This document shows, piece after piece, positions 1 to 64,000 of a stretch of DNA of 64,000 bases. Made by a program: the position numbers and the translations under genes. This stretch comes from Ancylobacter polymorphus (lineage in GTDB: Bacteria > Pseudomonadota > Alphaproteobacteria > Rhizobiales > Xanthobacteraceae): NCBI RefSeq assembly GCF_022836935.1, contig NZ_CP083239.1, forward strand, positions 186,001 through 250,000, written 5' to 3'. Each line of letters begins with the position of its first letter. Position 1 is the first letter of the stretch. The notes under the pieces are model-generated. The model saw nothing but the letters and a program-made list of their open reading frames with translations. It ran no database searches and was not told the DNA's origin.

Positions 1-258
1 GAGCACATGGCCATAATGGCCGTCGGGCACGGCGATCGTCCGCGCTTCCGCAAGATGGCCGATGCCGAGACCTTCCAGTGGCGCGAGGCAGGCGATTCCG
101 CGCCCGCGCGTATCGACCTCCTGCAAGGCAAAAATATCCGGCTGGTGGCGGCCGATCAGCGCCGCGATGCGGTCGAGATCGAAGCGCCGGTCCGGACCGA
201 CGCCGCCATGGATGTTCCAGGTCATCAGCCGCAGGCGCGCGGGCGGCGCCCCTTTCAC
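1..258 (-). CDS. Endonuclease/exonuclease/phosphatase family protein (3' part cut by window edge)
   Basis: Only the N-terminal ~86 residues lie in the window; the rest runs off the left edge. Reading the minus strand from a GTG at 258 gives MTWNIHGGVGPD soon after the start and ALQEVDTRG further on, the two hallmark N-terminal motifs of the EEP fold (metal-binding Asn in WNIHGG and Glu in LQEVD). Such enzymes are Mg-dependent phosphodiesterases acting on DNA, RNA or phospholipid head groups; substrate cannot be told. The GTG overlaps the TGA of the upstream phospholipase D gene (GTGA), so the two are translationally coupled and probably work together on phospholipid or nucleic acid phosphodiesters. 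Confidence 0.8.
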   Translation of the reverse strand, partial: MKGAPPARLRLMTWNIHGGVGPDRRFDLDRIAALIGRHQPDIFALQEVDTRGRGIACLAPLEGLGIGHLAEARTIAVPDGHYGHVL

Positions 259-2453
259 GCCGGCCTCCGCAGCCGGGCGACGAGGAATTGCAGGCCGAGC
301 GAGCAGGCGATCCAAAGCCCGACGAAGCCGATGAGCAGCGCCACCCGCCCCAGCGTCGGGTTGGAAATGACTTCGACGATCTGGTGGCCGAGCGCACTCA
401 ACACCACGAGGCCGGGCAGCAGGCCGAGCGCCGTGCCCAGCACGAAATCCACCAGCCGCAACCCCGCCGCGCCGGCGACGAGATTAATGAAGGTGAACGG
501 CGCCGCCGGTACCATGCGCATCGTCGCCACCGTGAGGATGCCCTGCTTGGCGAGGCCGCGCCGGATGCGGTTGATGCGCGGCCCGATGAAGCGGCGGACG
601 ACGCCGGCGCCGAGTTGCCGGCCGATCAGGAAGGTCACCAGCGCGCTCGCCAGGGCGCCGAGGCCGGCGAGCAGCGCGCCGGTCCAGCCGCCATAGACGG
701 CAACCGTGGCGACGATCAGCACTGAGACCGGGAACACCACCAGCCCGCCCAGCACATAGATGCCGACGACGATGGCGGCGCCCCAGGGCCGGTCGGCCAT
801 ATTGTCGAGAGCGGAGATGATGCGGTCGGGCTCCGAGAAGGGGGAATTGGCCCAGGCGATCACCAGCGCCGCCAGCACCGCGAGGCCGGCCAAGGCGGCG
901 GCGATGGGCCATTTACGCCGCGCGCCGCCTTCGGACGCGCGCTCGTCATAGAGCGGCTCCGGCGGGTCGGCGAGCGCGCTGATCTGTGGCAGAGCGAGAT
1001 CGGCGGCGACGGGGGGCAGGTCCACAAGGCGCCTTCCGCACGCGCTCCGGTGCGAGGCGGCGACGAGCCCCTCGCGTGCGACGATTTCCTCCACCTGTTC
1101 CGGCGCGTGGCCGATATGCTCGCCGAGCAGCCGGGCGCGGATCGCCGCCACCCCTTGCCGCTCGCGGGCGTCGCGGGCCTCGATCACCAGGTCGCATTCG
1201 CTGTCGAAGCCCATGGACCGGTTGCAGACATTGGCCGAGCCGATGCGCAGCAGGCGATCGTCGACGATGAGGATCTTGGCGTGGACAAAGACCTCGACCG
1301 TCGCCTCGCCGACACTCACCTGGGGAAAAACCAGCCGCGCGCGTTCCGCCAGCCCTTCCTGCTCCAGCCGCGTCCGCAGCCGCTCACGCGGCACGCCCAT
1401 CACCTGCTGCTCGATCCAGGAGCGGTAGATGTTCGGCGTGACCAGCAGCGCCTCGAGTTCGGGCTGCGCCTTCATCCGTGCCACCAGCCGCTCGGTAAAG
1501 CGCTCGCAGGTGATGAACTGGTTCTCGACGTAGATCGTGCGCTCGGCGCTGTCGATCATGTCGAACAGCAGGGTCTCCACCTCGCGCGCGCCCGGCGCGC
1601 CGTCATAGGACGGCAGGGTGCGGGCGATGCCGATGGCGACATCGGTGAAATCGGCCGGCATGACCTGCGGCCAGCGATCGCCGCGCGCCCGCGCCGGGTT
1701 CAGCCGCTCCGAGGCGGCGCGCTGCCAGCGGTCGCGGAACAGCGCGCCAAGCGCGGCGGCGGCTTCGCCGTCGACTGCCATCTGCACATCATGAAACGGC
1801 TCGTAGAGCGCGCCCTGCGGGTCGCGCCGTAGAGTGTCTCCCGGCGTATGGTCGGGCGTGTCCCAGCGATGGCCGGTGATATCCAGCCCGCCGGAGAAGG
1901 CGAGGGAATCGTCGATCACCACGATCTTCTGGTGGTGCGAGGCGCCAATCGGCAATTCGTCATCGAGGCACAGCTCGATCTGTTTCGGCGTCGCCCACAG
2001 GAAAGAGAAAATAGGAGCAAGCTCGCGCTCCAGCGCGAACATCACCGAATAGTCCCATAGCAGCAGGCGGATGCGCAGGCGCGGGTTACGTGCGACGAGA
2101 GCGGAAAGGAACGCCGACAACGTCTCCGGCAGCCCGTCCTCGGCGACCCCGCTTTCGCCGACCAGCTTCATCCGGCTGTCGAGGTCCCACCCGGCGATGT
2201 GGATGGTCTCGCGCGCCTCCAGCATGGCCGCCCGCAACGCGCCGAAATAGGCGGCGCCGTCGACCAGCACCCGGGCCCGCGCGGCCTGCTCGACGCGCCA
2301 GACATTACGCCCGACCTCCAGCACCGGGCCGGTCTCCTGGCGTCTGGGCGGCGTTGGCCCCTCCGGCACGGTCTGGGAGGCCATGGCGCTTTCCATCGCT
2401 TCGGGACTTTGGTCCTGGCGCATGTCTTGTCGCAGGTTCTGGCTAACGGACAT
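255..2453 (-). CDS. Phospholipase D-like protein fused to a VTT (TVP38/DedA-type) membrane domain
   Basis: 732 residues. Two HKD phosphodiesterase motifs are visible, HHQKIVVIDD around residue 173 and HAKILIVDD around residue 390, each followed by the usual GG / GSAN region, so the PLD/cardiolipin-synthase catalytic centre is complete. From about residue 515 the protein becomes hydrophobic with several membrane segments and the pattern of the VTT (SNARE-associated/DedA) family (FPVSVLIVATVAVYGG, RMVPAAPFTFINLVAG). It is probably an inner-membrane enzyme that hydrolyses or transphosphatidylates phospholipids. The N-terminal ~45 residues are Gln/Glu-rich and low complexity; the true start could be a Met slightly downstream. 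It overlaps the EEP gene by 4 bases. Confidence 0.88.
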   Translation of the reverse strand: MSVSQNLRQDMRQDQSPEAMESAMASQTVPEGPTPPRRQETGPVLEVGRNVWRVEQAARARVLVDGAAYFGALRAAMLEARETIHIAGWDLDSRMKLVGESGVAEDGLPETLSAFLSALVARNPRLRIRLLLWDYSVMFALERELAPIFSFLWATPKQIELCLDDELPIGASHHQKIVVIDDSLAFSGGLDITGHRWDTPDHTPGDTLRRDPQGALYEPFHDVQMAVDGEAAAALGALFRDRWQRAASERLNPARARGDRWPQVMPADFTDVAIGIARTLPSYDGAPGAREVETLLFDMIDSAERTIYVENQFITCERFTERLVARMKAQPELEALLVTPNIYRSWIEQQVMGVPRERLRTRLEQEGLAERARLVFPQVSVGEATVEVFVHAKILIVDDRLLRIGSANVCNRSMGFDSECDLVIEARDARERQGVAAIRARLLGEHIGHAPEQVEEIVAREGLVAASHRSACGRRLVDLPPVAADLALPQISALADPPEPLYDERASEGGARRKWPIAAALAGLAVLAALVIAWANSPFSEPDRIISALDNMADRPWGAAIVVGIYVLGGLVVFPVSVLIVATVAVYGGWTGALLAGLGALASALVTFLIGRQLGAGVVRRFIGPRINRIRRGLAKQGILTVATMRMVPAAPFTFINLVAGAAGLRLVDFVLGTALGLLPGLVVLSALGHQIVEVISNPTLGRVALLIGFVGLWIACSLGLQFLVARLRRPA

Positions 2454-2558
2454 CGGCTCGCATTCTCGGGGGCTAACGACCTGCGCTAACCGAGGAGGCG
2501 CCCCTGCGGTTCCCGGAAGAGAGGTAGGCCGAGGCAGGATCGGGCCGATGGAGAAGGC

Positions 2559-2876
2559 TCAGCCCATCATGACGGCGGCGAAGACGCCGGCACCGAGCGC
2601 CACCACCAGCAGCAGACCGACGACTGCAGTGACGAAGGACACGCCGGGCACGGTCGTGCCCTTGTCGTCATACGGCCGGCCGCGTTCATCCGTGCCGCCG
2701 CCAGCACTGGAAGGGCCTGCTGGCTGCGCGGCCATGGCCCGGCGCTCACGCCCGGCTGGCGCTCCGGCCGCCTCGTCATCGGTGCCGAGGGGTGCCGCCG
2801 CCGGATCGGCAAACGGCACCTTGTCGTGGGTCCGGCCCGCGTCGATATCGCCGCGCACGCGCTCGGTCTCCGCCAT
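2559..2876 (-). CDS. Small hydrophilic protein with one C-terminal membrane segment
   Basis: 105 residues from an ATG at 2876, chosen because GGAGGAG lies 7 bases upstream; an in-frame ATG 15 codons earlier lacks a site. Residues 1-75 are polar, rich in Gly, Ala, Asp and Arg and probably disordered; the last 25 residues (VSFVTAVVGLLLVVALGAGVF) form a single transmembrane helix. I do not recognise a family. It is divergent from the Ku gene at 3009, so both promoters lie in 2877-3008. A tail-anchored envelope protein is a reasonable guess from topology alone. Confidence 0.6.
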   Translation of the reverse strand: MAETERVRGDIDAGRTHDKVPFADPAAAPLGTDDEAAGAPAGRERRAMAAQPAGPSSAGGGTDERGRPYDDKGTTVPGVSFVTAVVGLLLVVALGAGVFAAVMMG

Positions 2877-3008
2877 ATTCGTCTCCTCCGCGCCGTGTAC
2901 GGGTGGGCGTGCGAGATTCAACGCGCCGTATGGTCATCGGTTCATCCGCCGGAACCTCGGAGCGGCCCAGCGATTGTTGGCGAAGACACCACGCATGGGG
3001 GATGTTCA

Positions 3009-3824
3009 GTGGCGCCGCGCGGCCTGTGGAAAGGCTATCTCAAGCTCTCGCTGGTCACCTGCCCGGTGGTGCTGGCCCCTGCCACCAGTGCGGCCGAGCG
3101 CATCCGCTTCCACACGCTGAACCGGGCAACCGGCAATCGGGTGGAAGGGGTATATGTCGATGGCGAAACCGGCAAAACGGTGGAATCAGACGACCAGGCG
3201 CGAGGCTATGAGCGCGAGCCGGGCCGCTATGTCATTCTCGACGATGACGATCTCGACTCCGTGGCGCTGGAGAGCAACCGCACCATCGACATCGCGACCT
3301 TCGTGCCCGCCGATACGGTGGAGTGGATCTGGTACGATACCCCGCATTTCCTGATGCCGGACGATCCCGTCGGCGAGGAGGCATTCGCCGTTATCCGCGA
3401 GGCGATGGCCGCCACCGGCAAGGTAGGGCTGTCGCGCGTGGTGCTGCACCGGCGCGAACGACCCGTCATGCTGGAGCCGCGCGGGCGGGGCATCGTGCTA
3501 TGGACATTGCATTATTCCGACGAGCTGCGCCGGCCGGAGGGCTATTTCGACGACATCGACGAGAAGGCCGACGGCGATCTCGTCACGCTGGTAGGCAAGC
3601 TGATCGACAAGCGCACGCAAAACTGGGACTCCGCGCTGGTGCATGACCCGCTGCAGGACAATCTCAAGCAGTTGATCGCGTCGAAGAAGAAAAAGCGCCC
3701 GGCGCGGCGCCGCCGCACCGAAGCGGACGAAGAAGACACGCCGACCAATGTCGTCAACATCATGGATGCGCTGAAAAAGAGCCTTGCCGCCGAGCGGGGC
3801 TCCGGCAGCAAGAGCGGGCGCTGA
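3009..3824 (+). CDS. ku: Non-homologous end joining protein Ku (copy 1)
   Basis: 271 residues starting at GTG 3009, where the conserved Ku N-terminus (APRGLWKGYLKLSLVTCPV) begins; GGGGGA precedes it by 7 bases. The open frame continues upstream, but that part does not look like Ku. Prokaryotic Ku is a homodimeric ring that binds DNA ends and recruits LigD. Matches to the family include RIRFHTLNRATGNRV, VESDDQARGYE and the DLDSVALESNRTIDI stretch. The C-terminal tail is Lys/Arg-rich (KKKKRPARRRR) then acidic, as in many Ku proteins. It converges on mgtC with 3 bases between stops. A second Ku lies at 6898, so this strain may form homo- or heterodimers. Confidence 0.93.
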   Translation: MAPRGLWKGYLKLSLVTCPVVLAPATSAAERIRFHTLNRATGNRVEGVYVDGETGKTVESDDQARGYEREPGRYVILDDDDLDSVALESNRTIDIATFVPADTVEWIWYDTPHFLMPDDPVGEEAFAVIREAMAATGKVGLSRVVLHRRERPVMLEPRGRGIVLWTLHYSDELRRPEGYFDDIDEKADGDLVTLVGKLIDKRTQNWDSALVHDPLQDNLKQLIASKKKKRPARRRRTEADEEDTPTNVVNIMDALKKSLAAERGSGSKSGR

Positions 3825-3827
3825 GCC

Positions 3828-4358
3828 TCAGCGCGGCGGTTCGTCGTCTTCCTCGAGCGGGCGTGCGCGGCGTGGGGGTGGCGGGCCGCGCGATTCCACC
3901 AGCCGCTCCAGCGGCAGCATGGTGACGAGAAGCCCTATCGTGGTCGCCAGCGCCAGAAACACCAGATGCCAGGAGGCAATGGCGCAGGCGACGCCGAGCG
4001 CCGCCGTCACCCACACAGCGGCGGCAGTGGTGAGGCCGTGGACTTCAAGCCGGGTGCGGTCGCGCAGCACGACGCCAGCGCCGAGAAAGCCGATTCCGGT
4101 CATCACGCCCTGAACGATGCCCTGCACCACGCGGCTGGTGGCGTCGGGATGGTCTTCCATCCCCTCCACCTGAAGGGCAGAGAGCGAGATGAGCGCCGCC
4201 CCAAGCCCCACCAGCCCGAGCGTGCGCATCCCGGTCGGCTTGCCGCGGAGATCGCGGTTGATACCGACGATCATCCCGCAGGCGGCGGCTGCCATCAGCC
4301 GCAGCAGGTTCTCGATCTCCTCCGGCGTCAGCCAGAGCGCCTGCGGCAGCCTTTCCAT
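3828..4358 (-). CDS. MgtC/SapB-family inner membrane protein
   Basis: 176 residues from ATG 4358, which overlaps the TGA of ligD by one base, so it is read in the same transcript. Family signatures are present: LLRLMAAAACGMIVGINRD, GKPTGMRTLGLVGLGAALISL and TGIGFLGAGVVLRD, followed by the hydrophobic C-terminal helices. MgtC-type proteins are small membrane proteins tied to Mg limitation and F-ATPase control; this one lacks the long C-terminal ACT-like domain of virulence MgtC, ending in an acidic, Pro/Arg-rich tail. Its place behind Ku and LigD has no obvious functional logic. Confidence 0.85.
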   Translation of the reverse strand: MERLPQALWLTPEEIENLLRLMAAAACGMIVGINRDLRGKPTGMRTLGLVGLGAALISLSALQVEGMEDHPDATSRVVQGIVQGVMTGIGFLGAGVVLRDRTRLEVHGLTTAAAVWVTAALGVACAIASWHLVFLALATTIGLLVTMLPLERLVESRGPPPPRRARPLEEDDEPPR

Positions 4359-6901
4359 CAGGCTTTCCTCCCCTGGCCCTTGCCGGTGCGGGCGGTGGGA
4401 AGAGGTACGGCAGCGGCGCGGAAATCCGCCCAGGGGTCGGCAGCGAGATTGGCGAGCCGGGCCGGCGCCTCGGTGAGGGTGAACTGCGCGCCGCCGGTGA
4501 GTGCGTCGAGTTCGTCCCACGCCACCGGCATGGAAACGCCGGCGCCGGGCCGCGCGCGCGGGCAATAGGCCGCTACCGCCGTGGCGCCGCGCCCGTTGCG
4601 CAGGTAGTCTATGAAGATGCGCCCCTTGCGGCGGGCCTTGGTGGCCACGGCGATGTAATGGTCGGGATCGTCGGCGGCCATCGCGTCGGCCAGCGCCTTG
4701 GCGAAAGGCTTGGCGGTCTCCCAGGTAGCCTTCGGCTCCAGCGGAACCACCACATGTAGACCCTTGCCGCCGGAGGTCTTGACGAAGGCCGGCAGGCCCT
4801 GCGCCTCCAGCCGGGCGCGGATTTCGCGTGCACCAGCCACCACGCCGTCCCATCCCACGGCCTCGCCGGGGTCGAGGTCGAAAATGAGCTGGTCCGGCCG
4901 CTCGATGTCGATAAGCGGCGCGCCCCAGGGGTGGATTTCCAGCGCGCCGGACTGAACGAGGGCGATCAGCCCGTCGAGGTCGTCAATATGCAGAAGCTCC
5001 TCGCCATCCTTGTCCTTGGTGACCTTGATCGCCTTGTTCATGCCGCGCCAGGAGTGCTTCTGGAAGAAGGCCTGCCCCTCTATGCCGTCCGGGCAGCGCA
5101 GCAACGCCAGCGGCCGGGCGACGACGAAGGGGGCGATGAAGCGCCAGATCTCGGCGTAATAGTCGGCGAGGCCCTGCTTGGTGATGCCCTCCGCCGGCCA
5201 GTAGATGCGGTCGGGATGGGTCAGCTTCACCCGCGAACGCGGCGCGTCGCTTTTCGCAGCCATGGCCTCGCCCTCCACGGGGGTCTCACGGACGATCTCG
5301 CGCGCCGGCTTATCCTCGCGCAAGCCACGAAAAGCGGCGTGGCGCAGATGCTGGTCGCCGGTCCAGCCGCGAAACTCCACTTCAGCGACGAGTTCGGGTG
5401 CCACGAAGGTGACGCCGCGCCGTTCCTCCGCCGTCAGCGTCTTACCGAAGGGGCTGCGGTCGCGGGCAATCTTTGCCAGCCGGGCATGAAGATCGCGGGC
5501 CAGTTCGCGCGAGAAGCCGGTGCCGACCCGGCCGACGGACGTGAGGTTGCCCGCCTGATAGACGCCAAGCACCAGCGAGCCGATGGCATTTTTCTGCGCC
5601 GTGGAAGGCGTGAAGCCGCCAATGACGAACTCCTGGCGGAAGGCGCATTTCGACTTCACCCACTCCTTGCCGCGGCCGGGGCGATAGGGGGCGTCCGCCC
5701 GTTTTGACACCAGCCCTTCCAGGCTGAGCCGGCAAGCATGGCGCAGCATGGCATCGCCATCCTCCGCCAGATGCTCACTGTAGCGCAGACCATCCCCGGC
5801 CTTGGCCAGCAATTGTTCCAGCATCTCCTTGCGGCGCCGGAGCGGTGCGCCAGTGAGGTCACGTCCGTCGAGATGCAGGAGGTCGAAGGCGTAATAGATG
5901 AAACGGTCTGAGGACCCTTCCGCGAGGTCCTTCTGCAGCAGGCTGAAATTCGACACGCCGGCACTGTTCTCCACCACCAGTTCGCCGTCGATCAGCGCGT
6001 CCTCCACGGGCAACGTCTCCAGCGCCGCCACCAGAGCCGGCCCGAAACGCGGGGTCCAGTCGAGACCGGAGCGCGTGAGCAGCTTCACCCGGCCCTTGCC
6101 CTTGGCGCTGTTGTCGATCCGCGCCTGCAGCCGATAGCCGTCGAACTTGATCTCGTGGATCCAGCTCTTGCCCACGGGCGCCTTGGACACCAGCGTCGCC
6201 AGCTGCGGCTCGATGAAGGCGGGCAAAGGTTGCGAAGCGGGCGCCTTTTTCGCTGCAGGCGTCCGGGTTCGCGCCGCCCTGGCCTTGGTCGGCGCGGGCG
6301 CTGCGGGCGGGTCGGCGGCGACCGTCTCGCCCTTGGCGATGGCGTCCATGCTGCGGCCGGTCTTCACCGACTCCGGCCTTTCCTCAAGAATATCCGGCGC
6401 GCCTTCGGGCCGGGCGGCCGCGTCCTCAGCCTTGATGAGCAGCCAATTGTCCGCCTTCTCGCCCCGGCGCTTGCCCATTCGCACCAGATGCCAGCGGCCG
6501 CTGAGCTTCTCGCCGTGCAGCGCGAATTCGAGATGACCCTTGTTGTAGCCGCGCGCGGGATCGCCGATCGGCTCCCAGCTGCCGGTATCCCACAGCATGA
6601 CGGTGCCGCCGCCATATTCGCCCTTGGGGATCGTGCCCTCGAAGCTGCCATAGTCGAGCGGATGGTCTTCCACATGCACGGCGAGGCGCTTCTCGCCCGG
6701 CACCAGGCTCGGCCCCTTGGTAACGGCCCAGCTCTTGAGCACGCCGTCCAATTCCAGCCGAAGGTCGTAATGCAGGCGCCGGGCGGCATGTTTCTGGATG
6801 AGATAGGCATGGCCGGCAGCGGCGCTTTCGCTGCCCTGCGGCTCCTGCGTGCGGGTGAAGTCGCGCTTGCGGCGGTAGACTTCCAGCGCCATGGCGCTCA
6901 C
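4358..6901 (-). CDS. ligD: ATP-dependent DNA ligase D (LigD), PE-LIG-POL order
   Basis: 847 residues. Three modules are readable in order: the 3'-phosphoesterase domain at about 30-170 (RRLHYDLRLELDGVLKSWAV, HVEDHPLDYGSFEGTIP), an Ala/Pro/Lys linker, the ATP-dependent ligase with the adenylation motif IKFDGYR at Lys252, and the C-terminal AEP primase-polymerase (HPDRIYWPAEG, LIFDLDPGE with the metal-binding D-x-D). The order matches Pseudomonas LigD rather than the mycobacterial POL-PE-LIG order. It works with Ku to process and seal double-strand breaks. Translation probably starts at GTG 6901, overlapping the Ku stop as GTGA; an ATG three codons later is an alternative. Confidence 0.95.
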   Translation of the reverse strand: MSAMALEVYRRKRDFTRTQEPQGSESAAAGHAYLIQKHAARRLHYDLRLELDGVLKSWAVTKGPSLVPGEKRLAVHVEDHPLDYGSFEGTIPKGEYGGGTVMLWDTGSWEPIGDPARGYNKGHLEFALHGEKLSGRWHLVRMGKRRGEKADNWLLIKAEDAAARPEGAPDILEERPESVKTGRSMDAIAKGETVAADPPAAPAPTKARAARTRTPAAKKAPASQPLPAFIEPQLATLVSKAPVGKSWIHEIKFDGYRLQARIDNSAKGKGRVKLLTRSGLDWTPRFGPALVAALETLPVEDALIDGELVVENSAGVSNFSLLQKDLAEGSSDRFIYYAFDLLHLDGRDLTGAPLRRRKEMLEQLLAKAGDGLRYSEHLAEDGDAMLRHACRLSLEGLVSKRADAPYRPGRGKEWVKSKCAFRQEFVIGGFTPSTAQKNAIGSLVLGVYQAGNLTSVGRVGTGFSRELARDLHARLAKIARDRSPFGKTLTAEERRGVTFVAPELVAEVEFRGWTGDQHLRHAAFRGLREDKPAREIVRETPVEGEAMAAKSDAPRSRVKLTHPDRIYWPAEGITKQGLADYYAEIWRFIAPFVVARPLALLRCPDGIEGQAFFQKHSWRGMNKAIKVTKDKDGEELLHIDDLDGLIALVQSGALEIHPWGAPLIDIERPDQLIFDLDPGEAVGWDGVVAGAREIRARLEAQGLPAFVKTSGGKGLHVVVPLEPKATWETAKPFAKALADAMAADDPDHYIAVATKARRKGRIFIDYLRNGRGATAVAAYCPRARPGAGVSMPVAWDELDALTGGAQFTLTEAPARLANLAADPWADFRAAAVPLPTARTGKGQGRKA

Positions 6902-7785
6902 CCGGCCTTGCGGGTGGGGGTGCGGGTGCTCTTGCGGGCGGCGGACTTCTTCGGCGCCGCCTTTTCTCCGGCCTTTCCGGTGCCACTCTTCTTGCCCGCC
7001 GGGGCTTTCTCACCCGAAAGCCCCGCGCTCTCGCGCAGCGCGTCGAGCAGGCTCACCACCTTGGCCGCCGGCTTCTTCGGCGGGGCGATCTTGCGGCCTT
7101 CCATCTTGGCCTTGACCAATTCGGCAAGCGCGTCGTCATAGCGGTCGTCGAAGGTCTCGGGCTGGAAGCGGCCGGATTTGGTGTCGATGATGTGGCGGGC
7201 GAGATCGAGCATTTCCGGCTCCATCTTGATCTCGGCGATGTCCTCGAACGCCTCCTCCGCCGAACGCACCTCGTAGTCATAATGCAGCGTGGTGGCGATG
7301 ATGCCCTCGTCATAGGCGCGGATCAGCAGGCTGCGCGGGCGGCGGAACAGCACAGCGCTGGCGACCGCCGCGACTTTCTTCTTCCGCAGCCCCTCGCGAA
7401 TGACCGCGAAGCTTGCTTCGGAGGCATCATCGACCGGGCGCAGATAATAGGGGCGGTCCAAATAGAGGTCGTCGACCTCATGGCAGGGCAGGAAGCTCTC
7501 AATGGTCAGCGCCTTGTCGCCCTTCGGCGTCACTTCGGCGATCTCATCCGGTTCCAGCACGACGAAATGGCCGGAATCCACCTCATAACCCTTTACCTGC
7601 TCGTCGCGCTCGACCACCTCGCCGGTGTCCGAATCGACGAAGCGGCGGGAGAGGCGGTTGCCGGTCTTGCGGTTGACCATATGCAGGCTCACCCGGTCGC
7701 TGGCGCTCACCGCCGTGTAGAGCCCGACGCCGCAGACCAGCTCGCCAAGCCGGAGATAACCTTTCCATGTCGCGCGCGCGGCCAT
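6898..7785 (-). CDS. ku: Non-homologous end joining protein Ku (copy 2)
   Basis: 295 residues from ATG 7785, preceded by GAGGCAGGC; the frame is open further upstream but the Ku family start is ARATWKGYLRLGELVCGV. Core motifs include VSLHMVNRKTGNRLSRRF, VERDEQVKGYEVDSGHFVVL and a Ku-type PYYLRPVDDASEASFAVIR stretch. The last ~50 residues form a long Lys/Ala/Pro-rich basic tail, longer than in copy 1, typical of the DNA-binding Ku C-terminus. The stop overlaps ligD by 4 bases, so this copy is the partner encoded with LigD. The two Ku proteins differ along most of their length, arguing against a recent duplication. Confidence 0.93.
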   Translation of the reverse strand: MAARATWKGYLRLGELVCGVGLYTAVSASDRVSLHMVNRKTGNRLSRRFVDSDTGEVVERDEQVKGYEVDSGHFVVLEPDEIAEVTPKGDKALTIESFLPCHEVDDLYLDRPYYLRPVDDASEASFAVIREGLRKKKVAAVASAVLFRRPRSLLIRAYDEGIIATTLHYDYEVRSAEEAFEDIAEIKMEPEMLDLARHIIDTKSGRFQPETFDDRYDDALAELVKAKMEGRKIAPPKKPAAKVVSLLDALRESAGLSGEKAPAGKKSGTGKAGEKAAPKKSAARKSTRTPTRKAG

Positions 7786-7865
7786 GCCTGCCTCTCTGCC
7801 CAAAGGGGTGCGGTGCCTGGCGACTAACGCCGCGTGCGCCTGCGCGTTCCCCGGGCCGCGCACAG

Positions 7866-7890
7866 CAAAGCGGGCGCCGCAGCGCCCGCC
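7866..7890 (-). terminator. Probable intrinsic terminator downstream of the DJ-1/PfpI gene
   Basis: An 8-bp perfect GC stem (GCGGGCGC / GCGCCCGC, arms 7870-7877 and 7882-7889) with a 4-base loop is followed on the minus strand by TTTG. It sits just after the stop of the gene at 7915 and before Ku copy 2, so it would separate the two transcription units. The U-tract is short. Confidence 0.55.
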
Positions 7891-7914
7891 TGTCGAACCT
7901 CATTCGGGGTAAGG

Positions 7915-8475
7915 TCACGCCACCTTGCGTTCGTGCCGGCCCTCGCCGATCTCCTCGATGATCTTGGCGACGAAGGCCTTCAGATCGGCCGGAGAGCGAC
8001 TGGTGATGATGCCCTTGTCCACCGCCACCTCGCGGTCGACCCAGTTGCCGCCGGCATTCTTCACATCGGTGCGGATCGAGGCATAGGAGGTCACGGTGCG
8101 CCCGCGCACGGCGTCGGCTTCCACCAGCAGCCACGGGCCGTGGCAGATGGCGGCCACCACCTTGCCGCTGTCGAGGAAGGCGCGAACGATGGACATCGCT
8201 TCCTTGTTGACGCGCAGGAGGTCCGGGTTGATCTGGCCGCCGGGAATGACCAGCGCGTCATAGTCCTGCGGCTTCACCGAACCAAGCGCAGTGTCGGCAT
8301 CGACGCTTTCGCCCCAATCCTCGCCCTTCCAGCCGCGAATGGCCTTGCCGTCCGGGCTTGCCACCTCGACTCGGGCGCCGGCGGCGCGCAATTCGTCGCG
8401 CGGTACCATCAGTTCCGACTGTTCGAAACCGTTGGCGGAAATGATGAGGATGCGCGCTTCGGCGATTTTCGCCAT
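7915..8475 (-). CDS. DJ-1/PfpI family protein (general stress protein 18 type)
   Basis: 186 residues from ATG 8475 with AGGAGA upstream. The class I glutamine-amidotransferase-like fold is shown by ARILIISANGFEQSELMVP with the conserved Glu, DALVIPGGQINPDLLR, and the nucleophile elbow AICHGPWLLVEAD carrying the catalytic Cys-His pair. Close relatives are annotated as PfpI protease, protein deglycase or general stress protein. It is a monocistronic gene, with a hairpin after its stop. Deglycase or chaperone activity is family knowledge, not visible here. Confidence 0.88.
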   Translation of the reverse strand: MAKIAEARILIISANGFEQSELMVPRDELRAAGARVEVASPDGKAIRGWKGEDWGESVDADTALGSVKPQDYDALVIPGGQINPDLLRVNKEAMSIVRAFLDSGKVVAAICHGPWLLVEADAVRGRTVTSYASIRTDVKNAGGNWVDREVAVDKGIITSRSPADLKAFVAKIIEEIGEGRHERKVA

Positions 8476-8570
8476 GGGAATATCTCCTTGCAGTGTCGTC
8501 GCCCCCAGGCCCGTCAGGGAGCGAACGTCCGCGTCCCCGCGAGGTTCCCGAGCGCTCCCACGAGACCCAT

Positions 8571-9515
8571 TCAGCCCGCAGGCTCCTCGCCCGCCTCCCA
8601 GCGCAGGTCCAGCATCTCCATGAGGCGACGGGCATCCTCGGGCGCGTGCCGCTTGTCGGTATTGTCGAAGAACACGAAAACCTCGCGGCGGCGGCGGTCC
8701 AGCGTCGGCGCACCGGCGAAATCGCCGTCCGGCATCTCCTTGCCCTCGGCCCAGGCGCCGATGCGCTGCGCCCACAGCGCGAGTTCGTCGTCGGGATAGC
8801 GCGAGCGGTAGAGCTCGGTCGATCCGTGCAGGCGGCAATAGGCAAAGTCGGCGGTGAGATCCATCAGCCGAGGCCACTTCACCGTGTCGGCGCAGACCAG
8901 AGCGACACCATGTTCGCGCAGCAGATCGACAAAGGCAGATGTGCGAAAGCTCTCATGGCGGATTTCCACCGCATGGCGCAGCGGGCGGCTGAAGTCGATA
9001 TCGACGGCGGCGCGGCCGTCGACCCGCGCGTCATGCTGGCCGGCAAGCCGGGCAGCGGCTTCGGTGTCCTTCGGCAGGAGGGCGAGGAATTCCCCGATCA
9101 GGGCGGGATCGAAGCGCAGCGTCGGTGGCAATTGCCAGAGCAGCGGCCCCATCTTCACGCCAAGATTGAGCAGGCCGGAAGCGAGAAAGTTCGCGAGCGG
9201 TAGGCGCACATCGCGCAGGCGCTTGGTGTGGGTGATGAAGCGCGAACCCTTCACCGCGAAGACGAAAGCGTCCGGCGTCGACTGTGCCCACCGCTCAAAC
9301 ACCTCCGGACGCTGGAGGCCATAGAAGGTGCCGTTGATCTCCAGTGTGGGGAACTGGCGGGCCGCGTAGGAAAGCTCGCGCGCCTGCGTCAGGCCCTTGG
9401 GGTAGAAATGGCCACGCCAGGGGGCATAGGTCCAGCCTGAGACGCCGATGCGGATCGCCGCGCGACGGCGGGACTGCCCGGTGCTGGGCTCTTCGGGCGC
9501 GCCTGTCTCGGACAT
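8571..9515 (-). CDS. DUF72 domain-containing protein
   Basis: 314 residues from ATG 9515 (GGAGG just upstream). The DUF72 TIM-barrel family pattern is clear: IRIGVSGWTYAPWRGHFYP at the N-terminus, FPTLEINGTFYGLQRPE, FAVKGSRFITHTKRL, LWQLPPTLRFD, AVEIRHESF and the C-terminal VFVFFDNTDKRHAPEDA. DUF72 proteins are widespread, and no enzymatic reaction is generally agreed for them. It is divergent from the dehydrogenase gene at 9661, leaving a 145-base shared promoter region. Confidence 0.88.
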   Translation of the reverse strand: MSETGAPEEPSTGQSRRRAAIRIGVSGWTYAPWRGHFYPKGLTQARELSYAARQFPTLEINGTFYGLQRPEVFERWAQSTPDAFVFAVKGSRFITHTKRLRDVRLPLANFLASGLLNLGVKMGPLLWQLPPTLRFDPALIGEFLALLPKDTEAAARLAGQHDARVDGRAAVDIDFSRPLRHAVEIRHESFRTSAFVDLLREHGVALVCADTVKWPRLMDLTADFAYCRLHGSTELYRSRYPDDELALWAQRIGAWAEGKEMPDGDFAGAPTLDRRRREVFVFFDNTDKRHAPEDARRLMEMLDLRWEAGEEPAG

Positions 9516-9660
9516 GAGCCTCCGCTCTGAAGGGTTTGTTTCGTCTCCTGCCAAACCCCTGGTCCCGCCCCCGGTTCCGCCGCTCGGCTCGGAACCAACC
9601 CGCGCCGCCTTCGTTGGCCCTCGAACCACCCATCACCGATCACAGCGACAGGAGCCGTCC

Positions 9661-10518
9661 ATGCTCGACCACCCGCGCCCGCCGTTTAGGGAACAGCAGC
9701 AGCCCATGCCCGGGCGGACCGAGGCCATGTCGCCGCGTCCCGACCATGGCGAAGAGAGCTATAAGGGCTCCGGCCGGCTGGAGGGGATGAAGGCGCTTAT
9801 CACCGGCGCCGATAGCGGCATCGGCCGCGCCGTCGCTCTCGCCTATGCCCGCGAAGGCGCCGATGTGCTGATCTCCTATCTGGACGAGCACGAGGACGCC
9901 GAGGCCACGGCCGCGCTGGTGCGCGAGGCGGGCCGGCAGGCGGTGCTGGTACCGGGCGACATCCAGCATGCCCAGCATTGCCGCGCGCTGGTGGACAAGG
10001 CGGTCGAGGCTTTCGGCCGCGTCGACATCCTCGTCAACAACGCCGCGCATCAGGCAACCTTTGACGACATCACCGACATTCCCGACGAGGAATGGGACCT
10101 GACCTTCAAGGTCAACATCCACGCAATGTTCTATCTCACCAAGGCGGCGGTGCCGCACATGAAGCCCGGCAGCGCCATCATCAACACCGCGTCGATCAAT
10201 TCCGACAAGCCGAACCCCAGCCTGTTGGCCTATGCCACCACCAAGGGCGCAATCCAGAACTTCACCGCCGGGCTCGCGCAGATGCTGGCGGAGAAGGGCA
10301 TCCGCGCCAATGCGGTGGCACCCGGGCCGATCTGGACCCCGCTTATCCCCGCCACCATGCCGGCGGAGAAAGTGGCGCAGTTCGGCGAGCAGGTGCCGAT
10401 GAAGCGCCCGGGCCAGCCGGCGGAACTCGCCACCGCCTATGTGATGCTGGCCGATCCGCTGTCCAGCTACGTCTCCGGCGCCACCATCGCGGTGACCGGC
10501 GGCGCGCCGATGATCTGA
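9661..10518 (+). CDS. SDR-family NAD(P)-dependent oxidoreductase
   Basis: 285 residues from ATG 9661, preceded by GACAGGAGCC. The classical short-chain dehydrogenase features are present: cofactor motif TGADSGIGRA around residue 48, NNAAH, the active-site Ser in NTASINSD, and YATTKGA (Y-x-x-x-K). The N-terminal extension of about 40 polar residues with the PMPGRTEAMSPRPDHGE stretch is typical of the YhdF/YhxC/ribitol-dehydrogenase-like subgroup induced in general stress. Substrate unknown. It is followed after 24 bases by a DUF2188-like gene, probably in the same transcript. Confidence 0.88.
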   Translation: MLDHPRPPFREQQQPMPGRTEAMSPRPDHGEESYKGSGRLEGMKALITGADSGIGRAVALAYAREGADVLISYLDEHEDAEATAALVREAGRQAVLVPGDIQHAQHCRALVDKAVEAFGRVDILVNNAAHQATFDDITDIPDEEWDLTFKVNIHAMFYLTKAAVPHMKPGSAIINTASINSDKPNPSLLAYATTKGAIQNFTAGLAQMLAEKGIRANAVAPGPIWTPLIPATMPAEKVAQFGEQVPMKRPGQPAELATAYVMLADPLSSYVSGATIAVTGGAPMI

Positions 10519-10542
10519 CACACATTCGAGGAGGACAGCGCG

Positions 10543-10785
10543 ATGCACACGCAAGGTTCCACCGGCTCCGCCACCTATGTGTTGCGCGGCAGCGAGGGCG
10601 CGTGGCGGGTCGAGACCGACGGCGAGGCGGGAATGGCCTATGCCAGCAAGGAAGCCGCCTTCGAGGCGGCGGTTGCCGCCGCTACCAACGCCATTCGCGA
10701 CGGTTATGACGTGACGATCACGGTGCCGGGTGCGGAGGGCAGCATGCTTGGCGTCGAGGACACGGGACGCCCGTCGCTGGCCTAA
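10543..10785 (+). CDS. Small DUF2188-like protein
   Basis: 80 residues, ATG 10543 with a strong GAGGAGG site. The sequence has a β-strand-rich start (TYVLRGSEGAWRVETDGE) and an Ala-rich helix (SKEAAFEAAVAAATNAI) in the arrangement of DUF2188 proteins, and resembles in plan the 84-residue protein at 14844. Such small acidic proteins are often found with stress genes in rhizobia. Function unknown; family assignment is by pattern only. Confidence 0.6.
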   Translation: MHTQGSTGSATYVLRGSEGAWRVETDGEAGMAYASKEAAFEAAVAAATNAIRDGYDVTITVPGAEGSMLGVEDTGRPSLA

Positions 10786-10848
10786 GACTGACGAGCGGCG
10801 CGCCCGCGGACCCGCCGGCGCGCCTCACCTTAATTGAAAGGGTTTGCC

Positions 10849-10986
10849 ATGGAGATCATGTTCGGAATCGGCGTCCTGTTGCTGCTGGGCGTCCTCGCCT
10901 ACGCAATGAACCAGTCGAAGCGCCGCCGGCAGGCGAAGGATATCGAACTTCCCGAAGAGAAGGTCGACCGCAAGAGCCCGCTCTAG
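10849..10986 (+). CDS. 45-residue single-pass membrane peptide
   Basis: The frame encodes a hydrophobic N-terminal helix (FGIGVLLLLGVLAYAM) followed by a very basic patch (KRRRQAK) and a charged tail. A weak GAAAGG site lies 9 bases upstream of the ATG. Codon use and third-position GC fit the neighbours. It follows the DUF2188-like gene by 63 bases and is convergent with opgH, 7 bases away. No family recognised; the positive-inside rule predicts a cytoplasmic C-terminus. Confidence 0.55.
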   Translation: MEIMFGIGVLLLLGVLAYAMNQSKRRRQAKDIELPEEKVDRKSPL

Positions 10987-10993
10987 CCGGGCG

Positions 10994-13156
10994 TCACAAA
11001 TGCCCTGCGGGGTCGCGCGTCAGCGCGAGCAGGGCATCGAGCGCGTGGAAATCGCCGAGCCCCGCCGCTTTCTCGCGCGGGGTAAGCGCGGCGAGCGCGG
11101 CTTCGAGGCTTTCCGCATCCGCGATCTTTGCCACGGCGATAAGCCGTTCCGGCGTGTAGTCGCCACGCCGCCTCTCGCCATCAGTGAGTTGGGCGCGGTG
11201 GAAAGCCAGCAGCTCCGGCGCGGTCGCGAGACGGGCAACGGCCTCCGTGGGAGCGGCGAGCCTGGCAGCCTGCCGCAACTCCCGCGCCCGCCGCAGCACA
11301 GGCGGCGGCTCGCGCTCTTCAGGCGTGCAGAACAAAGCCGCCAGAGACGCACGGGTGCTTCCGGTCCACAGCACCAGCGGAATGGCGAGAGCGAGGCCGA
11401 GCACGACGGGGGCCATCCAGAGAAACAGCGGCAGCGAGATGCTGAGCGCGGCAGCGCCAAGCAACCATCCCGCCAGCGTATGCGGCAGGAAGAACCGCAC
11501 CACCGAGGCGGTGTCGATGTGGTCATCATCGCGGCGCTGCGGCTGCCAGCCGCCGTCGCGCCCGGCCAATATGCCGACAACGGCCATGGACTGGGTGAAC
11601 ATCGTCACGGGTGCGAGCAGGCCAGAGATGAGTGTTTCCGCCAGCAGTCCCGCCAGCGTGAGTGTCCCGCCGCCGAAGGCGCGACGATGGAAACGGGAGG
11701 CCAGCAGGGCGCCATAGGCGAACAGCTTCGGCAGCAACAGCACCGCCATGGTGCCGATGAACACCTGCACGGCCCGCACCGGATCCTGCGCCGGCCACGC
11801 CGGAAACAGCGAGAAGCCTGATGGGAAATAGTCCGGCGGCACGAAACGCGCCTGCAGGGCTGTGGCGAGCCCGGCCAGCAGCATCACCAGCCAGAGCGGG
11901 GCGGTGAGGTAGGAGCCGATGCCGGTAAGAAGGTGCAGCCGGCTCACCGGGTGCAGCCCGCGCGCCGGCAGCACGGCGATGTGCTGGAGATTGCCCTGGC
12001 ACCAGCGCCGGTCGCGCACCGCGAGATCGGTCAACGTCGGCGGCCCCTCCTCATAGGAGCCTTGCAGCCAGGGCACCATTTGCATGCCCCAGCCGCGCCG
12101 GCGCATCAGCGCCGCCTCGATGAAATCATGGCTGAGGATATGGCCGCCGAAAGGCTTTGGACCCTTGAGTTCCGGCAGCCCCGCGCCTTCGGCAAAGGCG
12201 CGCGTGCGGATCATGGCGTTATGGCCCCAGTAATTGCTCTCCGGCCCACTCCAGCTGGCGAGCCCCTGGGCGATGAGGGGGCCATAGAGCCTCCCCGCGA
12301 ATTGCTGCAGGCGGGCGAAGAGGGTTCGTCCGCCGACAATGACCGGAAGTGTCTGGATGAGGCCTGCGGTGGGATTGGCCTCCATGGCCGCAGCCAGGCG
12401 CACAATGCAGTCGCCGGTCATCACGCTGTCGGCGTCGAGAATGAGGAAGCTCTCATAAGCACCGCCGAAGCGGGTCACCCATTCCGCGATATTGCCGGCC
12501 TTGCGCCCGGTGTTGCGGGGACGGCGGCGGTAGAACAGGCCGCCGGCGCGGCCCCACCGGGCACGCAATGGTAGAAAGCCCGCCTCCTCGGCCACCCACA
12601 CATCGGGATCGGTGGTGTCGCTGAGAATGAACACATCGAACTGCGCCCCTGCCCCGGTGGCGTCGAGCGATTCACAGGTCGCTTCCAACCCGGCCAGCAC
12701 ACGGCCCGGGTCTTCGTTGTAAACGGGCAGCAGCAGCGCATGGCGCGCGCTCAGGGCCGGCCGTGGCCCCGCCGTGGCGATACCGAGCGTTCCATCGGGG
12801 CCGCGCAGCAGGCCGTATAGGCCAAGCACCGCATTGGTGAAGGCAAAGCCGATCCAGGCAAACAGCAGCACAAACAGGCAGAGCACGAGATATTCGAGCA
12901 GGGTGACGCCGCCGACATCCAGCACACGATACATTTCGTTCGCCGCAAGTACGGTCAACGCCGCTGTGCCGCTGATGACGAAGGCGCGGCGGAACAGAAG
13001 CGACGCCGGGCGCGGCCCGGGTGCCGACGCACCCGGCACCCGCCCGAGCGGTTGCACGGGCATGGCCAGCGGCGATTCCGGCGGCAAGGCGGGGGAGTGA
13101 TCAGCGCCTGCCGCGCCCTCCATCGCGCGCGGGGCGGGCCGGCTCACGCCGTCCAC
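10994..13156 (-). CDS. opgH: Glucans biosynthesis glucosyltransferase OpgH (MdoH)
   Basis: 720 residues, an inner-membrane family 2 glycosyltransferase that makes the β-1,2-glucan backbone of osmoregulated periplasmic glucans from UDP-glucose. Visible features are N-terminal membrane helices, the catalytic Asp regions (LPVYNEDPGRV, FILSDTTDPD, LILDADSVMTGD), the product-binding DRRWCQGNLQH block and several C-terminal membrane segments. The GTG start at 13156 overlaps the end of opgG by 13 bases, giving coupled translation; a later in-frame ATG at 13123 cannot be excluded. The C-terminal ~100 residues are cytoplasmic and Ala/Arg-rich. Confidence 0.93.
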   Translation of the reverse strand: MDGVSRPAPRAMEGAAGADHSPALPPESPLAMPVQPLGRVPGASAPGPRPASLLFRRAFVISGTAALTVLAANEMYRVLDVGGVTLLEYLVLCLFVLLFAWIGFAFTNAVLGLYGLLRGPDGTLGIATAGPRPALSARHALLLPVYNEDPGRVLAGLEATCESLDATGAGAQFDVFILSDTTDPDVWVAEEAGFLPLRARWGRAGGLFYRRRPRNTGRKAGNIAEWVTRFGGAYESFLILDADSVMTGDCIVRLAAAMEANPTAGLIQTLPVIVGGRTLFARLQQFAGRLYGPLIAQGLASWSGPESNYWGHNAMIRTRAFAEGAGLPELKGPKPFGGHILSHDFIEAALMRRRGWGMQMVPWLQGSYEEGPPTLTDLAVRDRRWCQGNLQHIAVLPARGLHPVSRLHLLTGIGSYLTAPLWLVMLLAGLATALQARFVPPDYFPSGFSLFPAWPAQDPVRAVQVFIGTMAVLLLPKLFAYGALLASRFHRRAFGGGTLTLAGLLAETLISGLLAPVTMFTQSMAVVGILAGRDGGWQPQRRDDDHIDTASVVRFFLPHTLAGWLLGAAALSISLPLFLWMAPVVLGLALAIPLVLWTGSTRASLAALFCTPEEREPPPVLRRARELRQAARLAAPTEAVARLATAPELLAFHRAQLTDGERRRGDYTPERLIAVAKIADAESLEAALAALTPREKAAGLGDFHALDALLALTRDPAGHL

Positions 13157-14673
13157 CGATAGACCCAGGTTTCGGCGAGGCGTTCCTCGCCGCGCAGCAG
13201 ATCAGCGCGCAGTTCGGCCAATGTGGCGCCGCGCGGTTCCAGCACGAAGGAGATGCGCCAGCCGCCGGTTTCGGGATTTTGTTGCAGCACCACATCGCGA
13301 ACCTCGCCGCTGCCAGCGGTGACCCGTGCCGCGAGGTTCTCCTTCGGCAGGTCCTTCACCTGGTCGCCCACCACGTCGAGCACAAACAGCCGCCGGTCGC
13401 CATTGCCGCCGACCCGGGTGGCGACGAACCGGCCGACATCGGAGCGATCCGGGCCGGACCAGCCCCAGTGCACGCGATAGGTGGTGCTGTATTCCCGCCC
13501 CTTGCGCAGCGGCTCGCGCGGGCGCCAGAAGGCGACGATGTTGTCGTGCACCTCTTCAGGTGTGGGTATCTCGATCAGCATCACCGAACCGTCGCCCCAA
13601 TCGCCGATCGGCTCGACCCAGACGCTCGGCCGGCGTTCGTAGCGGGCTTCAAGGTCCTGATAGTCGAAGAAAGACCGCTGGCGCTGCATGAGGCCGAAGC
13701 CCCGGAGATCGGACACGGCGAAGGAGGAAATCTGCAGCCGCTGCGGATTGGAAAGCGGCCGCCAGAGCCGCTCGCCACTGCCGGTGACGATGGCGAGGCC
13801 GTTGGCGTCGCACACCATGGGACGGAAATCGTCGACGCCCGCCCGGTCGTTCGGACCGAACATGAACATGCTGGTGAGCGCGCCGATGCCGACCTGATCA
13901 ATGTCGACGCGCGGGTAGACCGTCATCTCCACCGACATCAGAGTCGTCTCGCCGGGACGGATGGTAAAACGGTGGGCGGCGGTCGCGCTCGGGCTGTCGA
14001 GCATGGCGTGGACGACGAGAGAGTCGACGCCGGCGCGCGGCCTCTCCAGCCAGAAGGCACGGAAGGCGGGGAACTCCTCCCCCCCGGCGTCGCCGGTCTT
14101 CACCGCCAGCCCGCGGGCCGAGGACCCGTAAATCTGCCCCTTTCCGACCGCGCGGAAATAGCTGGCGCCCTGGAAGGCGGCGATTTCGTCGAAATAGTCC
14201 GGCCGGTTGATCGGGCCATGCAGGCGGAAGCCGGAGAAGCCGAGGTCCGTCCTGTCCGGCGGCTGCGCAACCCCATGCTCGAAGCGAAACATGCCGGGAT
14301 CATAGGCGATGCGATGCGCCTTGCCGTCGGCCACCTGGTACACATCCACGCGGTCGCGGAACAGAAAGCCCCGATGAAAGAGCTGGGCCTGAAAGCCCGT
14401 GCTCTCCGTGCGCCACAGCGATCGCTCCACGTTGAAGCGGATGTTGCGGTAATCGTCATAGCTGAGCGCGTCGAGCGCCCGCGGCAGCCGGCCATCGGCG
14501 GGCTGATAGGGCTTCGTCGCCAGGTCGCGCGCCAGCTGCCGGACGGTCTGCGCATCGAAGGGCGCGCCGTCATCCTCTTCTTCCGAGAATGCCTCGCTGA
14601 TCCCAAGGCGGCTGAGCGGCACCGGCGCCAGCGCCAGGAGCCCCATTCCCAGCAACAGGTGACGTCGATGCAT
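13144..14673 (-). CDS. opgG: Glucan biosynthesis protein OpgG (MdoG/MdoD family), periplasmic
   Basis: 509 residues starting MHRRHLLLGMGLLALAPVP, a short exported signal with the RRHLLLG character of a Tat signal, which fits the MdoD/OpgD subgroup better than Sec-type MdoG. Family blocks follow: LSYDDYRNIRFNVERSLWR, FLFRDRVDVYQV, YFRAVGKGQIYGSSARGLA, TSMFMFGPNDRAGVDDFRP, SFFDYQDLEARYERRPSVW and the C-terminal immunoglobulin-like domain. The protein acts in the periplasm on nascent glucan, for branching or release. First gene of an opgG-opgH pair; promoter should lie in 14674-14843. Confidence 0.93.
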   Translation of the reverse strand: MHRRHLLLGMGLLALAPVPLSRLGISEAFSEEEDDGAPFDAQTVRQLARDLATKPYQPADGRLPRALDALSYDDYRNIRFNVERSLWRTESTGFQAQLFHRGFLFRDRVDVYQVADGKAHRIAYDPGMFRFEHGVAQPPDRTDLGFSGFRLHGPINRPDYFDEIAAFQGASYFRAVGKGQIYGSSARGLAVKTGDAGGEEFPAFRAFWLERPRAGVDSLVVHAMLDSPSATAAHRFTIRPGETTLMSVEMTVYPRVDIDQVGIGALTSMFMFGPNDRAGVDDFRPMVCDANGLAIVTGSGERLWRPLSNPQRLQISSFAVSDLRGFGLMQRQRSFFDYQDLEARYERRPSVWVEPIGDWGDGSVMLIEIPTPEEVHDNIVAFWRPREPLRKGREYSTTYRVHWGWSGPDRSDVGRFVATRVGGNGDRRLFVLDVVGDQVKDLPKENLAARVTAGSGEVRDVVLQQNPETGGWRISFVLEPRGATLAELRADLLRGEERLAETWVYRWTA

Positions 14674-14843
14674 GCCTGACCTCGCGCGTTATAGGGCGGC
14701 ACGCCCTTCCCGCGGGGACAAGTGCCAACGGCGCCAAGGGTTCCCGGATTTGTGCGGTGCGGCAGATTTACGCGGCCTGCCGCCGGGGTCGTCCTAAGCG
14801 ACCTCAACAAGCCCGCCGGTGGGGCCGCCGCAGCGAACACGCC

Positions 14844-15098
14844 TCAGGAGCGTGCGGGATGATCCTCGATCTTCACCTCGGGGCGGTCGCCGCCCTGCGC
14901 CACCTCCTCATGCCAGCGCCCGCTGCGGTCCTGATAGGCGATGGGCCGGGTTTCGCCGGAAATCGACTGGCGCGCCGCCGCCTCGCGGGCGGCGGCGAGG
15001 GCCGAGTCATGGGTGGGATGGGTTTCAGAGAAGACGTCGCCGAGCTTGTAGGCCCAGCCCCCGTCATGCTCGACGATCTCGTAGCGAATATGGCTCAT
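14844..15098 (-). CDS. DUF2188 family small protein
   Basis: 84 residues from ATG 15098 with GGAGGATC upstream. YEIVEHDGGWAYKLGDVFSE followed by the THDSALAAAREAAARQ helix fits DUF2188 (small proteins with a GW-x-V strand then Ala-rich helix). Function is unknown. It is divergent from sitA, sharing the 273-base intergenic region 15099-15371, but the Mur-like boxes lie close to sitA and probably do not govern this gene. Confidence 0.65.
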   Translation of the reverse strand: MSHIRYEIVEHDGGWAYKLGDVFSETHPTHDSALAAAREAAARQSISGETRPIAYQDRSGRWHEEVAQGGDRPEVKIEDHPARS

Positions 15099-15221
15099 GG
15101 ATGATCCTCCCGCGAACTAACCGAGCAGCCGGGCACGCGGTTCCGGCATTCCAGACCTACATTCCTCGAATGGCCCCGCCAATCGTTCCACTTCAAACGA
15201 TGATGTGGCCCGCTGCGATCA

Positions 15222-15268
15222 TGACACCAGAACGTGTCACCAGGAATCACACTGCCGCGATCCTGGTG
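15222..15268. promoter_or_regulatory. Two dyads upstream of the sit promoter
   Basis: TGACAC-N6-GTGTCA (15222-15239) is a perfect 6-bp dyad. It abuts an 8-bp inverted repeat, CACCAGGA (15238-15245) and TCCTGGTG (15261-15268). They lie 25-70 bases upstream of the first Mur-like box, in the middle of the divergent DUF2188/sitA spacer. They could be an activator site or a structured 5' end of the divergent transcript; no known family motif is recognised. Confidence 0.35.
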
Positions 15269-15294
15269 CCCTTGTCCGCTGGACACCCCATTTC

Positions 15295-15358
15295 TGCAAC
15301 TCGTTCGCAGTTGCAAATCCCAATGCGCGCCCTAATATGATTTTGCAACTCATTCGCA
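15295..15358 (+). promoter_or_regulatory. sitABCD promoter flanked by two Mur-like boxes
   Basis: TGCAACTCGTTCGCA (15295-15309) and TGCAACTCATTCGCA (15344-15358) differ at one base and are imperfect dyads of the TGC-N9-GCA type seen in alphaproteobacterial Mur (manganese Fur) boxes. Between them is a promoter: -35 TTGCAA at 15311-15316, 16-base spacer, -10 TAATAT at 15333-15338. The first box abuts the -35, the second covers the predicted start of transcription and touches the AGAGGAGAC ribosome site. This geometry predicts tight repression when Mn is sufficient. Box identity is from memory of the motif; the promoter is read directly. Confidence 0.65.
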
Positions 15359-15371
15359 AGAGGAGACAGGC

Positions 15372-16307
15372 ATGTGGCACGGGTCGAGACGGGCGGTTCT
15401 GCGCGGCCTTGCGGTGGCCGGTATCGTTGCCTCCGGTGTGACCGGCCTCACGGCGCAGGAAAGCGCGCCGGCGGCGCCGAAATTCAAGGCGGTGACCACC
15501 TTCACCGTCATCGCCGACATGGCGCGCAACGTGGCGGGCGACGCGGCGGTGGTGGAATCCATCACCAAGCCGGGCGCTGAAATTCATAACTATGCCCCCA
15601 CGCCCGGCGACATACAGCGCGCGCAGGGCGCCCAGCTGATCCTCTGGAACGGGCTGAACCTCGAACTCTGGTTCGAAAAGTTCTTCCGTAATCTCAAGGG
15701 TGTGCCGAGCGTCGTCGTCTCCGCCGGCGTCGATCCGATCAGCATCTCGCAGGGGCCCTATAGCGGCAAGCCGAACCCCCATGCCTGGATGTCACCCACC
15801 AATGCGCTGATCTATGTCGACAATATCCGCGACGCCTTCATGAAATACGACCCCGCGAATGCCGCGACCTACGCGGCCAATGCGAGCGCCTACAAGGCGA
15901 AGATCGAGGCCGCCGTCGCGCCGATCCGCGCGGAGCTGGACGCCATTCCCGCCGACAAGCGCTGGATGGTGTCGAGCGAGGGCGCCTTCTCCTATCTCGC
16001 GCGGGATTTCGGGCTGAAGGAGCTTTATCTCTGGCCGATCAACGCCGATCAACAGGGCACGCCGCAGCAGGTTCGCAAGGTGATCGACGCCGTGCGCGCC
16101 AACAAGATTCCGGCCGTGTTCAGCGAAAGCACCGTTTCCGACAAGCCGGCGCAGCAGGTGGCGCGGGAGACCGGCGCGCTCTATGGCGGCGTGCTCTATG
16201 TGGACTCGCTGAGCGAGGCGGACGGCCCTGTGCCGACCTATATCGACCTGCTGACCGTCACCACGGGCACGCTGGAAAAGGGCCTCGCCAAGGGGTTGTC
16301 GCAATGA
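15372..16307 (+). CDS. sitA: Manganese/iron ABC transporter substrate-binding protein SitA
   Basis: 311 residues with an exported N-terminus (Arg-Arg then a hydrophobic run to about residue 28). The cluster A-I metal-binding protein fold is shown by [54 protein letters not shown] and [10 protein letters not shown]. Predicted ligands are His72, His137, Glu203 and Asp278, the His-His-Glu-Asp set of Mn/Fe (SitA/YfeA/PsaA) rather than the His-rich loop of ZnuA. It captures Mn2+ (or Fe2+) in the periplasm for SitBCD. First gene of a four-gene operon in which every junction overlaps by 4 bases. Confidence 0.9.
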
Positions 16308-17191
16308 ATGCCCCGCTCACCCCTTCGACCGCCGAGGGGCTCGCCGTCCGCCACGTCTCGGTGACCTATCGCAACGGCCACACCGCCCTGCGCGACGCCA
16401 GCTTCACCATCCCCACCGGCACCATCACCGCACTGGTCGGGGTCAATGGCTCGGGCAAGTCGACCCTGTTCAAGGCAATCATGGGCTTCGTGCATCTCGC
16501 CTCGGGCGAGATCCGCATTCTCGGCGCCAGCGTGGCCGAGGCGCTGAGGCGTAACCTCGTCGCCTATGTGCCGCAGAGTGAAGAGGTGGACTGGAACTTC
16601 CCCGTGCTGGTGGAAGACGTGGTGATGATGGGCCGCTACGGCCATATGGGCTTCCTGCGCATTCCCCGCGCCGCCGACCGGGCGGCGGTCACGGACGCTC
16701 TGGCCCGCGTCAATATGAGCGAGTTCCGCAAACGGCAGATCGGCGAACTCTCCGGCGGGCAGAAGAAGCGCGTCTTCCTCGCCCGCGCACTGGCGCAGGA
16801 CGCCAAGGTGATCCTGCTCGACGAACCCTTCACCGGGGTCGACGTAAAGACCGAGGAGGCGATCATCGCCCTGCTGCGCGCGCTGCGCGACGAGGGGCGG
16901 GTGATGCTCGTTTCCACCCATAATCTCGGCAGCGTGCCGGAATTCTGCGACCGCACCGTGCTGGTGAAGGGCACCGTGCTCGCCTCTGGCCCGACCGCCG
17001 AGATCTTCACCGAGGCCAATCTGGAGAAGACCTTCGGCGGCGTGCTGCGCCATTTCGTGCTGAGCGGCGCGGGACTGCACGCGGATGATGACAGCCGCCA
17101 GCTCGCCGTGCTGACGGACGACGAGCGTCCGCTGGTGTTTTACGGCGAAAAGGGCGAATGCGCGCCCCGCACGCGGGAGAACGCCCCGTGA
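16304..17191 (+). CDS. sitB: Manganese/iron ABC transporter ATP-binding protein SitB
   Basis: 295 residues; ATG overlaps the sitA stop (ATGA). Walker A is GVNGSGKST, signature [15 protein letters not shown], Walker B VILLDEP, with H-loop STHN. The [20 protein letters not shown] stretch is characteristic of metal-type (SitB/YfeB) ATPases. It energises Mn2+/Fe2+ import through SitC and SitD at the cytoplasmic face. Confidence 0.92.
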
Positions 17192-18054
17192 TCGCCCTGC
17201 TGGCGGAGCCCTTCGGTTACGAATACATGCGCAACGCCATGTGGGTCTCGGCCCTTGTCGGCGCGGTCTGCGCTTTCCTCTCCTGCTATCTCATGCTCAA
17301 GGGCTGGTCGCTGATCGGCGACGCGCTGTCCCACGCCATCGTGCCCGGCGTCGCCGGCGCCTATATGCTTGGCCTGCCCTTCGCCATCGGCGCCTTCTTC
17401 TCCGGCGGGCTGGCGGCGGCGGCGATGCTGTTTCTCAACCAGCGCACCAAGCTGCGGGAGGACGCCATCATCGGGCTGATCTTCTCCTCCTTCTTTGCGC
17501 TGGGCCTGTTCATGGTCTCGCTGTCGCCGACCTCGGTGAACATCCAGACCATCGTGCTCGGCAACATCCTCACCATCACGCCGGAGGACACGCTGCAATT
17601 GGCGATCATCGGCACGCTGTCGCTGGCGATCCTGTTGGTGAAGTGGCGCGACCTGATGGCGGTGTTCTTCGACGAGGCGCATGCGCGCTCCATCGGCCTC
17701 AAGCCCACGGCGCTCAAGATAATGTTCTTCACCCTGCTGGCGGCATCCACCGTCGCCGCGCTGCAGACGGTGGGCGCCTTCCTCGTCATTTGCCTCGTCG
17801 TCACGCCCGGCGCCACCGCCTATCTGCTGGCCGACCGTTTCCCCCGACTGCTGGCGATCGCCGTCGCCATCGGGGCCGGCACCAGCTTTCTCGGCGCCTA
17901 TGCCAGCTATTTCCTCGACGGCGCCACCGGCGGCATCATCGTGGTGCTGCAGACGGCGGTCTTTCTCATCGCCTTCGTCTTCGCGCCCAAGCACGGCATG
18001 CTGGCCGCGCGGCGGCGGGCGGCGGAAGCGTTGAGGTCGGAGGCGTCGGCATGA
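17188..18054 (+). CDS. sitC: Manganese/iron ABC transporter permease SitC
   Basis: 288 residues from GTG 17188, chosen because it overlaps the sitB stop as GTGA like the other junctions; an ATG ten codons upstream lies inside sitB. ABC-3 family membrane protein with about eight helices; [24 protein letters not shown] is the family signature, and [15 protein letters not shown] the C-terminal one. Forms the membrane channel with SitD. Confidence 0.9.
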
Positions 18055-18890
18055 TCGAGACGCTGCTCACCCCGTTCCAGTTCGACTTCATGGTCAACGC
18101 GCTCGTCATCTCCGGGCTCGTGGCGGTGCCGATGGCGCTGCTTTCCTGCTTCCTGGTGCTGAAGGGCTGGTCGCTGATGGGCGACGCCATTTCCCATGCC
18201 GTTTTCCCCGGTGTGGTGCTGGCCTATATCGTCGGCCTGCCGCTGGCGCTCGGCGCCTTCGCCGCCGGCATGTTCTGCGCGGTGGCGACCGGCTATCTCA
18301 AGGACAATAGCCGCATCAAGCAGGACACGGTGATGGGCATCGTGTTCTCCGGCATGTTCGGCGTCGGTCTGGTGCTCTATGTGAAGATCCAGTCCGAGGT
18401 GCATCTCGACCATATCCTGTTCGGCGACATGCTCGGCGTTTCCTGGCGCGATATTGGCGAGACCGCGCTGGTGGCCGCCGTGGTGGCGGCCGTAATCGCG
18501 CTGAAGTGGCGCGACTTCCTGCTGCACGCCTTCGATCCCGTGCAGGCGCGCGCCGTCGGGCTGCCGGTCGGGTGGCTGCATTACGGCCTTTTGTGCCTGA
18601 TCTCGCTCACCATTGTCGGCGCGCTCACCGCCGTCGGGCTGATCCTCGCCATCGCCATGCTGATCGCGCCGGGGGCCATCGCCTTTCTCCTGACCCGCAC
18701 CTTCGGCGCCATGCTGGCGGCGGCGCTGGCGGTGGCGGTCATCGCCTCGCTGCTGGGCGTCTATCTCTCCTTCTTCCTCGACAGCGCCCCGGCGCCGACC
18801 ATCGTGCTGCTGATGAGCATTGTGTTCATCGCCGCGCTGCTGCGCGCCTCGCTGAGGACACGCCGGATCGAGGCGGGCGAGGCCGGCTGA
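18051..18890 (+). CDS. sitD: Manganese/iron ABC transporter permease SitD
   Basis: 279 residues, ATG overlapping the sitC stop (ATGA). Paralogous to SitC: SCFLVLKGWSLMGDAISHAVFPGV and GAIAFLLTRTFGAMLAAA. The presence of two different permeases is the SitABCD/YfeABCD arrangement (Zn-type ZnuABC has one). The operon ends here, 7 bases from the convergent OxyR-like gene. Confidence 0.9.
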   Translation: MIETLLTPFQFDFMVNALVISGLVAVPMALLSCFLVLKGWSLMGDAISHAVFPGVVLAYIVGLPLALGAFAAGMFCAVATGYLKDNSRIKQDTVMGIVFSGMFGVGLVLYVKIQSEVHLDHILFGDMLGVSWRDIGETALVAAVVAAVIALKWRDFLLHAFDPVQARAVGLPVGWLHYGLLCLISLTIVGALTAVGLILAIAMLIAPGAIAFLLTRTFGAMLAAALAVAVIASLLGVYLSFFLDSAPAPTIVLLMSIVFIAALLRASLRTRRIEAGEAG

Positions 18891-18897
18891 GAGGGGC

Positions 18898-19818
18898 TCA
18901 CCGGGAACCGAGGCCGAGCGTGGCGCAGGTCGCTTCGCTCGCGCGCGCCAGTTCCTCGAACTGTGCCGCCCGTCCGTTACCGGCGCGCCAGAAATAGCCC
19001 ATCTCCCGGCTGGCCGGCCAGCCATCAAGGGTCAGCAGGGCGATGTCGTCCTCCATGCGGAATTCCGAGCGGGCGTAGAGCTCGGGAAACAGCGACATGC
19101 CCATGCCCATCAGGACCATCTGGCGCAGCGCGTCGAGGCTGGTGCCTTCATAATCCTCCCGCATTTCGGCGCCGCAGGCCGCCGCGAGTTGGCGCGTGCG
19201 CTCGAACAGATGATGCCCGCGCCCGAGGGTGAGGAGCCTCTCGCCGCGCAGCGCCTGCGGATCGACATGGCCGAGGGCGGCGAGCGGATGGTCCTTCGGC
19301 ACGCCGAGAAAAATGCTCTCGCGGCACAGCCGGCGGAAGGTGACGGCGTGACCGGAATCCGGCGCCGGCCCCAAGCCGCAGTCGAGCGCGCCCGACACCA
19401 CCTCGCGCAGGATCGCCGCCGGGCGCTCCTCCTTGATGTAGATCTGCAGCGAGGGGAAACGGGCGTGCAGGGGGGAGAGCAGATGCGGCAGGAAATAGGG
19501 GCCGAAGGTCGGCGCCACGCCAAGCCGGATCAGCCCGCCGAGATTGCGCGCCCCGCTCGCCGCCACCGCCACGATGTCGTCCAGCGTCAGCAGCACGGAA
19601 CGCGCCGCCTCGATCACCCGCATCCCGATGGCGGTGGGCTGGACCCGGCCGGGCGTGCGGTCGAACAGCGGGGTGCCGAGCTGCGCTTCCAGCTGGGCGA
19701 TCTGCACGGAAAGCGTGGGTTGTGAGACATGGCAGCGCCGCGCCGCCGCGCCGAAATGACCGGTCTCGGCAAGGGCCACCGCATACTCCAACTGGCGATG
19801 GGTGGGACGGAAGGCCAC
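18898..19818 (-). CDS. OxyR-like LysR-family regulator lacking the peroxidatic cysteine
   Basis: 306 residues, GTG start with AGGAG upstream. Residues 1-65 are a LysR wHTH (LEYAVALAETGHFGAAARRCHVSQPTLS region); the effector domain resembles OxyR most: IKEERPAAILREVVSGALDCGLG, FLGVPKDHPLA, LLTLGRGHHLFERTRQLAAAC and GTSLDALRQMVLMGMGMSLFPELY. In OxyR the loop reads GHC-x8-C; here the first Cys is His203 and only the second position (Cys215, with three extra residues in the loop) is Cys. It may be locked, respond to another signal, or use another thiol. It sits next to Mn uptake and TerC genes, fitting an oxidative stress/Mn theme. Confidence 0.8.
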   Translation of the reverse strand: MAFRPTHRQLEYAVALAETGHFGAAARRCHVSQPTLSVQIAQLEAQLGTPLFDRTPGRVQPTAIGMRVIEAARSVLLTLDDIVAVAASGARNLGGLIRLGVAPTFGPYFLPHLLSPLHARFPSLQIYIKEERPAAILREVVSGALDCGLGPAPDSGHAVTFRRLCRESIFLGVPKDHPLAALGHVDPQALRGERLLTLGRGHHLFERTRQLAAACGAEMREDYEGTSLDALRQMVLMGMGMSLFPELYARSEFRMEDDIALLTLDGWPASREMGYFWRAGNGRAAQFEELARASEATCATLGLGSR

Positions 19819-19834
19819 GCCTCATAGCTCCTGA

Positions 19835-19869
19835 CTATCGATACTATTGAGACTATGCATTGGAACTAT
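19835..19869. promoter_or_regulatory. ACTAT direct repeats in the oxyR-like/ydcH divergent promoter
   Basis: ACTAT occurs four times on the plus strand, with CTAT starting at 19835, 19844, 19853 and 19866: three copies spaced exactly 9 bases, then one at 13. A further ATAG at 19824 is in reverse orientation. ATAG/CTAT half-sites are the core of OxyR operators, though there they are arranged as dyads with about 10-base phasing. Probably the autoregulatory operator of the gene at 18898. Confidence 0.5.
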
Positions 19870-19912
19870 GATCGCGTCCACGCCATCTTCTCCACGTTGA
19901 AAGGAGGTTGAC

Positions 19913-20149
19913 GTGGACCAGTTCCTCAAGTCGTTGACGACCCGGAGCCAGTTGCTCGATGTCGAACTCGCGGCGGAGCGCCGCCGGGAGAAGCCGGATG
20001 GCGAACGCCTGATGGCGCTCAAGCGCATCAAGCGCCAGATTCTCGCCCAGATCGACTATCTGCGCCGCGAAGGGCGCGAGAGAGTGGAGGTGCGGGCCAC
20101 GCGCCGCCCCGGGCGTTTCACCGATCTGGCCCTGCCGCGCCTGCGCTGA
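19913..20149 (+). CDS. YdcH/DUF465-like small coiled-coil protein
   Basis: 78 residues, GTG start at 19913 behind an ideal AAGGAGGT site 4 bases away, so it is surely translated. The region LLDVELAAERRREKPDGERLMALKRIKRQILAQIDYLRR, described in pieces, has the DUF465 layout: short helix, acidic/basic turn, then a Lys/Arg-rich helix predicted to coil. The C-terminal 20 residues are basic (RATRRPGRF). Function of the family is unknown. Divergent from the OxyR-like regulator, so a candidate target of it. Confidence 0.6.
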   Translation: MDQFLKSLTTRSQLLDVELAAERRREKPDGERLMALKRIKRQILAQIDYLRREGRERVEVRATRRPGRFTDLALPRLR

Positions 20150-20319
20150 CCTTCCCCTTTCCCCAACTGAGGTCCGGGTCCCTCTGACGGCACCGCCGCC
20201 ATGTCGGCCCTCAATCCACCCATGCTCCCCGCATGTCCGCACGAACGGGTTGCGTCGCCCCCCGGGGCGCCGCAGCCCGGCGTGCCGTCGCGCGCCGTGG
20301 AGCCTGAACCGAGGACCCC

Positions 20320-21306
20320 ATGGACACATTGATTGCGCTGATCACCACCGACATTGTCGGCACGCCCGCCTGGCTCTGGCTGAGCTTCCTCGCCGTCGTC
20401 TTCATCCTGCTCGCCTTCGATCTCGGCGTGCTGAACAAGGGCGAGAAGGAACTGGGCATTGCCGAAAGCCTCAGGCTCTCGCTGTTCTATATCGCCGTCG
20501 CCGTGCTGTTCGGCGGCTGGGTGTGGTACTCGCGCGGCGCCGACGCCAGCATGCAGTATTTCACCGGCTATGCGATCGAAAAGGCGCTGTCGATCGACAA
20601 TGTCTTCGTCATCTCGCTGATCTTCAGCTATTTCGCCATTCCCCGCATCTATCAGTACCGCGCCCTCGTCTGGGGTATCATTGCGGTGCTCGTGCTGCGT
20701 GGCCTGATGATCGGCGTCGGTGCGGCGCTGGTGCAGGAATATGACTGGGTGCTGCTGCTGTTCGGCGCGTTCCTCATCGGCACCGGCATCAAGATGCTGA
20801 TCGTGAAGGAAGGCGAACAGGACATCTCCAAGAACCCGCTGGTGCGCCTGCTCTCCCGCGTGCTGCGCGTGACCCCGCAGCTGCACGGCCAGCGCTTCAT
20901 CGTGCGCCAGCCGCACCCGGTGACGGGCAAGATGGTTCTCTGGGTGACGCCGCTGTTCCTGGCGCTGGTGGTCATCAACATTGCCGACCTGATCTTCGCG
21001 GTCGACTCGGTGCCGGCGATCTTCGCCATCACCACCGATACCTACATCGTCTTCACCGCCAACATCATGGCGATCCTCGGCCTGCGCGCTCTCTACTTCG
21101 CCCTGGCCGCCATGGTGCACCGCTTCGAATACCTCAAATACGCTCTGGCGCTCGTGCTGGTGTTTATCGGCGGCAAGATCTTCTGGAACTACTATTACGG
21201 CAAGCTCGACCCGGCGATCTCGCTCGGCGTGACGGTCGCGATGATTGCCGGCGGCATCGTCTTCTCGCTGTGGAAGACGCGCAAGAACGCGCTTGGCGCG
21301 CACTAG
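20320..21306 (+). CDS. TerC/Alx-family integral membrane protein
   Basis: 328 residues with about nine membrane helices. Family blocks: FILLAFDLGVLNKGEK near the N-terminus, the intramembrane acidic motif EKALSIDNVFVISLIFSYF, the ISKNPLVRLLSRVLRVTP loop, and INIADLIFAVDSVPAIFAIT. Alx/TerC homologues export Mn2+ or metalate exported proteins with Mn; tellurium resistance is the historical name. No yybP-ykoY Mn riboswitch is recognisable in the 170 bases upstream. Adjacent sitABCD imports Mn, so both directions of Mn flux may be encoded here. A terminator follows. Confidence 0.9.
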   Translation: MDTLIALITTDIVGTPAWLWLSFLAVVFILLAFDLGVLNKGEKELGIAESLRLSLFYIAVAVLFGGWVWYSRGADASMQYFTGYAIEKALSIDNVFVISLIFSYFAIPRIYQYRALVWGIIAVLVLRGLMIGVGAALVQEYDWVLLLFGAFLIGTGIKMLIVKEGEQDISKNPLVRLLSRVLRVTPQLHGQRFIVRQPHPVTGKMVLWVTPLFLALVVINIADLIFAVDSVPAIFAITTDTYIVFTANIMAILGLRALYFALAAMVHRFEYLKYALALVLVFIGGKIFWNYYYGKLDPAISLGVTVAMIAGGIVFSLWKTRKNALGAH

Positions 21307-21311
21307 CGAGG

Positions 21312-21337
21312 AAGGCCGGCGCTCACGCGCCGGCCTT
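21312..21337 (+). terminator. Intrinsic terminator of the terC gene
   Basis: AAGGCCGGCGC (21312-21322), loop TCAC, GCGCCGGCCTT (21327-21337): an 11-bp perfect stem, starting 6 bases after the stop codon, ending in TTT. The A-rich left flank lets it work in both directions, also for pxpA arriving from the right. Confidence 0.75.
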
Positions 21338-21409
21338 TCCCGACGCCTTCAGGGCCGGGCCGGAAGCCGCACAGCGGCGCCGCGCCCGGCCTTTCCGTTT
21401 CCATTCGGG

Positions 21410-22192
21410 CTATTGCTCGCCCTGCATCATCTCCGGCAGCGTGACTAGTTCGATCCCGGCCGCACGCAGGGCCTCGCAGCAAGCATTCGCTACCGCGAGA
21501 GCGGACGGCTCATCGCCGTGCAGGCACAGCGAATCGAACCGGGTCGGCATGCGCTTGCCGCTCACCGAGACGATCTCGCCCTCCAGCACCATGCGCACGG
21601 CACGCGCCGCCGCGACAGCGGGATCGCGGATCATTGCGTCCGCATGGGTGCGCGCGCGCAGATTGCCGTCATCCTCGTAAAGCCGGTCGATGAAGGCCTC
21701 CCGCGCCAGCGGCACGCCGATGTCGACCGCCGCCCGCTCCATCTCCGTGCCGGACAATGCGAGATAATAGAGCGAGGGGTCGACCACCTTGATGGCGCGG
21801 GCGACGGCGCGGGCATAATCCCGCTCCACCGCGCACATATTGTTGAGCGCGCCATGCGGCTTCACATGCGTGACCTTCATCCCCGCATAGGCCGCCATAC
21901 CGGCCAGAGCGCCAAGCTGATAGGCAACGAGATATTCGAGATCGTCCGCACTCATGCGGATTTGCCGGCGTCCGAAGCCCCAGAGGTCGTTGAAGCCGGG
22001 ATGCGCGCCGACGGAAACGCCGTTCGCCTTCGCCTTAAGGCACACATCGCGCATGATGCTTGCATCGCCGCCATGAAAACCGCAGGCGACGTTCACGCTC
22101 TTGACGATCTCGAGGATCGCGTCGTCATTGCCGATGGCGTAATGCCCGTAGCCCTCGCCGAGATCGGCATTGATGTTGATGCGTTTTGTCAC
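21410..22192 (-). CDS. pxpA: 5-oxoprolinase subunit PxpA (LamB/YcsF family)
   Basis: 260 residues from GTG 22192; the ORF is open further up, but family similarity starts at RININADLGEGYGHY. Conserved blocks: NVACGFHGGDASIMRD, SVGAHPGFNDLWGFGRR, THVKPHGALNNM and LCLHGDEPSAL. PxpABC is the prokaryotic ATP-dependent 5-oxoprolinase opening the pyroglutamate lactam to glutamate. Here pxpA is transcribed away from pxpBC across an 82-base spacer instead of lying in one operon. Confidence 0.88.
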   Translation of the reverse strand: MTKRININADLGEGYGHYAIGNDDAILEIVKSVNVACGFHGGDASIMRDVCLKAKANGVSVGAHPGFNDLWGFGRRQIRMSADDLEYLVAYQLGALAGMAAYAGMKVTHVKPHGALNNMCAVERDYARAVARAIKVVDPSLYYLALSGTEMERAAVDIGVPLAREAFIDRLYEDDGNLRARTHADAMIRDPAVAAARAVRMVLEGEIVSVSGKRMPTRFDSLCLHGDEPSALAVANACCEALRAAGIELVTLPEMMQGEQ

Positions 22193-22274
22193 GGAAGCTC
22201 CACAGGGCTGATGCCGGCGCGTTGAAGTCCTTATACGACAGAGCCTTTCAGGGCGGAACGCGGCGGAGGCAGCG

Positions 22275-23036
22275 ATGGGGGACGGCACGGCGATGAGGGC
22301 ACGGCGGCTGGGCGCGCGGGCGCGCTTCCTGCCGGCCGGCGACACCGCCTTCGCGGTCGAGTTCGGGGAGCGCATCGACCCCGAGATCAACGCCCTCGTT
22401 CACCGCACCGCCGCGCTTTTGGCCGCCGCCCCGCCGGAAGGGCTGGTGGAGACCGTACCCAGCTTCCGCTCGCTGCTGGTGCATTACGACCCGCTCACGA
22501 CAAATGCGGAGACTTTGCAAAAGCTTATTGGCGAGCTTGAGCTGGACGCGGCGACAAGCGCCGGTGCAGGCCGCATCTGGCGGATACCGGCGCTCTATGG
22601 CGGCGCGGGCGGGGCGGACCTCGCCGAGGTCGCGGCGGCGACCGGGCTAAGCGAAGCGGAAGTGATCGCCCTTCATGCCGGCACGCTCTACCGGGTCTAT
22701 GCACAGGGCTTTCTGCCCGGCTTCGCCTATCTCGGTGAGCTGCCGGCATCGCTCGACCTGCCCCGGCGGATTAATCCGCGTGTGCGTGTGCCGGCGGGCT
22801 CGGTCGCCATCGCCCAGCGCATGACCGGCATCTACCCCGTGGAATCGCCGGGCGGCTGGCATCTCATCGGCCATACGCCGCTGCGCTTCTTCGACCACGG
22901 CAGGGTGCCGCCGACCCTGTTCGCGCCGGGCGACCGGGTGCGGTTCGTGCCGGTGGACGCCGGCGCCCATGCCGTGATCGCAGAGGCGGTGGCGCGGGGG
23001 AGCTATGTTCCTGAGACCGAAGGGCTTTCCACGTGA
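22275..23036 (+). CDS. pxpB: 5-oxoprolinase subunit PxpB (KipI-like)
   Basis: 253 residues. CT_C_D domain: FLPAGDTAFAVEFGERIDPE, the loop QGFLPGFAYLGELP, RINPRVRVPAGSVAIA and YPVESPGGWHLIGHTPLRFF, all PxpB/KipI hallmarks. With PxpC it forms the biotin-carboxylase-like half of 5-oxoprolinase. The first ~17 residues are poorly conserved, so a start at the next Met is possible. Stop overlaps pxpC by 4 bases. Confidence 0.88.
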   Translation: MGDGTAMRARRLGARARFLPAGDTAFAVEFGERIDPEINALVHRTAALLAAAPPEGLVETVPSFRSLLVHYDPLTTNAETLQKLIGELELDAATSAGAGRIWRIPALYGGAGGADLAEVAAATGLSEAEVIALHAGTLYRVYAQGFLPGFAYLGELPASLDLPRRINPRVRVPAGSVAIAQRMTGIYPVESPGGWHLIGHTPLRFFDHGRVPPTLFAPGDRVRFVPVDAGAHAVIAEAVARGSYVPETEGLST

Positions 23037-24064
23037 CCCGCCATCTGCGCATTCTCCAGCCTGGCCTGCAGAGCACGGTCCAGGACCTCGGCCGCATCGG
23101 TTTCCAGGCCTATGGCGTGCCGGTGTGCGGCGCGCTCGACAGCGTGGCTCTGCGGCTCGCCAATGCGCTGGCGGGCAATGCGACCGGGGCGGCAGCGCTG
23201 GAAATTCGCCTGCTCGGCCCGGCATTTGAGGTCTTCGGCGGACCTCTGCAGATGGCGCTGGCGGGCGCGCAGGCGGAGATTGAGGTGAATATCGGCGGCG
23301 AAACGCAGCGCTACGGCGCGTGGCGGGCGATCGATGTGCCCGAGGGCGCGCGGGTGCGGATCGGCGCGCTCGCCGGATCGAGCTGCGCGGTGCTTGCCTT
23401 TGCCGGCGGGATCGACGTGCCGCCCGTCCTCGGCGCACGGTCAACCGATCTCAAGGGCGGCTTTGGTGGTCATGAAGGGCGCGCGCTGGCGGCGGGCGAC
23501 CGGCTGAACCTAAGCAGTGCCGGCGCCTTAGGCCCGTGCCTCGCGCTTCCCTCCCCGCCTGCCACTGACGGCGAGGTGACGCTGCGCGCCGTGCCCGGCC
23601 CGCAGGCGGACGCCTTCACCGAGGCGGCGCTGGAGGCTTTCTTCCGTACCCCCTACCGCGTCTCGCGCGAGGCGGACCGGATGGGAATGCGGCTCGACGG
23701 GACGCCGCTGACGTTCCGTGGCGGCGCCGATATCGTGTCCGATGGCATCGTCACCGGCGCCGTTCAGGTACCGGGCTCGGGCCTGCCGATCCTGCTGCTG
23801 GCCGACCACCAAACCATTGGCGGCTATGCCAAAATCGCCACCGTGATCTCTGCCGACCTGCCGCTGGCCGGGCGGCTTATGCCGGGGGCGGTGCTCCGTT
23901 TTCAGGCGGTGACGGTGGTGGAGGCGGAAGCGGCGCGGCGAGCGGCAGAGGTAGAGATGCAACGGCTGATCGCCTCTATGGCGCCGGTGCGCGAGGGGGC
24001 CGCTCTCGACCTTGAGGCGCTCTATGGCGCCAACCTGATCTCCGGCGCCGTCAGTGGAATATAG
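23033..24064 (+). CDS. pxpC: 5-oxoprolinase subunit PxpC (KipA-like, biotin-dependent carboxylase-type domain)
   Basis: 343 residues from GTG 23033 in a GTGA overlap. LRILQPGLQSTVQDLGRIGFQAYGVP, GALDSVALRLANALAGN, YRVSREADRMGMRLDGTPL and LADHQTIGGYAKIATVI are family signatures (CT_A_B domain). It completes the PxpABC set. The final residues run to within 24 bases of the convergent aroQ stop. Confidence 0.88.
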   Translation: MTRHLRILQPGLQSTVQDLGRIGFQAYGVPVCGALDSVALRLANALAGNATGAAALEIRLLGPAFEVFGGPLQMALAGAQAEIEVNIGGETQRYGAWRAIDVPEGARVRIGALAGSSCAVLAFAGGIDVPPVLGARSTDLKGGFGGHEGRALAAGDRLNLSSAGALGPCLALPSPPATDGEVTLRAVPGPQADAFTEAALEAFFRTPYRVSREADRMGMRLDGTPLTFRGGADIVSDGIVTGAVQVPGSGLPILLLADHQTIGGYAKIATVISADLPLAGRLMPGAVLRFQAVTVVEAEAARRAAEVEMQRLIASMAPVREGAALDLEALYGANLISGAVSGI

Positions 24065-24088
24065 GCGTATACTACTGATATTAAAGGG

Positions 24089-24550
24089 TTATATCCGCCG
24101 GATATGCGCGATCAGCGCTTCCACGGCGACGCCATAGCCGCTCGGGCCGAGGCCGACAATGCATCCCGTCACCGCCGCCGCCAGCGGGGCGTGGTGGCGG
24201 AAGGGCTCGCGCATGAACACGTTGCTCACATGTACTTGAAAAGCCGGCTTTTTTACCGCTGACAGCGCGTCGAGCAGGGCGATGGAGGTGTAGGAGAGAC
24301 TGCCGGCATTGATGACGATGCCATCCGCCGCCGTCCGGGCCTCCTGGATCCAGTCGACCAGCACGCCCTCATGGTTCGACTGGCGGAAATCGACTGTTCC
24401 GCCAAGCACTTGCGCCCGCGCGCGGCAATCTTCCGCGATGTCTTCCAGCGTCAGCGCGCCATAGGGGCCGGTGGGGTCGAGGCCGTAGAGATTGGTGTTG
24501 GCGCCATTGAGCACGAACAGGCGGACGGGTGGCACGCTCATGATAGTCAA
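24089..24550 (-). CDS. aroQ: Type II 3-dehydroquinate dehydratase family protein
   Basis: 153 residues. FVLNGANTNLYG, GPYG with the catalytic Tyr30, FRQSNHEGVLVDWIQEA, VHVSNVFMREPFRHHAPLAA with His107, and GPSGYGVAVEALI identify the dodecameric type II dehydroquinase. Two usual positions differ: NPGAYTHTS reads NAGSLSYTS, which alters the substrate-binding loop. As last gene of a catabolic cluster (monooxygenase, RidA, DUF1028, GlcG, GST), it may be a pathway-specific dehydratase or a catabolic quinate-type enzyme rather than the biosynthetic AroQ. Start at 24550 or three codons later. Confidence 0.8.
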   Translation of the reverse strand: MTIMSVPPVRLFVLNGANTNLYGLDPTGPYGALTLEDIAEDCRARAQVLGGTVDFRQSNHEGVLVDWIQEARTAADGIVINAGSLSYTSIALLDALSAVKKPAFQVHVSNVFMREPFRHHAPLAAAVTGCIVGLGPSGYGVAVEALIAHIRRI

Positions 24551-24568
24551 CGCCTTTTCCAGAAGATG

Positions 24569-25195
24569 TCAGGCCGTGCGCTCGCGCGGGCGGGTGGCGG
24601 CCATGGCGGGGCGCGCATCGAAGCCGGCGAACCACTCCGCCGCCGCCGGACGACCCTCCCTCCATTGCAAATTCGCATAGCGGAAGTCGAGATAGCCGAG
24701 CGCGCAGCCGAGGCTGATGAGGCCGATGTGGTGGACAGTGTGTCCGATGAGGCCGGTATGGACAGACTGCTCGATGGCATCGAGCGCGCCGGTTATCTTC
24801 GCCATCTGCGCCCGCGACCATTCCGGCCAGCGCAGCGCCTCCGGCCGCATGACGTTCTCATAGCGATTGCCGACGGCGGCATCGAGCAACCCGTCGCCGA
24901 GCGCCTGCAGGGTCAGCGCCGACCAGCGCGCCGGGCCGGTGGGGAAGATGGCGCTGTCGCCGGCGAGGTCGGCGAGATATTCGCAGATCACCGCGCTGTC
25001 ATAGAGCACCGTGCCATCGTCCAGCACCAGCGCCGGAATCTTGCCGAGCGGGTTGAGGCTGGTCAGCGCCGGGTCGCGCGTGAGCGGGCTGGCGGCGTTG
25101 AAGACGATCTCGATCCGGTCCGCGAGGCCGGTTTCCAGCGCGACGACCATGACCTTGCGCACGAAGGGCGATGTGGGGGCGTGCAGCAGTTTCAC
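24569..25195 (-). CDS. Glutathione S-transferase family protein
   Basis: 208 residues, GTG start overlapping the glcG-like stop (GTGA). Thioredoxin-fold N-terminus with SPFVRKVMVVALETGL, LNPLGKIPALVLDDGTVLYDSAVICEYL (cis-Pro and the SNAIL-like Asp-Ser), then an all-helical C-terminal domain. No Cys replaces the catalytic Ser of the N-terminal SPFVRK motif. Likely handles an electrophilic intermediate of the neighbouring monooxygenase pathway; substrate not predictable. Confidence 0.85.
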   Translation of the reverse strand: MKLLHAPTSPFVRKVMVVALETGLADRIEIVFNAASPLTRDPALTSLNPLGKIPALVLDDGTVLYDSAVICEYLADLAGDSAIFPTGPARWSALTLQALGDGLLDAAVGNRYENVMRPEALRWPEWSRAQMAKITGALDAIEQSVHTGLIGHTVHHIGLISLGCALGYLDFRYANLQWREGRPAAAEWFAGFDARPAMAATRPRERTA

Positions 25196-25617
25196 GGAAT
25201 CTGATCCTCCGCGCCAATGGCGGCCAAAGCGGCGCGCGCCACTTCGACATCCTCCGCCCCCTTGCCCGAGCCGACCCCGATGCCGCCGACGCAGACGCCG
25301 TCGATGATGATGGGCAGGCCGCCTTCCAGATTGGTCAGACGCTGGCCGGCGGCGAGCGAAAGCTTGATCTCGTCGGCCGGATTCAGCCGCGAGGAAGGCT
25401 GGCGGTGCGAGGCGGCGGTGATCGCCTTGGACAGCGAGGTCTCGCGCGAGAGCAGCTTGGCGCCGTCCATCCGCACAAAGGCGAGAAGGTTGCCGCCCTC
25501 GTCGACGATGTTGACGTTCTGCGGCACGCCCATTTCGCTCGCCTTGGCGACGGCGGCGGCGAGCATTTTCAGCGCCCCGTCATGGGTGAGCTTCAGGGCC
25601 GGGCGGGTGACGGACAT
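25192..25617 (-). CDS. GlcG/HbpS family heme-binding-type protein (DUF336)
   Basis: 141 residues. LTHDGALKMLAAAVAKASEMG, NVNIVDEGGNLLAFVRMDGA, AASHRQPSS and GLPIIIDGVCVGGIGVGSGKGAEDVEVARAAL, in pieces, match the GlcG/HbpS fold. Members sit in many catabolic operons (glc, hydroxypyridine and other pathways), usually without known reaction; some are isomerases or cofactor binders. Coupled to the GST gene by a 4-base overlap. Confidence 0.85.
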   Translation of the reverse strand: MSVTRPALKLTHDGALKMLAAAVAKASEMGVPQNVNIVDEGGNLLAFVRMDGAKLLSRETSLSKAITAASHRQPSSRLNPADEIKLSLAAGQRLTNLEGGLPIIIDGVCVGGIGVGSGKGAEDVEVARAALAAIGAEDQIP

Positions 25618-25676
25618 GGGGCCTCGCGGGGGCTGGCTTGAGGGGGGCTGTCGGAGAGGAAATGCGGTGATCGACT

Positions 25677-25796
25677 GCGTGCTTCGAGACGCGGGGCGAC
25701 GCCCCGCTCCTCAGCATGACGAGGCCGCGCTTTGGTAAGATGCTGAACAACAATCGTCATGCTGAGGTGCGCGCGCACGCGCGCCTCGAAGCACGC
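25677..25796. repeat. Pair of inverted palindromic intergenic repeats
   Basis: GCGTGCTTCGAG...CTCAGCATGACG at 25677-25721 recurs in opposite orientation at 25755-25796. Each copy carries its own GC dyad in the middle (GCGGGGCGACGCCCCGC in the first, GCGCGCGCACGCGCGC in the second), and the pair could fold into a long hairpin with a 33-base loop. This outer motif is a common mobile-like intergenic palindrome in alphaproteobacteria. It separates DUF1028 from the glcG-like gene within the catabolic operon and may attenuate or stabilise the mRNA. Confidence 0.8.
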
Positions 25797-25827
25797 AGGC
25801 GCTCTCCCCAGGCGCTCTCCCCTCGCC

Positions 25828-26502
25828 TCACTCATCCCCCGGCACGCCATAGGACGGCGCGGTGGAGGGATCGAGCGCGCGGGTGACATAGGCGTCCATC
25901 TGCGGCTTCCACAGTTCCCACAGATCGGCCAGCGCGCCGATGGGATCGGTCTCGTGCCAGTCGACGCGCAAATCCGCCACCGGCCACGCCACCTTGTCGA
26001 CGATGAGCATGCCCACCGAATGCACCGGCCCCTCCTCGCCGCCGGCCGCCAGCGCCGCCTTCATGGCAGCGACCAGCCGGTCGCCGAGGGGTCCCGAAGC
26101 GGCGGTGAAGGCATCGACCATCGCCTGCGGCACAAGCTTTGATGAGAGAAGGTTGCCGGCCGCCACCACGCCCGCGCCTTCGGCGATATGATGGGTGCCG
26201 AGCGTCTTCGCGCCGGAAAAGCCGGCGGTGCGGCCCTGCGCATCAATGAGCGCGATCTGCCGGTAGTCGATATGCGCCCCCTCCGCCTTCAGCCGCGCCA
26301 GCGCTTCCGGCGCGGAGAGGCCGGAGGCCATGAGGTCCAGCCCCTTCGGCCCCAGCGTGGGGTCGGTGATGTTCTGCGTCGCCACCGCCCCCACCCCGGC
26401 GCGGGCATGGGCGCAGCGCGCCGCCACCGCCGGGGAGGAAGACGACACCGCGATGCCGAACTGCCCGGTGCGCGGGCAGCGGGCGGAGAGGGAGAAGGTC
26501 AT
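25828..26502 (-). CDS. DUF1028 domain-containing protein (putative Ntn-type hydrolase)
   Basis: 224 residues from ATG 26502. TFSLSARCPRTGQFGIAVSSSSPAVAARC, VGAVATQNITDPTLG and TLGTHHIAEGAGVVAAGN are DUF1028 signatures. The family has an Ntn-hydrolase-like fold and is repeatedly found beside amidases and RidA proteins. The start lies 11 bases from the RidA stop, so it is in the same operon. Hydrolysis of an amide or lactam intermediate is an inference from fold and company. Confidence 0.8.
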   Translation of the reverse strand: MTFSLSARCPRTGQFGIAVSSSSPAVAARCAHARAGVGAVATQNITDPTLGPKGLDLMASGLSAPEALARLKAEGAHIDYRQIALIDAQGRTAGFSGAKTLGTHHIAEGAGVVAAGNLLSSKLVPQAMVDAFTAASGPLGDRLVAAMKAALAAGGEEGPVHSVGMLIVDKVAWPVADLRVDWHETDPIGALADLWELWKPQMDAYVTRALDPSTAPSYGVPGDE

Positions 26503-26512
26503 AAGCGCGCCC

Positions 26513-26935
26513 TCACGCCGCGTCGGGAATGACGGCGGTGACCTCGATCTCGACCAGCCATTCCGGCCGCGCCAGCGCCGGCACGACGAGGCCGGTGGAA
26601 CAGGGGAACACGCCCTCCATCCACTTGCCCATCTCCTGATACACCGCCTCGCGGTAGCGGATATCGGTGAGATAGACGACGATGCGGCAGATATGGCCCA
26701 TCTCGCTGCCCGCCTCTTCCAGCAGCATCTTGATATTGGCCATCGCCTTGGCGGTCTGCGCGCCGGCATCGCCGACATGCAGGCTCTCGCGCGTGTCGAG
26801 GTCCTGCGCCACCTGCCCGCGCAGGAACACCATGGTCCCCCGCGCCACCACCCCCTGGGAGAGGTCGTTGTTCAGCTTCTGCTCGGGATAGGTCTGCTTG
26901 GTGTTGAAGGGGCGGATGCGCTTATGCGTCGGCAT
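26513..26935 (-). CDS. RidA family protein
   Basis: 140 residues from ATG 26935. The YjgF/YER057c/UK114 fold is shown by DLSQGVVARGTMVFLRGQVAQDL, MANIKMLLEEAGSEMGHICRIVVYLTDI and the C-terminal PALARPEWLVEIEVTAVIP. The usual active-site Arg of enamine/imine deaminases (R in the C-R-x-E area) appears as ARPEW, so activity may differ from classic RidA. In flavin monooxygenase operons (Rut, 2-aminomuconate pathways) such proteins deaminate or protonate enamine-like products. Confidence 0.82.
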   Translation of the reverse strand: MPTHKRIRPFNTKQTYPEQKLNNDLSQGVVARGTMVFLRGQVAQDLDTRESLHVGDAGAQTAKAMANIKMLLEEAGSEMGHICRIVVYLTDIRYREAVYQEMGKWMEGVFPCSTGLVVPALARPEWLVEIEVTAVIPDAA

Positions 26936-26981
26936 GAAGGGGCTCTTTGCTGGAGAGGAAAAGGCTGAAGGCGTCCATCGC

Positions 26982-27473
26982 TCACGCCACTTCGAGCCGG
27001 CGGTAGCTTCGGTTGGAATAGACCAGCGGATGCTCGGCGTGGGTTTCCATCGCCACCACATTACCGGCGACGATGCGGTGGGTGCCATGCTCGAACACAT
27101 TGGCCAGCCGGCAGTCGAAGCGGCACAGGGCGCCGCGCAGCAGCGGCGCGCCGGTGGCGAGGCCGTCCCACTCCCCCGCGCCGAAGCGGTCCTCGCGCAG
27201 TTCCGGCACCAGCCCCGCGAAACTGTCGGCCACGCGCTGCTGGCCCTGCGCAAGAATATTCGCCGCGAACACGCCATTGGCAAGCAATGCCGGCAGGCAG
27301 CGGCTGTCGCGATGCAGGCAGAACAGCACCGAGGGCGGTTCCAGCGAGAGCGAGGACAGGCTGGAGACGGTGACGCCGACACGGCCATGCGCCCCGTCGC
27401 TCGTCACCACGGTCACGCCCGCGGCGGTGCGGCCCATGGCGTGGCGAAAGGCGGCGGGGTCGATGGCGTGCAT
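26982..27473 (-). CDS. Flavin reductase family protein (reductase component of a two-component monooxygenase)
   Basis: 163 residues. FRHAMGRTAAGVTVVTSDG, GVTVSSLSSLSLEPPSVLFCLHRDSR and FAANILAQGQQRVADSFAG are typical of HpaC/RutF-type NAD(P)H:flavin oxidoreductases. It supplies reduced FMN/FAD to the oxygenase whose gene ends 12 bases upstream. Confidence 0.88.
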   Translation of the reverse strand: MHAIDPAAFRHAMGRTAAGVTVVTSDGAHGRVGVTVSSLSSLSLEPPSVLFCLHRDSRCLPALLANGVFAANILAQGQQRVADSFAGLVPELREDRFGAGEWDGLATGAPLLRGALCRFDCRLANVFEHGTHRIVAGNVVAMETHAEHPLVYSNRSYRRLEVA

Positions 27474-27485
27474 CGGCGTCGCTCC

Positions 27486-28937
27486 TCAGTTTTTGCCGGT
27501 CACCTTGTCCGACAGCCCGGCGGCCTTGCGGACGAAATCCAGCGGGCCGGAGAAGTCGAAGGCGTTATAGACGGCGTTGAGGTGGTTGAAATGCGGGGCC
27601 TGAGCGAACTGCACGAAGGTCAGCCGGTGCCCGGCATAGTCGGAGTTCAGCAGGTCGCGCGCGAAGGCCAGCAGCTTGCGGCGGTCTTCCGATTCCCACT
27701 GCTTGTTCAGCGTGTAGAACTTCTTCAGCCAGTCGCCCGAGCCGGCATTGTGGAACGAGGCGGCGTTGGGGGTGACGCAGATCTGGCCGCCGCACAATTC
27801 GCGGGCGATGTGCATCATTGCCGGCAGGTTGGAGCAGCCATGCACGCGGCCGGCATAGAGCAGCGACTGGTTGGGCATGAGCAGCCCGCCCGGGCTCTTC
27901 TCCGCCAGCGCGATGGAGGCGGTGAGGTGGGCGTTGATGCCCTCGCGGTAGCAGACGAGATCGGCCAGCTTCTCCCGCACCGATTGCAGCTTGTCGAGGC
28001 CGGTCTGCTTGGCGTTCCACATCGCCGCGCCGATCATCATGTCGGCGACATAGAGCAGGCGGTGGACGTACGGAAACGCCGAGTAACGGTGCAGCGTGGC
28101 GCGGATGTATTGCGCCGCCTTGGTGTGGCGGTAGAAGAACACGTTCTCCCACGGGATCAGCACATTGTCGAAGATGACGAGGGATTCGACCTCGTCGAAC
28201 TTGTTGGCCAGCGGGTAATCCTGCGGGTTGGTGCGGCCGGCGAAGGAGGAACGGCAGATCTGCTTCACGCCCGGCGCGCTCATCGAGACGATGCCGCCCA
28301 CCGCATAGTCGGACAGCGTCTCGTTGGTCCAGGCGCCGACGGTCGGCTTGAGGAAGGCCTGGTCGGCATAGGCGGCGGCGGTCTCGTATTTGGCGCCGCG
28401 AATGACAATGCCGGCATCGGTCTCCTTGACCACATGCACCATCATGTCGGGGTCCTGCTCCTGCGGCGGCAGGGAGCGGTCGCCCTTGGGGTCGGTGTTG
28501 GCGGAGATGTGGAAGATGTCGTTGTCGAAGATGTTCTGCACATGCCGGTCGACATTGTCGGCGAAGCGCGGGTCGAACTCGGCCAGCACGTCGCGGCCGT
28601 CGATCAGCGACCAGACTTCGCCGATGGTCTCGTCGCCGACGCGGGTGACGACGCCGCCAATGTCCTTCATGACGAGATCGACGGCCTCGACCTTGTCGTT
28701 CCAGTCCTTGGTCTCGCGCGGCGGCTTGTAGAAGATGGTGTTGCGCTTGTTCTCTTCGACATAGGTGAGGCGGTCCTGATAGGCCGGCTCATGCGCCATG
28801 TCGTACATGCGCGCACGCACATCCACGATCGGCTTGAAGGCGGGGTGGGTGGTGACATCCTTCACCCGCTCGCCGTCCATCCAGACTTCGCGACCGTCCT
28901 GAAGCCCCTGCCGATAGTCCTGCCCTGTGCGGATCAT
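27486..28937 (-). CDS. HpaB-family FADH2-dependent monooxygenase (4-hydroxyphenylacetate 3-hydroxylase type)
   Basis: 483 residues from ATG 28937 (AAAAGGA upstream); the longer open frame before it is not family sequence. RTGQDYRQGLQDGREVWMDG and VKDVTTHPAFKP are the HpaB N-terminus; FDNVLIPWENVFFYRHTK and PGGLLMPNQSLLYAGRVHG are acyl-CoA-dehydrogenase-fold blocks that bind flavin. No ring-cleaving dioxygenase follows, so classical homoprotocatechuate metabolism is unlikely. Rhodococcus pyrrole-2-carboxylate monooxygenase is also a two-component flavin enzyme, and the window has many cyclic-imino-acid genes, so a heterocyclic substrate is a candidate. First gene of the minus-strand cluster, divergent from a LysR regulator. 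Confidence 0.85.
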   Translation of the reverse strand: MIRTGQDYRQGLQDGREVWMDGERVKDVTTHPAFKPIVDVRARMYDMAHEPAYQDRLTYVEENKRNTIFYKPPRETKDWNDKVEAVDLVMKDIGGVVTRVGDETIGEVWSLIDGRDVLAEFDPRFADNVDRHVQNIFDNDIFHISANTDPKGDRSLPPQEQDPDMMVHVVKETDAGIVIRGAKYETAAAYADQAFLKPTVGAWTNETLSDYAVGGIVSMSAPGVKQICRSSFAGRTNPQDYPLANKFDEVESLVIFDNVLIPWENVFFYRHTKAAQYIRATLHRYSAFPYVHRLLYVADMMIGAAMWNAKQTGLDKLQSVREKLADLVCYREGINAHLTASIALAEKSPGGLLMPNQSLLYAGRVHGCSNLPAMMHIARELCGGQICVTPNAASFHNAGSGDWLKKFYTLNKQWESEDRRKLLAFARDLLNSDYAGHRLTFVQFAQAPHFNHLNAVYNAFDFSGPLDFVRKAAGLSDKVTGKN

Positions 28938-28948
28938 TGAAGCATCCT

Positions 28949-28963
28949 TTTCCTGTGAGGAAA
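28949..28963. promoter_or_regulatory. TTTCCT-N3-AGGAAA palindrome in front of the monooxygenase gene
   Basis: TTTCCTGTGAGGAAA is a palindrome with 6-bp arms, 11 bases before the HpaB-type start codon and directly upstream of its ribosome site. On the minus strand a -10 (CAATAT) with -35 (TTTACC, 17-base spacer) lies just ahead, so a bound protein would sit at about +1. The same arms recur at 30742-30756 before the ghrA operon, identical at 13 of 15 positions. Confidence 0.6.
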
Positions 28964-29026
28964 TATTGCGTTGGGCCCATAGATCGGTAAAATATTTTGA
29001 TTCATTTCTCGGCATAGAAAAAGCTG

Positions 29027-29971
29027 ATGAACATCTCGCTGCGCGCGCTGCGCTACGTCGTGGCCACGGCCGATTTCGGCAATCTGACCGAGGCGGCGCG
29101 GCATTTGAACGTCTCGCAGCCCTCGATTTCGGCGGCCATCGCCCAGTTCGAGGCGGAGTACGGCGTGCAGGTGTTCGTGCGCCACCATGCAAAAGGCGTG
29201 ACGACCACCATCGCCGGCACCCGCATCATCAACGAGGCGCGGCTGCTGCTGAACCATGCGCGCGATTTCGGCCAGAACGCCCGCGCCATGGCCGACGAGG
29301 TGCGCGGCGAGATCGCGGTGGGCTGCTTCTGGACCATCGCCACCCATTTCATGCCTGGCCTGCTCTCGACCTTCGCCGGCACCCATCCCGGCATCACGGT
29401 GAGCCTCGACGAGGGCGACCAGCAATTGATCCTCGACGCGGTGATTTCCGGCCGCACGGAGATGGCGCTGTCCTATGAGTTCGCCCGGCCGGAGGAGGTG
29501 ATGGCCGAACCTTTGGCCGAATTGCCGCCCTATGCGGTGCTGCACCCGGACCATCCGCTGGCGCAGCGCGAGCGGATCAGCCTCGCCGATCTGCGCGACG
29601 AGCCGTTCATCCTGCTCGACCTGCCGCATTCGCGCGACTATTTCATGGGCCTGTTCCACGCCGTGGGCGTGGAGCCGCAGATCGCCTTCCGCTCCCGCGC
29701 CTATGAGTTGACGCGCGGCCTCGTCGGCCATGGGCGCGGCTACACCATCCAGAACGTGCTGCCGCGCACCCAGATCACCCATGATGGCGGGCGCGTCGCC
29801 TCGGTGCCGCTCACCGACCGCCTTCCCCCCGTGCGGCTGGTGAGCCTGCGCCTGCGCCGGCAGACGCCGCGCCCGGCGGTGGAAGTGTTCGCGCGCCATC
29901 TGAAGAACGCGTTCGCGCCCGGCGGCATCTTCGCCCCCGGCACGCTCTCGCCGCGGGCGACGGTGCGCTAG
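29027..29971 (+). CDS. LysR-family transcriptional regulator
   Basis: 314 residues. N-terminal wHTH: LRYVVATADFGNLTEAARHLNVSQPSISAAIAQFEAEYG with the usual LysR spacing (given in pieces of the motif). Effector domain follows with LDEGDQQLILDAVISGRTEMALSYE and PYAVLHPDHPLAQ. It is divergent from the HpaB-type operon across an 89-base AT-rich spacer, the classic layout of a LysR activator of the neighbouring catabolic genes. The inducer is unknown. Confidence 0.88.
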   Translation: MNISLRALRYVVATADFGNLTEAARHLNVSQPSISAAIAQFEAEYGVQVFVRHHAKGVTTTIAGTRIINEARLLLNHARDFGQNARAMADEVRGEIAVGCFWTIATHFMPGLLSTFAGTHPGITVSLDEGDQQLILDAVISGRTEMALSYEFARPEEVMAEPLAELPPYAVLHPDHPLAQRERISLADLRDEPFILLDLPHSRDYFMGLFHAVGVEPQIAFRSRAYELTRGLVGHGRGYTIQNVLPRTQITHDGGRVASVPLTDRLPPVRLVSLRLRRQTPRPAVEVFARHLKNAFAPGGIFAPGTLSPRATVR

Positions 29972-30077
29972 CCATAGGCGCCGCCTATCCAGTGCATCCG
30001 CAAACTGTTTCCCGCGCCGATTGCCTCCGGGGCCGACGGCTCTCTAGAGCTTGGGGCGAGAAGTGGAGGGGCGAGGC

Positions 30078-30680
30078 ATGGGCGCGTTGCGGGTGATCGG
30101 ACCGTCGGAGTATCGGCGCGTGCCGTGGAAGAATGGCGGCGGCATCACCGAGGACGTGCTGCTGCTGCCCGACGGGGCGGCGCATGCGGATTTCGATGTG
30201 CGCATCAGCCGGGCGCCCATCATCGAGGAAGGGCCGTTCTCCGCCTTTCCCGGCATTGACCGCCACATCACACGGCTCAGCGCCAACCCTCTCGCCCTCG
30301 CCTTCGCGCAGGAGACGCGAGCGCTGGCGCGGCTGGAGCCGTTCTATTTCGACAGCGCGCTGCAGCCGCGCTCGCTGCTGGCCGAGGGGCCGGCCGAGGT
30401 GCTGAATGTGATGACCCGGCGCGGGCGCTGGCATGCGCAGGTGATGCCGGCCACCGCCGGCAACGGCCCGCTGCTCGCCGCGCCCGAGGGCGGCATGGTG
30501 ATGCTCTATGCGGTCACCGGGACCTGGCAGGTGGGCGACGCCGCCGGCGCGGTGCTGGTGCGGCCGGGCGAGACCCTGCTGGCGCGGGAGGCGCAGACCT
30601 TGCGCGTCAGCGGCGAGCCGAACGGCGAGGCGGTGGTGGCCTTCCTCACCCCCACCGGGGCGCGGGGCGAGGCTGCATAG
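30078..30680 (+). CDS. hutD: HutD family protein
   Basis: 200 residues from ATG 30078, with GGAGGGGCGAGG upstream; TTG 30051 in frame is less likely. YRRVPWKNGGGITEDVLLLP, DFDVRISRAPIIEEGPFSAFPGIDRHITRL and the C-terminal cupin-like strands match HutD, a small bicupin of histidine utilisation loci with a proposed formylglutamate-binding governor role. No other hut genes are in the window. It lies between the LysR regulator and ghrA. Confidence 0.82.
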   Translation: MGALRVIGPSEYRRVPWKNGGGITEDVLLLPDGAAHADFDVRISRAPIIEEGPFSAFPGIDRHITRLSANPLALAFAQETRALARLEPFYFDSALQPRSLLAEGPAEVLNVMTRRGRWHAQVMPATAGNGPLLAAPEGGMVMLYAVTGTWQVGDAAGAVLVRPGETLLAREAQTLRVSGEPNGEAVVAFLTPTGARGEAA

Positions 30681-30690
30681 TTTTTGCCTA

Positions 30691-30702
30691 TGTTATGTAA
30701 CA
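30691..30702. promoter_or_regulatory. 12-bp palindrome TGTTA-TG-TAACA
   Basis: A perfect inverted repeat 11 bases after the hutD stop, in an AT-rich island upstream of ghrA. It is the size and shape of a GntR- or MarR-type operator. It lies about 40 bases before the TTTCCT-type palindrome, so the ghrA promoter may be read by two regulators. Confidence 0.4.
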
Positions 30703-30741
30703 GGTAAAAGTATTTTTCGATCCAAGCGCCGCAGCGCACCA

Positions 30742-30756
30742 TTTCCTGACAGGAAA
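30742..30756. promoter_or_regulatory. TTTCCT-N3-AGGAAA palindrome before ghrA
   Basis: TTTCCTGACAGGAAA is a perfect 15-bp palindrome around a central A, 29 bases before a short leader ORF and 106 before ghrA. It matches the site at 28949 in both arms (13/15), linking this transcription unit to the HpaB-type operon. Confidence 0.6.
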
Positions 30757-30785
30757 AAACAACAAGACCTTCGGAGACGGGATCG

Positions 30786-30866
30786 ATGAAGCAGGAACAT
30801 GCCCGACGGCATGGGCCGGCCATGCGTGGCCATGGCGTCGCGACGTTGCGTCAGGCGCTGCGATGA
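30786..30866 (+). CDS. Possible 26-residue leader ORF coupled to ghrA
   Basis: ATG 30786 follows CGGAGACGGG at proper spacing, and the frame (MKQEHARRHGPAMRGHG, then 9 more residues) ends in a TGA that overlaps the ghrA ATG as ATGA. The peptide is His/Arg-rich (three His, seven Arg). The coupling suggests that its translation feeds ribosomes into ghrA, since ghrA itself has no strong site. It could be a regulatory uORF or chance. Confidence 0.4.
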   Translation: MKQEHARRHGPAMRGHGVATLRQALR

Positions 30867-31798
30867 GCCGGGATGCACTGGTGTTCTACAGCCCGGTGGA
30901 CGATGCCGGGGCCTGGCGCGCGGCACTTGCCGCCGAACTGCCGGATCTCGACTTCCGCGTCGACCCCGAGGTCGGCGACGCGGCCGAGATCCGCTATGCG
31001 CTGGCCTGGCTGCCGCCCAAGGGCTTTTTCGCCCGCTTTCCCAATCTCCAGCTCGTGACCAATCTCGGCGCCGGGGTCGATGCGCTGGTGCGCCGCGACG
31101 ATCTGGTGCCGGTAAAGTTCTCCCGCCTGTCCGATCCCGGCATGGTGGCGATGATGACGAGCTATGTCGTCTTCGCCGTCACCCGCTATGCCCGCGACAT
31201 ACCGGTGTTCGAGCGCGCCACGAGGCGCGGCGAATGGGAGTATGTGCACCCGCGCGCCCTCTCCGAGATCAAGGTCGCGGTGCTGGGCCTTGGCGAACTC
31301 GGCGGGCCGGCGGCGCGCACGCTGGCCAGCATGGGCTTCACGGTCAGCGGCTGGTCGCGCTCGCCGAAGGACATACCCGGCGTCGCCTCCCATACCGGCC
31401 GCGACGGGCTGGAGCGGGTGCTTAGCGAGAACGAGATCATCGTCAGCCTGCTGCCGCTGACACCGGAGTCGCGCGGCCTCCTCGGCGCGGCCGAATTCGC
31501 CCTGATGCCGAAGGGCGCGAAATTCATCAACGCCTCGCGTGGCGCCGTGGTGGACGAGGCCGCGCTGATCGCGGCGCTGCGCTCGGGCCAGGTGGGCGAA
31601 GCAACGCTCGACGTGTTCGAGACCGAGCCGCTGCCCAAAGGGCACCCGCTGTGGAGCCTCGATAACGTTCTGATCACCCCGCACATGGCCAGCATCACCG
31701 TGCCGGCGCTGGCGGCGCGCGATGTCGCCGAGAGCATACGCCGCGTGCGGGCCGGGCTGCCGCCGCTGCACGAGGTCGATCCCGGCCGCGGCTACTGA
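30863..31798 (+). CDS. ghrA: Glyoxylate/hydroxypyruvate reductase A-type 2-hydroxyacid dehydrogenase
   Basis: 311 residues. VAVLGLGELGGPAARTLASMGF is the NAD(P)-binding motif; catalytic residues appear as the Arg in FINASRGAVVDE, Glu in DVFETEPLP and His in LITPHMAS. It reduces glyoxylate, hydroxypyruvate or a similar 2-keto acid to the 2-hydroxy acid. It precedes a PotDBCA-type ABC importer, so in this setting it may act on a product of the imported compound. Confidence 0.87.
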   Translation: MSRDALVFYSPVDDAGAWRAALAAELPDLDFRVDPEVGDAAEIRYALAWLPPKGFFARFPNLQLVTNLGAGVDALVRRDDLVPVKFSRLSDPGMVAMMTSYVVFAVTRYARDIPVFERATRRGEWEYVHPRALSEIKVAVLGLGELGGPAARTLASMGFTVSGWSRSPKDIPGVASHTGRDGLERVLSENEIIVSLLPLTPESRGLLGAAEFALMPKGAKFINASRGAVVDEAALIAALRSGQVGEATLDVFETEPLPKGHPLWSLDNVLITPHMASITVPALAARDVAESIRRVRAGLPPLHEVDPGRGY

Positions 31799-31920
31799 AC
31801 CGGCCGACACTTTCGCGCGCGGCACTCGCGCGCGTCCCGAAACTGCGCAAAGCGCGCCCGCCTGAAGGCGCGCGGCCAGAATATCCGGGCGGCCCGCCGC
31901 CCCAATCACAGAGGTGGAAC

Positions 31921-32952
31921 ATGAAGAAGCTGTGCATTGCACTGGGTGCCCTGGCCGTCATGGCCGCCGGCGCCACCCTTCCCGCATCGGCCCAGGAAAA
32001 GCTGGTGGTCAGCACCTGGGGCGGCAACTGGAAGGCCGGCGTCGAGATCGTCGGCAAGGAATTCACCAAGCGGACCGGCGTCGAGGTCGAGTACATCACC
32101 GGCGGCACGCTGGACCGGCTCGCCAAGGCGAAGGTCGCCCGCGACAACCCGGAATCCGACCTGATCAACACCACCGCCCATGTCGGCTATCTCTATTATT
32201 CCGACGGGCTGATGGAAAAGCTCGACTGGTCGAAGATCCCGAACGCCGCCAAGCTCTACCCGATGGCCAAGCGCTCGGACTACACGGTGGCGGACTATGT
32301 CTATGTCTACACCCCCGCCTTCCGCACCGACCTGATGCCGAAGGGCTTCAAGATCACCAGCTGGGAAGATTTGTGGGGCCCGGAGATGGTGGGCAAGCTC
32401 GGCCTGCCGGATTTCGACCCCAGCCACATCATCATCGCCGCCACCCGCCTCGCCGGGGTGAAGCCGGAAGAATGGGACAAGGTGAAGCCCAAGCTTCTGG
32501 AGCTGAAGAAGAACATCAAGGCCTTCTACCAGTCGGACGCCACCAGCCAGAACCTGATGCGCACGGGCGAGACCCCGGTGCAGGTGCTGCTCAACATCAA
32601 TGGCTATCATTTGGAAAAGCTCGGCATGCCGGTCGAGATCGACGTGCCGAAGGAAGGCGCGGTGGCCGGCACCGATGTGTGGGGCATCAATGCCGGCTCG
32701 AAGAAGAAGGAGCTGGCGCTGCAGTTCCTCAACATCGCGCTGGAGCCCGCCATGCTGGCGCAGCTGTGCAACTTCCACAAATGCTCGCCGCTGACGGCTG
32801 AGGCCAAGCTCGACCCGGAGATCGCCAAGCTGCCGGGCATCTTCACCAGCCAGGAGGCGATCGAGAAGGGCACCATCGTGCTTGAGGACAAGACCTACGC
32901 CACCCTGCTGCCGCAGTGGAAGGCGTGGTTCACCGAGAACATGATGCACTGA
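31921..32952 (+). CDS. Extracellular solute-binding protein family 1 (PotD-like) of an ABC importer
   Basis: 343 residues with a Sec signal ending ASAQE near residue 24. KLVVSTWGGNWKAGV, FTKRTGVEVEYITGG, INTTAHVGYLYYSDGL and GTDVWGINAGSKKKELALQFLN fit the spermidine/putrescine-type binding proteins of the opine/polyamine group. Lacks the polyamine acidic box one would expect if strictly PotD, so the ligand is open. Separated from its permease genes by 435 bases of repeats. Confidence 0.85.
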   Translation: MKKLCIALGALAVMAAGATLPASAQEKLVVSTWGGNWKAGVEIVGKEFTKRTGVEVEYITGGTLDRLAKAKVARDNPESDLINTTAHVGYLYYSDGLMEKLDWSKIPNAAKLYPMAKRSDYTVADYVYVYTPAFRTDLMPKGFKITSWEDLWGPEMVGKLGLPDFDPSHIIIAATRLAGVKPEEWDKVKPKLLELKKNIKAFYQSDATSQNLMRTGETPVQVLLNINGYHLEKLGMPVEIDVPKEGAVAGTDVWGINAGSKKKELALQFLNIALEPAMLAQLCNFHKCSPLTAEAKLDPEIAKLPGIFTSQEAIEKGTIVLEDKTYATLLPQWKAWFTENMMH

Positions 32953-33033
32953 GGCCGGGCAGCCCGTCGGGCGATGCCCCCGCCGTCATCCGGCCGGAGA
33001 GTCAAAAGAGGCCGATGTCGAAGAGTCCTGTGC

Positions 33034-33153
33034 TGGGTCTCGGATCGGCGCTTCGGCTTCGCCTCAGCTGGTCCGGGACACGGTTTCCGCTGCCGGCCCG
33101 CCACTGGGTTTCCCGGACAAGCTGCGCGCAGCGCAGCGGCGATCCGGGACCCA
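33034..33153. repeat. 120-bp inverted-repeat intergenic element
   Basis: TGGGTCTCGGATCGGCGCT at 33034-33052 pairs with AGCGGCGATCCGGGACCCA at 33135-33153 (17 of 19 positions), and a shorter inner pair (TCCGGGACA / TTTCCCGGA) nests inside. Family of palindromic repeats common in alphaproteobacterial spacers. It opens the 435-base gap between the binding-protein gene and its permease gene; no ORF here looks coding. Confidence 0.8.
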
Positions 33154-33236
33154 GGAGAAACTCTTCGGCATAAACCGAAACGGCTCTGGCCCGCGAGACG
33201 TCCTCGGGCGGGCCGGGCACCAGCTTAACACCGTCA

Positions 33237-33311
33237 TGGCCGGGCTTGACCCGGCCACCCACGACTTCCGGCGAACAAGACTGTCATGCCCGGGTCAAGC
33301 CCAGGCATGAC
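33237..33311. repeat. Two adjoining palindromes of the GTCATGGCCGGG family
   Basis: TGGCCGGG-CTTGA-CCCGGCCA (33237-33257) and GTCATGCC...GGCATGAC (33283-33311, with GGGTCAAGCCC inside) are related hairpins in tandem, followed by a half copy near 33350-33377 (GGATCGACGC...GCGTCGTCC). Widespread intergenic palindromes. Located just upstream of the permease ATG, where they could act as REP-like mRNA stabilisers that let the binding protein be made in excess. Confidence 0.8.
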
Positions 33312-33387
33312 GAACTTCGCAGACGACACCCGTTTCAAACGACTCCGGATCGACGCATCGCGTCGTCCGGGATGACGGCAGAAAGTC

Positions 33388-34245
33388 ATGATCCAGCGCC
33401 GCCCCTTCTTCCTCACCTTTCTCGCCCCCGCCGTGCTGACGGCGGTGATCCTGGCGGCGGCGCTGTTCGAGGTGCTGCAATACAGCGTGCGCGAATTCGT
33501 GCCCGGCTCGCTGAATGTCGGCGGGCTGACGCTGGACAACTTCACCCGCATCAACCGGCCGATCTACTGGTGGGTGCTGCTCGACACCTTCTACATCAGC
33601 CTGCTCACCGCGATCTTCTCGCTGCTGCTGAGCTACCCCGTCGCCTATGCGCTGGTGCGGGCCAAGCGCGACTGGGTGCGCTCGCTGCTGGTGTCGCTCT
33701 CCATCACCCCGCTGTTCACCGGCGAGATCGTGCGCACCTTCTCCTGGATGCTGATGCTGGGCTCGGACGGCTTCATCAACTCCGTGCTGCGCAAGCTCTC
33801 GCTGATCGATCTGCCGCTGCAGATCATGTACACGCGGCTCGGCGTGGTGGTGGCGCTGGTGCAGTTCTCCATGCCGGTCATGATCATCCTGCTCGCCACC
33901 GCCATCAGCCATGTCGACCGCGACTGCGAGAAGGCCGCCGCCAATCTCGGCGCCAGCCCCGGCGCGGTGTTCTGGCGCATCACCCTGCCGCTCACCTTGC
34001 CGGGCATCCTCTCCGGCCTCGTCGTGGTGTTCGCCTGGACGATGAGCGCCTTTTCCACTCCGCAGCTTATCGGCGGCGGCAAGGTTCTGATGATCTCCAA
34101 CCTCGTCTATCTCCAGGGTTTCTCGGTGCTGAACCTGCCCTTCGCCGCGACGCTGAGCGTGATCGCGCTGATCGCCGCGCTCGGCAACCTCGTGCTGATG
34201 AAATCCCTGACCGGCCGGCTGGAAAAGCGGCTGGCGGTGCGCTGA
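33388..34245 (+). CDS. ABC transporter permease (PotB-like)
   Basis: 285 residues, six predicted membrane helices. SYPVAYALVRAKRDWVRSLLV and the EAA loop (EKAAANLGASPGAVFWRITLPLTLPG, in pieces) mark the cytoplasmic ATPase-docking site. First membrane subunit of the importer starting with the binding protein at 31921. ATG follows GGCAGAAAGTC. Confidence 0.88.
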   Translation: MIQRRPFFLTFLAPAVLTAVILAAALFEVLQYSVREFVPGSLNVGGLTLDNFTRINRPIYWWVLLDTFYISLLTAIFSLLLSYPVAYALVRAKRDWVRSLLVSLSITPLFTGEIVRTFSWMLMLGSDGFINSVLRKLSLIDLPLQIMYTRLGVVVALVQFSMPVMIILLATAISHVDRDCEKAAANLGASPGAVFWRITLPLTLPGILSGLVVVFAWTMSAFSTPQLIGGGKVLMISNLVYLQGFSVLNLPFAATLSVIALIAALGNLVLMKSLTGRLEKRLAVR

Positions 34246-34251
34246 GGGAGA

Positions 34252-35058
34252 ATGCCCGTGACACGCCTGCGCTCATTCGGCTTCTGGAGCCTCGTCGTCG
34301 CCATCCTCACCTATATGACGCTGCCGACGCTGGTGGTGCTGATGACCTCGGTCAACCCGACCGAGATCCTCGCCTTCCCGCCCGAGGGGGTGTCCTTCGC
34401 CTGGTATGAGAAGGCGCTGACCTATCCCGACTTCCAGCGCGCGTTCAAGAACGGGCTGATCGTCACCTCGCTCGCCTCGACTCTGGCGCTGATCGTCGGC
34501 TCGGCCTTCGCCTGGCTGGTCTACCGCTACAGCTTTCGCGGCCGCGGGGTGCTGGAGGCGGTGCTGTGGTCGCCGCTCATCATCCCGCATTTCACCCTGG
34601 GCTTCGGCTTCCTGCTGCTCGGCGGGGCGTTCGGGCTGCAGCAGGGCTACACGATGATCGTGCTGGCGCACATGGTGCTGGTGATGCCGTTCGTGACGCG
34701 GGCGGTCTATGTCAGCCTCGGCGCCATCGACCCGGACCTCGCCCGCGCGGCGGCCAATCTCGGCGCCTCGCCCTTCCATGTGCTGACCCGGATCGAACTG
34801 CCGCTGGTGCTGCCCGGCATGGCGGGCGGCTGGCTGATCGCCGCCGTGCTCTCGCTGACCGAATTCACCGCCTCGCTCTATGTCACGGGCAGCCGGACCC
34901 AGACCCTGCCGGTGGCGATGTACAACTACATCCGCGAATATGCCGACCCGACCGTGTCGGCGATCTCGGCGCTGCTGATCATCACCACCACCCTCATCAT
35001 GTTCATCGCCGACCGGGCCTTCGGCCTGCGCCGGGTGCTGGCGATCGACACGCACTGA
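34252..35058 (+). CDS. ABC transporter permease (PotC-like)
   Basis: 268 residues, six helices, EAA loop ARAAANLGASPFHVLTRIELPLVLPG (described by its conserved AANLGAS core). Pairs with the preceding permease, six bases downstream of its stop. Typical FFYRALDT-like region replaced by YRYSFRGRGVLEAVL, a common feature of the PotC subgroup. Confidence 0.88.
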   Translation: MPVTRLRSFGFWSLVVAILTYMTLPTLVVLMTSVNPTEILAFPPEGVSFAWYEKALTYPDFQRAFKNGLIVTSLASTLALIVGSAFAWLVYRYSFRGRGVLEAVLWSPLIIPHFTLGFGFLLLGGAFGLQQGYTMIVLAHMVLVMPFVTRAVYVSLGAIDPDLARAAANLGASPFHVLTRIELPLVLPGMAGGWLIAAVLSLTEFTASLYVTGSRTQTLPVAMYNYIREYADPTVSAISALLIITTTLIMFIADRAFGLRRVLAIDTH

Positions 35059-35095
35059 CGACACGCACTGACCGCCTGCCGGAGAGCCGACGCCC

Positions 35096-36199
35096 ATGAC
35101 CGCCCAAAACCCCGCCCCCGCCGCCGTCGAGCTGGTCCGCGTCCGCAAGGAATTCGGCAGCGCGGTCGGCGTCGCCGATGTGTCGCTGACCATCGGCCAG
35201 GGCGAGTTCCTGACGCTGCTCGGCCCCTCCGGCTGCGGCAAGTCGACCTTGCTCGGCATGATCGCCGGCTTCCTCACCCCCACCGCCGGCAAGATCGTGG
35301 TCGATGGGGTCGACATCACCGATGTGGAGCCCTACCGGCGCGATATCGGCATGGTGTTCCAGTCCTATGCGCTGTTCCCGCATATGAATGTGTTCGACAA
35401 CATCGCCTTCGGCCTGCGCATGCGGAAACTGCCGAAGGCGGAGATCGCGACCGAGGTGCGCCGCGCCATTGCGATGATGAAGCTGGAGGGCTTCGAGCAG
35501 CGGCGGGTGAGCCAGCTCTCCGGCGGCCAGCGCCAGCGCGTGGCGCTCGCCCGCGCCATCGTCATCCGCCCCAAGGTGCTGCTGCTCGACGAGCCGCTCT
35601 CCGCGCTCGACAAGAATCTGCGGGCGCAGATGCAGGTCGAGCTGTCGGAACTGCACCGCAAGACCGGGCTCACCACCATCTTCGTCACCCATGACCAGGG
35701 CGAGGCGCTGAGCCTTTCCGACCGCATCGTGGTGATGAATCGCGGCGAGGTGCAGCAGGTGGCGGCGCCGGTCGAACTCTACCGCACGCCGGCCAATGGC
35801 TTCGTCGCCTCCTTCATCGGCGAGATCAACGCGCTGCCCGTGGCCCGCTATGAGCGCGAGGGCGCTGAGGCGGCGCTGGTGCTGCCGGGCGCGGGGCGGT
35901 TGAGCGCGGCGGCACAGCCGCACTGGGACTTCGCCCATGGGTCTGATGTGCGTGCCTTCCTGCGGCCGGAGCATGTGCGCCCGGCGCGTCCGGGGGAGGA
36001 AGGCCCCAACATCCTGCGCGGCGTGGTGGCGGCGCACATCTATCAGGGGTCGCACACCATCACGCGGGTGGAGATGGACGGCCTCGGCCTGATCGAGACC
36101 CGGGTGACCGGCGCCGACATTGTCGGCACCCATCCCGTCGGCGCGCCGATCGCGCTGGTGTTCGATCTCGGCGAGGCGGTGCTGCTGGCCACGCACTGA
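35096..36199 (+). CDS. ABC transporter ATP-binding protein (PotA-like)
   Basis: 367 residues. Walker A GPSGCGKST, Q-loop MVFQSYALFPHM, signature LSGGQRQRVALARAI, Walker B VLLLDEPLSALD, H-loop VTHDQ; residues ~245-367 form a TOBE domain, as in PotA/FbpC. Completes the SBP-permease-permease-ATPase operon after ghrA. Confidence 0.9.
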   Translation: MTAQNPAPAAVELVRVRKEFGSAVGVADVSLTIGQGEFLTLLGPSGCGKSTLLGMIAGFLTPTAGKIVVDGVDITDVEPYRRDIGMVFQSYALFPHMNVFDNIAFGLRMRKLPKAEIATEVRRAIAMMKLEGFEQRRVSQLSGGQRQRVALARAIVIRPKVLLLDEPLSALDKNLRAQMQVELSELHRKTGLTTIFVTHDQGEALSLSDRIVVMNRGEVQQVAAPVELYRTPANGFVASFIGEINALPVARYEREGAEAALVLPGAGRLSAAAQPHWDFAHGSDVRAFLRPEHVRPARPGEEGPNILRGVVAAHIYQGSHTITRVEMDGLGLIETRVTGADIVGTHPVGAPIALVFDLGEAVLLATH

Positions 36200-36315
36200 G
36201 CGAGAGGGCTGCCCCCTCGCCACGCCCACGCAAGCGGCGGGGCGCAGGATGGCTTGCCTCGCCGGGGTATTGGGTTATGCCCTGCCGGGTCCGTTCCTTC
36301 CGGCGAGGTTCCGCG

Positions 36316-37005
36316 ATGAAATACGCTCTTCCCGGCCTGCTCTGCTTCAATGCCGGCTTCGTCGACACGGCCGGTTTCGTCACCTTGCACGGCCTGTTCA
36401 CCGCGCATGTGACCGGCAATCTCGTCACCTTCGCCGCCGCCATCGCCGAGGGGCGCATGCCTTCGGTCTCGAAGATCATCGCAGTACCGGTGTTCTGCGT
36501 CGTGGTCATCGCCGCGCGGCTGGTCAGCCGGTGGCTGGTGACACGCGGTTATGACGATTTCCGCATCCTGATGGCGGCGAAGCTCATTCTGCTCGCCCAT
36601 GCGGCGCTGGTGGCGATCCAGCTCGGCGCGCCGCTGGCGGCCGATACGCCCAACGCCATCATGATGGGCATGACGCTGGTGAGCGCCATGGCGCTGCAAA
36701 ACGCGCTGCACCGCACCCATCTCACGGATGCGCCGCCTTCCACCGTGATGACCGGCACCATCACCCAGCTCCTCCTCGACGCGACTCATGTCTGGAAGCC
36801 GCATCCCGGCGCCGATCACGGGCAGGTGCGCACGCGGCTGCGCCGCTTCGGCCTGTTCCTCGCCAGCTTCGTCGCCGGCTGTGCGGTGGCGGCGGCGCTC
36901 TATCTGCTGGTCGGGGTGTGGTGCTTCCTCGTGCCGCCGCTGGTGGCGGTCGTAGAGATCTACGTGCTGCCGCCCCCGGCGGCGCCAGCCGGGGCTGGAG
37001 CGTAG
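36316..37005 (+). CDS. DUF1275 (YoaK) family membrane protein
   Basis: 229 residues from ATG 36316 (GCGAGGTT upstream). LLCFNAGFVDTAGFVTLHGLFTAHVTGNLVTFAAAI is the DUF1275 signature, followed by about five more helices and the THLTDAPPSTVMTGTITQL block. Function unknown. It is not clearly part of the ABC operon: 116 bases separate them. Convergent with the aldehyde dehydrogenase gene. Confidence 0.85.
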   Translation: MKYALPGLLCFNAGFVDTAGFVTLHGLFTAHVTGNLVTFAAAIAEGRMPSVSKIIAVPVFCVVVIAARLVSRWLVTRGYDDFRILMAAKLILLAHAALVAIQLGAPLAADTPNAIMMGMTLVSAMALQNALHRTHLTDAPPSTVMTGTITQLLLDATHVWKPHPGADHGQVRTRLRRFGLFLASFVAGCAVAAALYLLVGVWCFLVPPLVAVVEIYVLPPPAAPAGAGA

Positions 37006-37013
37006 GCGCGAGA

Positions 37014-37039
37014 GGGGCGGACCGCGAAGGATCCGCCCC
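37014..37039. terminator. Hairpin between convergent genes
   Basis: GGGGCGGA (37014-37021), 10-base loop, TCCGCCCC (37032-37039). It lies between the stops of the DUF1275 gene and the aldehyde dehydrogenase gene and could end both transcripts, although neither side has a clear T-run. Confidence 0.45.
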
Positions 37040-37051
37040 GAAAGCCGAGCC

Positions 37052-38509
37052 TCAGAGCGCCGCGAGTTCGGTGACGAACTTGGTACGCAGGAAGGCGTCG
37101 AGCCCCTCGATGCCGCTTTCCGAGCCATAGCCGGATTCGTTGACACCGCCGAAGGGCGTCTCCGGCGTCGACACCGCCATGTGGTTGACGCCGACGAGGC
37201 CGGCATCGAGCGCCTCCTCGGTGCGGGCCGCCAGCGCGCCGGAACGGGTGAAGACGAAGGAGGCGAGGCCATAGGGCAGCGCGTTCGCCCGCTCGATCAC
37301 CTCATCAAAGCTGGAGAAGGAGGTGAGCGGGGCGATGGGGCCGAAGGGCTCGGTCGACATGATCGCCGCATCGGCCGGCACATCGGCGAGCACCGTCGGG
37401 GCGAAGAAGTGGCCCTGATTGCCGACGCGCGTGCCGCCGAGCTTCAGGCTCGCGCCCTTGGCGACGGCATCGTTCACCAGCTCCTCCATCGCCGCGAGAC
37501 GGCGGCGGCCAATCATCGGGCCCATATTGGTGCCGGCATCGAGGCCGTTGCCGACCTTCAGCGCGGAGGCCAGCTCGACGAAGCGGGCGACGAAGGGCTG
37601 GTAGACCTGCTCCTGGATGAAGAAGCGCGTCGGCGAGGTGCAGACCTGGCCGGCATTGCGGAACTTGAACGCCACCAGCGTGCGGGCGGCCAGCTCCAGA
37701 TCGGCATCGCCATGGACGATGACCGGCGCATGGCCGCCCAGTTCCATGGTGCAGCGCTTGAGCGTATCGGCGGAGAGCCGGGCGAGTTCCTTGCCCACGG
37801 CGGTGGAGCCGGTGAGCGTCACCGCCTTCGGGATGGGCGAGGCCAGCAGCACGCGGCTCACATGGGCCGGGGCGCCGAACACCATGTTCAGCACGCCCGC
37901 CGGCAGCCCGGCCTCCTGGAAGCAGCGGGCGATGGCGACCGCCGTGCCGGGGGTCTCTTCCGCCGGCTTGATGATGATCGAGCAGCCCGCGCCGAGCGCG
38001 CCGGCGATCTTGCGGATGACGTTGGAGGACGGGAAGTTCCACGCGGCAAATGCCACGACCGGGCCAACCGGCTCCTTCAGCACCATCTGGCGGACATTGG
38101 CCATGCGGGCGGGGACGATGCGGCCATAGGCACGCTTGCCCTCCTCGGCGTACCAGCGGGTGGCGTCGGCGGCGAACTGCACCTCCGGCACGGCTTCGCC
38201 GAGCGGTTTGCCGTTCTCCTGCGTCAGGAGGCGGCCGATGCGCTCCTTGCGCGCCTCGATGAGATCGGCCGCCTTCATCATCAGCGTGTAGCGCGCCTGG
38301 GCGGTCATCGCCTTCCACAGTTTGAAGCCGCGCTGCGCGGCGTCGAGCGCGCGGGCGAGATCGGCGTCGGAAGCGTGCGGCACGGTGGCCAGCGTCTCCC
38401 CGGTCGCCGGGTTTTCCAGCGCCTCGCTCTTGCCCTCGGAGCCCTGGCACCAGGTGCCGTCGATCAGCAGTTCGATGGTTTCATCATAGGTGGAAAGGTC
38501 GGTCATCAT
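37052..38509 (-). CDS. NAD(P)-dependent aldehyde dehydrogenase (succinate-/α-ketoglutarate-semialdehyde type)
   Basis: 485 residues. Catalytic Glu in TMELGGHAPVI and Cys in NAGQVCTSP; cofactor block PWNF-equivalent AAWNFPSSNVIRKIAGALGAG; C-terminal PFGGVNESGYGSESGIEGL is the GabD-like ending. In the 4-hydroxyproline route the last step is oxidation of α-ketoglutarate semialdehyde to 2-oxoglutarate by an enzyme of this group, which fits its position as last gene of an operon with racemases and a DapA-type deaminase. Succinic semialdehyde is the alternative substrate. Confidence 0.85.
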   Translation of the reverse strand: MMTDLSTYDETIELLIDGTWCQGSEGKSEALENPATGETLATVPHASDADLARALDAAQRGFKLWKAMTAQARYTLMMKAADLIEARKERIGRLLTQENGKPLGEAVPEVQFAADATRWYAEEGKRAYGRIVPARMANVRQMVLKEPVGPVVAFAAWNFPSSNVIRKIAGALGAGCSIIIKPAEETPGTAVAIARCFQEAGLPAGVLNMVFGAPAHVSRVLLASPIPKAVTLTGSTAVGKELARLSADTLKRCTMELGGHAPVIVHGDADLELAARTLVAFKFRNAGQVCTSPTRFFIQEQVYQPFVARFVELASALKVGNGLDAGTNMGPMIGRRRLAAMEELVNDAVAKGASLKLGGTRVGNQGHFFAPTVLADVPADAAIMSTEPFGPIAPLTSFSSFDEVIERANALPYGLASFVFTRSGALAARTEEALDAGLVGVNHMAVSTPETPFGGVNESGYGSESGIEGLDAFLRTKFVTELAAL

Positions 38510-38538
38510 CGTCTCCAGGGGGCCGGAATGAGGGGGCG

Positions 38539-39549
38539 TCAGCGGCAGAGGAAGCCGTCCGCCAGCGGGTCGCCTTGCGCGAGCACGAAGCGGTGCTCGC
38601 CGGTGATGTGGGCGAGGCCGACAATATGCGGCAAGATCGCGCCGGCCTTTTGGGCGCCCGGTTGGCCGTCGACCGGACGCGCGGTGGCGGTGAAATCGAC
38701 GCCGAGAATGTTGCGGGTGCGGATCGGCTGGTCGAGGCGCAACTCGCCGCGCGCCACCATCTGCGCCAGCCGGGCGGAGGAGCCGGTGCCGCAGGGCGAG
38801 CGGTCGAACTTGTTGGATTCCAGCACCACCAGCTGGCGGCTGACCAACCCGTGATCGTCCGCTTCGGTCTCGTAGAACAGGATGGAATCGACCGGCCGGG
38901 CGACGCCCGGCACGCGGCCTTCTGTGATGCCTTCATTCAGCGCCGCCTTCAGCGCGGCGCCCACGGCCATGGCGTGGGAGACGCCGGACGGCGCCAACTC
39001 CACCCCGGCGGCACGGGCGGCGATGAGGCCGTACCAATTGCCGCCCCACACCACATCGGCGCTGACATTCACGCCGGCGGCGCTGACAAGCACATTGCAG
39101 GCGGCGACATGGGCCGGCACGTTCTCGAAGGTGACGGCCGCGACCAGCCCCTGTTCGCGGCGCACATGCACGGTGATGATGCCGGCCGGCACTTCCAACG
39201 TGAAGGAGGAGTGCGGCGCGTCGGAGGGGCCGATCAGCCCCATATGGTCGAGCGTCACCGCGAGCCCGATCGTCGCGTGGCCGCACATTTCAAGATATTT
39301 GTAGCTGCCGAGGAAGAAGGCGCCGAAATCCGCGCGCGTGCTCTCGGTCATGACAACGCCGACCATCGCCGCATGGCCGCGCGGCTCGTGCAGCAGGAAG
39401 GTGCGCAGCTTATCGAAGCGGGCGCGGAAATCCTCCGCCCGCGCCTCGACCGTGTCGCCCTTGAGCGGCGGCACGCCGCCGGTGACGACGCGGGTGGGGT
39501 GGCCCGCCGTGTGGCTGTCGATGGTCGAGATCCAGCGCCTCATCGTCAT
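38539..39549 (-). CDS. Proline racemase / 4-hydroxyproline epimerase family (paralogue 1)
   Basis: 336 residues. Both catalytic cysteines are present: Cys89 in MCGHATIG and Cys253 in SPCGTGSS, so it should be a cofactor-independent epimerase/racemase rather than the Cys/Thr trans-3-hydroxyproline dehydratase. Other family blocks: IDSHTAGHPTRVVTGG, LLHEPRGHAAMVG, NKFDRSPCG. It is the closest relative in the window of the sensor domain in the regulator at 47288 (shared LLHEPRGH, ADFGAFF, CGHA, GDPL...GFL). Likely interconverts L- and D-hydroxyproline-like imino acids. Confidence 0.85.
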   Translation of the reverse strand: MTMRRWISTIDSHTAGHPTRVVTGGVPPLKGDTVEARAEDFRARFDKLRTFLLHEPRGHAAMVGVVMTESTRADFGAFFLGSYKYLEMCGHATIGLAVTLDHMGLIGPSDAPHSSFTLEVPAGIITVHVRREQGLVAAVTFENVPAHVAACNVLVSAAGVNVSADVVWGGNWYGLIAARAAGVELAPSGVSHAMAVGAALKAALNEGITEGRVPGVARPVDSILFYETEADDHGLVSRQLVVLESNKFDRSPCGTGSSARLAQMVARGELRLDQPIRTRNILGVDFTATARPVDGQPGAQKAGAILPHIVGLAHITGEHRFVLAQGDPLADGFLCR

Positions 39550-39563
39550 GGCAGGCCCCTCTC

Positions 39564-41261
39564 CTAGCGGCCGGACTTGATGGTGTCGGCGATCTTCTCG
39601 CCGGCCATGATCGTCGTCAGCATGGTGTTGGCGCTGATGACCGCCGGCATGATCGAAGCATCGACCACGCGCAGCCCCTCGACGCCGATCACACGGGCGG
39701 CGCTGTCGACCACGGCGCGCGGATCGTCCGGGCGGCCGATGCGACAGGTGCCGGAGGCGTGCCAGCTGCCGCAGGCATTCTCGCGGATCCAGGCGCGCAG
39801 CGCCTCGCGGTCAGCCATCATCTCCTTCGCCTTGAGGCCGGGGGTAATGACGTTCTCGATCATCAATTTGCGCGCCAGCGGGCCGGTGCCCATGATGCCG
39901 GCGGCCATCAGCGTCATGAACCAGTTGGTGCGGCTGACCGCGCCGAGCTTGCGCACGCGCTCGGAGAAGGTGGCGGGGAAGATGCTCTCGATCACCCCGT
40001 CCATCGCCGGATCGGTGACGATGCCCCAGAGCCGGTGCATGCCGTCCTCCAGCCGCGCGAGGTCGCGCTCGTCGGAGAGCTGGCGGAAATTGACGAAGGG
40101 CGCGGTCGCGGCGTCGCGGCCGTTCAGCTTCACCTCACCGGTGGAATAGGGCCGGTTGACGCAGACGAGGATCGAGGCCAGCCGCCGGCCGAGCGGGTGC
40201 CAGGCGGCGCGGTTAGAGGGCAGCACGAACATGTCGCCCGGCGTGGTCTCCGGCAGGCCGGACGAGTAGCGATAGCCGAGCTGGATGTGGCGGCGCTGGC
40301 TGGCCGGCAGGCGCGCGGCTTTCGGCAGATAGGCGGCGAACGCCACCATCGGGTGGTCCTGCAGGTTCTGCCCGACGCCGGGCCGGTCCGCCCGCACAGC
40401 GATGCCGAATTCCTTCAGATGCGCCGCCGGGCCGATGCCGGCGCGCAGGAGATGGGCCGGTGTCTGCAGCGCGCCGGTGGAGAGGATCACCTCGCGCGCT
40501 TTGAGGGTGAGCGGCCCCTGCGGCCCCTGCGCCTTCAGCCCGGTGACGCGGCTTCCCTCGAACAGCAGCTCCGTCATCTCGGTTTCGGCGAGGATCGTCA
40601 GGTTCGGCCGGGCGCGCACCTCGCGTGTGAGATAGGCGCGGGCGGTGGAGACGCGCTGGCCATCCACATTGTTGATGGTCATCGGGAAATAGCCGTCGTC
40701 GAAGACGCCGTTATGGTCCCGGATATTGGCCACACCCTGCTTGTCGAGCACCTTCGCCACGGTTTTCGCGAAGGGCGACCAGTCCTTTTCCGGGATGCGG
40801 CGCAGCGGCAGCGGGCCGTGGCTGCCATGCAGCTGGCTGTCGCCATAGTCGAGGTCGGTTTCCAGCTTGCGGAAATAGGGCAGCACATCGTCCCAGCCCC
40901 AGCCCTCGGCGCCGTCCTCGCGCCAGTGCTCATAGTCCCAGGGCACGCCGCGAAAGGCGAACTGGCCGTTGATCGAGGTGCCTCCGCCCATCACCCGCGC
41001 CTGCTCGTAGCGCCGCCCCGCCGCGCCGGGCTTGGGGTCGTTGAGGTGGATGGACAGGTTCTGCCAGTGATAGAGCCGGTTGAAATAGGCGACGATCGGA
41101 TAGGCATCGAGCGTGTCGGCCGGCTCCGCGCCCGGCGGCGTGTCGCGCCCGGCCTCGATCAGCGCGACCTTGAGGTTCGAGGCTTCCGACAGCCGGCTCG
41201 CCAGCACGGCACCCGCCGCGCCGCCGCCGACGACGATGTAGTCATATGCGTGTTCGGACAT
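39564..41261 (-). CDS. GMC family FAD-dependent oxidoreductase (choline dehydrogenase-like)
   Basis: 565 residues from ATG 41261. YIVVGGGAAGAVLASRLSE binds FAD; VMGGGTSINGQFAFRG and STGALQTPAHLLRAGIGP are GMC signatures 1 and 2; active-site His in SWHASGTCRIG and Asn in ISANTMLTTIMAGEKIAD. It oxidises a primary or secondary alcohol to an aldehyde/ketone; with the adjacent aldehyde dehydrogenase (5 bases away) it could carry out alcohol-to-acid oxidation. Such a pair is not part of the textbook hydroxyproline pathway. Confidence 0.88.
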   Translation of the reverse strand: MSEHAYDYIVVGGGAAGAVLASRLSEASNLKVALIEAGRDTPPGAEPADTLDAYPIVAYFNRLYHWQNLSIHLNDPKPGAAGRRYEQARVMGGGTSINGQFAFRGVPWDYEHWREDGAEGWGWDDVLPYFRKLETDLDYGDSQLHGSHGPLPLRRIPEKDWSPFAKTVAKVLDKQGVANIRDHNGVFDDGYFPMTINNVDGQRVSTARAYLTREVRARPNLTILAETEMTELLFEGSRVTGLKAQGPQGPLTLKAREVILSTGALQTPAHLLRAGIGPAAHLKEFGIAVRADRPGVGQNLQDHPMVAFAAYLPKAARLPASQRRHIQLGYRYSSGLPETTPGDMFVLPSNRAAWHPLGRRLASILVCVNRPYSTGEVKLNGRDAATAPFVNFRQLSDERDLARLEDGMHRLWGIVTDPAMDGVIESIFPATFSERVRKLGAVSRTNWFMTLMAAGIMGTGPLARKLMIENVITPGLKAKEMMADREALRAWIRENACGSWHASGTCRIGRPDDPRAVVDSAARVIGVEGLRVVDASIMPAVISANTMLTTIMAGEKIADTIKSGR

Positions 41262-41265
41262 TTTT

Positions 41266-42741
41266 TCAGCCGTGGTTGAGCCAGACGGTCTTGAAGCGCA
41301 GGAAGCCTTCGAGCCCCGCGCGCCCCATTTCCTTGCCGAAGCCGGAGCCGGCGAAGCCGCCCTGCGGGGTGGCGAAATCGGGCTGGCGGCCATGGCCGTT
41401 GACCCAGACCGTGCCGGCGTTGAGGCGGGCGGGCAGCGCCAGCGCCTTGGCGGCGCTGGTGGTGTAGAGGCTGGCGGCGAGCGCGTAGCTGGGATGGTTG
41501 GCCATCGCCAGCGCCTCGTCCTCGTCGTCATAGGCGTAGACGGACAGCACCGGGCCGAAGAATTCCTCGCGGAAGCCGACCGATGTGTCGGGCACGCCGG
41601 CGAGCACGGTCGGCTCGACATAGGCGCCCGAATTCATGTTGGCGCAGCGCCGGCCGCCGGTGAGCACGGTGGCACCATCGGCCACCGTTTCGGCCAGCAT
41701 GCGGTCGATGCGCGCCGCCTGCATCTCGCTGATGATCGGCGGCAGGCTCGCGCGCGTGTCCCAGGTGGGGCCGGCGACGCGCGCCTGGGCGAGGCCGATG
41801 ATCTTGTCGGTGAGTTCGTCCAGCAGCCGGCGCGGCGCGATCAACCGCGTGCCGGCGGTGCAGACCTGGCCGGCATTGGCGAGGAACCCGCCGGCGATGG
41901 TGGCGGCGAGCGCGTCGAGATCATGCGCGTCGTCCATGACAAGCTGGGGCGTCTTGCCGCCGAGTTCCAGGGTGAGCGGCTTGGTGCCGGTCATCGCCGC
42001 ATCCGCCATCACCCGCGCGCCGGTGGCGGAGGAGCCGGTGAAGGTGATCTTGCCCGTGAGCGGATGGCGCACCAGCGCCGAGCCGGTGGCGCCCGCGCCC
42101 TGCACCACATTGAACAGGCCGGCGGGCAGCCCCGCCTCGATGGCGAGTTCGGCGATCATCACCGCCGAGGAGGGCGTGAGTTCGGAAGGCTTCAGCACCA
42201 CCGCATTGCCGGTCACCAGCGCCGGGGCGGACTTCCAGATGGCGTTGATCGCCGGGAAGTTGAACGGCGCGATGGAGGCGATGACGCCATAGGGCTCGGG
42301 CTTGAGGAAGGTGGTGCCGCTGTTCGCCCCGGCGATCAGCGAGCCCTCGATCTTGTCGGCCCATTCGGCGAAATAGCGCACGGCGCCCGCCGCGCGGACG
42401 AGGTCGCGGGTGAGGACATCGGCCACCGGCCGGGTCGTCGTCGCCGCTTCCAGCCGCCCGAGCTCGGTGCGCCGCGCGTCGATGAGATCGGCCCATGCCT
42501 TCAGCACCCGCGCCCGCTCCAGCGGCGTGGCGCTCGCCCAGCCGGAGGCGGTGCGGGCCTTGGCGGCGCTGCGCATCGCCGCGTCCACCAGTGCCTCGTC
42601 CGCCGCGCGGAGTGTGCCGATGGCCGCGCCGTCGGACGGGCGGATGAGCGCGATTTCCGCGCCGTCGCCGGCGAGGCGCCGCCCGTCGATCAGGTGATCG
42701 GTGATAGCGGCGACGCCGTTCGGGTCGAAATCGTGGGACAT
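41266..42741 (-). CDS. Aldehyde dehydrogenase family protein (benzaldehyde/betaine-aldehyde type)
   Basis: 491 residues. Catalytic Glu in LELGGKTPQLV and Cys in NAGQVCTAGTRL; cofactor region IAPFNFPAINAIWKSAPALVTGN. C-terminus GSGFGKEMGRAGLEGFLRFKTVW is typical. Pairs with the GMC oxidoreductase next to it. Substrate not predictable; distinct from the other aldehyde dehydrogenase at 37052. Confidence 0.86.
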   Translation of the reverse strand: MSHDFDPNGVAAITDHLIDGRRLAGDGAEIALIRPSDGAAIGTLRAADEALVDAAMRSAAKARTASGWASATPLERARVLKAWADLIDARRTELGRLEAATTTRPVADVLTRDLVRAAGAVRYFAEWADKIEGSLIAGANSGTTFLKPEPYGVIASIAPFNFPAINAIWKSAPALVTGNAVVLKPSELTPSSAVMIAELAIEAGLPAGLFNVVQGAGATGSALVRHPLTGKITFTGSSATGARVMADAAMTGTKPLTLELGGKTPQLVMDDAHDLDALAATIAGGFLANAGQVCTAGTRLIAPRRLLDELTDKIIGLAQARVAGPTWDTRASLPPIISEMQAARIDRMLAETVADGATVLTGGRRCANMNSGAYVEPTVLAGVPDTSVGFREEFFGPVLSVYAYDDEDEALAMANHPSYALAASLYTTSAAKALALPARLNAGTVWVNGHGRQPDFATPQGGFAGSGFGKEMGRAGLEGFLRFKTVWLNHG

Positions 42742-42764
42742 GAGCCTCTCCTGAACCCGTTGCC

Positions 42765-43772
42765 TCAGACGCCGGTGAGGCGGAAGCCCTGCTGGAACGG
42801 GTCGTTGGGATCGAGGAAGAAGTTGAAGCTGCCGGTGAGATAGGCCGACCCGGTGACGGTGCAGCGGATCGCCGGCAGGTCGCCGACGGTGGCCTCGCCA
42901 TGGATCTCGCCGGTGAACACCGTGTCGAGAATGCCGGCGTGGCGGAACGTGTCGCCCACCTTCAGCTCGCCCTTGCCGTGCAGCATGGCCATGCGCGAGG
43001 CAGTGCCGGTGCCGCAGGGCGAACGGTCGATCACGGTCGGCGGGCAGACGACGACGTTCTTGCCGTCGAAGCGCACCCCGTCGCCGTCGCCGACGATCTC
43101 GATCTGGTAGATCTCGTTGACATGGGCGAGCGTCGGATGCTGGACCGGAATGTCCTTCAGCCCGGCGCGCAGCTCCGCCGCCGCGCTCACCAGCGCCCAG
43201 GCATTGTCGGTGGTCAGTTCAAGGCCGAGGTCCGAGCCCTTGACGATGAGGTAGAAATCGCCGCCGAAGGCGATGTCGGCGCGCACCTTGCCGAAGCTCT
43301 TGGTCTCGACGACCACGTCGCGCTGGTAGAGGAAGCTCAGCGGCATCTCCAGCGTGACGGAGACGGCGCGGCCATTCTCCACCTTCACCCGCGCCGGCAC
43401 GACGCCGGCCGGCGTGTCGAGCCGCACCAGCGTCTCGCCTTCCTGCGCGGTGATGTAGCCGGCTTCCACCGCGATGGTGGCGACCGCCATGGCGCAGTGG
43501 CCGCACATGGGCGGATAGGTGTCGGGCTCAAGGATGAGCATGCCGATATCGGCGTCGGGCGAGCAGGCTTCGGTGAGCACGGCGGCGGGCATGTTGAACG
43601 AGCCGCGCGGCTCGAACAGCACGAGCTGGCGCAGCCAGTCGCGGCTCATCAGGTCGGCGCGCTTTTCCACCATGGTGGCGCCGCGGATCGGGCCGAAGCC
43701 GGAGGTGATGAGGCGCAGCGGGCAGCCGGCGGTATGGGAATCGATGCCCTGGATGATGCGGGTCGAGCGCAT
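42765..43772 (-). CDS. Proline racemase / 4-hydroxyproline epimerase family (paralogue 2)
   Basis: 335 residues. Catalytic Cys90 in MCGHCAMA and Cys253 in SPCGTGTA are both kept. IDSHTAGCPLRLITSG, LFEPRGSFNMPAAVLTEA and GGDFYLIVKG are family blocks. It differs widely from paralogue 1, which suggests two substrates, for example different hydroxyproline isomers, N-modified forms or proline itself. It lies next to the DapA-family lyase gene (12 bases). Confidence 0.85.
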   Translation of the reverse strand: MRSTRIIQGIDSHTAGCPLRLITSGFGPIRGATMVEKRADLMSRDWLRQLVLFEPRGSFNMPAAVLTEACSPDADIGMLILEPDTYPPMCGHCAMAVATIAVEAGYITAQEGETLVRLDTPAGVVPARVKVENGRAVSVTLEMPLSFLYQRDVVVETKSFGKVRADIAFGGDFYLIVKGSDLGLELTTDNAWALVSAAAELRAGLKDIPVQHPTLAHVNEIYQIEIVGDGDGVRFDGKNVVVCPPTVIDRSPCGTGTASRMAMLHGKGELKVGDTFRHAGILDTVFTGEIHGEATVGDLPAIRCTVTGSAYLTGSFNFFLDPNDPFQQGFRLTGV

Positions 43773-43784
43773 GATGATGTCCGT

Positions 43785-44693
43785 TCAGGCGAGCGTGTTG
43801 ATGAGGGCGGCGACATCGGCCTCGGCGAGGATCTTCGCCACGGAAGCCTGCTGCGCGTCGGTGAAGGGCAGCAGCGGCTCGCGCGGAATGCCGACCGGCT
43901 GGCCGAGCGCGTTCATCGCCGCCTTGATGCCGGCATAGAAGCTGCCGCTCTTGAAGCAGCGATAGATGGCGAACAGCGCCGGCTCCAGACGGTCCGCCGT
44001 GGCGGCATCGCCCGCGGCGCAGGCGTCGAAATAGGCGCGCACGAGGCGGCCGGAAAGCTGGTGCGCCATGGCGACCACGCCGACCACGCCGAGCGGCAGG
44101 GAGGAGCGGATCATCGTCTCATAGCCGACGAACACCGCCAGCTCGCCCTTCACCTTCTGGCACAGCTCGGCGACCTGCTGGATGTCGCCGGAGGAATCCT
44201 TGATGGCGACGACGTTGGGGATCTCGGCGAGGCGCGCCACCAGATCGGGGGTGATGTTGACGCCGATGCGCACCGGGCTGTTGTAGAGCATGACCGGCAG
44301 GCCGGAGGCGGCGCAAATGCGGCGGTAGAAATGCTCGGCCTCGCGCAGGTCGGGCTTGGCGTAGATCGGCGGCAAAGCAAGGATGCCGTCGCAGCCCGTG
44401 GTCTCGGCGGCCTTGGTGAGTTCCAGCACCACATCGGTGTGGAGATCGGAAACCCCCGCCAGCACCGGCACGCGGCCGGCGGCGACCTTCACCGTCGCCT
44501 CGAACAGCTTCACCCGCTCGGCGACGCTCATGGCATAGAACTCGCCGGTCGAGCCGCAGACGATGAGGCCGTCGGCGCCATTGGCGATATTGGCCTCGGC
44601 CAGCGCCTCGAAGCGCGGGAAGTCGATCGGCCCCTCGGGCAGGAAGGGGGTGACGAGGACACTGTGGATGCCCTGCCAGTTGGTCTTGCTCAT
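43785..44693 (-). CDS. DapA-family aldolase/lyase, candidate Δ1-pyrroline-4-hydroxy-2-carboxylate deaminase
   Basis: 302 residues from ATG 44693. Class I aldolase of the dihydrodipicolinate synthase group: Schiff-base Lys165 in AIKDSSGD, Tyr137 in LYNSPVRIG, and GSTGEF of the carboxylate-binding site. In hydroxyproline catabolism a DapA homologue deaminates the cyclic imine to α-ketoglutarate semialdehyde, which fits the epimerases and semialdehyde dehydrogenase in this operon. The start was taken at the DapA-like SKTNWQGIHSVLVTPF. Confidence 0.83.
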   Translation of the reverse strand: MSKTNWQGIHSVLVTPFLPEGPIDFPRFEALAEANIANGADGLIVCGSTGEFYAMSVAERVKLFEATVKVAAGRVPVLAGVSDLHTDVVLELTKAAETTGCDGILALPPIYAKPDLREAEHFYRRICAASGLPVMLYNSPVRIGVNITPDLVARLAEIPNVVAIKDSSGDIQQVAELCQKVKGELAVFVGYETMIRSSLPLGVVGVVAMAHQLSGRLVRAYFDACAAGDAATADRLEPALFAIYRCFKSGSFYAGIKAAMNALGQPVGIPREPLLPFTDAQQASVAKILAEADVAALINTLA

Positions 44694-44801
44694 GTGCGGT
44701 CTCGTTTCAGGAAGGCGGTGTCGGGACAGAGCGGGGGCGTGGCGCGGCACGCGGCCCCGCGCGAAAGGACGTTTGAGGTGCAGAAGGCGCCGGGCGGCGC
44801 G

Positions 44802-45623
44802 TCAGGTCTGAAGCAGCGGGCGCATCAGCTCGGCGGTGGCGTGGAAACGGTTGACGAAGGCGCGCACGCGCTCATTCGTGGGATGCAGCAGCACTTCCTG
44901 CGGCGTGCCCTCAGCGCAGATCGCGCCCTGATCGAGGAACACGACGCGGGTGGCGACCTCCAGCGCGAAGCCCAGCTCATGGGTGACGACCAGCATCGTC
45001 ATCCCCTCGCGGGCCAGCGTGATCATGGTGTTGAGCACCTCGCCCACCAGTTCCGGGTCGAGCGCGGAGGTCGGCTCGTCGAACAGCATCAGTGAGGGAC
45101 GCATGTTCAGCGCGCGGGCGATGGAGACGCGCTGCTTCTGCCCGCCCGACAGCCGGCCGGGCATGCGGTCGGCGAACTCCGCCATGCCGACCTTGGCGAG
45201 CAGGTCCATGGCGCGGGCGCGGTTGGTGGCGTCCGCCTCGCCCAGCACGGTGCGCGGGCCTTCCATCACATTCGCCAGCACGTTCATGTGCGGGAACAGG
45301 TTGAACTGCTGGAACACCATGCCGACGCGGCTGCGCATGGCGGCGACCTCGCGGCCGCTGATGCGGGCATTGTCGCGCCCGTCCGGCGCCCGGTCGAAAA
45401 TGGGCGAGCCATCGACGACGATGCGGCCGGAGGTCGGCTGTTCCAGCAGGTTGACGCAGCGCAGCAGCGTGGTCTTGCCGGAGCCGGACGAGCCCAGCAG
45501 CGCCACCACCTCGCCGGGATAGACGGTGAGATCGATGCCGCGCAGCACTTCATGCGAGCCGTAGCACTTGCGCACCTGGCGCACTTCGACCAGCGCGGGG
45601 GCGTCGGCGGGAAGACGGGTCAT
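44802..45623 (-). CDS. Polar amino acid ABC transporter ATP-binding protein
   Basis: 273 residues from ATG 45623. Walker [11 protein letters not shown]-loop [11 protein letters not shown], signature [15 protein letters not shown], Walker [14 protein letters not shown]-loop VTHELGFA: GlnQ/HisP/ArtP type. Together with the permease (14 bases upstream) and the binding protein it imports an amino acid-like solute, by context a (hydroxy)proline or derivative. Confidence 0.9.
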
Positions 45624-45637
45624 GGCGGGGCCCCCTC

Positions 45638-46285
45638 TCAGTGACGGCGCATCTCGAGCCGGCGCGCGAGATAGTTGGAGGGAATGAGAACGGCGAGGAA
45701 GATGAGGCCGACCACGGTGTAGACCTCCATCGGCCGGTAGGTGAAGGAGGAGACGTAGCTCGCCTGATAGAGCAGGTCCGGCACGGTGAGCACCGACAGC
45801 AGCGTCGTGTTCTTCATCTGGATGATGGTCTGGCCGGCAAGCGGGGGCACCATCTGCCGCAGCGCCTGCGGCAGGATGATGCGGCGCATCGCCTGCCAGG
45901 AGCGCATGCCGAGCGCCTTGGCCGCGTCCGCCTGCCCGTGGTCGAGCGACTGGATGCCGGCGCGCAGGATTTCGGCGTAATAGGCGCCGCCATAGAGGCT
46001 GAGCGCGAGAATGCCGGCGGCCTGTTTGGAAATATTGATGCCGGCGAAGATCGGCAGCGCATAATAGCTCCACAGCAGCCACACCAGCAGCGGCACGTTG
46101 CGGAAGAACTCCACGAACAACATGCCGATGATTCGCAGCGTCTTGAGCGGCGAAAGCTGCACCAGCGCGATCAGCAGCCCGACGATCAGGCCGAGGACGC
46201 AGGTGATCACCGTATATTCGAGGGTGACGACCAGTCCCCAGGCGAACAGATGGGCGTTTTGGGTGATGACGGACCAGTCGAACAC
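45638..46285 (-). CDS. Polar amino acid ABC transporter permease
   Basis: 215 residues, His/Glu/Gln-type single permease likely homodimeric. [23 protein letters not shown] at the N-terminus, [20 protein letters not shown] and the [33 protein letters not shown]-type loop, quoted in pieces. Only one permease gene is present, so a homodimer is inferred. Confidence 0.88.
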
Positions 46286-46316
46286 GGCGCAGCGACCTTG
46301 CGGGGGAGGGAAAGGC

Positions 46317-46343
46317 CGGTGCCGGCGGCAGGCGCCGGCACCG
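46317..46343 (-). terminator. Strong hairpin between binding-protein and permease genes
   Basis: CGGTGCCGGCG (46317-46327), 5-base loop, CGCCGGCACCG (46333-46343): an 11-bp perfect stem followed on the minus strand by GGCCTTTCCC. It lies 27 bases after the binding-protein stop, inside the operon. It probably works as a partial terminator or 3' stabiliser giving excess binding protein over permease. Confidence 0.65.
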
Positions 46344-46370
46344 TAGGTAACGTCGACGAGGGGGACGACG

Positions 46371-47246
46371 TTAGAAGTTGAACTCGGGCGGCAGCACGGA
46401 GAGATCGATGCCGCGCGCTTCGAAGGCCTTGCGCAGCTTGCCCTGAGCGAGGCCGAGGGCGCGCTGCTGGTTCACCCAGTTGGTGAGCCAGTTCTCGTAG
46501 CCCTCATTGCCTTCCTCGCGGCGCATGCCGATGGTCGCGGGGTTGAGCAGCATCGGGCTCGGCAGCACGATCTGGCCGTTGATCGCCTTGGACACGTCGA
46601 TGGCGTCGAACACGGCGAGGATCATGGCGTCGGCGCGGTTGGCCTGCAGCTCCATGATGCCGAGCGGGCGGTCTTCCACCACGATGATGTTGGCCTTGGG
46701 CGTCAGCGCCTCGGCGACGACCTGCATCGTGCCGCCCTTCTGCACGACGATGCGCACCGACGGGTCGTTCAGTTCGGCCCAGGTCTTCTTGGCAAAGCCC
46801 GGCTTGGTGACGATAGCCCAGGCATCGGTGAACAGCGGTACGCTGAGATAATCCACCACCAGGCCGCGCTTGGGGTTGGGGTTCAGGCCGAAGGCGATGT
46901 CGATCTTGTTGGCCTGGAAGTCGGCGGCGAGGTTGCCCCAGGTGGTTTCAACCGGCACGACCTTGACGTTGAGCAGCGTGGCGATGTCGTTCGCCCAGTC
47001 CATGTAGAAGCCGCTCCACGCGCCGGTGTTGCGGTCGCGGATATAGCCGGGCTCCTCGCCGATCATGACCGGCACGCGCAGCTCGCCGCTCTTGCGGATG
47101 CGGTCGAGCACGAGGTTGGGATCGGCGGCAAAGGCGGACTGGAAGGTCGAGAGCGCCAGCACGACGGCGCCCACGAACATGAGGACGAAAGAGCGGAAAA
47201 GCGAGCCGGCGGCCGGAGACGGCCGGAGGGACGAGGCGGTGGTCAT
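46371..47246 (-). CDS. Amino acid ABC transporter substrate-binding protein
   Basis: 291 residues; a longer than usual N-terminal leader with the hydrophobic export segment at about 18-40 (FRSFVLMFVGAVVLALSTFQ...FA). Family 3 binding-protein features: LRVPVMIGEEPGYIRD, GFYMDWANDIATLL, DIAFGLNPNPKRGLVVDYLSVPLF and VVQKGGTMQVVAE. Catches the imported amino acid-like solute for the permease/ATPase pair. First metabolic gene after the regulator in the operon. Confidence 0.87.
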   Translation of the reverse strand: MTTASSLRPSPAAGSLFRSFVLMFVGAVVLALSTFQSAFAADPNLVLDRIRKSGELRVPVMIGEEPGYIRDRNTGAWSGFYMDWANDIATLLNVKVVPVETTWGNLAADFQANKIDIAFGLNPNPKRGLVVDYLSVPLFTDAWAIVTKPGFAKKTWAELNDPSVRIVVQKGGTMQVVAEALTPKANIIVVEDRPLGIMELQANRADAMILAVFDAIDVSKAINGQIVLPSPMLLNPATIGMRREEGNEGYENWLTNWVNQQRALGLAQGKLRKAFEARGIDLSVLPPEFNF

Positions 47247-47287
47247 CGTCGGTTCCCTAGTTCTCTGGTTTGGTGTTGAGGCGAGGC

Positions 47288-49177
47288 CTATCGCAGGAAG
47301 CCGCTGCCGAGAGGATCGCCCATCTCCTGGATGAGCGTCGCCACGGCCTTGAGGTGCGCGCGTCCCGTGATCCGGGTCGTGGCGGCCACGGCACCGCCGG
47401 CGCCGTGGGTCAGGGTGATGAGTTCGCCGGACAGACGCCCGCCGAACAGGCTGACCGCGTCGAGCCGCGTCCCCGGCTGCGCGGCGCCGGTGGCGGCGCG
47501 CAGGGCGAGGAGGCAGGAAAGACCGGCGACGCCGGGGGAGCGGTCGAATTTCTGGCGATCAATGGCGAGGAACTGGCGCACCGCGCCGGTCGCGTCCGTG
47601 CCATGGAACAGCACGGAATCGACGCTGGGCTGCGCCCCGCGCCGGCGCGGCAGCGCCTCGTTGAGATGGCGGCGCAGGCTGTCACCCAGCGCGAGCAGGC
47701 GGTCGATATTGCCCGCCTCCAGCGTCAGCCCGGCGGCCTGCGCATCGACGAGCGCGGTGCAGTCGCCGCACATGGCGATGGCGACATCGAGCTCCAGCCC
47801 GTCGATCGCCACGCGCCGGCCCACTTCCGTGATGAGCGCGGGCGGCATGTCGAGGGCGATGGCGTCGGCGTCGCCGTCCACGCCCACTTCGACGCTGAGA
47901 ATGCCGTTCGGCACCTCGATGGTGAAGCGCTTGTGGCGGGTGAGGCGACCGAGCGCCCGCAGCGCCGCCGTGTAGCCCATGATGGCGTGACCGCACAGGC
48001 CCGGATAGCCATAGGAGGATATGAAGAAGGCGCCGAAATCCGCCGCGCTGGAGGCCACCGGCACCAGACCGAAGGCGCCGGAATGGCCGCGCGGCTCGTG
48101 CAGCAGCATCGGGCGCAGGCTGTCATAGCGCTCCGCGAACTGGCGGGCCTTGCCGGCGACGCTGTCGGCGTCCAGCCCTTCCAGCGGCTCGATCAGGATA
48201 TGGGTCGGGTGGCCCTCGGTGTGGGTCTCGATGACGCGGAAGGTGCGCGCGCCCGAGGGCAGCTCCAGGCTGAGCGCCCCCTCGCCGATGCCCTCGCCGA
48301 TGCCGGCACCGAGGCCGAGCCGGCGGTCGGTGCGCTCGAAGCTCATGGAGGAGAGGCGGTCGCTGTCGGTGTTGATCCACAGCACCTTGGCCGGCACCGG
48401 GCCGGTGTTGCGCCAGCGATGGGCGATACGGCTGTTGAAATAGGCGCCGTCGCCGGGGTTCAGCACCTCGGCGTCGCGGTCGGCGAGCGCGAGTTCGAGC
48501 GAGCCTTCCAGCACATAGATCAGTTCCTCGCCCTCATGGGCGTAGAAGCCGTCGCTCTCGCGCTCGGGGTCGATGGTCCACACTTCGGCGTCCATCAGCC
48601 GCTGCGAGACAGTGAGCTGCTCGATGGTGACGCCGGGGCCGAAGGAGCCGACGATGCGCCCCTGCCCCCGGCGCACGACGGGGAAATCGCGCCCCTTCGT
48701 GCCGCCGAGCAGTTCCGCCAGCGTGCGGCCGAACACTTCGGCAATGGCGTTGAGCCGCGCCGGGGAAAGGAAGGCGACGCCGCGCTCGAACATGGAGAGA
48801 TGCGAGGTGGCGATGTCGGTGCGCTCGGACAGCTCGCGCAGCGACATGCCCGCTTCCTGACGCAGGCCGCGCACGCGGGCGCCGAGATGATTGAAGGTGA
48901 CCGGCGCCGCCTCGCCTTCCGGCGCGGGCGCGGCCTCCTCCTCGCTGTCGAGCAGCCGGCGGATGGCGGAAAGGCTCTGGCCGTCCACCCGGCGCATGCG
49001 GTCGATGCGCCGCACGCGCTCGATCTCGGCCTCGCCATAGGAACGATGCCCGCCCGCCGACTTGCTGGGGGTCAGCAGGCCCTGATTTTCCCAGGAGCGC
49101 AGGGTCGACACCGCAATGCCGGTCACCTTGGCGACATGGCCGATGGAGAAGGGGAAGCGGGCGGCCGGCTGGGTCAT
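47288..49177 (-). CDS. Four-domain regulator: MerR HTH + XRE HTH + cupin + proline-racemase-like domain
   Basis: 629 residues in one uninterrupted frame. Residues 8-78 are a MerR-type wHTH (SIGHVAKVTGIAVSTLRSWE, then GHRSYGEAEIERVRRI). Residues ~97-158 are a second, XRE/Cro-type HTH (LRQEAGMSLRELSERT, SHLSMFERG). Residues ~185-270 are a cupin barrel (AHEGEELIYVLEGSLEL, PGDGAYFNSRIAHRW). Residues 311-629 are a full-length proline racemase/hydroxyproline epimerase domain: IETHTEGHPTHILIE, LLHEPRGHSGAFG, GLCGHAIMG with Cys395 kept, and FDRSPGVAGLS where the second catalytic Cys-containing PCGTG is degenerate (Gly549 in place of Cys). Epimerisation needs both thiols, so this domain probably binds but does not racemise its ligand. 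The gene heads the operon whose two racemases are its relatives, so a ligand-sensing repressor or activator is the likely role. Confidence 0.85.
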   Translation of the reverse strand: MTQPAARFPFSIGHVAKVTGIAVSTLRSWENQGLLTPSKSAGGHRSYGEAEIERVRRIDRMRRVDGQSLSAIRRLLDSEEEAAPAPEGEAAPVTFNHLGARVRGLRQEAGMSLRELSERTDIATSHLSMFERGVAFLSPARLNAIAEVFGRTLAELLGGTKGRDFPVVRRGQGRIVGSFGPGVTIEQLTVSQRLMDAEVWTIDPERESDGFYAHEGEELIYVLEGSLELALADRDAEVLNPGDGAYFNSRIAHRWRNTGPVPAKVLWINTDSDRLSSMSFERTDRRLGLGAGIGEGIGEGALSLELPSGARTFRVIETHTEGHPTHILIEPLEGLDADSVAGKARQFAERYDSLRPMLLHEPRGHSGAFGLVPVASSAADFGAFFISSYGYPGLCGHAIMGYTAALRALGRLTRHKRFTIEVPNGILSVEVGVDGDADAIALDMPPALITEVGRRVAIDGLELDVAIAMCGDCTALVDAQAAGLTLEAGNIDRLLALGDSLRRHLNEALPRRRGAQPSVDSVLFHGTDATGAVRQFLAIDRQKFDRSPGVAGLSCLLALRAATGAAQPGTRLDAVSLFGGRLSGELITLTHGAGGAVAATTRITGRAHLKAVATLIQEMGDPLGSGFLR

Positions 49178-49181
49178 GCGG

Positions 49182-49247
49182 TCTACATACCGTTTGTAGA
49201 AACACCGAACATGCGCAGACGGTATGCGGATTTATTGAACGAGTCAA
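49182..49247 (-). promoter_or_regulatory. Promoter and nested dyads of the four-domain regulator operon
   Basis: On the minus strand: -35 TTGACT (49247-49242), 17-base spacer, -10 TACCGT (49224-49219). The -10 is part of an inverted repeat CATACCGT / ACGGTATG (plus-strand arms 49186-49193 and 49219-49226), and a second dyad TCTACA-N7-TGTAGA (49182-49200) overlaps its downstream arm, ending 5 bases before the start codon. No good ribosome site is visible, so the dyad covers the translation start region. This looks like an autoregulatory operator with two kinds of half-site, matching a protein with two different HTH domains. Confidence 0.55.
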
Positions 49248-49323
49248 TCGAGGCTGGACAGAGAAGTCGGTCCCCTCGCCCGCCGTTGCGGTAACGGAGA
49301 GCGTCGCCCTTGTGCCCTCTCGA

Positions 49324-49338
49324 CAACTGGTATAATGA
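49324..49338 (+). promoter_or_regulatory. Apionate-regulon promoter element, plus-strand copy (extended -10)
   Basis: CAACTGGTATAATGA contains TGGTATAAT, a consensus extended -10 (TGn-TATAAT), upstream of the RuBisCO-like gene. The identical 15-mer is found at 63327-63341 on the minus strand ahead of the sugar ABC operon. GGTATA is also the half-site of NanR, a GntR/FCD regulator, and such a regulator is encoded at 55999. A weak -35 (TTGTGC at 49310) lies 15 bases ahead. Confidence 0.65.
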
Positions 49339-49455
49339 CTATATCAAGATATGAGTGAGAATAGACTCACCGCTTGAGGAAACGCATGGAAGGCTGAGGC
49401 GGCGGTGCGGAAACGCGCGGCGGAGCGGCTTTTCGTGCCGAGCCAGGACAGCCGC

Positions 49456-50715
49456 ATGCCCGCGCCCCACCGGATCGAAGCCGACTATCTCATTGAGACC
49501 GCCTATGATCCCCGCCGCGCCGTCGAGGCGATGGCGGGCGAACAGTCGAGCGGCACCTTTGTCGCCATTCCCGGCGAGACGCCGGAGCTGAAGGAGCGCT
49601 CCGCCGCCCGGATCGAGGCACTGGAACTCGTCGCCACCTCCGACGCTCCGTCCCTGCCCGGCGCCGGCCATCCCCCGGGCGGGGTGATCCAGAGGGCGCG
49701 CGTCACCCTTTCCTGGCCGATGGACAATCTCGGCCCCTCGCTGCCAAACCTGCTGGCGACCGTGGCGGGCAATCTGTTCGAACTGAAGCAGTTCTCCGGC
49801 CTGCGCCTTCTCGACATCCGCCTGCCGCAGGACTTCGCGCAGGCCTATGGCGGGCCGAAATTCGGCATTGAGGGCACGCGCCGCCTCGCCGGGGTCGAGG
49901 GCCGGCCGATCATCGGCACCATCGTCAAGCCGAGCGTGGGTTTCGGGCCGACCGAGACGGCGGACCTCGTGAAGCTGCTGGCGGACGCGGGCATCGACTT
50001 CATCAAGGACGACGAATTGCAGTCCGACGGCCCGCATTGCCGCTTCGAGGACCGCGTGCACGCGGTGATGCGCGTCATCAACGACCATGCCGACCGCACC
50101 GGCAAGAAGGTGATGTTCGCCTTCAACCTCACCGGCGAGATCGACCAGATGCGCCGCCGCCACGATCTCGTGCAGGAACTGGGCGGCACCTGCGTCATGG
50201 CCAGCCTCAACTCGGTTGGCCTCGTCGGCATGATCGAGCTTGGTCGCTTCACGCAGCTGCCGCTGCACGCCCACCGCAATGGCTGGGGCTATCTCTCGCG
50301 CGCGCCGATGCTCGGCTGGTCCTATGTCGCCTGGCAGAAGATCTGGCGGCTGGCGGGGGCCGACCACATGCATGTCAACGGCCTCGCCAACAAGTTCTCG
50401 GAGGCCGATGACAGCGTGATCGCCTCCGCCCGCGCGTGCCTCACCCCCCTGTTCGAGGACAAGCCCTGCATCGCCATGCCGGTGTTCTCCTCCGGCCAGT
50501 CGGCCAAGCAGGCGCCCGGCACCTATGCCGCGCTGGGGTCGGCGGACCTGATCTTCGCCGCCGGCGGCGGCATCATGGCCCATCCCGACGGCCCGGCGGC
50601 GGGCGTCGCCTCGCTGCGCGAGGCGTGGGAAGCGGCGATGAGCGACGTGCCGCTGGCCGATTATGCCCGCGACCACGCCGCGCTCGCCCGCGCGCTGGAG
50701 ACCTATGCGGCATGA
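49456..50715 (+). CDS. RuBisCO-like protein, candidate 3-oxo-isoapionate-4-phosphate-cleaving enzyme (OiaT/OiaX type)
   Basis: 419 residues from ATG 49456; a GTG 17 codons earlier (49405) is an alternative start. RuBisCO large-subunit fold with most active-site positions: Lys in GTIVKPSVGF (K175 equivalent; K177 is Ser), the carbamylation block DFIKDDE with Lys-Asp-Asp-Glu, His-Arg in LHAHRNGWG, loop-6 Lys in NGLANKFSE, Ser in FSSGQSAK and the phosphate-binding FAAGGGIMAHPDG. In D-apionate catabolism two RLPs act on 3-oxo-isoapionate 4-phosphate, one hydrolytic (3-phosphoglycerate plus glycolate), one decarboxylating; the sequence alone does not tell me which. Coupled by ATGA to the kinase gene. 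Not a CO2-fixing RuBisCO: no small subunit, and K177 is lost. Confidence 0.82.
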   Translation: MPAPHRIEADYLIETAYDPRRAVEAMAGEQSSGTFVAIPGETPELKERSAARIEALELVATSDAPSLPGAGHPPGGVIQRARVTLSWPMDNLGPSLPNLLATVAGNLFELKQFSGLRLLDIRLPQDFAQAYGGPKFGIEGTRRLAGVEGRPIIGTIVKPSVGFGPTETADLVKLLADAGIDFIKDDELQSDGPHCRFEDRVHAVMRVINDHADRTGKKVMFAFNLTGEIDQMRRRHDLVQELGGTCVMASLNSVGLVGMIELGRFTQLPLHAHRNGWGYLSRAPMLGWSYVAWQKIWRLAGADHMHVNGLANKFSEADDSVIASARACLTPLFEDKPCIAMPVFSSGQSAKQAPGTYAALGSADLIFAAGGGIMAHPDGPAAGVASLREAWEAAMSDVPLADYARDHAALARALETYAA

Positions 50716-52091
50716 GCCCCGCTCCGGCTTCCGCCCTTCCGGCCGGCCCGCTCGTCGCCTTCTATGGCGACGACTATACCGGCGCGTCGGCGGTGATGGA
50801 GGTGCTGAGCTTCGCCGGCCTGCCGACCGTGCTGTTCCTCGGCCCGCCGACGCCGGCTCAGCTCGCCCGCTTTCGCGAGATGCGCGGCATCGGCATTGCC
50901 GGTGTCGCCCGCTCGCAGCCGCCGGAATGGATGGACGAAGAGCTGCCGCCGATCTTTGAGCAACTGGCCGCGCTGAAGGCGCCGATCAGCCATTACAAGG
51001 TCTGCTCCACGTTCGATTCCTCGCCCGAGATCGGCTCCATCGGCCGCGCGGCGGAAATCGGCGAGCGCCTTCTCGGCGGCGAATGGCATCCGCTCATTGC
51101 CGGCGCGCCGGCCATCGCCCGCTATCAGGCCTTCGGCAATCTGTTCGCCGCCATTGACGGCACCGGCTATCGGCTCGACCGCCACCCTGTCATGGCGCGC
51201 CATCCGGTGACGCCGATGAACGAGGCGGATGTGCGCCGGCACCTCGCGCGGCAGACCGACCTGCCGGTCGGCCTCGTCGATTTCGTCGCCATGAAGACCG
51301 GAAAGGCCGAGGCGCAACTCGCCGCCGAGCGCGCGGCCGGCGCCCGCATCCTGGCGCTCGACGTGCTCGACGACGAGACGCTGGTCGAGGCCGGGCGGCT
51401 GGTGTGGGAACAGCGCGGCGAACGCCTGTTCGCCCTCGGCTCGCAGGGACTGGAATATGCGCTGGTCGCCTATTGGCGCGACGCCGGGCTGCTGGAAGCG
51501 GAAGCGCCGACGGCCCCACCGGCGCGGGCTGAACACATTGCCGTCGTCTCCGGCTCCTGCTCGCCGATCACAGCGGCGCAGATCGGCCACGCGCTGGAGA
51601 ACGGCTTCGAGGGCATAAGGCTCGACGCGACGCACGCGGTGGAGTGCCGGGCGTGGGAGCGCGAAATCGCGCGCGGCACGGCGGCGGCGCTCAAAGCGCT
51701 GGAGGCCGGCCACGACCCGCTCATCTTCACCGCCAGCGGCCCGGACGATCCGGCGGTGCCGGCGCTCGGCCACGCGATCGCGGCGGCGGGTATTGCCCCG
51801 GCGCAGGTCAATGCCCGCATCGGCGACGGGCTCGGGCGGGTGCTCGACGCGGTGGTGCGCCGGGCCGGGCTGACGCGCGCCGTCATTTCCGGCGGCGACA
51901 CGTCAGGCCATGCCGGCATGGCGCTCGGCATCTATGCGGTGACCGCGCTGGCACCGCTCGCGCCGGGCTCGCCGCTTTGCCGCGCCTATGCCGAAGGCGC
52001 CCATGACGGGCTCGAAATCACGTTCAAGGGCGGCCAGATGGGCCGGCCGGACTTCTTCAGCGCCGCACGGGGCGGCGTCGCCAACCATTGA
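50712..52091 (+). CDS. oiaK: DUF1537 four-carbon acid sugar kinase family, candidate 3-oxo-isoapionate kinase
   Basis: 459 residues, ATG overlapping the RLP stop. N-terminal substrate domain starts AFYGDDYTGASAVMEVLSFAG; C-terminal nucleotide-binding domain has VVSGSCSPITAAQI and VISGGDTSGHAGMAL, the DUF1537 signature. It should phosphorylate 3-oxo-isoapionate at C4 to make the substrate of the adjacent RLP. Function rests on the neighbourhood (RLP, ApnO, ApnL); the kinase family alone also covers threonate and erythronate-type substrates. Confidence 0.78.
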   Translation: MSPAPASALPAGPLVAFYGDDYTGASAVMEVLSFAGLPTVLFLGPPTPAQLARFREMRGIGIAGVARSQPPEWMDEELPPIFEQLAALKAPISHYKVCSTFDSSPEIGSIGRAAEIGERLLGGEWHPLIAGAPAIARYQAFGNLFAAIDGTGYRLDRHPVMARHPVTPMNEADVRRHLARQTDLPVGLVDFVAMKTGKAEAQLAAERAAGARILALDVLDDETLVEAGRLVWEQRGERLFALGSQGLEYALVAYWRDAGLLEAEAPTAPPARAEHIAVVSGSCSPITAAQIGHALENGFEGIRLDATHAVECRAWEREIARGTAAALKALEAGHDPLIFTASGPDDPAVPALGHAIAAAGIAPAQVNARIGDGLGRVLDAVVRRAGLTRAVISGGDTSGHAGMALGIYAVTALAPLAPGSPLCRAYAEGAHDGLEITFKGGQMGRPDFFSAARGGVANH

Positions 52092-52110
52092 CCAGGAGAG
52101 AGGACCTCAG

Positions 52111-52962
52111 ATGAAAAAGATCGCCTTGCTCGGCGCCGGCGGAAAGATGGGCGTCCGGCTCGCCACCAATCTCCAGGGCTCGCCCTATGAGGTGATGCAT
52201 GTCGAGCCGACCGAGGCCGGCCGTGCCCGCCTGAAGGAGAAGACCGGGCTCGACTGCATCGACGGCGACAATGCGCTCGCCGATGCCGACGCCGTGCTCA
52301 TGGCCGTGCCGGACCGGCTGATCGGCAAGATCGCCCACACCTTCATCGAGAAGGTGAAGCCCGGCACCGCGATCATCATGCTCGACGCCGCCGCCCCGCA
52401 TGCGGGCGAACTGCCCAAGCGCGACGATGTCACCTATTTCGTCACCCATCCCTGCCACCCGCCGATCTTCAACGACGAGGTCACGGAGGAAGCGAAGAAC
52501 GACTTCTTCGGCGGCGTGCATGCCAAGCAGCACATTGTCTGCGCGCTGATGCAGGGGCCGGAAGAGCACTATGCCCAGTGCGAGCAGATCGCCCGCACCA
52601 TCTACAAGCCGGTCATGCGGGCGCATCGCTGCACGGTGGAGCAGATCGCCATCATGGAGCCGGCGCTGGCCGAGACCATCGGCGCCACGCTCTGCCTCGC
52701 CCTGCGCGAGGCGACGGACGAGGCCGTGCGCCGCGGCGTGCCGCGCCAGGCGGCGACCGACTTCCTGCTCGGCCACCTCACCATCGAGCTGGCGATCGCC
52801 TTCGAGATCTTCCCCGAGGGCAAGTTCTCCGATGGCGCGCTCTATGCCATCGACCAGGCCCGGCCGCAGATTTTCCGCGAGGGCTGGCTGGAGCGCATCT
52901 TCGACCCCAAGGCCGTGCAGCGCTCGGTCGAGGAAATCTGCAACCCGCCCAAGGCGGCCTGA
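52111..52962 (+). CDS. apnO: ApnO-like D-apionate oxidoisomerase (phosphogluconate-dehydrogenase C-terminal type)
   Basis: 283 residues from ATG 52111 (AGGAGAGAGGA upstream). N-terminal Rossmann fold IALLGAGGKMGVRLATNL; VLMAVPDRLIGKIAHTF; THPCHPPIFNDEVT; helical C-terminal dimerisation domain with EATDEAVRRGVPRQAATDFLLGH. In the apionate pathway this NAD-dependent enzyme oxidises and rearranges D-apionate to 3-oxo-isoapionate, feeding OiaK and the RLP. 19 bases after oiaK, same operon. Confidence 0.78.
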   Translation: MKKIALLGAGGKMGVRLATNLQGSPYEVMHVEPTEAGRARLKEKTGLDCIDGDNALADADAVLMAVPDRLIGKIAHTFIEKVKPGTAIIMLDAAAPHAGELPKRDDVTYFVTHPCHPPIFNDEVTEEAKNDFFGGVHAKQHIVCALMQGPEEHYAQCEQIARTIYKPVMRAHRCTVEQIAIMEPALAETIGATLCLALREATDEAVRRGVPRQAATDFLLGHLTIELAIAFEIFPEGKFSDGALYAIDQARPQIFREGWLERIFDPKAVQRSVEEICNPPKAA

Positions 52963-53049
52963 GGCGCCCGCATCGGCGCATGCCACCGGCTCCCGTCCGG
53001 GGCCCTCGACAGCCCCGGACGCACAACATTCAACAGGGACAGGAACGCC

Positions 53050-54027
53050 ATGAACCGGATCATCGCCCTTGCGGCCGCCGCCGCGCTCAGCCTCGCCGCC
53101 ACGCCCTTCGTCGCGCCAGCCTTCGCCACCACCGTGATCAAGGCCGGGCACGGGACGCAGACCGCGCACCCCACCCATATCGCGCTGGAAAAGCTCGCCG
53201 AAATCGTCGCCGCCAAGAGCAAGGGCGACCTGAAGATCGAGATCTATCCCGACCGCCAGCTCGGCGAGGAGCGCGAAATGGTCGAGGGGCTGCAGCTCGG
53301 CACGGTCGACATGGCGGTGGTCTCCACCGGCCCGCTCGTCGCCTTCGTGCCCTCGCTCGGCACGGTGGACCTGCCCTTCCTGTTCAAGAGCTCCGACCAT
53401 GCCTACAAGGTGCTGGACGGCGAGGTCGGGCAGGACCTGCTCGCCAAGTTCAAGGACCGCGGCATTGTCGGCCTCGCCTGGTGGGAGAATGGCTGGCGCA
53501 GCCTGACCAGCAAGAAGGAAGTGAAGTCCCCCGCCGACCTCAAGGGCATGAAGCTGCGCACCATGCAGAACCCGGTGCACATCGCCGCCTTCAAGGAGCT
53601 GGGCGCGTCGCCGATCCCGATGGTGTGGGGCGAGGTGTTCACCAGCCTCAGCCAGGGCGTGATCGACGCGCAGGAGAACCCGGTCACCATCGTCTACAGC
53701 AATTCGCTGTGGGAGGTGCAGAAGTACATGACGCTGACGCGCCACGTCTATGGCCCGCATCTGGTGCTGTTCAGCCAGCAGGCCTGGGACCGTCTGACCC
53801 CGGCGCAGCGGACGATCCTGGAGGAATCCCTCGTCGAGGCGACCGCCTATCAGCGCCAGACCTCCGCCCGGCTGGAAGCCGAACAGCTGAAGCTGCTGGC
53901 CGCCAAGGGCATGATCGTCGAGCAGGTGGACATCACCCCGTTCCAGGAAGCCACCGCCAACACCGCCTCGGCCTTCAAGAACATTGATCCGGCCGTGGTC
54001 GCCAAGATCAAGGCGGCCGCGAACTGA
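53050..54027 (+). CDS. TRAP transporter substrate-binding protein (DctP family)
   Basis: 325 residues with a Sec signal to about residue 26 (PAFATTVIKAGHG). DctP features: LEIYPDRQLGEEREMVEGLQLGTVDM-like region, DLKGMKLRTMQNPVHIAAFKELGASPIPMVWGEVFTSLSQGVIDAQENP, quoted by its cores, with the carboxylate-binding Arg in KLRTMQN. Likely binds an acidic sugar such as D-apionate for the QM permease encoded next. A hairpin follows the gene. Confidence 0.88.
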   Translation: MNRIIALAAAAALSLAATPFVAPAFATTVIKAGHGTQTAHPTHIALEKLAEIVAAKSKGDLKIEIYPDRQLGEEREMVEGLQLGTVDMAVVSTGPLVAFVPSLGTVDLPFLFKSSDHAYKVLDGEVGQDLLAKFKDRGIVGLAWWENGWRSLTSKKEVKSPADLKGMKLRTMQNPVHIAAFKELGASPIPMVWGEVFTSLSQGVIDAQENPVTIVYSNSLWEVQKYMTLTRHVYGPHLVLFSQQAWDRLTPAQRTILEESLVEATAYQRQTSARLEAEQLKLLAAKGMIVEQVDITPFQEATANTASAFKNIDPAVVAKIKAAAN

Positions 54028-54035
54028 GCCCTGCA

Positions 54036-54062
54036 CCGGCCGCCCCTTTGCGGAGCGGCCGG
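54036..54062 (+). terminator. Hairpin between TRAP binding-protein and membrane-subunit genes
   Basis: CCGGCCGC (54036-54043), 11-base loop, GCGGCCGG (54055-54062), 8 bases after the stop of the binding-protein gene. Like the hairpin at 46317 it separates a binding-protein gene from its permease gene and may adjust relative expression. Confidence 0.5.
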
Positions 54063-54118
54063 CCCCGGCCATCGGCATCGCAGCCCGGAGGCGTCCGCCT
54101 CCATGGGAGAGGTGTGAC

Positions 54119-54607
54119 ATGCTTCTGCAGTTCTGGACCGGCGTCGAATGGCTGGCGCGCGCGCTTTTGTGCGCCCTCATCAGCGCCATGGTGATCGTGT
54201 GCCTCGGCCAGGTGATCTGGCGCTATGCCTTCAACGACCCGCTCATCTGGTCGGAGGAGCTGGCGCGCTATCTCTTCGTCTGGGTCGGCTATCTCGCGGC
54301 CTGGTTCGCCTGGACCAAGCGGGCGCATATCGCGCTCGACGCAGTGACCTATCTGGGGCTTCCGGGGCTTGAGCGCGCCTGCGGCCGGCTCGTCGAGGCC
54401 ATCGTCCTCGTCTATTGCGGCGTGACGCTCCATGCCTGCATCGGCTTCCTCCGCCTCACCAGCAATCAGCCCTCGGCCGTGCTCGAAGTGCCGATGAGCC
54501 TGGTCTATGGCGGCTATGCCGCCATGTGCGTCCTCATCATCGGCGACATCGTGATCGGCTGGATCTATGGCGCCCGACGGGCCGCCCCGGCCGTTCCGCA
54601 GGAGTAA
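54119..54607 (+). CDS. TRAP transporter small permease (DctQ family)
   Basis: 162 residues from ATG 54119 with AGAGGTG upstream; the frame is open for 45 codons before but unlike the family. Four helices; FNDPLIWSEELARYLFVWVGYLAAWFAW is the DctQ core. It bridges to the large permease and takes part in gating. Start of dctM follows 5 bases after the stop. Confidence 0.87.
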   Translation: MLLQFWTGVEWLARALLCALISAMVIVCLGQVIWRYAFNDPLIWSEELARYLFVWVGYLAAWFAWTKRAHIALDAVTYLGLPGLERACGRLVEAIVLVYCGVTLHACIGFLRLTSNQPSAVLEVPMSLVYGGYAAMCVLIIGDIVIGWIYGARRAAPAVPQE

Positions 54608-54612
54608 GACCC

Positions 54613-55893
54613 ATGGCCACGGTTCTCTTCGTCGCCTTCGCCGTCCTGCTCATCCTCAACATGCCCGTCTCCTTCGCCCTCGCCGTCGCCTCGGTGATGG
54701 CTCTGCTCTATGGCGGCCTGCCGCTGGCGCTGGTGGTGCAGAAAATGACCGCCGCCATGGACAGTTTCGTGCTGCTGGCGGTGCCGTTCTTCCTCCTTGC
54801 CGGGCACCTGATGGCGCGCAGCGGCATCGCCCGCGACATCATCGATTTCGCCGACGCGCTGGTCGGCTGGATGCGCGGCGGGCTGGCGCACGCCAATATC
54901 GGCGCCGGCATGCTGATGGGCGGCATGACCGGCTCGGCGGTGGCGGAAGCCTCCTCCACCGGCGGCGCGCTGATCCCTCCCATGCTGAAGAAGGGCTATG
55001 GCGCGCCCTTCACCGCCGCCGTGACGGCGGCCGCCTCGACGATTTCCGTGGTCATTCCGCCCTCCATCCCGATGATCGTGTTCGCCGTGGTCACCGGCGT
55101 GTCGGTCGGCGACCTGTTCATCGCCGGCATCGTGCCGGGCATTCTGATGACGGTAGCGCTGATGGTGACGGCGTGGCTGATCGCGGTGCGGCAGGGCTAT
55201 CAGCGGGGTCCGCGCCCGACCCTCGCCAGCATCGGCCGCGCCACCCGCGCCAGCGTGTGGGGCCTGCTGATGCCGGTCGTCATCATCGGCTCGATCCGCT
55301 ACGGCATCGCCACCCCGACCGAGGCCTCGGTGGTCGCCGTGGTCTATGGCATGGTGGTGGGCCGCTATGTCTACCGCACCATCGCCTGGCGCGACCTGCC
55401 CGAAATCATTCTCGACAGCGCGGTGACCACCGGCATCGTCATGCTGATGATCGCCGCTGCCTCGGTGTACGGGCTGATCGTCACCCGCGAGCAGATTCCG
55501 CAGGCGGCCGCGCATTTCATCCTGGAACTGACCAACAACCCGCAGCTGGTGCTGCTGCTGATCCTGTGCGTCTATCTCATCGCCGGCATGCTGCTGGACC
55601 TCGCCGCCAACATCATCATCCTCGTGCCGGTGCTGTGGCCGCTGGTGAAGCGGCTCGACATCGATCCGGTGCAGTTCGGCGTCGTCACCGTCATCGGCCT
55701 CGCCATCGGGCTGATCACGCCGCCGGTGGGCGCGTGCCTGTTCGTCACCTGCGGCATCGCCAAGACCGACCTGCTGCGCGGCAGCAAGGCGGCGGCGCCG
55801 TTCATCCTCGCGCTGATCGTCGTGGTGCTGCTCATCATCGCCGTGCCGGGCATCGCCACCTGGCTTCCCTACAGCGCCAAGGCGATGCAGTGA
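54613..55893 (+). CDS. TRAP transporter large permease (DctM family)
   Basis: 426 residues, about 12 helices. LAVPFFLLAGHLMARSGIARDI, AGMLMGGMTGSAVAEASSTGGALIPPMLKKGYG and the C-terminal IGLITPPVGACLFVTCGIA are DctM hallmarks. Transports the solute with Na+ using the periplasmic binding protein. Last transport gene before the GntR regulator. Confidence 0.9.
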   Translation: MATVLFVAFAVLLILNMPVSFALAVASVMALLYGGLPLALVVQKMTAAMDSFVLLAVPFFLLAGHLMARSGIARDIIDFADALVGWMRGGLAHANIGAGMLMGGMTGSAVAEASSTGGALIPPMLKKGYGAPFTAAVTAAASTISVVIPPSIPMIVFAVVTGVSVGDLFIAGIVPGILMTVALMVTAWLIAVRQGYQRGPRPTLASIGRATRASVWGLLMPVVIIGSIRYGIATPTEASVVAVVYGMVVGRYVYRTIAWRDLPEIILDSAVTTGIVMLMIAAASVYGLIVTREQIPQAAAHFILELTNNPQLVLLLILCVYLIAGMLLDLAANIIILVPVLWPLVKRLDIDPVQFGVVTVIGLAIGLITPPVGACLFVTCGIAKTDLLRGSKAAAPFILALIVVVLLIIAVPGIATWLPYSAKAMQ

Positions 55894-55998
55894 GCCCGGA
55901 GAGCCGGCGCAACGCTTGCTGGCCCGCGAAGGGCGCCACTGGTATGCTCAACATGCCGACCCGGCGCGAGACGGGTCCGACCCTGCAGGAGCGCGTGA

Positions 55999-56709
55999 AT
56001 GGCCGATGTTTCCGACACCATAGTGCGACGAAAGCTGTCCCATGAGGTGTTCGACCGCCTGAAAACGCTGATCACCTCCGGCGAACTCGGCCCTGGCGAC
56101 GCCCTGCCCTCCGAGCGCGATCTCATGGAGCGCTTCGGCGTCGGCCGCCCCGCCATACGCGAGGCGATGCAGGCGCTGGCCAATATCGGCCTCATCGCCA
56201 TCACCCATGGCGAGCGGGCACGGGTGCAGCAGCTTTCCGCGCGTTCGCTGTTCCAGCAGGTGGACCTCACGGCGCAGATCCTGCTCTCCGCCTCGCCGGA
56301 CAGCCTGGAGCATCTCAAGCAGGCCCGCCGCTTCTTCGAGCGCGGCATGGCGCGCGAAGCCGCCCAGCGCGCCGAGGCGGCCGACATCGCCGCGCTGCGC
56401 GGCATTCTCGACCAGCAGGCCAAGGCGGTGAGCGAGCCCAAGCAGTTCATCGCCTATGACATGCGCTTCCACACCCAGATCGCGGCGATCTCCGGCAACC
56501 CGATCTTCGAGGCGGTGAGCGAGGCGATGCTGTCCTGGCTGCGCCAGTACTATACGGAGATGCTCACCTGGTCCGGCCGCGAGAATGTGACGCTGGTCGA
56601 GCATGAGGCGATCATCGACCACATCGCCCGGCACGATGCCGACGGGGCGGAGGCGCTGATGGTCAAGCATCTCGACCGTTCCAGCGCGCTCTACACCCGG
56701 CCGGGGTGA
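55999..56709 (+). CDS. GntR-family (FadR/FCD) regulator of the apionate-type island
   Basis: 236 residues. N-terminal wHTH: LSHEVFDRLKTLITSGEL, GDALPSERDLMERFGVGRPAIREAM; C-terminal all-helical FCD domain with metal-ligand-type residues (DMRFHTQIAAISGN, EHEAIIDHI). NanR is a close structural type; NanR binds GGTATA repeats, and GGTATA occurs in both outer promoters of the island. Ends 4 bases from the convergent apnL stop. Probably derepressed by a pathway sugar acid. Confidence 0.85.
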   Translation: MADVSDTIVRRKLSHEVFDRLKTLITSGELGPGDALPSERDLMERFGVGRPAIREAMQALANIGLIAITHGERARVQQLSARSLFQQVDLTAQILLSASPDSLEHLKQARRFFERGMAREAAQRAEAADIAALRGILDQQAKAVSEPKQFIAYDMRFHTQIAAISGNPIFEAVSEAMLSWLRQYYTEMLTWSGRENVTLVEHEAIIDHIARHDADGAEALMVKHLDRSSALYTRPG

Positions 56710-56713
56710 GCCT

Positions 56714-58627
56714 TCACCCTTCCAGACGCAGCACCGCATAGGGCGGGAGAAGGAGCGACCCGGCCCCGGCGTCGACCGGGCGCGGGCCGGCGCCGCCGAG
56801 CACCACCGCCGCGTCGAGCAGTAACGCGCGGCCGGGGAAAGGCAGCGTCACGGCCTGTTCCTGCGGCGTCAGATTTGCGGCCAGCAGCACGCGGTCGCCG
56901 GCTTGCGTGGCGCCGGCCAATGCCAGCACCCGCGCCGGATCGCCCGAGGCCACGGGAATCGCCGGCGCACCGCCGAGCCCCGCCAGCCAGCGGGCGGCGT
57001 GGAACACCGGACGGCGGCGGCCCGGCGCGTCCTCGGCCAGCAGGCCGAACGGGCCGGTGAGGGCCGCGCCGGTGAAGCTCTCCACCCCCGCTTCCGCGAG
57101 GCGCGCGGCCATGCCGACCAGATAGGCGGCGGCGAACAGCCCGTCCTGCCGGGGGTCCCGGTCCGCCATCGGCATCCGCCGGCGCTCGGGATTGGGCATG
57201 ACCCGCGCGCCATAGGGGTTCTGGCGCATGCCAATGGTGGAAGGCCCGATGCGGTAGGGCATGTCCGCGCCGATGAACGCCCGCGCCGAGCGCAGGATGA
57301 AGGGTAGCGCCTCCAGCGACTGCATCACCGCGCGATCATCGGCATCGTGGACGATGGGACAGGTGCAATGGGTGACATAGTCGATAAGCGCCACCGGCGG
57401 GCGCTTGCGGTTCAGCTCGGTGAAATAGCTGAACATGCCGCCCCCGAGCCGCAGCGCGGGGAAGGCGCGGCGGGCAGCTTCATAGACCTCTCCCAGCGGC
57501 GGACAGGGCGGCCAGACGCTGCCGGGCGGGGTCGAGCGCCGATCAACCGCGGGGCTGACGGCGAGCGCGTCCAGCCGCAGCCCCGCCGCTGCCACCTGCC
57601 CGGCGAGGTCGCCGAATTCCGCGTCCAGCGGGCGGGCGCAGGGCACCACATATTCCAGCACGCACTCCCCGCCCTGCGCCGCCGCGAGCTTGGCGTATCC
57701 CGCGAGCTCCGCCGGCCCGTGCCCCGCGGTGGGGTCGAAATGAAACAGCAGGGTCTGCGGGGCGAGCGCGGCCAGCTCGTCGGCGGCGTCCCGCGTCGCG
57801 GCGGCCTCCTCGGGGGCGATCACCAGCCCGAAGCGCGACAACCGCCCGCGCGTCGCGCCAAGCGCGAGCGCCACCGGCGCGTCGTCCTGCGGGGTCGGCG
57901 CGGCGGCGCCTTCCGCAACGATGTCGAGCGTCACGCGCTGGCGCACCGGCACGCCGGCCGGCAGCTTATAGGGCCAGGGTAAGGCCAGTGGGCGCACATA
58001 GGTCTTGTAGGAGGCGTCCGACCAGTTGCGCTGGTCCTCCATCTCGAAGGCATCGCCCTCCATACGGCAGGTCGCCCGAACGCCCGGCGCCACAGTGTGG
58101 CGGATCGCCCGCATGTCCTTGAAGGGCTGCGCCGGGTCGATCAGCTCCGGCAGGCGGGCGGCCACCCGGCGGCCGTCGACGTGCTCGACCTCGACCTCGG
58201 TGCCGGCGAGCCCGACGATAGGGTGAAGCACGGTGAAGCCGCAGCGAGTGGTGAGGAAATCGCCCTCCGGCACCGCCTCGCCCGCGAAGACGAGGCCGGT
58301 CGGGCGGCCCTCGATGCGGCCCTCATAGACCAGCCTCTCGCCGCCGGCCCCGGTGCATTCGGCCTGGTAGCCGACCGCAAAGCGTCCCTCCCCCTCCTCG
58401 ATGGCGAGATCGTGCAGCACGGGCGCATAGGTGCCCCAGTCCTTGTCGCGCACCACGAAGGAGATCGCCCGCAGCACCTCGACGCCGTGGAAGCGGATGT
58501 TGCGCAGATTGCCCGCGATCAGCTCCGCGCTCAGCGGGCCGGCTCTGAGCCGGCGCGCCTCCGGCTCGGGCTCGGGCGTGCCGAACAGCGCCCGCCGAAG
58601 GGCCTCGGGAGAAACGGCGGCGGTCAT
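56714..58627 (-). CDS. apnL: D-apionolactone lactonase ApnL-like protein
   Basis: 637 residues from ATG 58627, overlapping the permease stop by 4 bases. RAGPLSAELIAGNLRNIRFHGVEVLRAISFVVRDKDWGTY, cited by its cores, is the β-rich N-terminal domain; a TIM-barrel-like central part follows (RLGGGMFSYFTELNRKRP, TCPIVHDADD) and a small β C-terminal domain. Large proteins of this family are D-apionate lactonases, opening the lactone made by apiose dehydrogenase. The company of ApnO, OiaK and an RLP supports the call. No apiose dehydrogenase is in the window. Confidence 0.8.
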   Translation of the reverse strand: MTAAVSPEALRRALFGTPEPEPEARRLRAGPLSAELIAGNLRNIRFHGVEVLRAISFVVRDKDWGTYAPVLHDLAIEEGEGRFAVGYQAECTGAGGERLVYEGRIEGRPTGLVFAGEAVPEGDFLTTRCGFTVLHPIVGLAGTEVEVEHVDGRRVAARLPELIDPAQPFKDMRAIRHTVAPGVRATCRMEGDAFEMEDQRNWSDASYKTYVRPLALPWPYKLPAGVPVRQRVTLDIVAEGAAAPTPQDDAPVALALGATRGRLSRFGLVIAPEEAAATRDAADELAALAPQTLLFHFDPTAGHGPAELAGYAKLAAAQGGECVLEYVVPCARPLDAEFGDLAGQVAAAGLRLDALAVSPAVDRRSTPPGSVWPPCPPLGEVYEAARRAFPALRLGGGMFSYFTELNRKRPPVALIDYVTHCTCPIVHDADDRAVMQSLEALPFILRSARAFIGADMPYRIGPSTIGMRQNPYGARVMPNPERRRMPMADRDPRQDGLFAAAYLVGMAARLAEAGVESFTGAALTGPFGLLAEDAPGRRRPVFHAARWLAGLGGAPAIPVASGDPARVLALAGATQAGDRVLLAANLTPQEQAVTLPFPGRALLLDAAVVLGGAGPRPVDAGAGSLLLPPYAVLRLEG

Positions 58628-59610
58628 GGCGCCACGGCCTCCGTTTTGGGGGCAGCGCGGCGCCGGCGCACCGCCCGCCCGCCCGCCAGCGCCAGCACGG
58701 CGATGACGACCATCCCCTGCACAATGTCCTGCGTGCCCGCCGGGAGGCCGGCGATCTGCATGGTGGTGACGATGAGGATCAGCAGGAAGCTGCCGCATAG
58801 CGTGCCGAGCGCGGTGGAGGAACCGCCGAAGATCAGCGAGCCGCCGAGCACCACCGCGCCGAGCGATTGCAGCAGATAGGGCTGGCCCATTTCCAGAAAG
58901 GCGCCGCCGACATAGGCGCCGAGCAGCATGCCGGTGAGCGCCGCCAGCAGGGCGGAGGCGAGGAAGGCGCCGGTGACGACGCGGCCGGTGCGGATGCCGG
59001 CCAGCGCCGCCGCCCGCTCATTCTGCCCGACAGCGGAGAGCCGGCGGCCATAGACGGTGCGGCCGAGCAGCAGGCCGGCGAGCGCCACCGCGACGAGCGC
59101 GATGACCAGCATCAGCGGCACGCCCTCGACCCGGCCGGCGGCCAGCGTCTTGAGGAAGGGGCCCATGGAAAAGCCCGCCGCCCAACGATTGGCGATCAGC
59201 GTCGCGGTGGCGAGGATATAGCCGGTCGCCAGCGTGGCAATGATGGCGGGGATGCGCAGCACCACGACCAGCAGCGCATTGGCGAGCCCGGTTACCAGCC
59301 CGATGCCGAGCACCGCCGCCAGTGCCAGCGGCAGGCGGGCATCCGAACCGGCTGCCACCACGATGCTGGCATAGGCGCTCAGCGTCAGCACGCTGGCGAT
59401 GGACAGGTCGATATTGCCGCGCCCGGTGGTGACGACCAGCATCTGACCGAGGGCGACGAGGGTGAGAAAGCTGGCGGACACCGCCACGCCGGAGAGCGAA
59501 TGCAGGCTGAAACGTCCGGTGGTGATCGACAGCACCGCCCACAGCAGCAGCACGCCGAGAGCGGACCAGATCCAGCGGTGGCGTTCCAGCCTTTCCATCA
59601 GGGCGGTCAT
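58624..59610 (-). CDS. Sugar ABC transporter permease (RbsC-like)
   Basis: 328 residues. SASFLTLVALGQMLVVTTGRGNIDLSIASVLTLSAY and VGQNERAAALAGIRT are branched RbsC/AraH-type permease signatures; about ten helices. Coupled on both sides by 4-base overlaps: with the fused ATPase-permease upstream and apnL downstream. Second of two different membrane halves of this importer. Confidence 0.88.
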   Translation of the reverse strand: MTALMERLERHRWIWSALGVLLLWAVLSITTGRFSLHSLSGVAVSASFLTLVALGQMLVVTTGRGNIDLSIASVLTLSAYASIVVAAGSDARLPLALAAVLGIGLVTGLANALLVVVLRIPAIIATLATGYILATATLIANRWAAGFSMGPFLKTLAAGRVEGVPLMLVIALVAVALAGLLLGRTVYGRRLSAVGQNERAAALAGIRTGRVVTGAFLASALLAALTGMLLGAYVGGAFLEMGQPYLLQSLGAVVLGGSLIFGGSSTALGTLCGSFLLILIVTTMQIAGLPAGTQDIVQGMVVIAVLALAGGRAVRRRRAAPKTEAVAP

Positions 59611-62147
59611 CGGCGGGCCTCCCGGCGATCGGCGAGCGCGCGCAGCGCCAGCATGGACAGGAGCAGGCAGCCCTGCACGGCGGCATTGTAGTCGGTGGAG
59701 ACGCCGAGCGCGCCTAGCAACGCGCCGACAAGGGCGAGGGTGAGCGCCCCCGCCACCACGCCCAGCGGCGAGACCAGCCCGCCGATCAGCGCGCAGCCGC
59801 CCATCACGACGGCGGCGACGCTGATGAGGGTGAACGGCCCGCCGGCATTGATGTCGCTGGCGGTGTTGATGGCGGTGAGCGAGAGCCCCGCCGCCAGCGC
59901 GAACAGGCTCGCCAGCATGTAGCGCAGGACGGCGTAGCGCAGCGGCGACCAGCCGCCCAGCGTCATGGCCGGCGCATTATTGCCGAAGCCGCGCAGCACC
60001 ACACCGAGCGGCGAGCGGTCGATGGCGAGGGCGACGAGCGCCGCCACGCCGATGAGCACGAGGCTGGCCGGCACCTCGAACAGCGTCCAGGCGAAGGCGG
60101 CCGACAGCCATTCCGGCGACGCGCCGCCCGGCGTCGGCTGTAGCGTGTAGCCAACGCCGATCCAGATGAAGGAGGCACCGAGCGTGACCACGATGGCGGG
60201 AATGCGCCGCAGCTGGATCGTCGCCCCGATCAGCCCATAGGCGAGCACGCCGGCAATGAGCGCAAGCGCACCGAGCCAGGGCGTGTCGAGCAGCAGCGTC
60301 GCGCTAAGCACATTGACCAGCCCGGCGAAGGCACCGACGCCGAGGTCGATCTCGCTGCCGCCGACGACGAACATCTGCGCCAGCGCCACCAGCACCAGCG
60401 CCAGCGCCGGCCCGAGCAGCAGTTCGAGGCCGAACAGCGAGACGGTGAGCGGGTTCACCCAGGCCATGAGCGCGAAGACGGCGGCGAGGCTGGCGAAGGG
60501 GGCGAGATCGACCAACCGGTCGGCGAGCCCGCGCGCGCCGGCAGTTGCATCACGCTCGCTCGGTCCACTGCCGGCAAAGGAAGCGTCGACGATCGCCTGC
60601 TCGGTGATCTCCGCCCCCACCAGCTCGCGCACGATGCGCCCGCCGGCGAAGACCAGCACGCGATCGCATTCCAGGAACTCGATGTCTTCCGTCGAATGCC
60701 AGATGACGAGCCGGCCCGCCCGCGCCACCGTGCCGATCAGCGCGTAGAAATCCTCCTTCGCCCCGACATCGACGCCGCGCGTGGGATCATCGAACAGGAT
60801 CGTGTCGGCCTCGCCCACCAGAGCCCGGGCGACCAGCGCCTTCTGCTGGTTGCCGCCCGAGAGGTCGAGAATGGGGGAATCGAAGCGGGCGGGATCGAGC
60901 TTCAGCTTCTCGGCCGCGCCTCGGGCGGCGTCGCGTTCCCGCGCCTCCTGCACCAGCCCGAGCGGGGCCCGCCCCTCCAGCCGGCCGAGCGCGATGTTGG
61001 AGAGCACGCTCCACAGCGGAAACACGCCCTCCTTCTGCCGGTCGCCGGAGACGAAGCTGGCATTGCCCTTGCGGACGATACCGGCGCCCGGCCTTCGGTG
61101 GAGACGGTGCAGCAGATCGCGCTGGCCGGAGCCTTCCAGCCCGGCGAGACCGACGACCTCGCCAGCGCGCAGCACCACATCGCGCCCCAGCGCCGCGACG
61201 AGAGGACCGGACAGGCGCACCTGCTCGGGCGCTTCCGCCCCGATGACGGGGCGGCCGGCGCGGCGGGAGCGCATCTCGCTCTCGCTCGCCCCGCCCATCG
61301 CCCGCACCAGCGCCTCGACGCTCGCCTCCACCGCCGGCCCGCACCAGACGGAGCGGCCATTGCGCAGCACCAGAACGCGGTGGGCGATATCCACCACCTC
61401 CTGCAGCTTGTGGCTGATGAAGATGAAGGCGAGCCCCTGCGCGGTGCGGGCCTTGATATAGGCGCGCAGCTGCCGGCTGCGCTCCAGCCCGAGCGAGGAG
61501 GTCGGCTCGTCGAGGATGACGAGGCGCACCTGCGGGGTGGCGACGGCGCGGGCGATCTCCACCATCTGGCGCTGGCCGATCTGCAGATGGGCGACGCGGG
61601 CATCGACCGAAATGCCGTGATCGGGAAACACCTCGTCCAGCGCCGCCCGCGCCCGGGCGCGGTAGGTCCGGCGCCAGCCGGGCAGCGCCCGCGCCGCCTC
61701 CGGCGCTTCGAGAAAGAAGTTTTCCGCCACCGAGAGATTGTCGCAGAGCGACAATTCCTGATGCACGATGCGGATGCCGCCGGCCTGTGCCAGCGTGGTG
61801 TCGTAGAGATCGGTGGCGATGTCGACGCCGCGCAGCGTGATGCGGCCGGCATCGGCGCGGGTGACGCCGCACAGGATCCGCATCAGCGTCGACTTGCCGG
61901 CGCCATTGCCGCCGACAAGGCCAAGCACCTCGCCGGCGCCGACAACGAGATCCACCGCGTCATTGGCCCGGGTCGGGCCAAATGCCTTGGAGATGCCGGA
62001 CAGGCGCACGACCGGCGCCGGCGCGGCGCCGCCGGCCTCGCCGAACGCGTGCGGCCCGGCCGCAGAGGGTGTGTGACGAGGCGGCGCCGACGCCCCGGCC
62101 GCGCGTGCCGGTGCGTCCTGCGCGGCAGAAAAAGCTGCCGTCATCAT
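59607..62147 (-). CDS. Fused sugar ABC transporter: double ATPase (RbsA-like) plus permease (RbsC-like)
   Basis: 846 residues. Residues 1-45 are a low-complexity Ala/Pro extension. NBD1 (47-290): Walker A GGNGAGKST, degenerate signature LQIGQRQ, Walker B LVILDEP. NBD2 (~310-530): the loop normally degenerate in RbsA (GLEGSGQRD), signature LSGGNQQK, Walker B ILFDDP. From about 548 to the end a complete RbsC-type membrane domain (LVALAQMFVVGGSEIDLGVGAF, GVGYTLQPTPGG) follows in the same frame. RbsA and RbsC are usually separate proteins (about 500 and 330 residues); the combined length equals their sum. With the free permease at 58624 the importer would contain two different membrane halves. 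Confidence 0.88.
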   Translation of the reverse strand: MMTAAFSAAQDAPARAAGASAPPRHTPSAAGPHAFGEAGGAAPAPVVRLSGISKAFGPTRANDAVDLVVGAGEVLGLVGGNGAGKSTLMRILCGVTRADAGRITLRGVDIATDLYDTTLAQAGGIRIVHQELSLCDNLSVAENFFLEAPEAARALPGWRRTYRARARAALDEVFPDHGISVDARVAHLQIGQRQMVEIARAVATPQVRLVILDEPTSSLGLERSRQLRAYIKARTAQGLAFIFISHKLQEVVDIAHRVLVLRNGRSVWCGPAVEASVEALVRAMGGASESEMRSRRAGRPVIGAEAPEQVRLSGPLVAALGRDVVLRAGEVVGLAGLEGSGQRDLLHRLHRRPGAGIVRKGNASFVSGDRQKEGVFPLWSVLSNIALGRLEGRAPLGLVQEARERDAARGAAEKLKLDPARFDSPILDLSGGNQQKALVARALVGEADTILFDDPTRGVDVGAKEDFYALIGTVARAGRLVIWHSTEDIEFLECDRVLVFAGGRIVRELVGAEITEQAIVDASFAGSGPSERDATAGARGLADRLVDLAPFASLAAVFALMAWVNPLTVSLFGLELLLGPALALVLVALAQMFVVGGSEIDLGVGAFAGLVNVLSATLLLDTPWLGALALIAGVLAYGLIGATIQLRRIPAIVVTLGASFIWIGVGYTLQPTPGGASPEWLSAAFAWTLFEVPASLVLIGVAALVALAIDRSPLGVVLRGFGNNAPAMTLGGWSPLRYAVLRYMLASLFALAAGLSLTAINTASDINAGGPFTLISVAAVVMGGCALIGGLVSPLGVVAGALTLALVGALLGALGVSTDYNAAVQGCLLLSMLALRALADRREARR

Positions 62148-62187
62148 GCGTGTCCGTGGTCGGCTTCAGGGACGGGCGGTCGGCGGG

Positions 62188-63240
62188 TCAGTTGCCCGCC
62201 TTGGCCTTGATCAGATTGTCCTGCACCCATTGCTGGGAATAGGACGGGCTGACGATGACGCCTGCGGGCAGCCCCGCATAGTCCTTGAGGTTCTCATCGG
62301 TCACGGTGGCGACCGGCATGATCATGAGCTTGGGCGGGTTGGCGCCCTTCACCAGCTCATAGGCGAGCCAGAAGGCGGCGCCGCCAATGCCGGGCGTGGT
62401 GTTCATCGAGATGGTGGAATAGCCGTTGGCCTGCTTCTGCTTCGCCCACCACTGGATGAAGTTGGACGAGCCGCCGCCCTCGATGACCGGCATCTTGTTC
62501 GCATAGGCGCCGCCATACTGGTCGAAGGCCTGGGCGATGCCGGTGTCGTCCGAGCCGCCCTGCGCCAGCACCGCGTCGACCTGCGGCAGGCTGGGCAGCG
62601 CATTGGCCACGGCCGACTGGGCGACCGAGGCGGTGGCCTGGCCATAGACGGTGGCAACCACCTTCACGTCCGGATAGTTCTTCAGCACGGCTTCCTGCGC
62701 GCCATACATGTCGGCATCCGGCGCCGAGCCCTTCACGCCGCGCACGACAATGACATTGCCCTTGCCGCCGATCTTCTTAAGCACCCATTCGGCCTGGTCG
62801 CGCTTGTAGCCCTTGAAGTCGAAATTGAGCTGCCAGTTGCACGGGGCAGAGGCGACGGAGTCGAACGACACCACCTTGATGCCGGCCTTGCACGCCTTCT
62901 CGATAATGCCGTTCACCGCCGTCTCGGAGGCGGCGTCGACGGCGATGGCGTCGACCTTCTTGAGGATCAGCTCGGCGATCTGGCTGTTCTGCTGGGCGAC
63001 GGTGCCGTCGCCATTCAGGATGATGTAGTCGGCGATCTTGCCCTCGGCCTTGGCCTTCTCGGCCGCTTCCTTGAAGGCGTCGACCATCTGGTGCCGCCAG
63101 CTATTGCCGAAATAGGCATTGGCCAGCGCGATCACCGGCTTGTCCGGGGTGGCGGAGGCCGGCAGGGCGCCGGCGGCAGCGAAGGCAAGGGCCGCGCAGG
63201 CGGTGGCGCAGGCGCGCGAAAGGGTTTTCAGGCGCATCAT
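62188..63240 (-). CDS. Sugar ABC transporter substrate-binding protein (RbsB/Peripla_BP_4 type)
   Basis: 350 residues with a Sec signal ending around residue 30 (GALPASATPDKP). VIALANAYFGNSWRHQMVDAF, EAEKAKAEGK-type helix, AIAVDAASETAVNGIIEKAC and AVLAQGGSDDTGIAQAF mark the pentose-type binding protein. Likely binds D-apiose or apionolactone given the island. First gene of the minus-strand transcript, 40 bases before the fused ATPase-permease. Confidence 0.85.
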   Translation of the reverse strand: MMRLKTLSRACATACAALAFAAAGALPASATPDKPVIALANAYFGNSWRHQMVDAFKEAAEKAKAEGKIADYIILNGDGTVAQQNSQIAELILKKVDAIAVDAASETAVNGIIEKACKAGIKVVSFDSVASAPCNWQLNFDFKGYKRDQAEWVLKKIGGKGNVIVVRGVKGSAPDADMYGAQEAVLKNYPDVKVVATVYGQATASVAQSAVANALPSLPQVDAVLAQGGSDDTGIAQAFDQYGGAYANKMPVIEGGGSSNFIQWWAKQKQANGYSTISMNTTPGIGGAAFWLAYELVKGANPPKLMIMPVATVTDENLKDYAGLPAGVIVSPSYSQQWVQDNLIKAKAGN

Positions 63241-63326
63241 TTCCTCCCATTGGCCCCATTGGTGAGGCTCTTGATGGATTCCCAGGCATCGGCGATCATT
63301 GGCCGCTCGATGGTAGCAACATTATC

Positions 63327-63341
63327 TCATTATACCAGTTG
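63327..63341 (-). promoter_or_regulatory. Apionate-regulon promoter element, minus-strand copy (extended -10)
   Basis: Read on the minus strand this is CAACTGGTATAATGA, identical to the 15-mer at 49324-49338. TGGTATAAT is a consensus extended -10; transcription would begin about 82 bases before the binding-protein ATG. The remainder of 63241-63482 holds no gene that I can support. Confidence 0.65.
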
Positions 63342-63482
63342 CGCAAGTCCGTCGGCGCGGCGGACGGCCCACGGGCCCCGCGCGGCATGCGGATGGTAGG
63401 GGCGCAGCCCTGCGCCGTGCGTCGCCGCCGGCGGCGAACCACGGGGAGGATGGTGCGGAAGAGGCGTGGGGACGTGCCCCGT

Positions 63483-64000
63483 TCAGCGCGACGGGGTGGT
63501 GCCCGTCATGGCGATGCTGGCGAGATCCGCCTCGGCGGCCATGGCCGCCTTCACCGCCGCCTCGCGCCGCTCGCTGTAGCGGCTGGTGAAATAGTCCCGG
63601 CGCTCGCGGGTGAGCAGGGTGAACTTCATCAGTTCTTCCATCACGTCGACGACGCGGTCGTAATAGGAAGACGGCTTCATCCGCCCGGCTTCGTCGAATT
63701 CCTCGAACGCCTTGGCGACCGAGGACTGGTTGGGGATGGTGATCATCCGCATCCAGCGGCCGAGCACGCGCAGCGTGTTCACCGCGTTGAAGGATTGCGA
63801 GCCGCCGGAGACCTGCATCACCGCCAGCGTGCGCCCCTGCGTCGGGCGGATGCCGCGATATTCCAGCGGCAGCCAGTCGATCTGGCATTTGAACACGCCG
63901 GTGATGGTGCCGTGCCGCTCCGGGCTGCACCAGACTTGGCCCTCCGACCATTCCGACAGGCTGCGCAGCTCCACGACCTTGGGATGGTCAGCCGGCACCG
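63483..64000 (-). CDS. arsH: ArsH-family NADPH-dependent FMN reductase (5' part beyond the window)
   Basis: The C-terminal ~172 residues are present; the gene continues past the right edge, since an ArsH is about 230-240 residues and the frame is open to the end. [61 protein letters not shown] and [20 protein letters not shown] are close to diagnostic (quoted in parts). ArsH oxidises trivalent organoarsenicals and reduces flavin/azo compounds. An ars operon probably lies just to the right. Confidence 0.9.

Follow-up and report, generated by a model that had tools for sequence, protein, structure and literature searches.

A single gene of Ancylobacter polymorphus encodes a MerR helix-turn-helix (HTH), an XRE HTH, a cupin and a complete proline-racemase domain, and its product, J, is probably an enzyme turned into a sensor. 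We give a probability of roughly 0.6 to the reading that J is a local autoregulator of an operon for the uptake and catabolism of cyclic imino acids, with its former racemase domain sensing an imino acid of the pathway. The gene lies in a 64,000-nucleotide stretch (186,001-250,000 of the forward strand of NZ_CP083239.1, assembly GCF_022836935.1), here called the window, to which all positions are relative unless a locus is named. The features considered are:

47288-49177, minus strand: J, fused regulator, 629 residues (Pfam domains and motif reading)
49219-49247, minus strand: putative promoter/operator block, TTGAC-N3/4-TTCAAnAnATC and then about (A)CATACCGT
49182-49193, minus strand: right arm ACGGTATGTAGA of an inverted repeat (CATACCGT / ACGGTATG), abutting the start codon
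46371-47246, minus strand: I, ABC substrate-binding protein (SBP_bac_3, by Pfam), 41 bp after J
45638-46285, minus strand: H, ABC permease (BPD_transp_1, by domain scan)
44802-45644, minus strand: G, ABC ATPase (ABC_tran, by domain scan), start codon provisional
43785-44750, minus strand: F, DHDPS-family aldolase/lyase (domain scan)
42765-43772, minus strand: E, racemase 1, both motifs intact (CGH, DRSPCGTG)
41266-42741, minus strand: D, aldehyde dehydrogenase (domain scan)
39564-41261, minus strand: C, GMC oxidoreductase (domain scan)
38539-39549, minus strand: B, racemase 2, both motifs intact
37052-38509, minus strand: A, aldehyde dehydrogenase (domain scan)

A four-domain regulator with an incomplete catalytic pair

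Translation gives J as one uninterrupted frame from the ATG at 49177 to the stop at 47288, and the Pfam search agrees with the initial annotation that four domains share this frame: MerR_1 at residues 10-78 (71 bits), HTH_3 (the XRE HTH) at 105-156 (47 bits), Cupin_2 at 199-268 (60 bits) and Pro_racemase at 315-627 (157 bits, profile positions 1-324 of 325). J has the HTH of the MerR family and the HTH_3-then-Cupin_2 order of XRE-cupin regulators, and the Pfam scan found in it neither the GntR HTH nor the aminotransferase domain of MocR regulators. Its membership of PF05544 is given by the full-length Pfam domain together with the racemase fold, which is supported by predicted-structure matches; the model has a pTM of 0.56, with residues 362-365, within the EPRGH loop, at low confidence, and the XRE-cupin structure 1y9q is among its structural matches.

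A catalytic proline racemase or hydroxyproline epimerase carries a cysteine in each of the motifs MCGH and DRSPCGxG (PMC1964878). The first motif of J, LCGH, retains Cys395, and the second reads DRSPGVAG where the enzymes have DRSPCGTG, so that residue 549 is glycine, just as the initial annotation had read (PCGTG to PGVAG), and the two-cysteine signature is broken. Gly549 also separates J from the trans-3-hydroxyproline dehydratases, superfamily members with a single Cys and a Thr at the second position (PMC4113996), and against the NCBIfam dehydratase models NF045511 and NF047722 J scores 106 and 86 bits, below the cut-offs of 540 and 550. J shares the whole fold and the first catalytic motif with the PF05544 enzymes (ProR, 4-hydroxyproline epimerase and trans-3-hydroxyproline dehydratase), but the characterised activities described in PMC4113996 have Cys or Thr at the second position, whereas J has Gly and is fused to a regulator. 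As one-cysteine enzymes are known (PMC4113996), we soften the earlier statement that catalysis should be lost to what stands of it, namely that the two-cysteine pair is gone.

The fused family is sparse, and its N-terminal part occurs without the racemase

A full-protein search that scored the 7993 candidates with the most words in common returned at least 53 further full-length proteins of the same architecture, 39-98% identical to J, and a profile search (120 best of 270 matches) gave at least six more, including P0096, which is marked partial. The four domain types therefore occur together in at least 59 other proteins (at least 60 with J), with sources that include Ancylobacter, Pseudoxanthobacter, Hartmannibacter, Hoeflea, Labrenzia, Oricola, Segnochrobactrum and Oleomonas. 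Several database records call such fused regulators 'proline racemase' or '4-hydroxyproline epimerase', which misleads pathway predictions. The catalytic pair across 60 fused proteins is Cys/Cys (CC) in 21, Cys/Gly (CG) in 34 including J, and Gly/Gly (GG) in five.

The family is sparse among the sampled genomes. Full-length matches were present in 9 of 397 genomes of an order-wide sample and 2 of 385 of a class-wide sample, the own genome being counted in both (a third matching genome of the class sample, G731, has a free racemase only), and the class sample repeated around another centre again returned G436 only (1/385). A sample centred on P0046, which has lost both cysteines, had matches in 7 of 297 genomes, with no GG protein among those that were read, and the families of the two genomes with CC regulators described below yielded no further CC genome.

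The initial annotation had regarded two DNA-binding domains in one chain as unusual, and this did not hold, since MerR-XRE-cupin proteins are common: 32 of the 35 relatives listed are such proteins of 251-310 residues without a racemase domain, and among the matches listed they are 29-62% identical to the N-terminal part of J. Among plasmid records (30 listed of 102), 21 match only the MerR-XRE-cupin part and nine only the racemase part. Judged by sequence, the first 290 residues, which have the same domain order in these proteins, are an independent module that is common without a racemase, and the special feature of J is the added racemase domain, not the double HTH and cupin. Unlike J, the inspected free regulators (L053 7977-8807, L051 7989-8792 and L052 7989-8792) stand beside gabT/gabD-type or ETF/FAD-oxidoreductase genes: the Sinorhizobium medicae gene adjoins, and is divergent from, the former, and those of Agrobacterium and S. 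chiapasense lie inside an ETF/purU/folD/FAD-oxidoreductase cluster. They are annotated 'MerR family transcriptional regulator', and the family looks unstudied under that name.

Order of the cysteine losses

To place the catalytic states we built two trees with the motif columns removed, one rooted at its midpoint and one on three E racemases (with 32 of the 64 listed free racemases, and L030 left out); both carried long-branch warnings. CG and GG proteins together form one clade with support of 100/100 in both trees, GG is a clade nested within it (100/100), and the CC proteins lie outside and are paraphyletic in both. Support for the fused clade is 97/91 in the midpoint tree and 85/97 in the E-rooted tree, where it includes the free racemase P0097, and several CC backbone forks of the latter have 84-86, below the tool's star threshold. 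P0097, of 358 residues, is placed inside the fused CC group. The neighbours of the fused clade are free racemases, B among them, with E farther away; B and E are 34% and 24% identical to the racemase domain of J, and all 46 unfused racemases in the E-rooted tree are Cys/Cys.

With CC outside, CG and GG in one clade and GG nested, the simplest history would be that a working enzyme was fused, that the second cysteine was then lost once and that the first was lost once at a later time. This graded loss gives real support to the idea of the initial annotation that a pathway enzyme was captured as a sensor, an idea that also draws on the same-superfamily origin of the domain in the trees, on its retention and on the fixed operon; what it had not weighed is that the cupin is a candidate sensor as well. 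Conversion of an enzyme into a sensor is usually deduced from its end points, and here the intermediate states are found side by side in 60 proteins, which makes the order of fusion, loss of catalysis and keeping or retuning of the pocket testable.

The neighbouring operon is conserved

J would be the first gene of an operon J-I-H-G-F-E-D-C-B-A, and the claim that it heads an operon with two intact racemases of its own family is borne out by E and B, downstream on the same strand. A conserved local metabolic operon, which is characteristic of XRE-cupin regulators, accompanies the fused regulator in 16 of 16 genomes (15 fetched loci and the window; 14 with CG and two with CC regulators, GG being outside this comparison), with the order regulator-I-H-G-F-E-D-C the same in all. 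Both free racemases, E and B, are present with intact motifs in 14 of 14 CG genomes. The last gene of the operon in the two CC genomes, G085 and G087, encodes a different aldehyde dehydrogenase that shares 34-35% identity with A. Racemase B is present in G085, whose first motif is CAH, and absent beside the regulator of G087. G087 has five Pro_racemase places, two of which are the regulator and E; L059 and L062 are nearer E than B, and the third of the remaining racemases, L055, has a family score of 436 bits against 265-290 bits for B in three genomes. Racemase B is probably absent from the rest of G087 too, with L055 judged by family score only, and its absence fits an intact fused domain substituting for B in this one genome. 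L062 (G087:C21:17276-18247) is a free racemase with the motifs MCGAGTIG and DRSPGGTG, and so shows a change of the second Cys to Gly outside the fused family; the His of CGH is missing as well.

The conserved operon supplies the likely ligand. It encodes a polar-amino-acid-type ABC transporter, two racemases, a DHDPS-family enzyme, aldehyde dehydrogenases and a GMC oxidoreductase, and our best guess for the pathway substrate and ligand is a proline or hydroxyproline derivative. The nearest solved relative of oxidoreductase C is 5-(hydroxymethyl)furfural oxidase, and racemase E reached no readable NCBIfam cut-off (best 295 bits against 556).

Beside J, a divergent cluster at 49405-56709 (plus strand) encodes a RuBisCO-like protein (best NCBIfam model OiaX, 456 bits against a cut-off of 700), a two-domain sugar-acid kinase-type protein (SBD_N/NBD_C), a dehydrogenase with PGDH_C, TRAP transporter proteins (DctP, DctM) and a GntR/FCD regulator matching NanR; among the compared loci only L050 also has genes of this cluster upstream of the regulator.

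A conserved block upstream of the regulator and a proposed mode of action

All 17 regions compared upstream of the regulator gene contain the block (16 genomes, as L013 and L050 belong to one), whether the locus is CC or CG, and the sequence around it is dissimilar between genera. Among all loci examined it occurs only in pieces that contain the regulator gene (41 overlapping pieces), it arose in one of 30,000 second-order Markov shuffles of 15 of the upstream regions, and the own genome has one match at two or fewer mismatches. By eye, a -35-like TTGACT and a -10-like TACCGT, 17 bp apart, overlap the block, and a dyad 5'-TTGA-N5-TCAA-3' sits on the -35-like element. XRE-cupin factors have palindromic operators, and this dyad and the inverted repeat listed above are the candidates for one here. 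The CATACCGT/ACGGTATG inverted repeat is clear in Ancylobacter-type upstream regions and degenerate or absent in distant ones, and inspection by eye of the unaligned regions upstream of free MerR-XRE-cupin genes revealed no copy of the block. MerR family activators have their operator inside an over-long promoter spacer of 19-20 bp; with an apparent spacing of 17 bp, repression by occlusion is a better guess for J than MerR-type activation through the spacer.

The MerR and XRE domains of J would bind this block, which overlaps the promoter of its own gene, and would most likely repress by blocking RNA polymerase, by analogy with the XRE-cupin regulators. In the Pseudomonas factors ErfA, PsdR and PauR, as in J, HTH_3 precedes Cupin_2, the gene adjoins a metabolic operon with one conserved local site, and induction is presumed to be by a small molecule (PMC7901475); the Pseudomonas XRE-cupin repressors of that study have one target and autoregulate as its first gene. 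J differs from them in the MerR HTH before the XRE HTH and in the 320-residue proline-racemase domain after the cupin, and repression by J is something we infer from the analogy. The C-terminal domain would derive from an active racemase like those that such operons encode, first fused with both catalytic cysteines and, in one lineage, changed from Cys to Gly at the second. Such a change would end two-base racemisation and leave the substrate cleft in place. A proline- or hydroxyproline-like substrate or product of the pathway might then be bound in the cleft, which in the enzymes closes on its ligand, and binding might be relayed to the DNA-binding part so that the operon is released. If this is true, the proline-racemase fold joins the sensor domains of bacterial regulators.

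We put forward more tentatively, at somewhat under even odds, that the gene family as a whole is an enzyme-to-sensor series, in which CC proteins would be bifunctional regulator-racemases doing the job of racemase B, CG proteins such as J would be sensors of the same imino acid without turnover, and in GG proteins the conversion would be complete, giving a regulator with two signals (cupin and former racemase) and two HTH domains for one promoter.

Selection, pocket residues and alternative readings

We compared J with seven orthologues domain by domain and obtained dN/dS of 0.06-0.32 for the racemase domain, and in the same comparisons 0.12-0.35 for enzyme B and 0.01-0.07 for enzyme E; values for the other domains of J reached 0.19 (MerR), 0.14 (XRE) and 0.10 (cupin). 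The racemase domain is under purifying selection, with no decay, and from these ranges its constraint is about that on the paralogue B and weaker than that on the other three domains. That its dN/dS is the highest of the four in 7 of 7 comparisons speaks against our main reading.

The pocket tells of both retention and change. H319, T320, G322, H323, T325, E361, P362, R363, G364, H365, H397 and D545-P548 are invariant in all 39 proteins that have lost a catalytic cysteine, as is Gly549, and by the motifs H397 and D545 fall at the positions of His132 and Asp296 of the Trypanosoma cruzi racemase, whose pocket is described as including Leu127, His132 and Asp296 next to the catalytic Cys (PMC1964878). 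The earlier suggestion that the imino-acid pocket may persist is supported to this extent; against it, conservation has broken down in CG at 32 of the 82 positions that CC proteins and free relatives conserve, among them the two that follow Gly549. The pocket has thus been remodelled, its specificity may differ, and it may bind another ligand or none. Retention of pocket residues is not universal among the fused proteins either: in P0095 and P0096, 2 of the 21 CC proteins, both Cys are kept, Ala replaces the pocket Asp (ARSPC) and a Gln stands at the end of EPRGQ.

The cupin could be the only sensor. It is the predicted sensor of known XRE-cupin regulators (PMC7901475), which makes the racemase-like domain of J a second candidate and not the sole one, and in a plain version of this reading the former racemase would be a dimerisation or stability scaffold. 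The MerR-XRE-cupin module presumably works without a racemase in the free proteins counted above, including those on Sinorhizobium and Agrobacterium plasmids; the cupin residues H214, G216, E218 and H253 are invariant in a 54-protein alignment; cupin dN/dS is below that of the racemase domain in all seven comparisons; and structure 1Y9Q, with D-methionine in its cupin (PMC7901475), matches the J model. However, a scaffold would leave unexplained that all 39 Cys-losers have HTxGH, EPRGH, H397 and DRSP unchanged and that the added domain belongs in every case to the family of the operon enzymes, and we hold this reading to be rather unlikely.

Alternatively, the fused domain may still be an enzyme, with J working through one Cys (dehydratase-like, or in partial proton exchange) and the CC proteins as full racemases, making this a trigger enzyme that both regulates and catalyses. 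All 34 CG proteins retain Cys395, a hint of residual chemistry; trans-3-hydroxyproline dehydratases use one Cys with Thr at the second position (PMC4113996, PMC9309405); 21 fused proteins have both cysteines; and in G087, one of two CC genomes, no B lies beside the regulator. Yet the second position of J is Gly, neither Thr nor Cys, with the next two residues altered too, the five GG relatives have Gly at position 395 also and still keep the domain, the J operon already has two intact racemases and the other CC genome, G085, retains B. We consider a trigger enzyme distinctly improbable.

We reject a sequencing, assembly or annotation artefact, in which a frameshift or a missed stop would have joined separate genes, as having next to no probability, since J is a stop-free single frame and its homologues from many contigs are full-length and fused, not the separate genes that the initial annotation had named as the refuting case.

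A possible route of capture

Returning to J as a captured enzyme, gene order suggests a possible route through a racemase gene adjacent to a regulator gene. At the L071 locus of Rhizobium sp. ACO-34A the start of a free Cys/Cys racemase gene shares one base with the gene of a GntR/FCD regulator, and genes for an ABC substrate-binding protein, a permease, a 'hypothetical protein' at the ATPase position and an aldehyde dehydrogenase follow; the free racemase between regulator and transporter thus occupies the same place as the fused domain in J. By eye, a Shinella locus (L070) is arranged like it, and two Mesorhizobium plasmids (L072, L073) have a racemase inside an ABC-transporter and DHDPS cluster resembling the J operon. 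The racemases of these four loci are 36-38% identical to J.

Capture of an enzyme-fold domain as the sensor of a catabolic regulator would also liken J to MocR, GabR and EnuR, which, unlike J, have a GntR HTH and an aminotransferase fold with PLP. Among open-licence papers, judged by titles and the starts of abstracts, we found no fusion of a regulator to a proline racemase. The genes at the ends of the Mesorhizobium clusters (L072 12968-14356, L073 13034-14425) are annotated as PLP-dependent aminotransferase family, and the L072 protein, which was the one scanned, has GntR and aminotransferase domains and is of MocR type.
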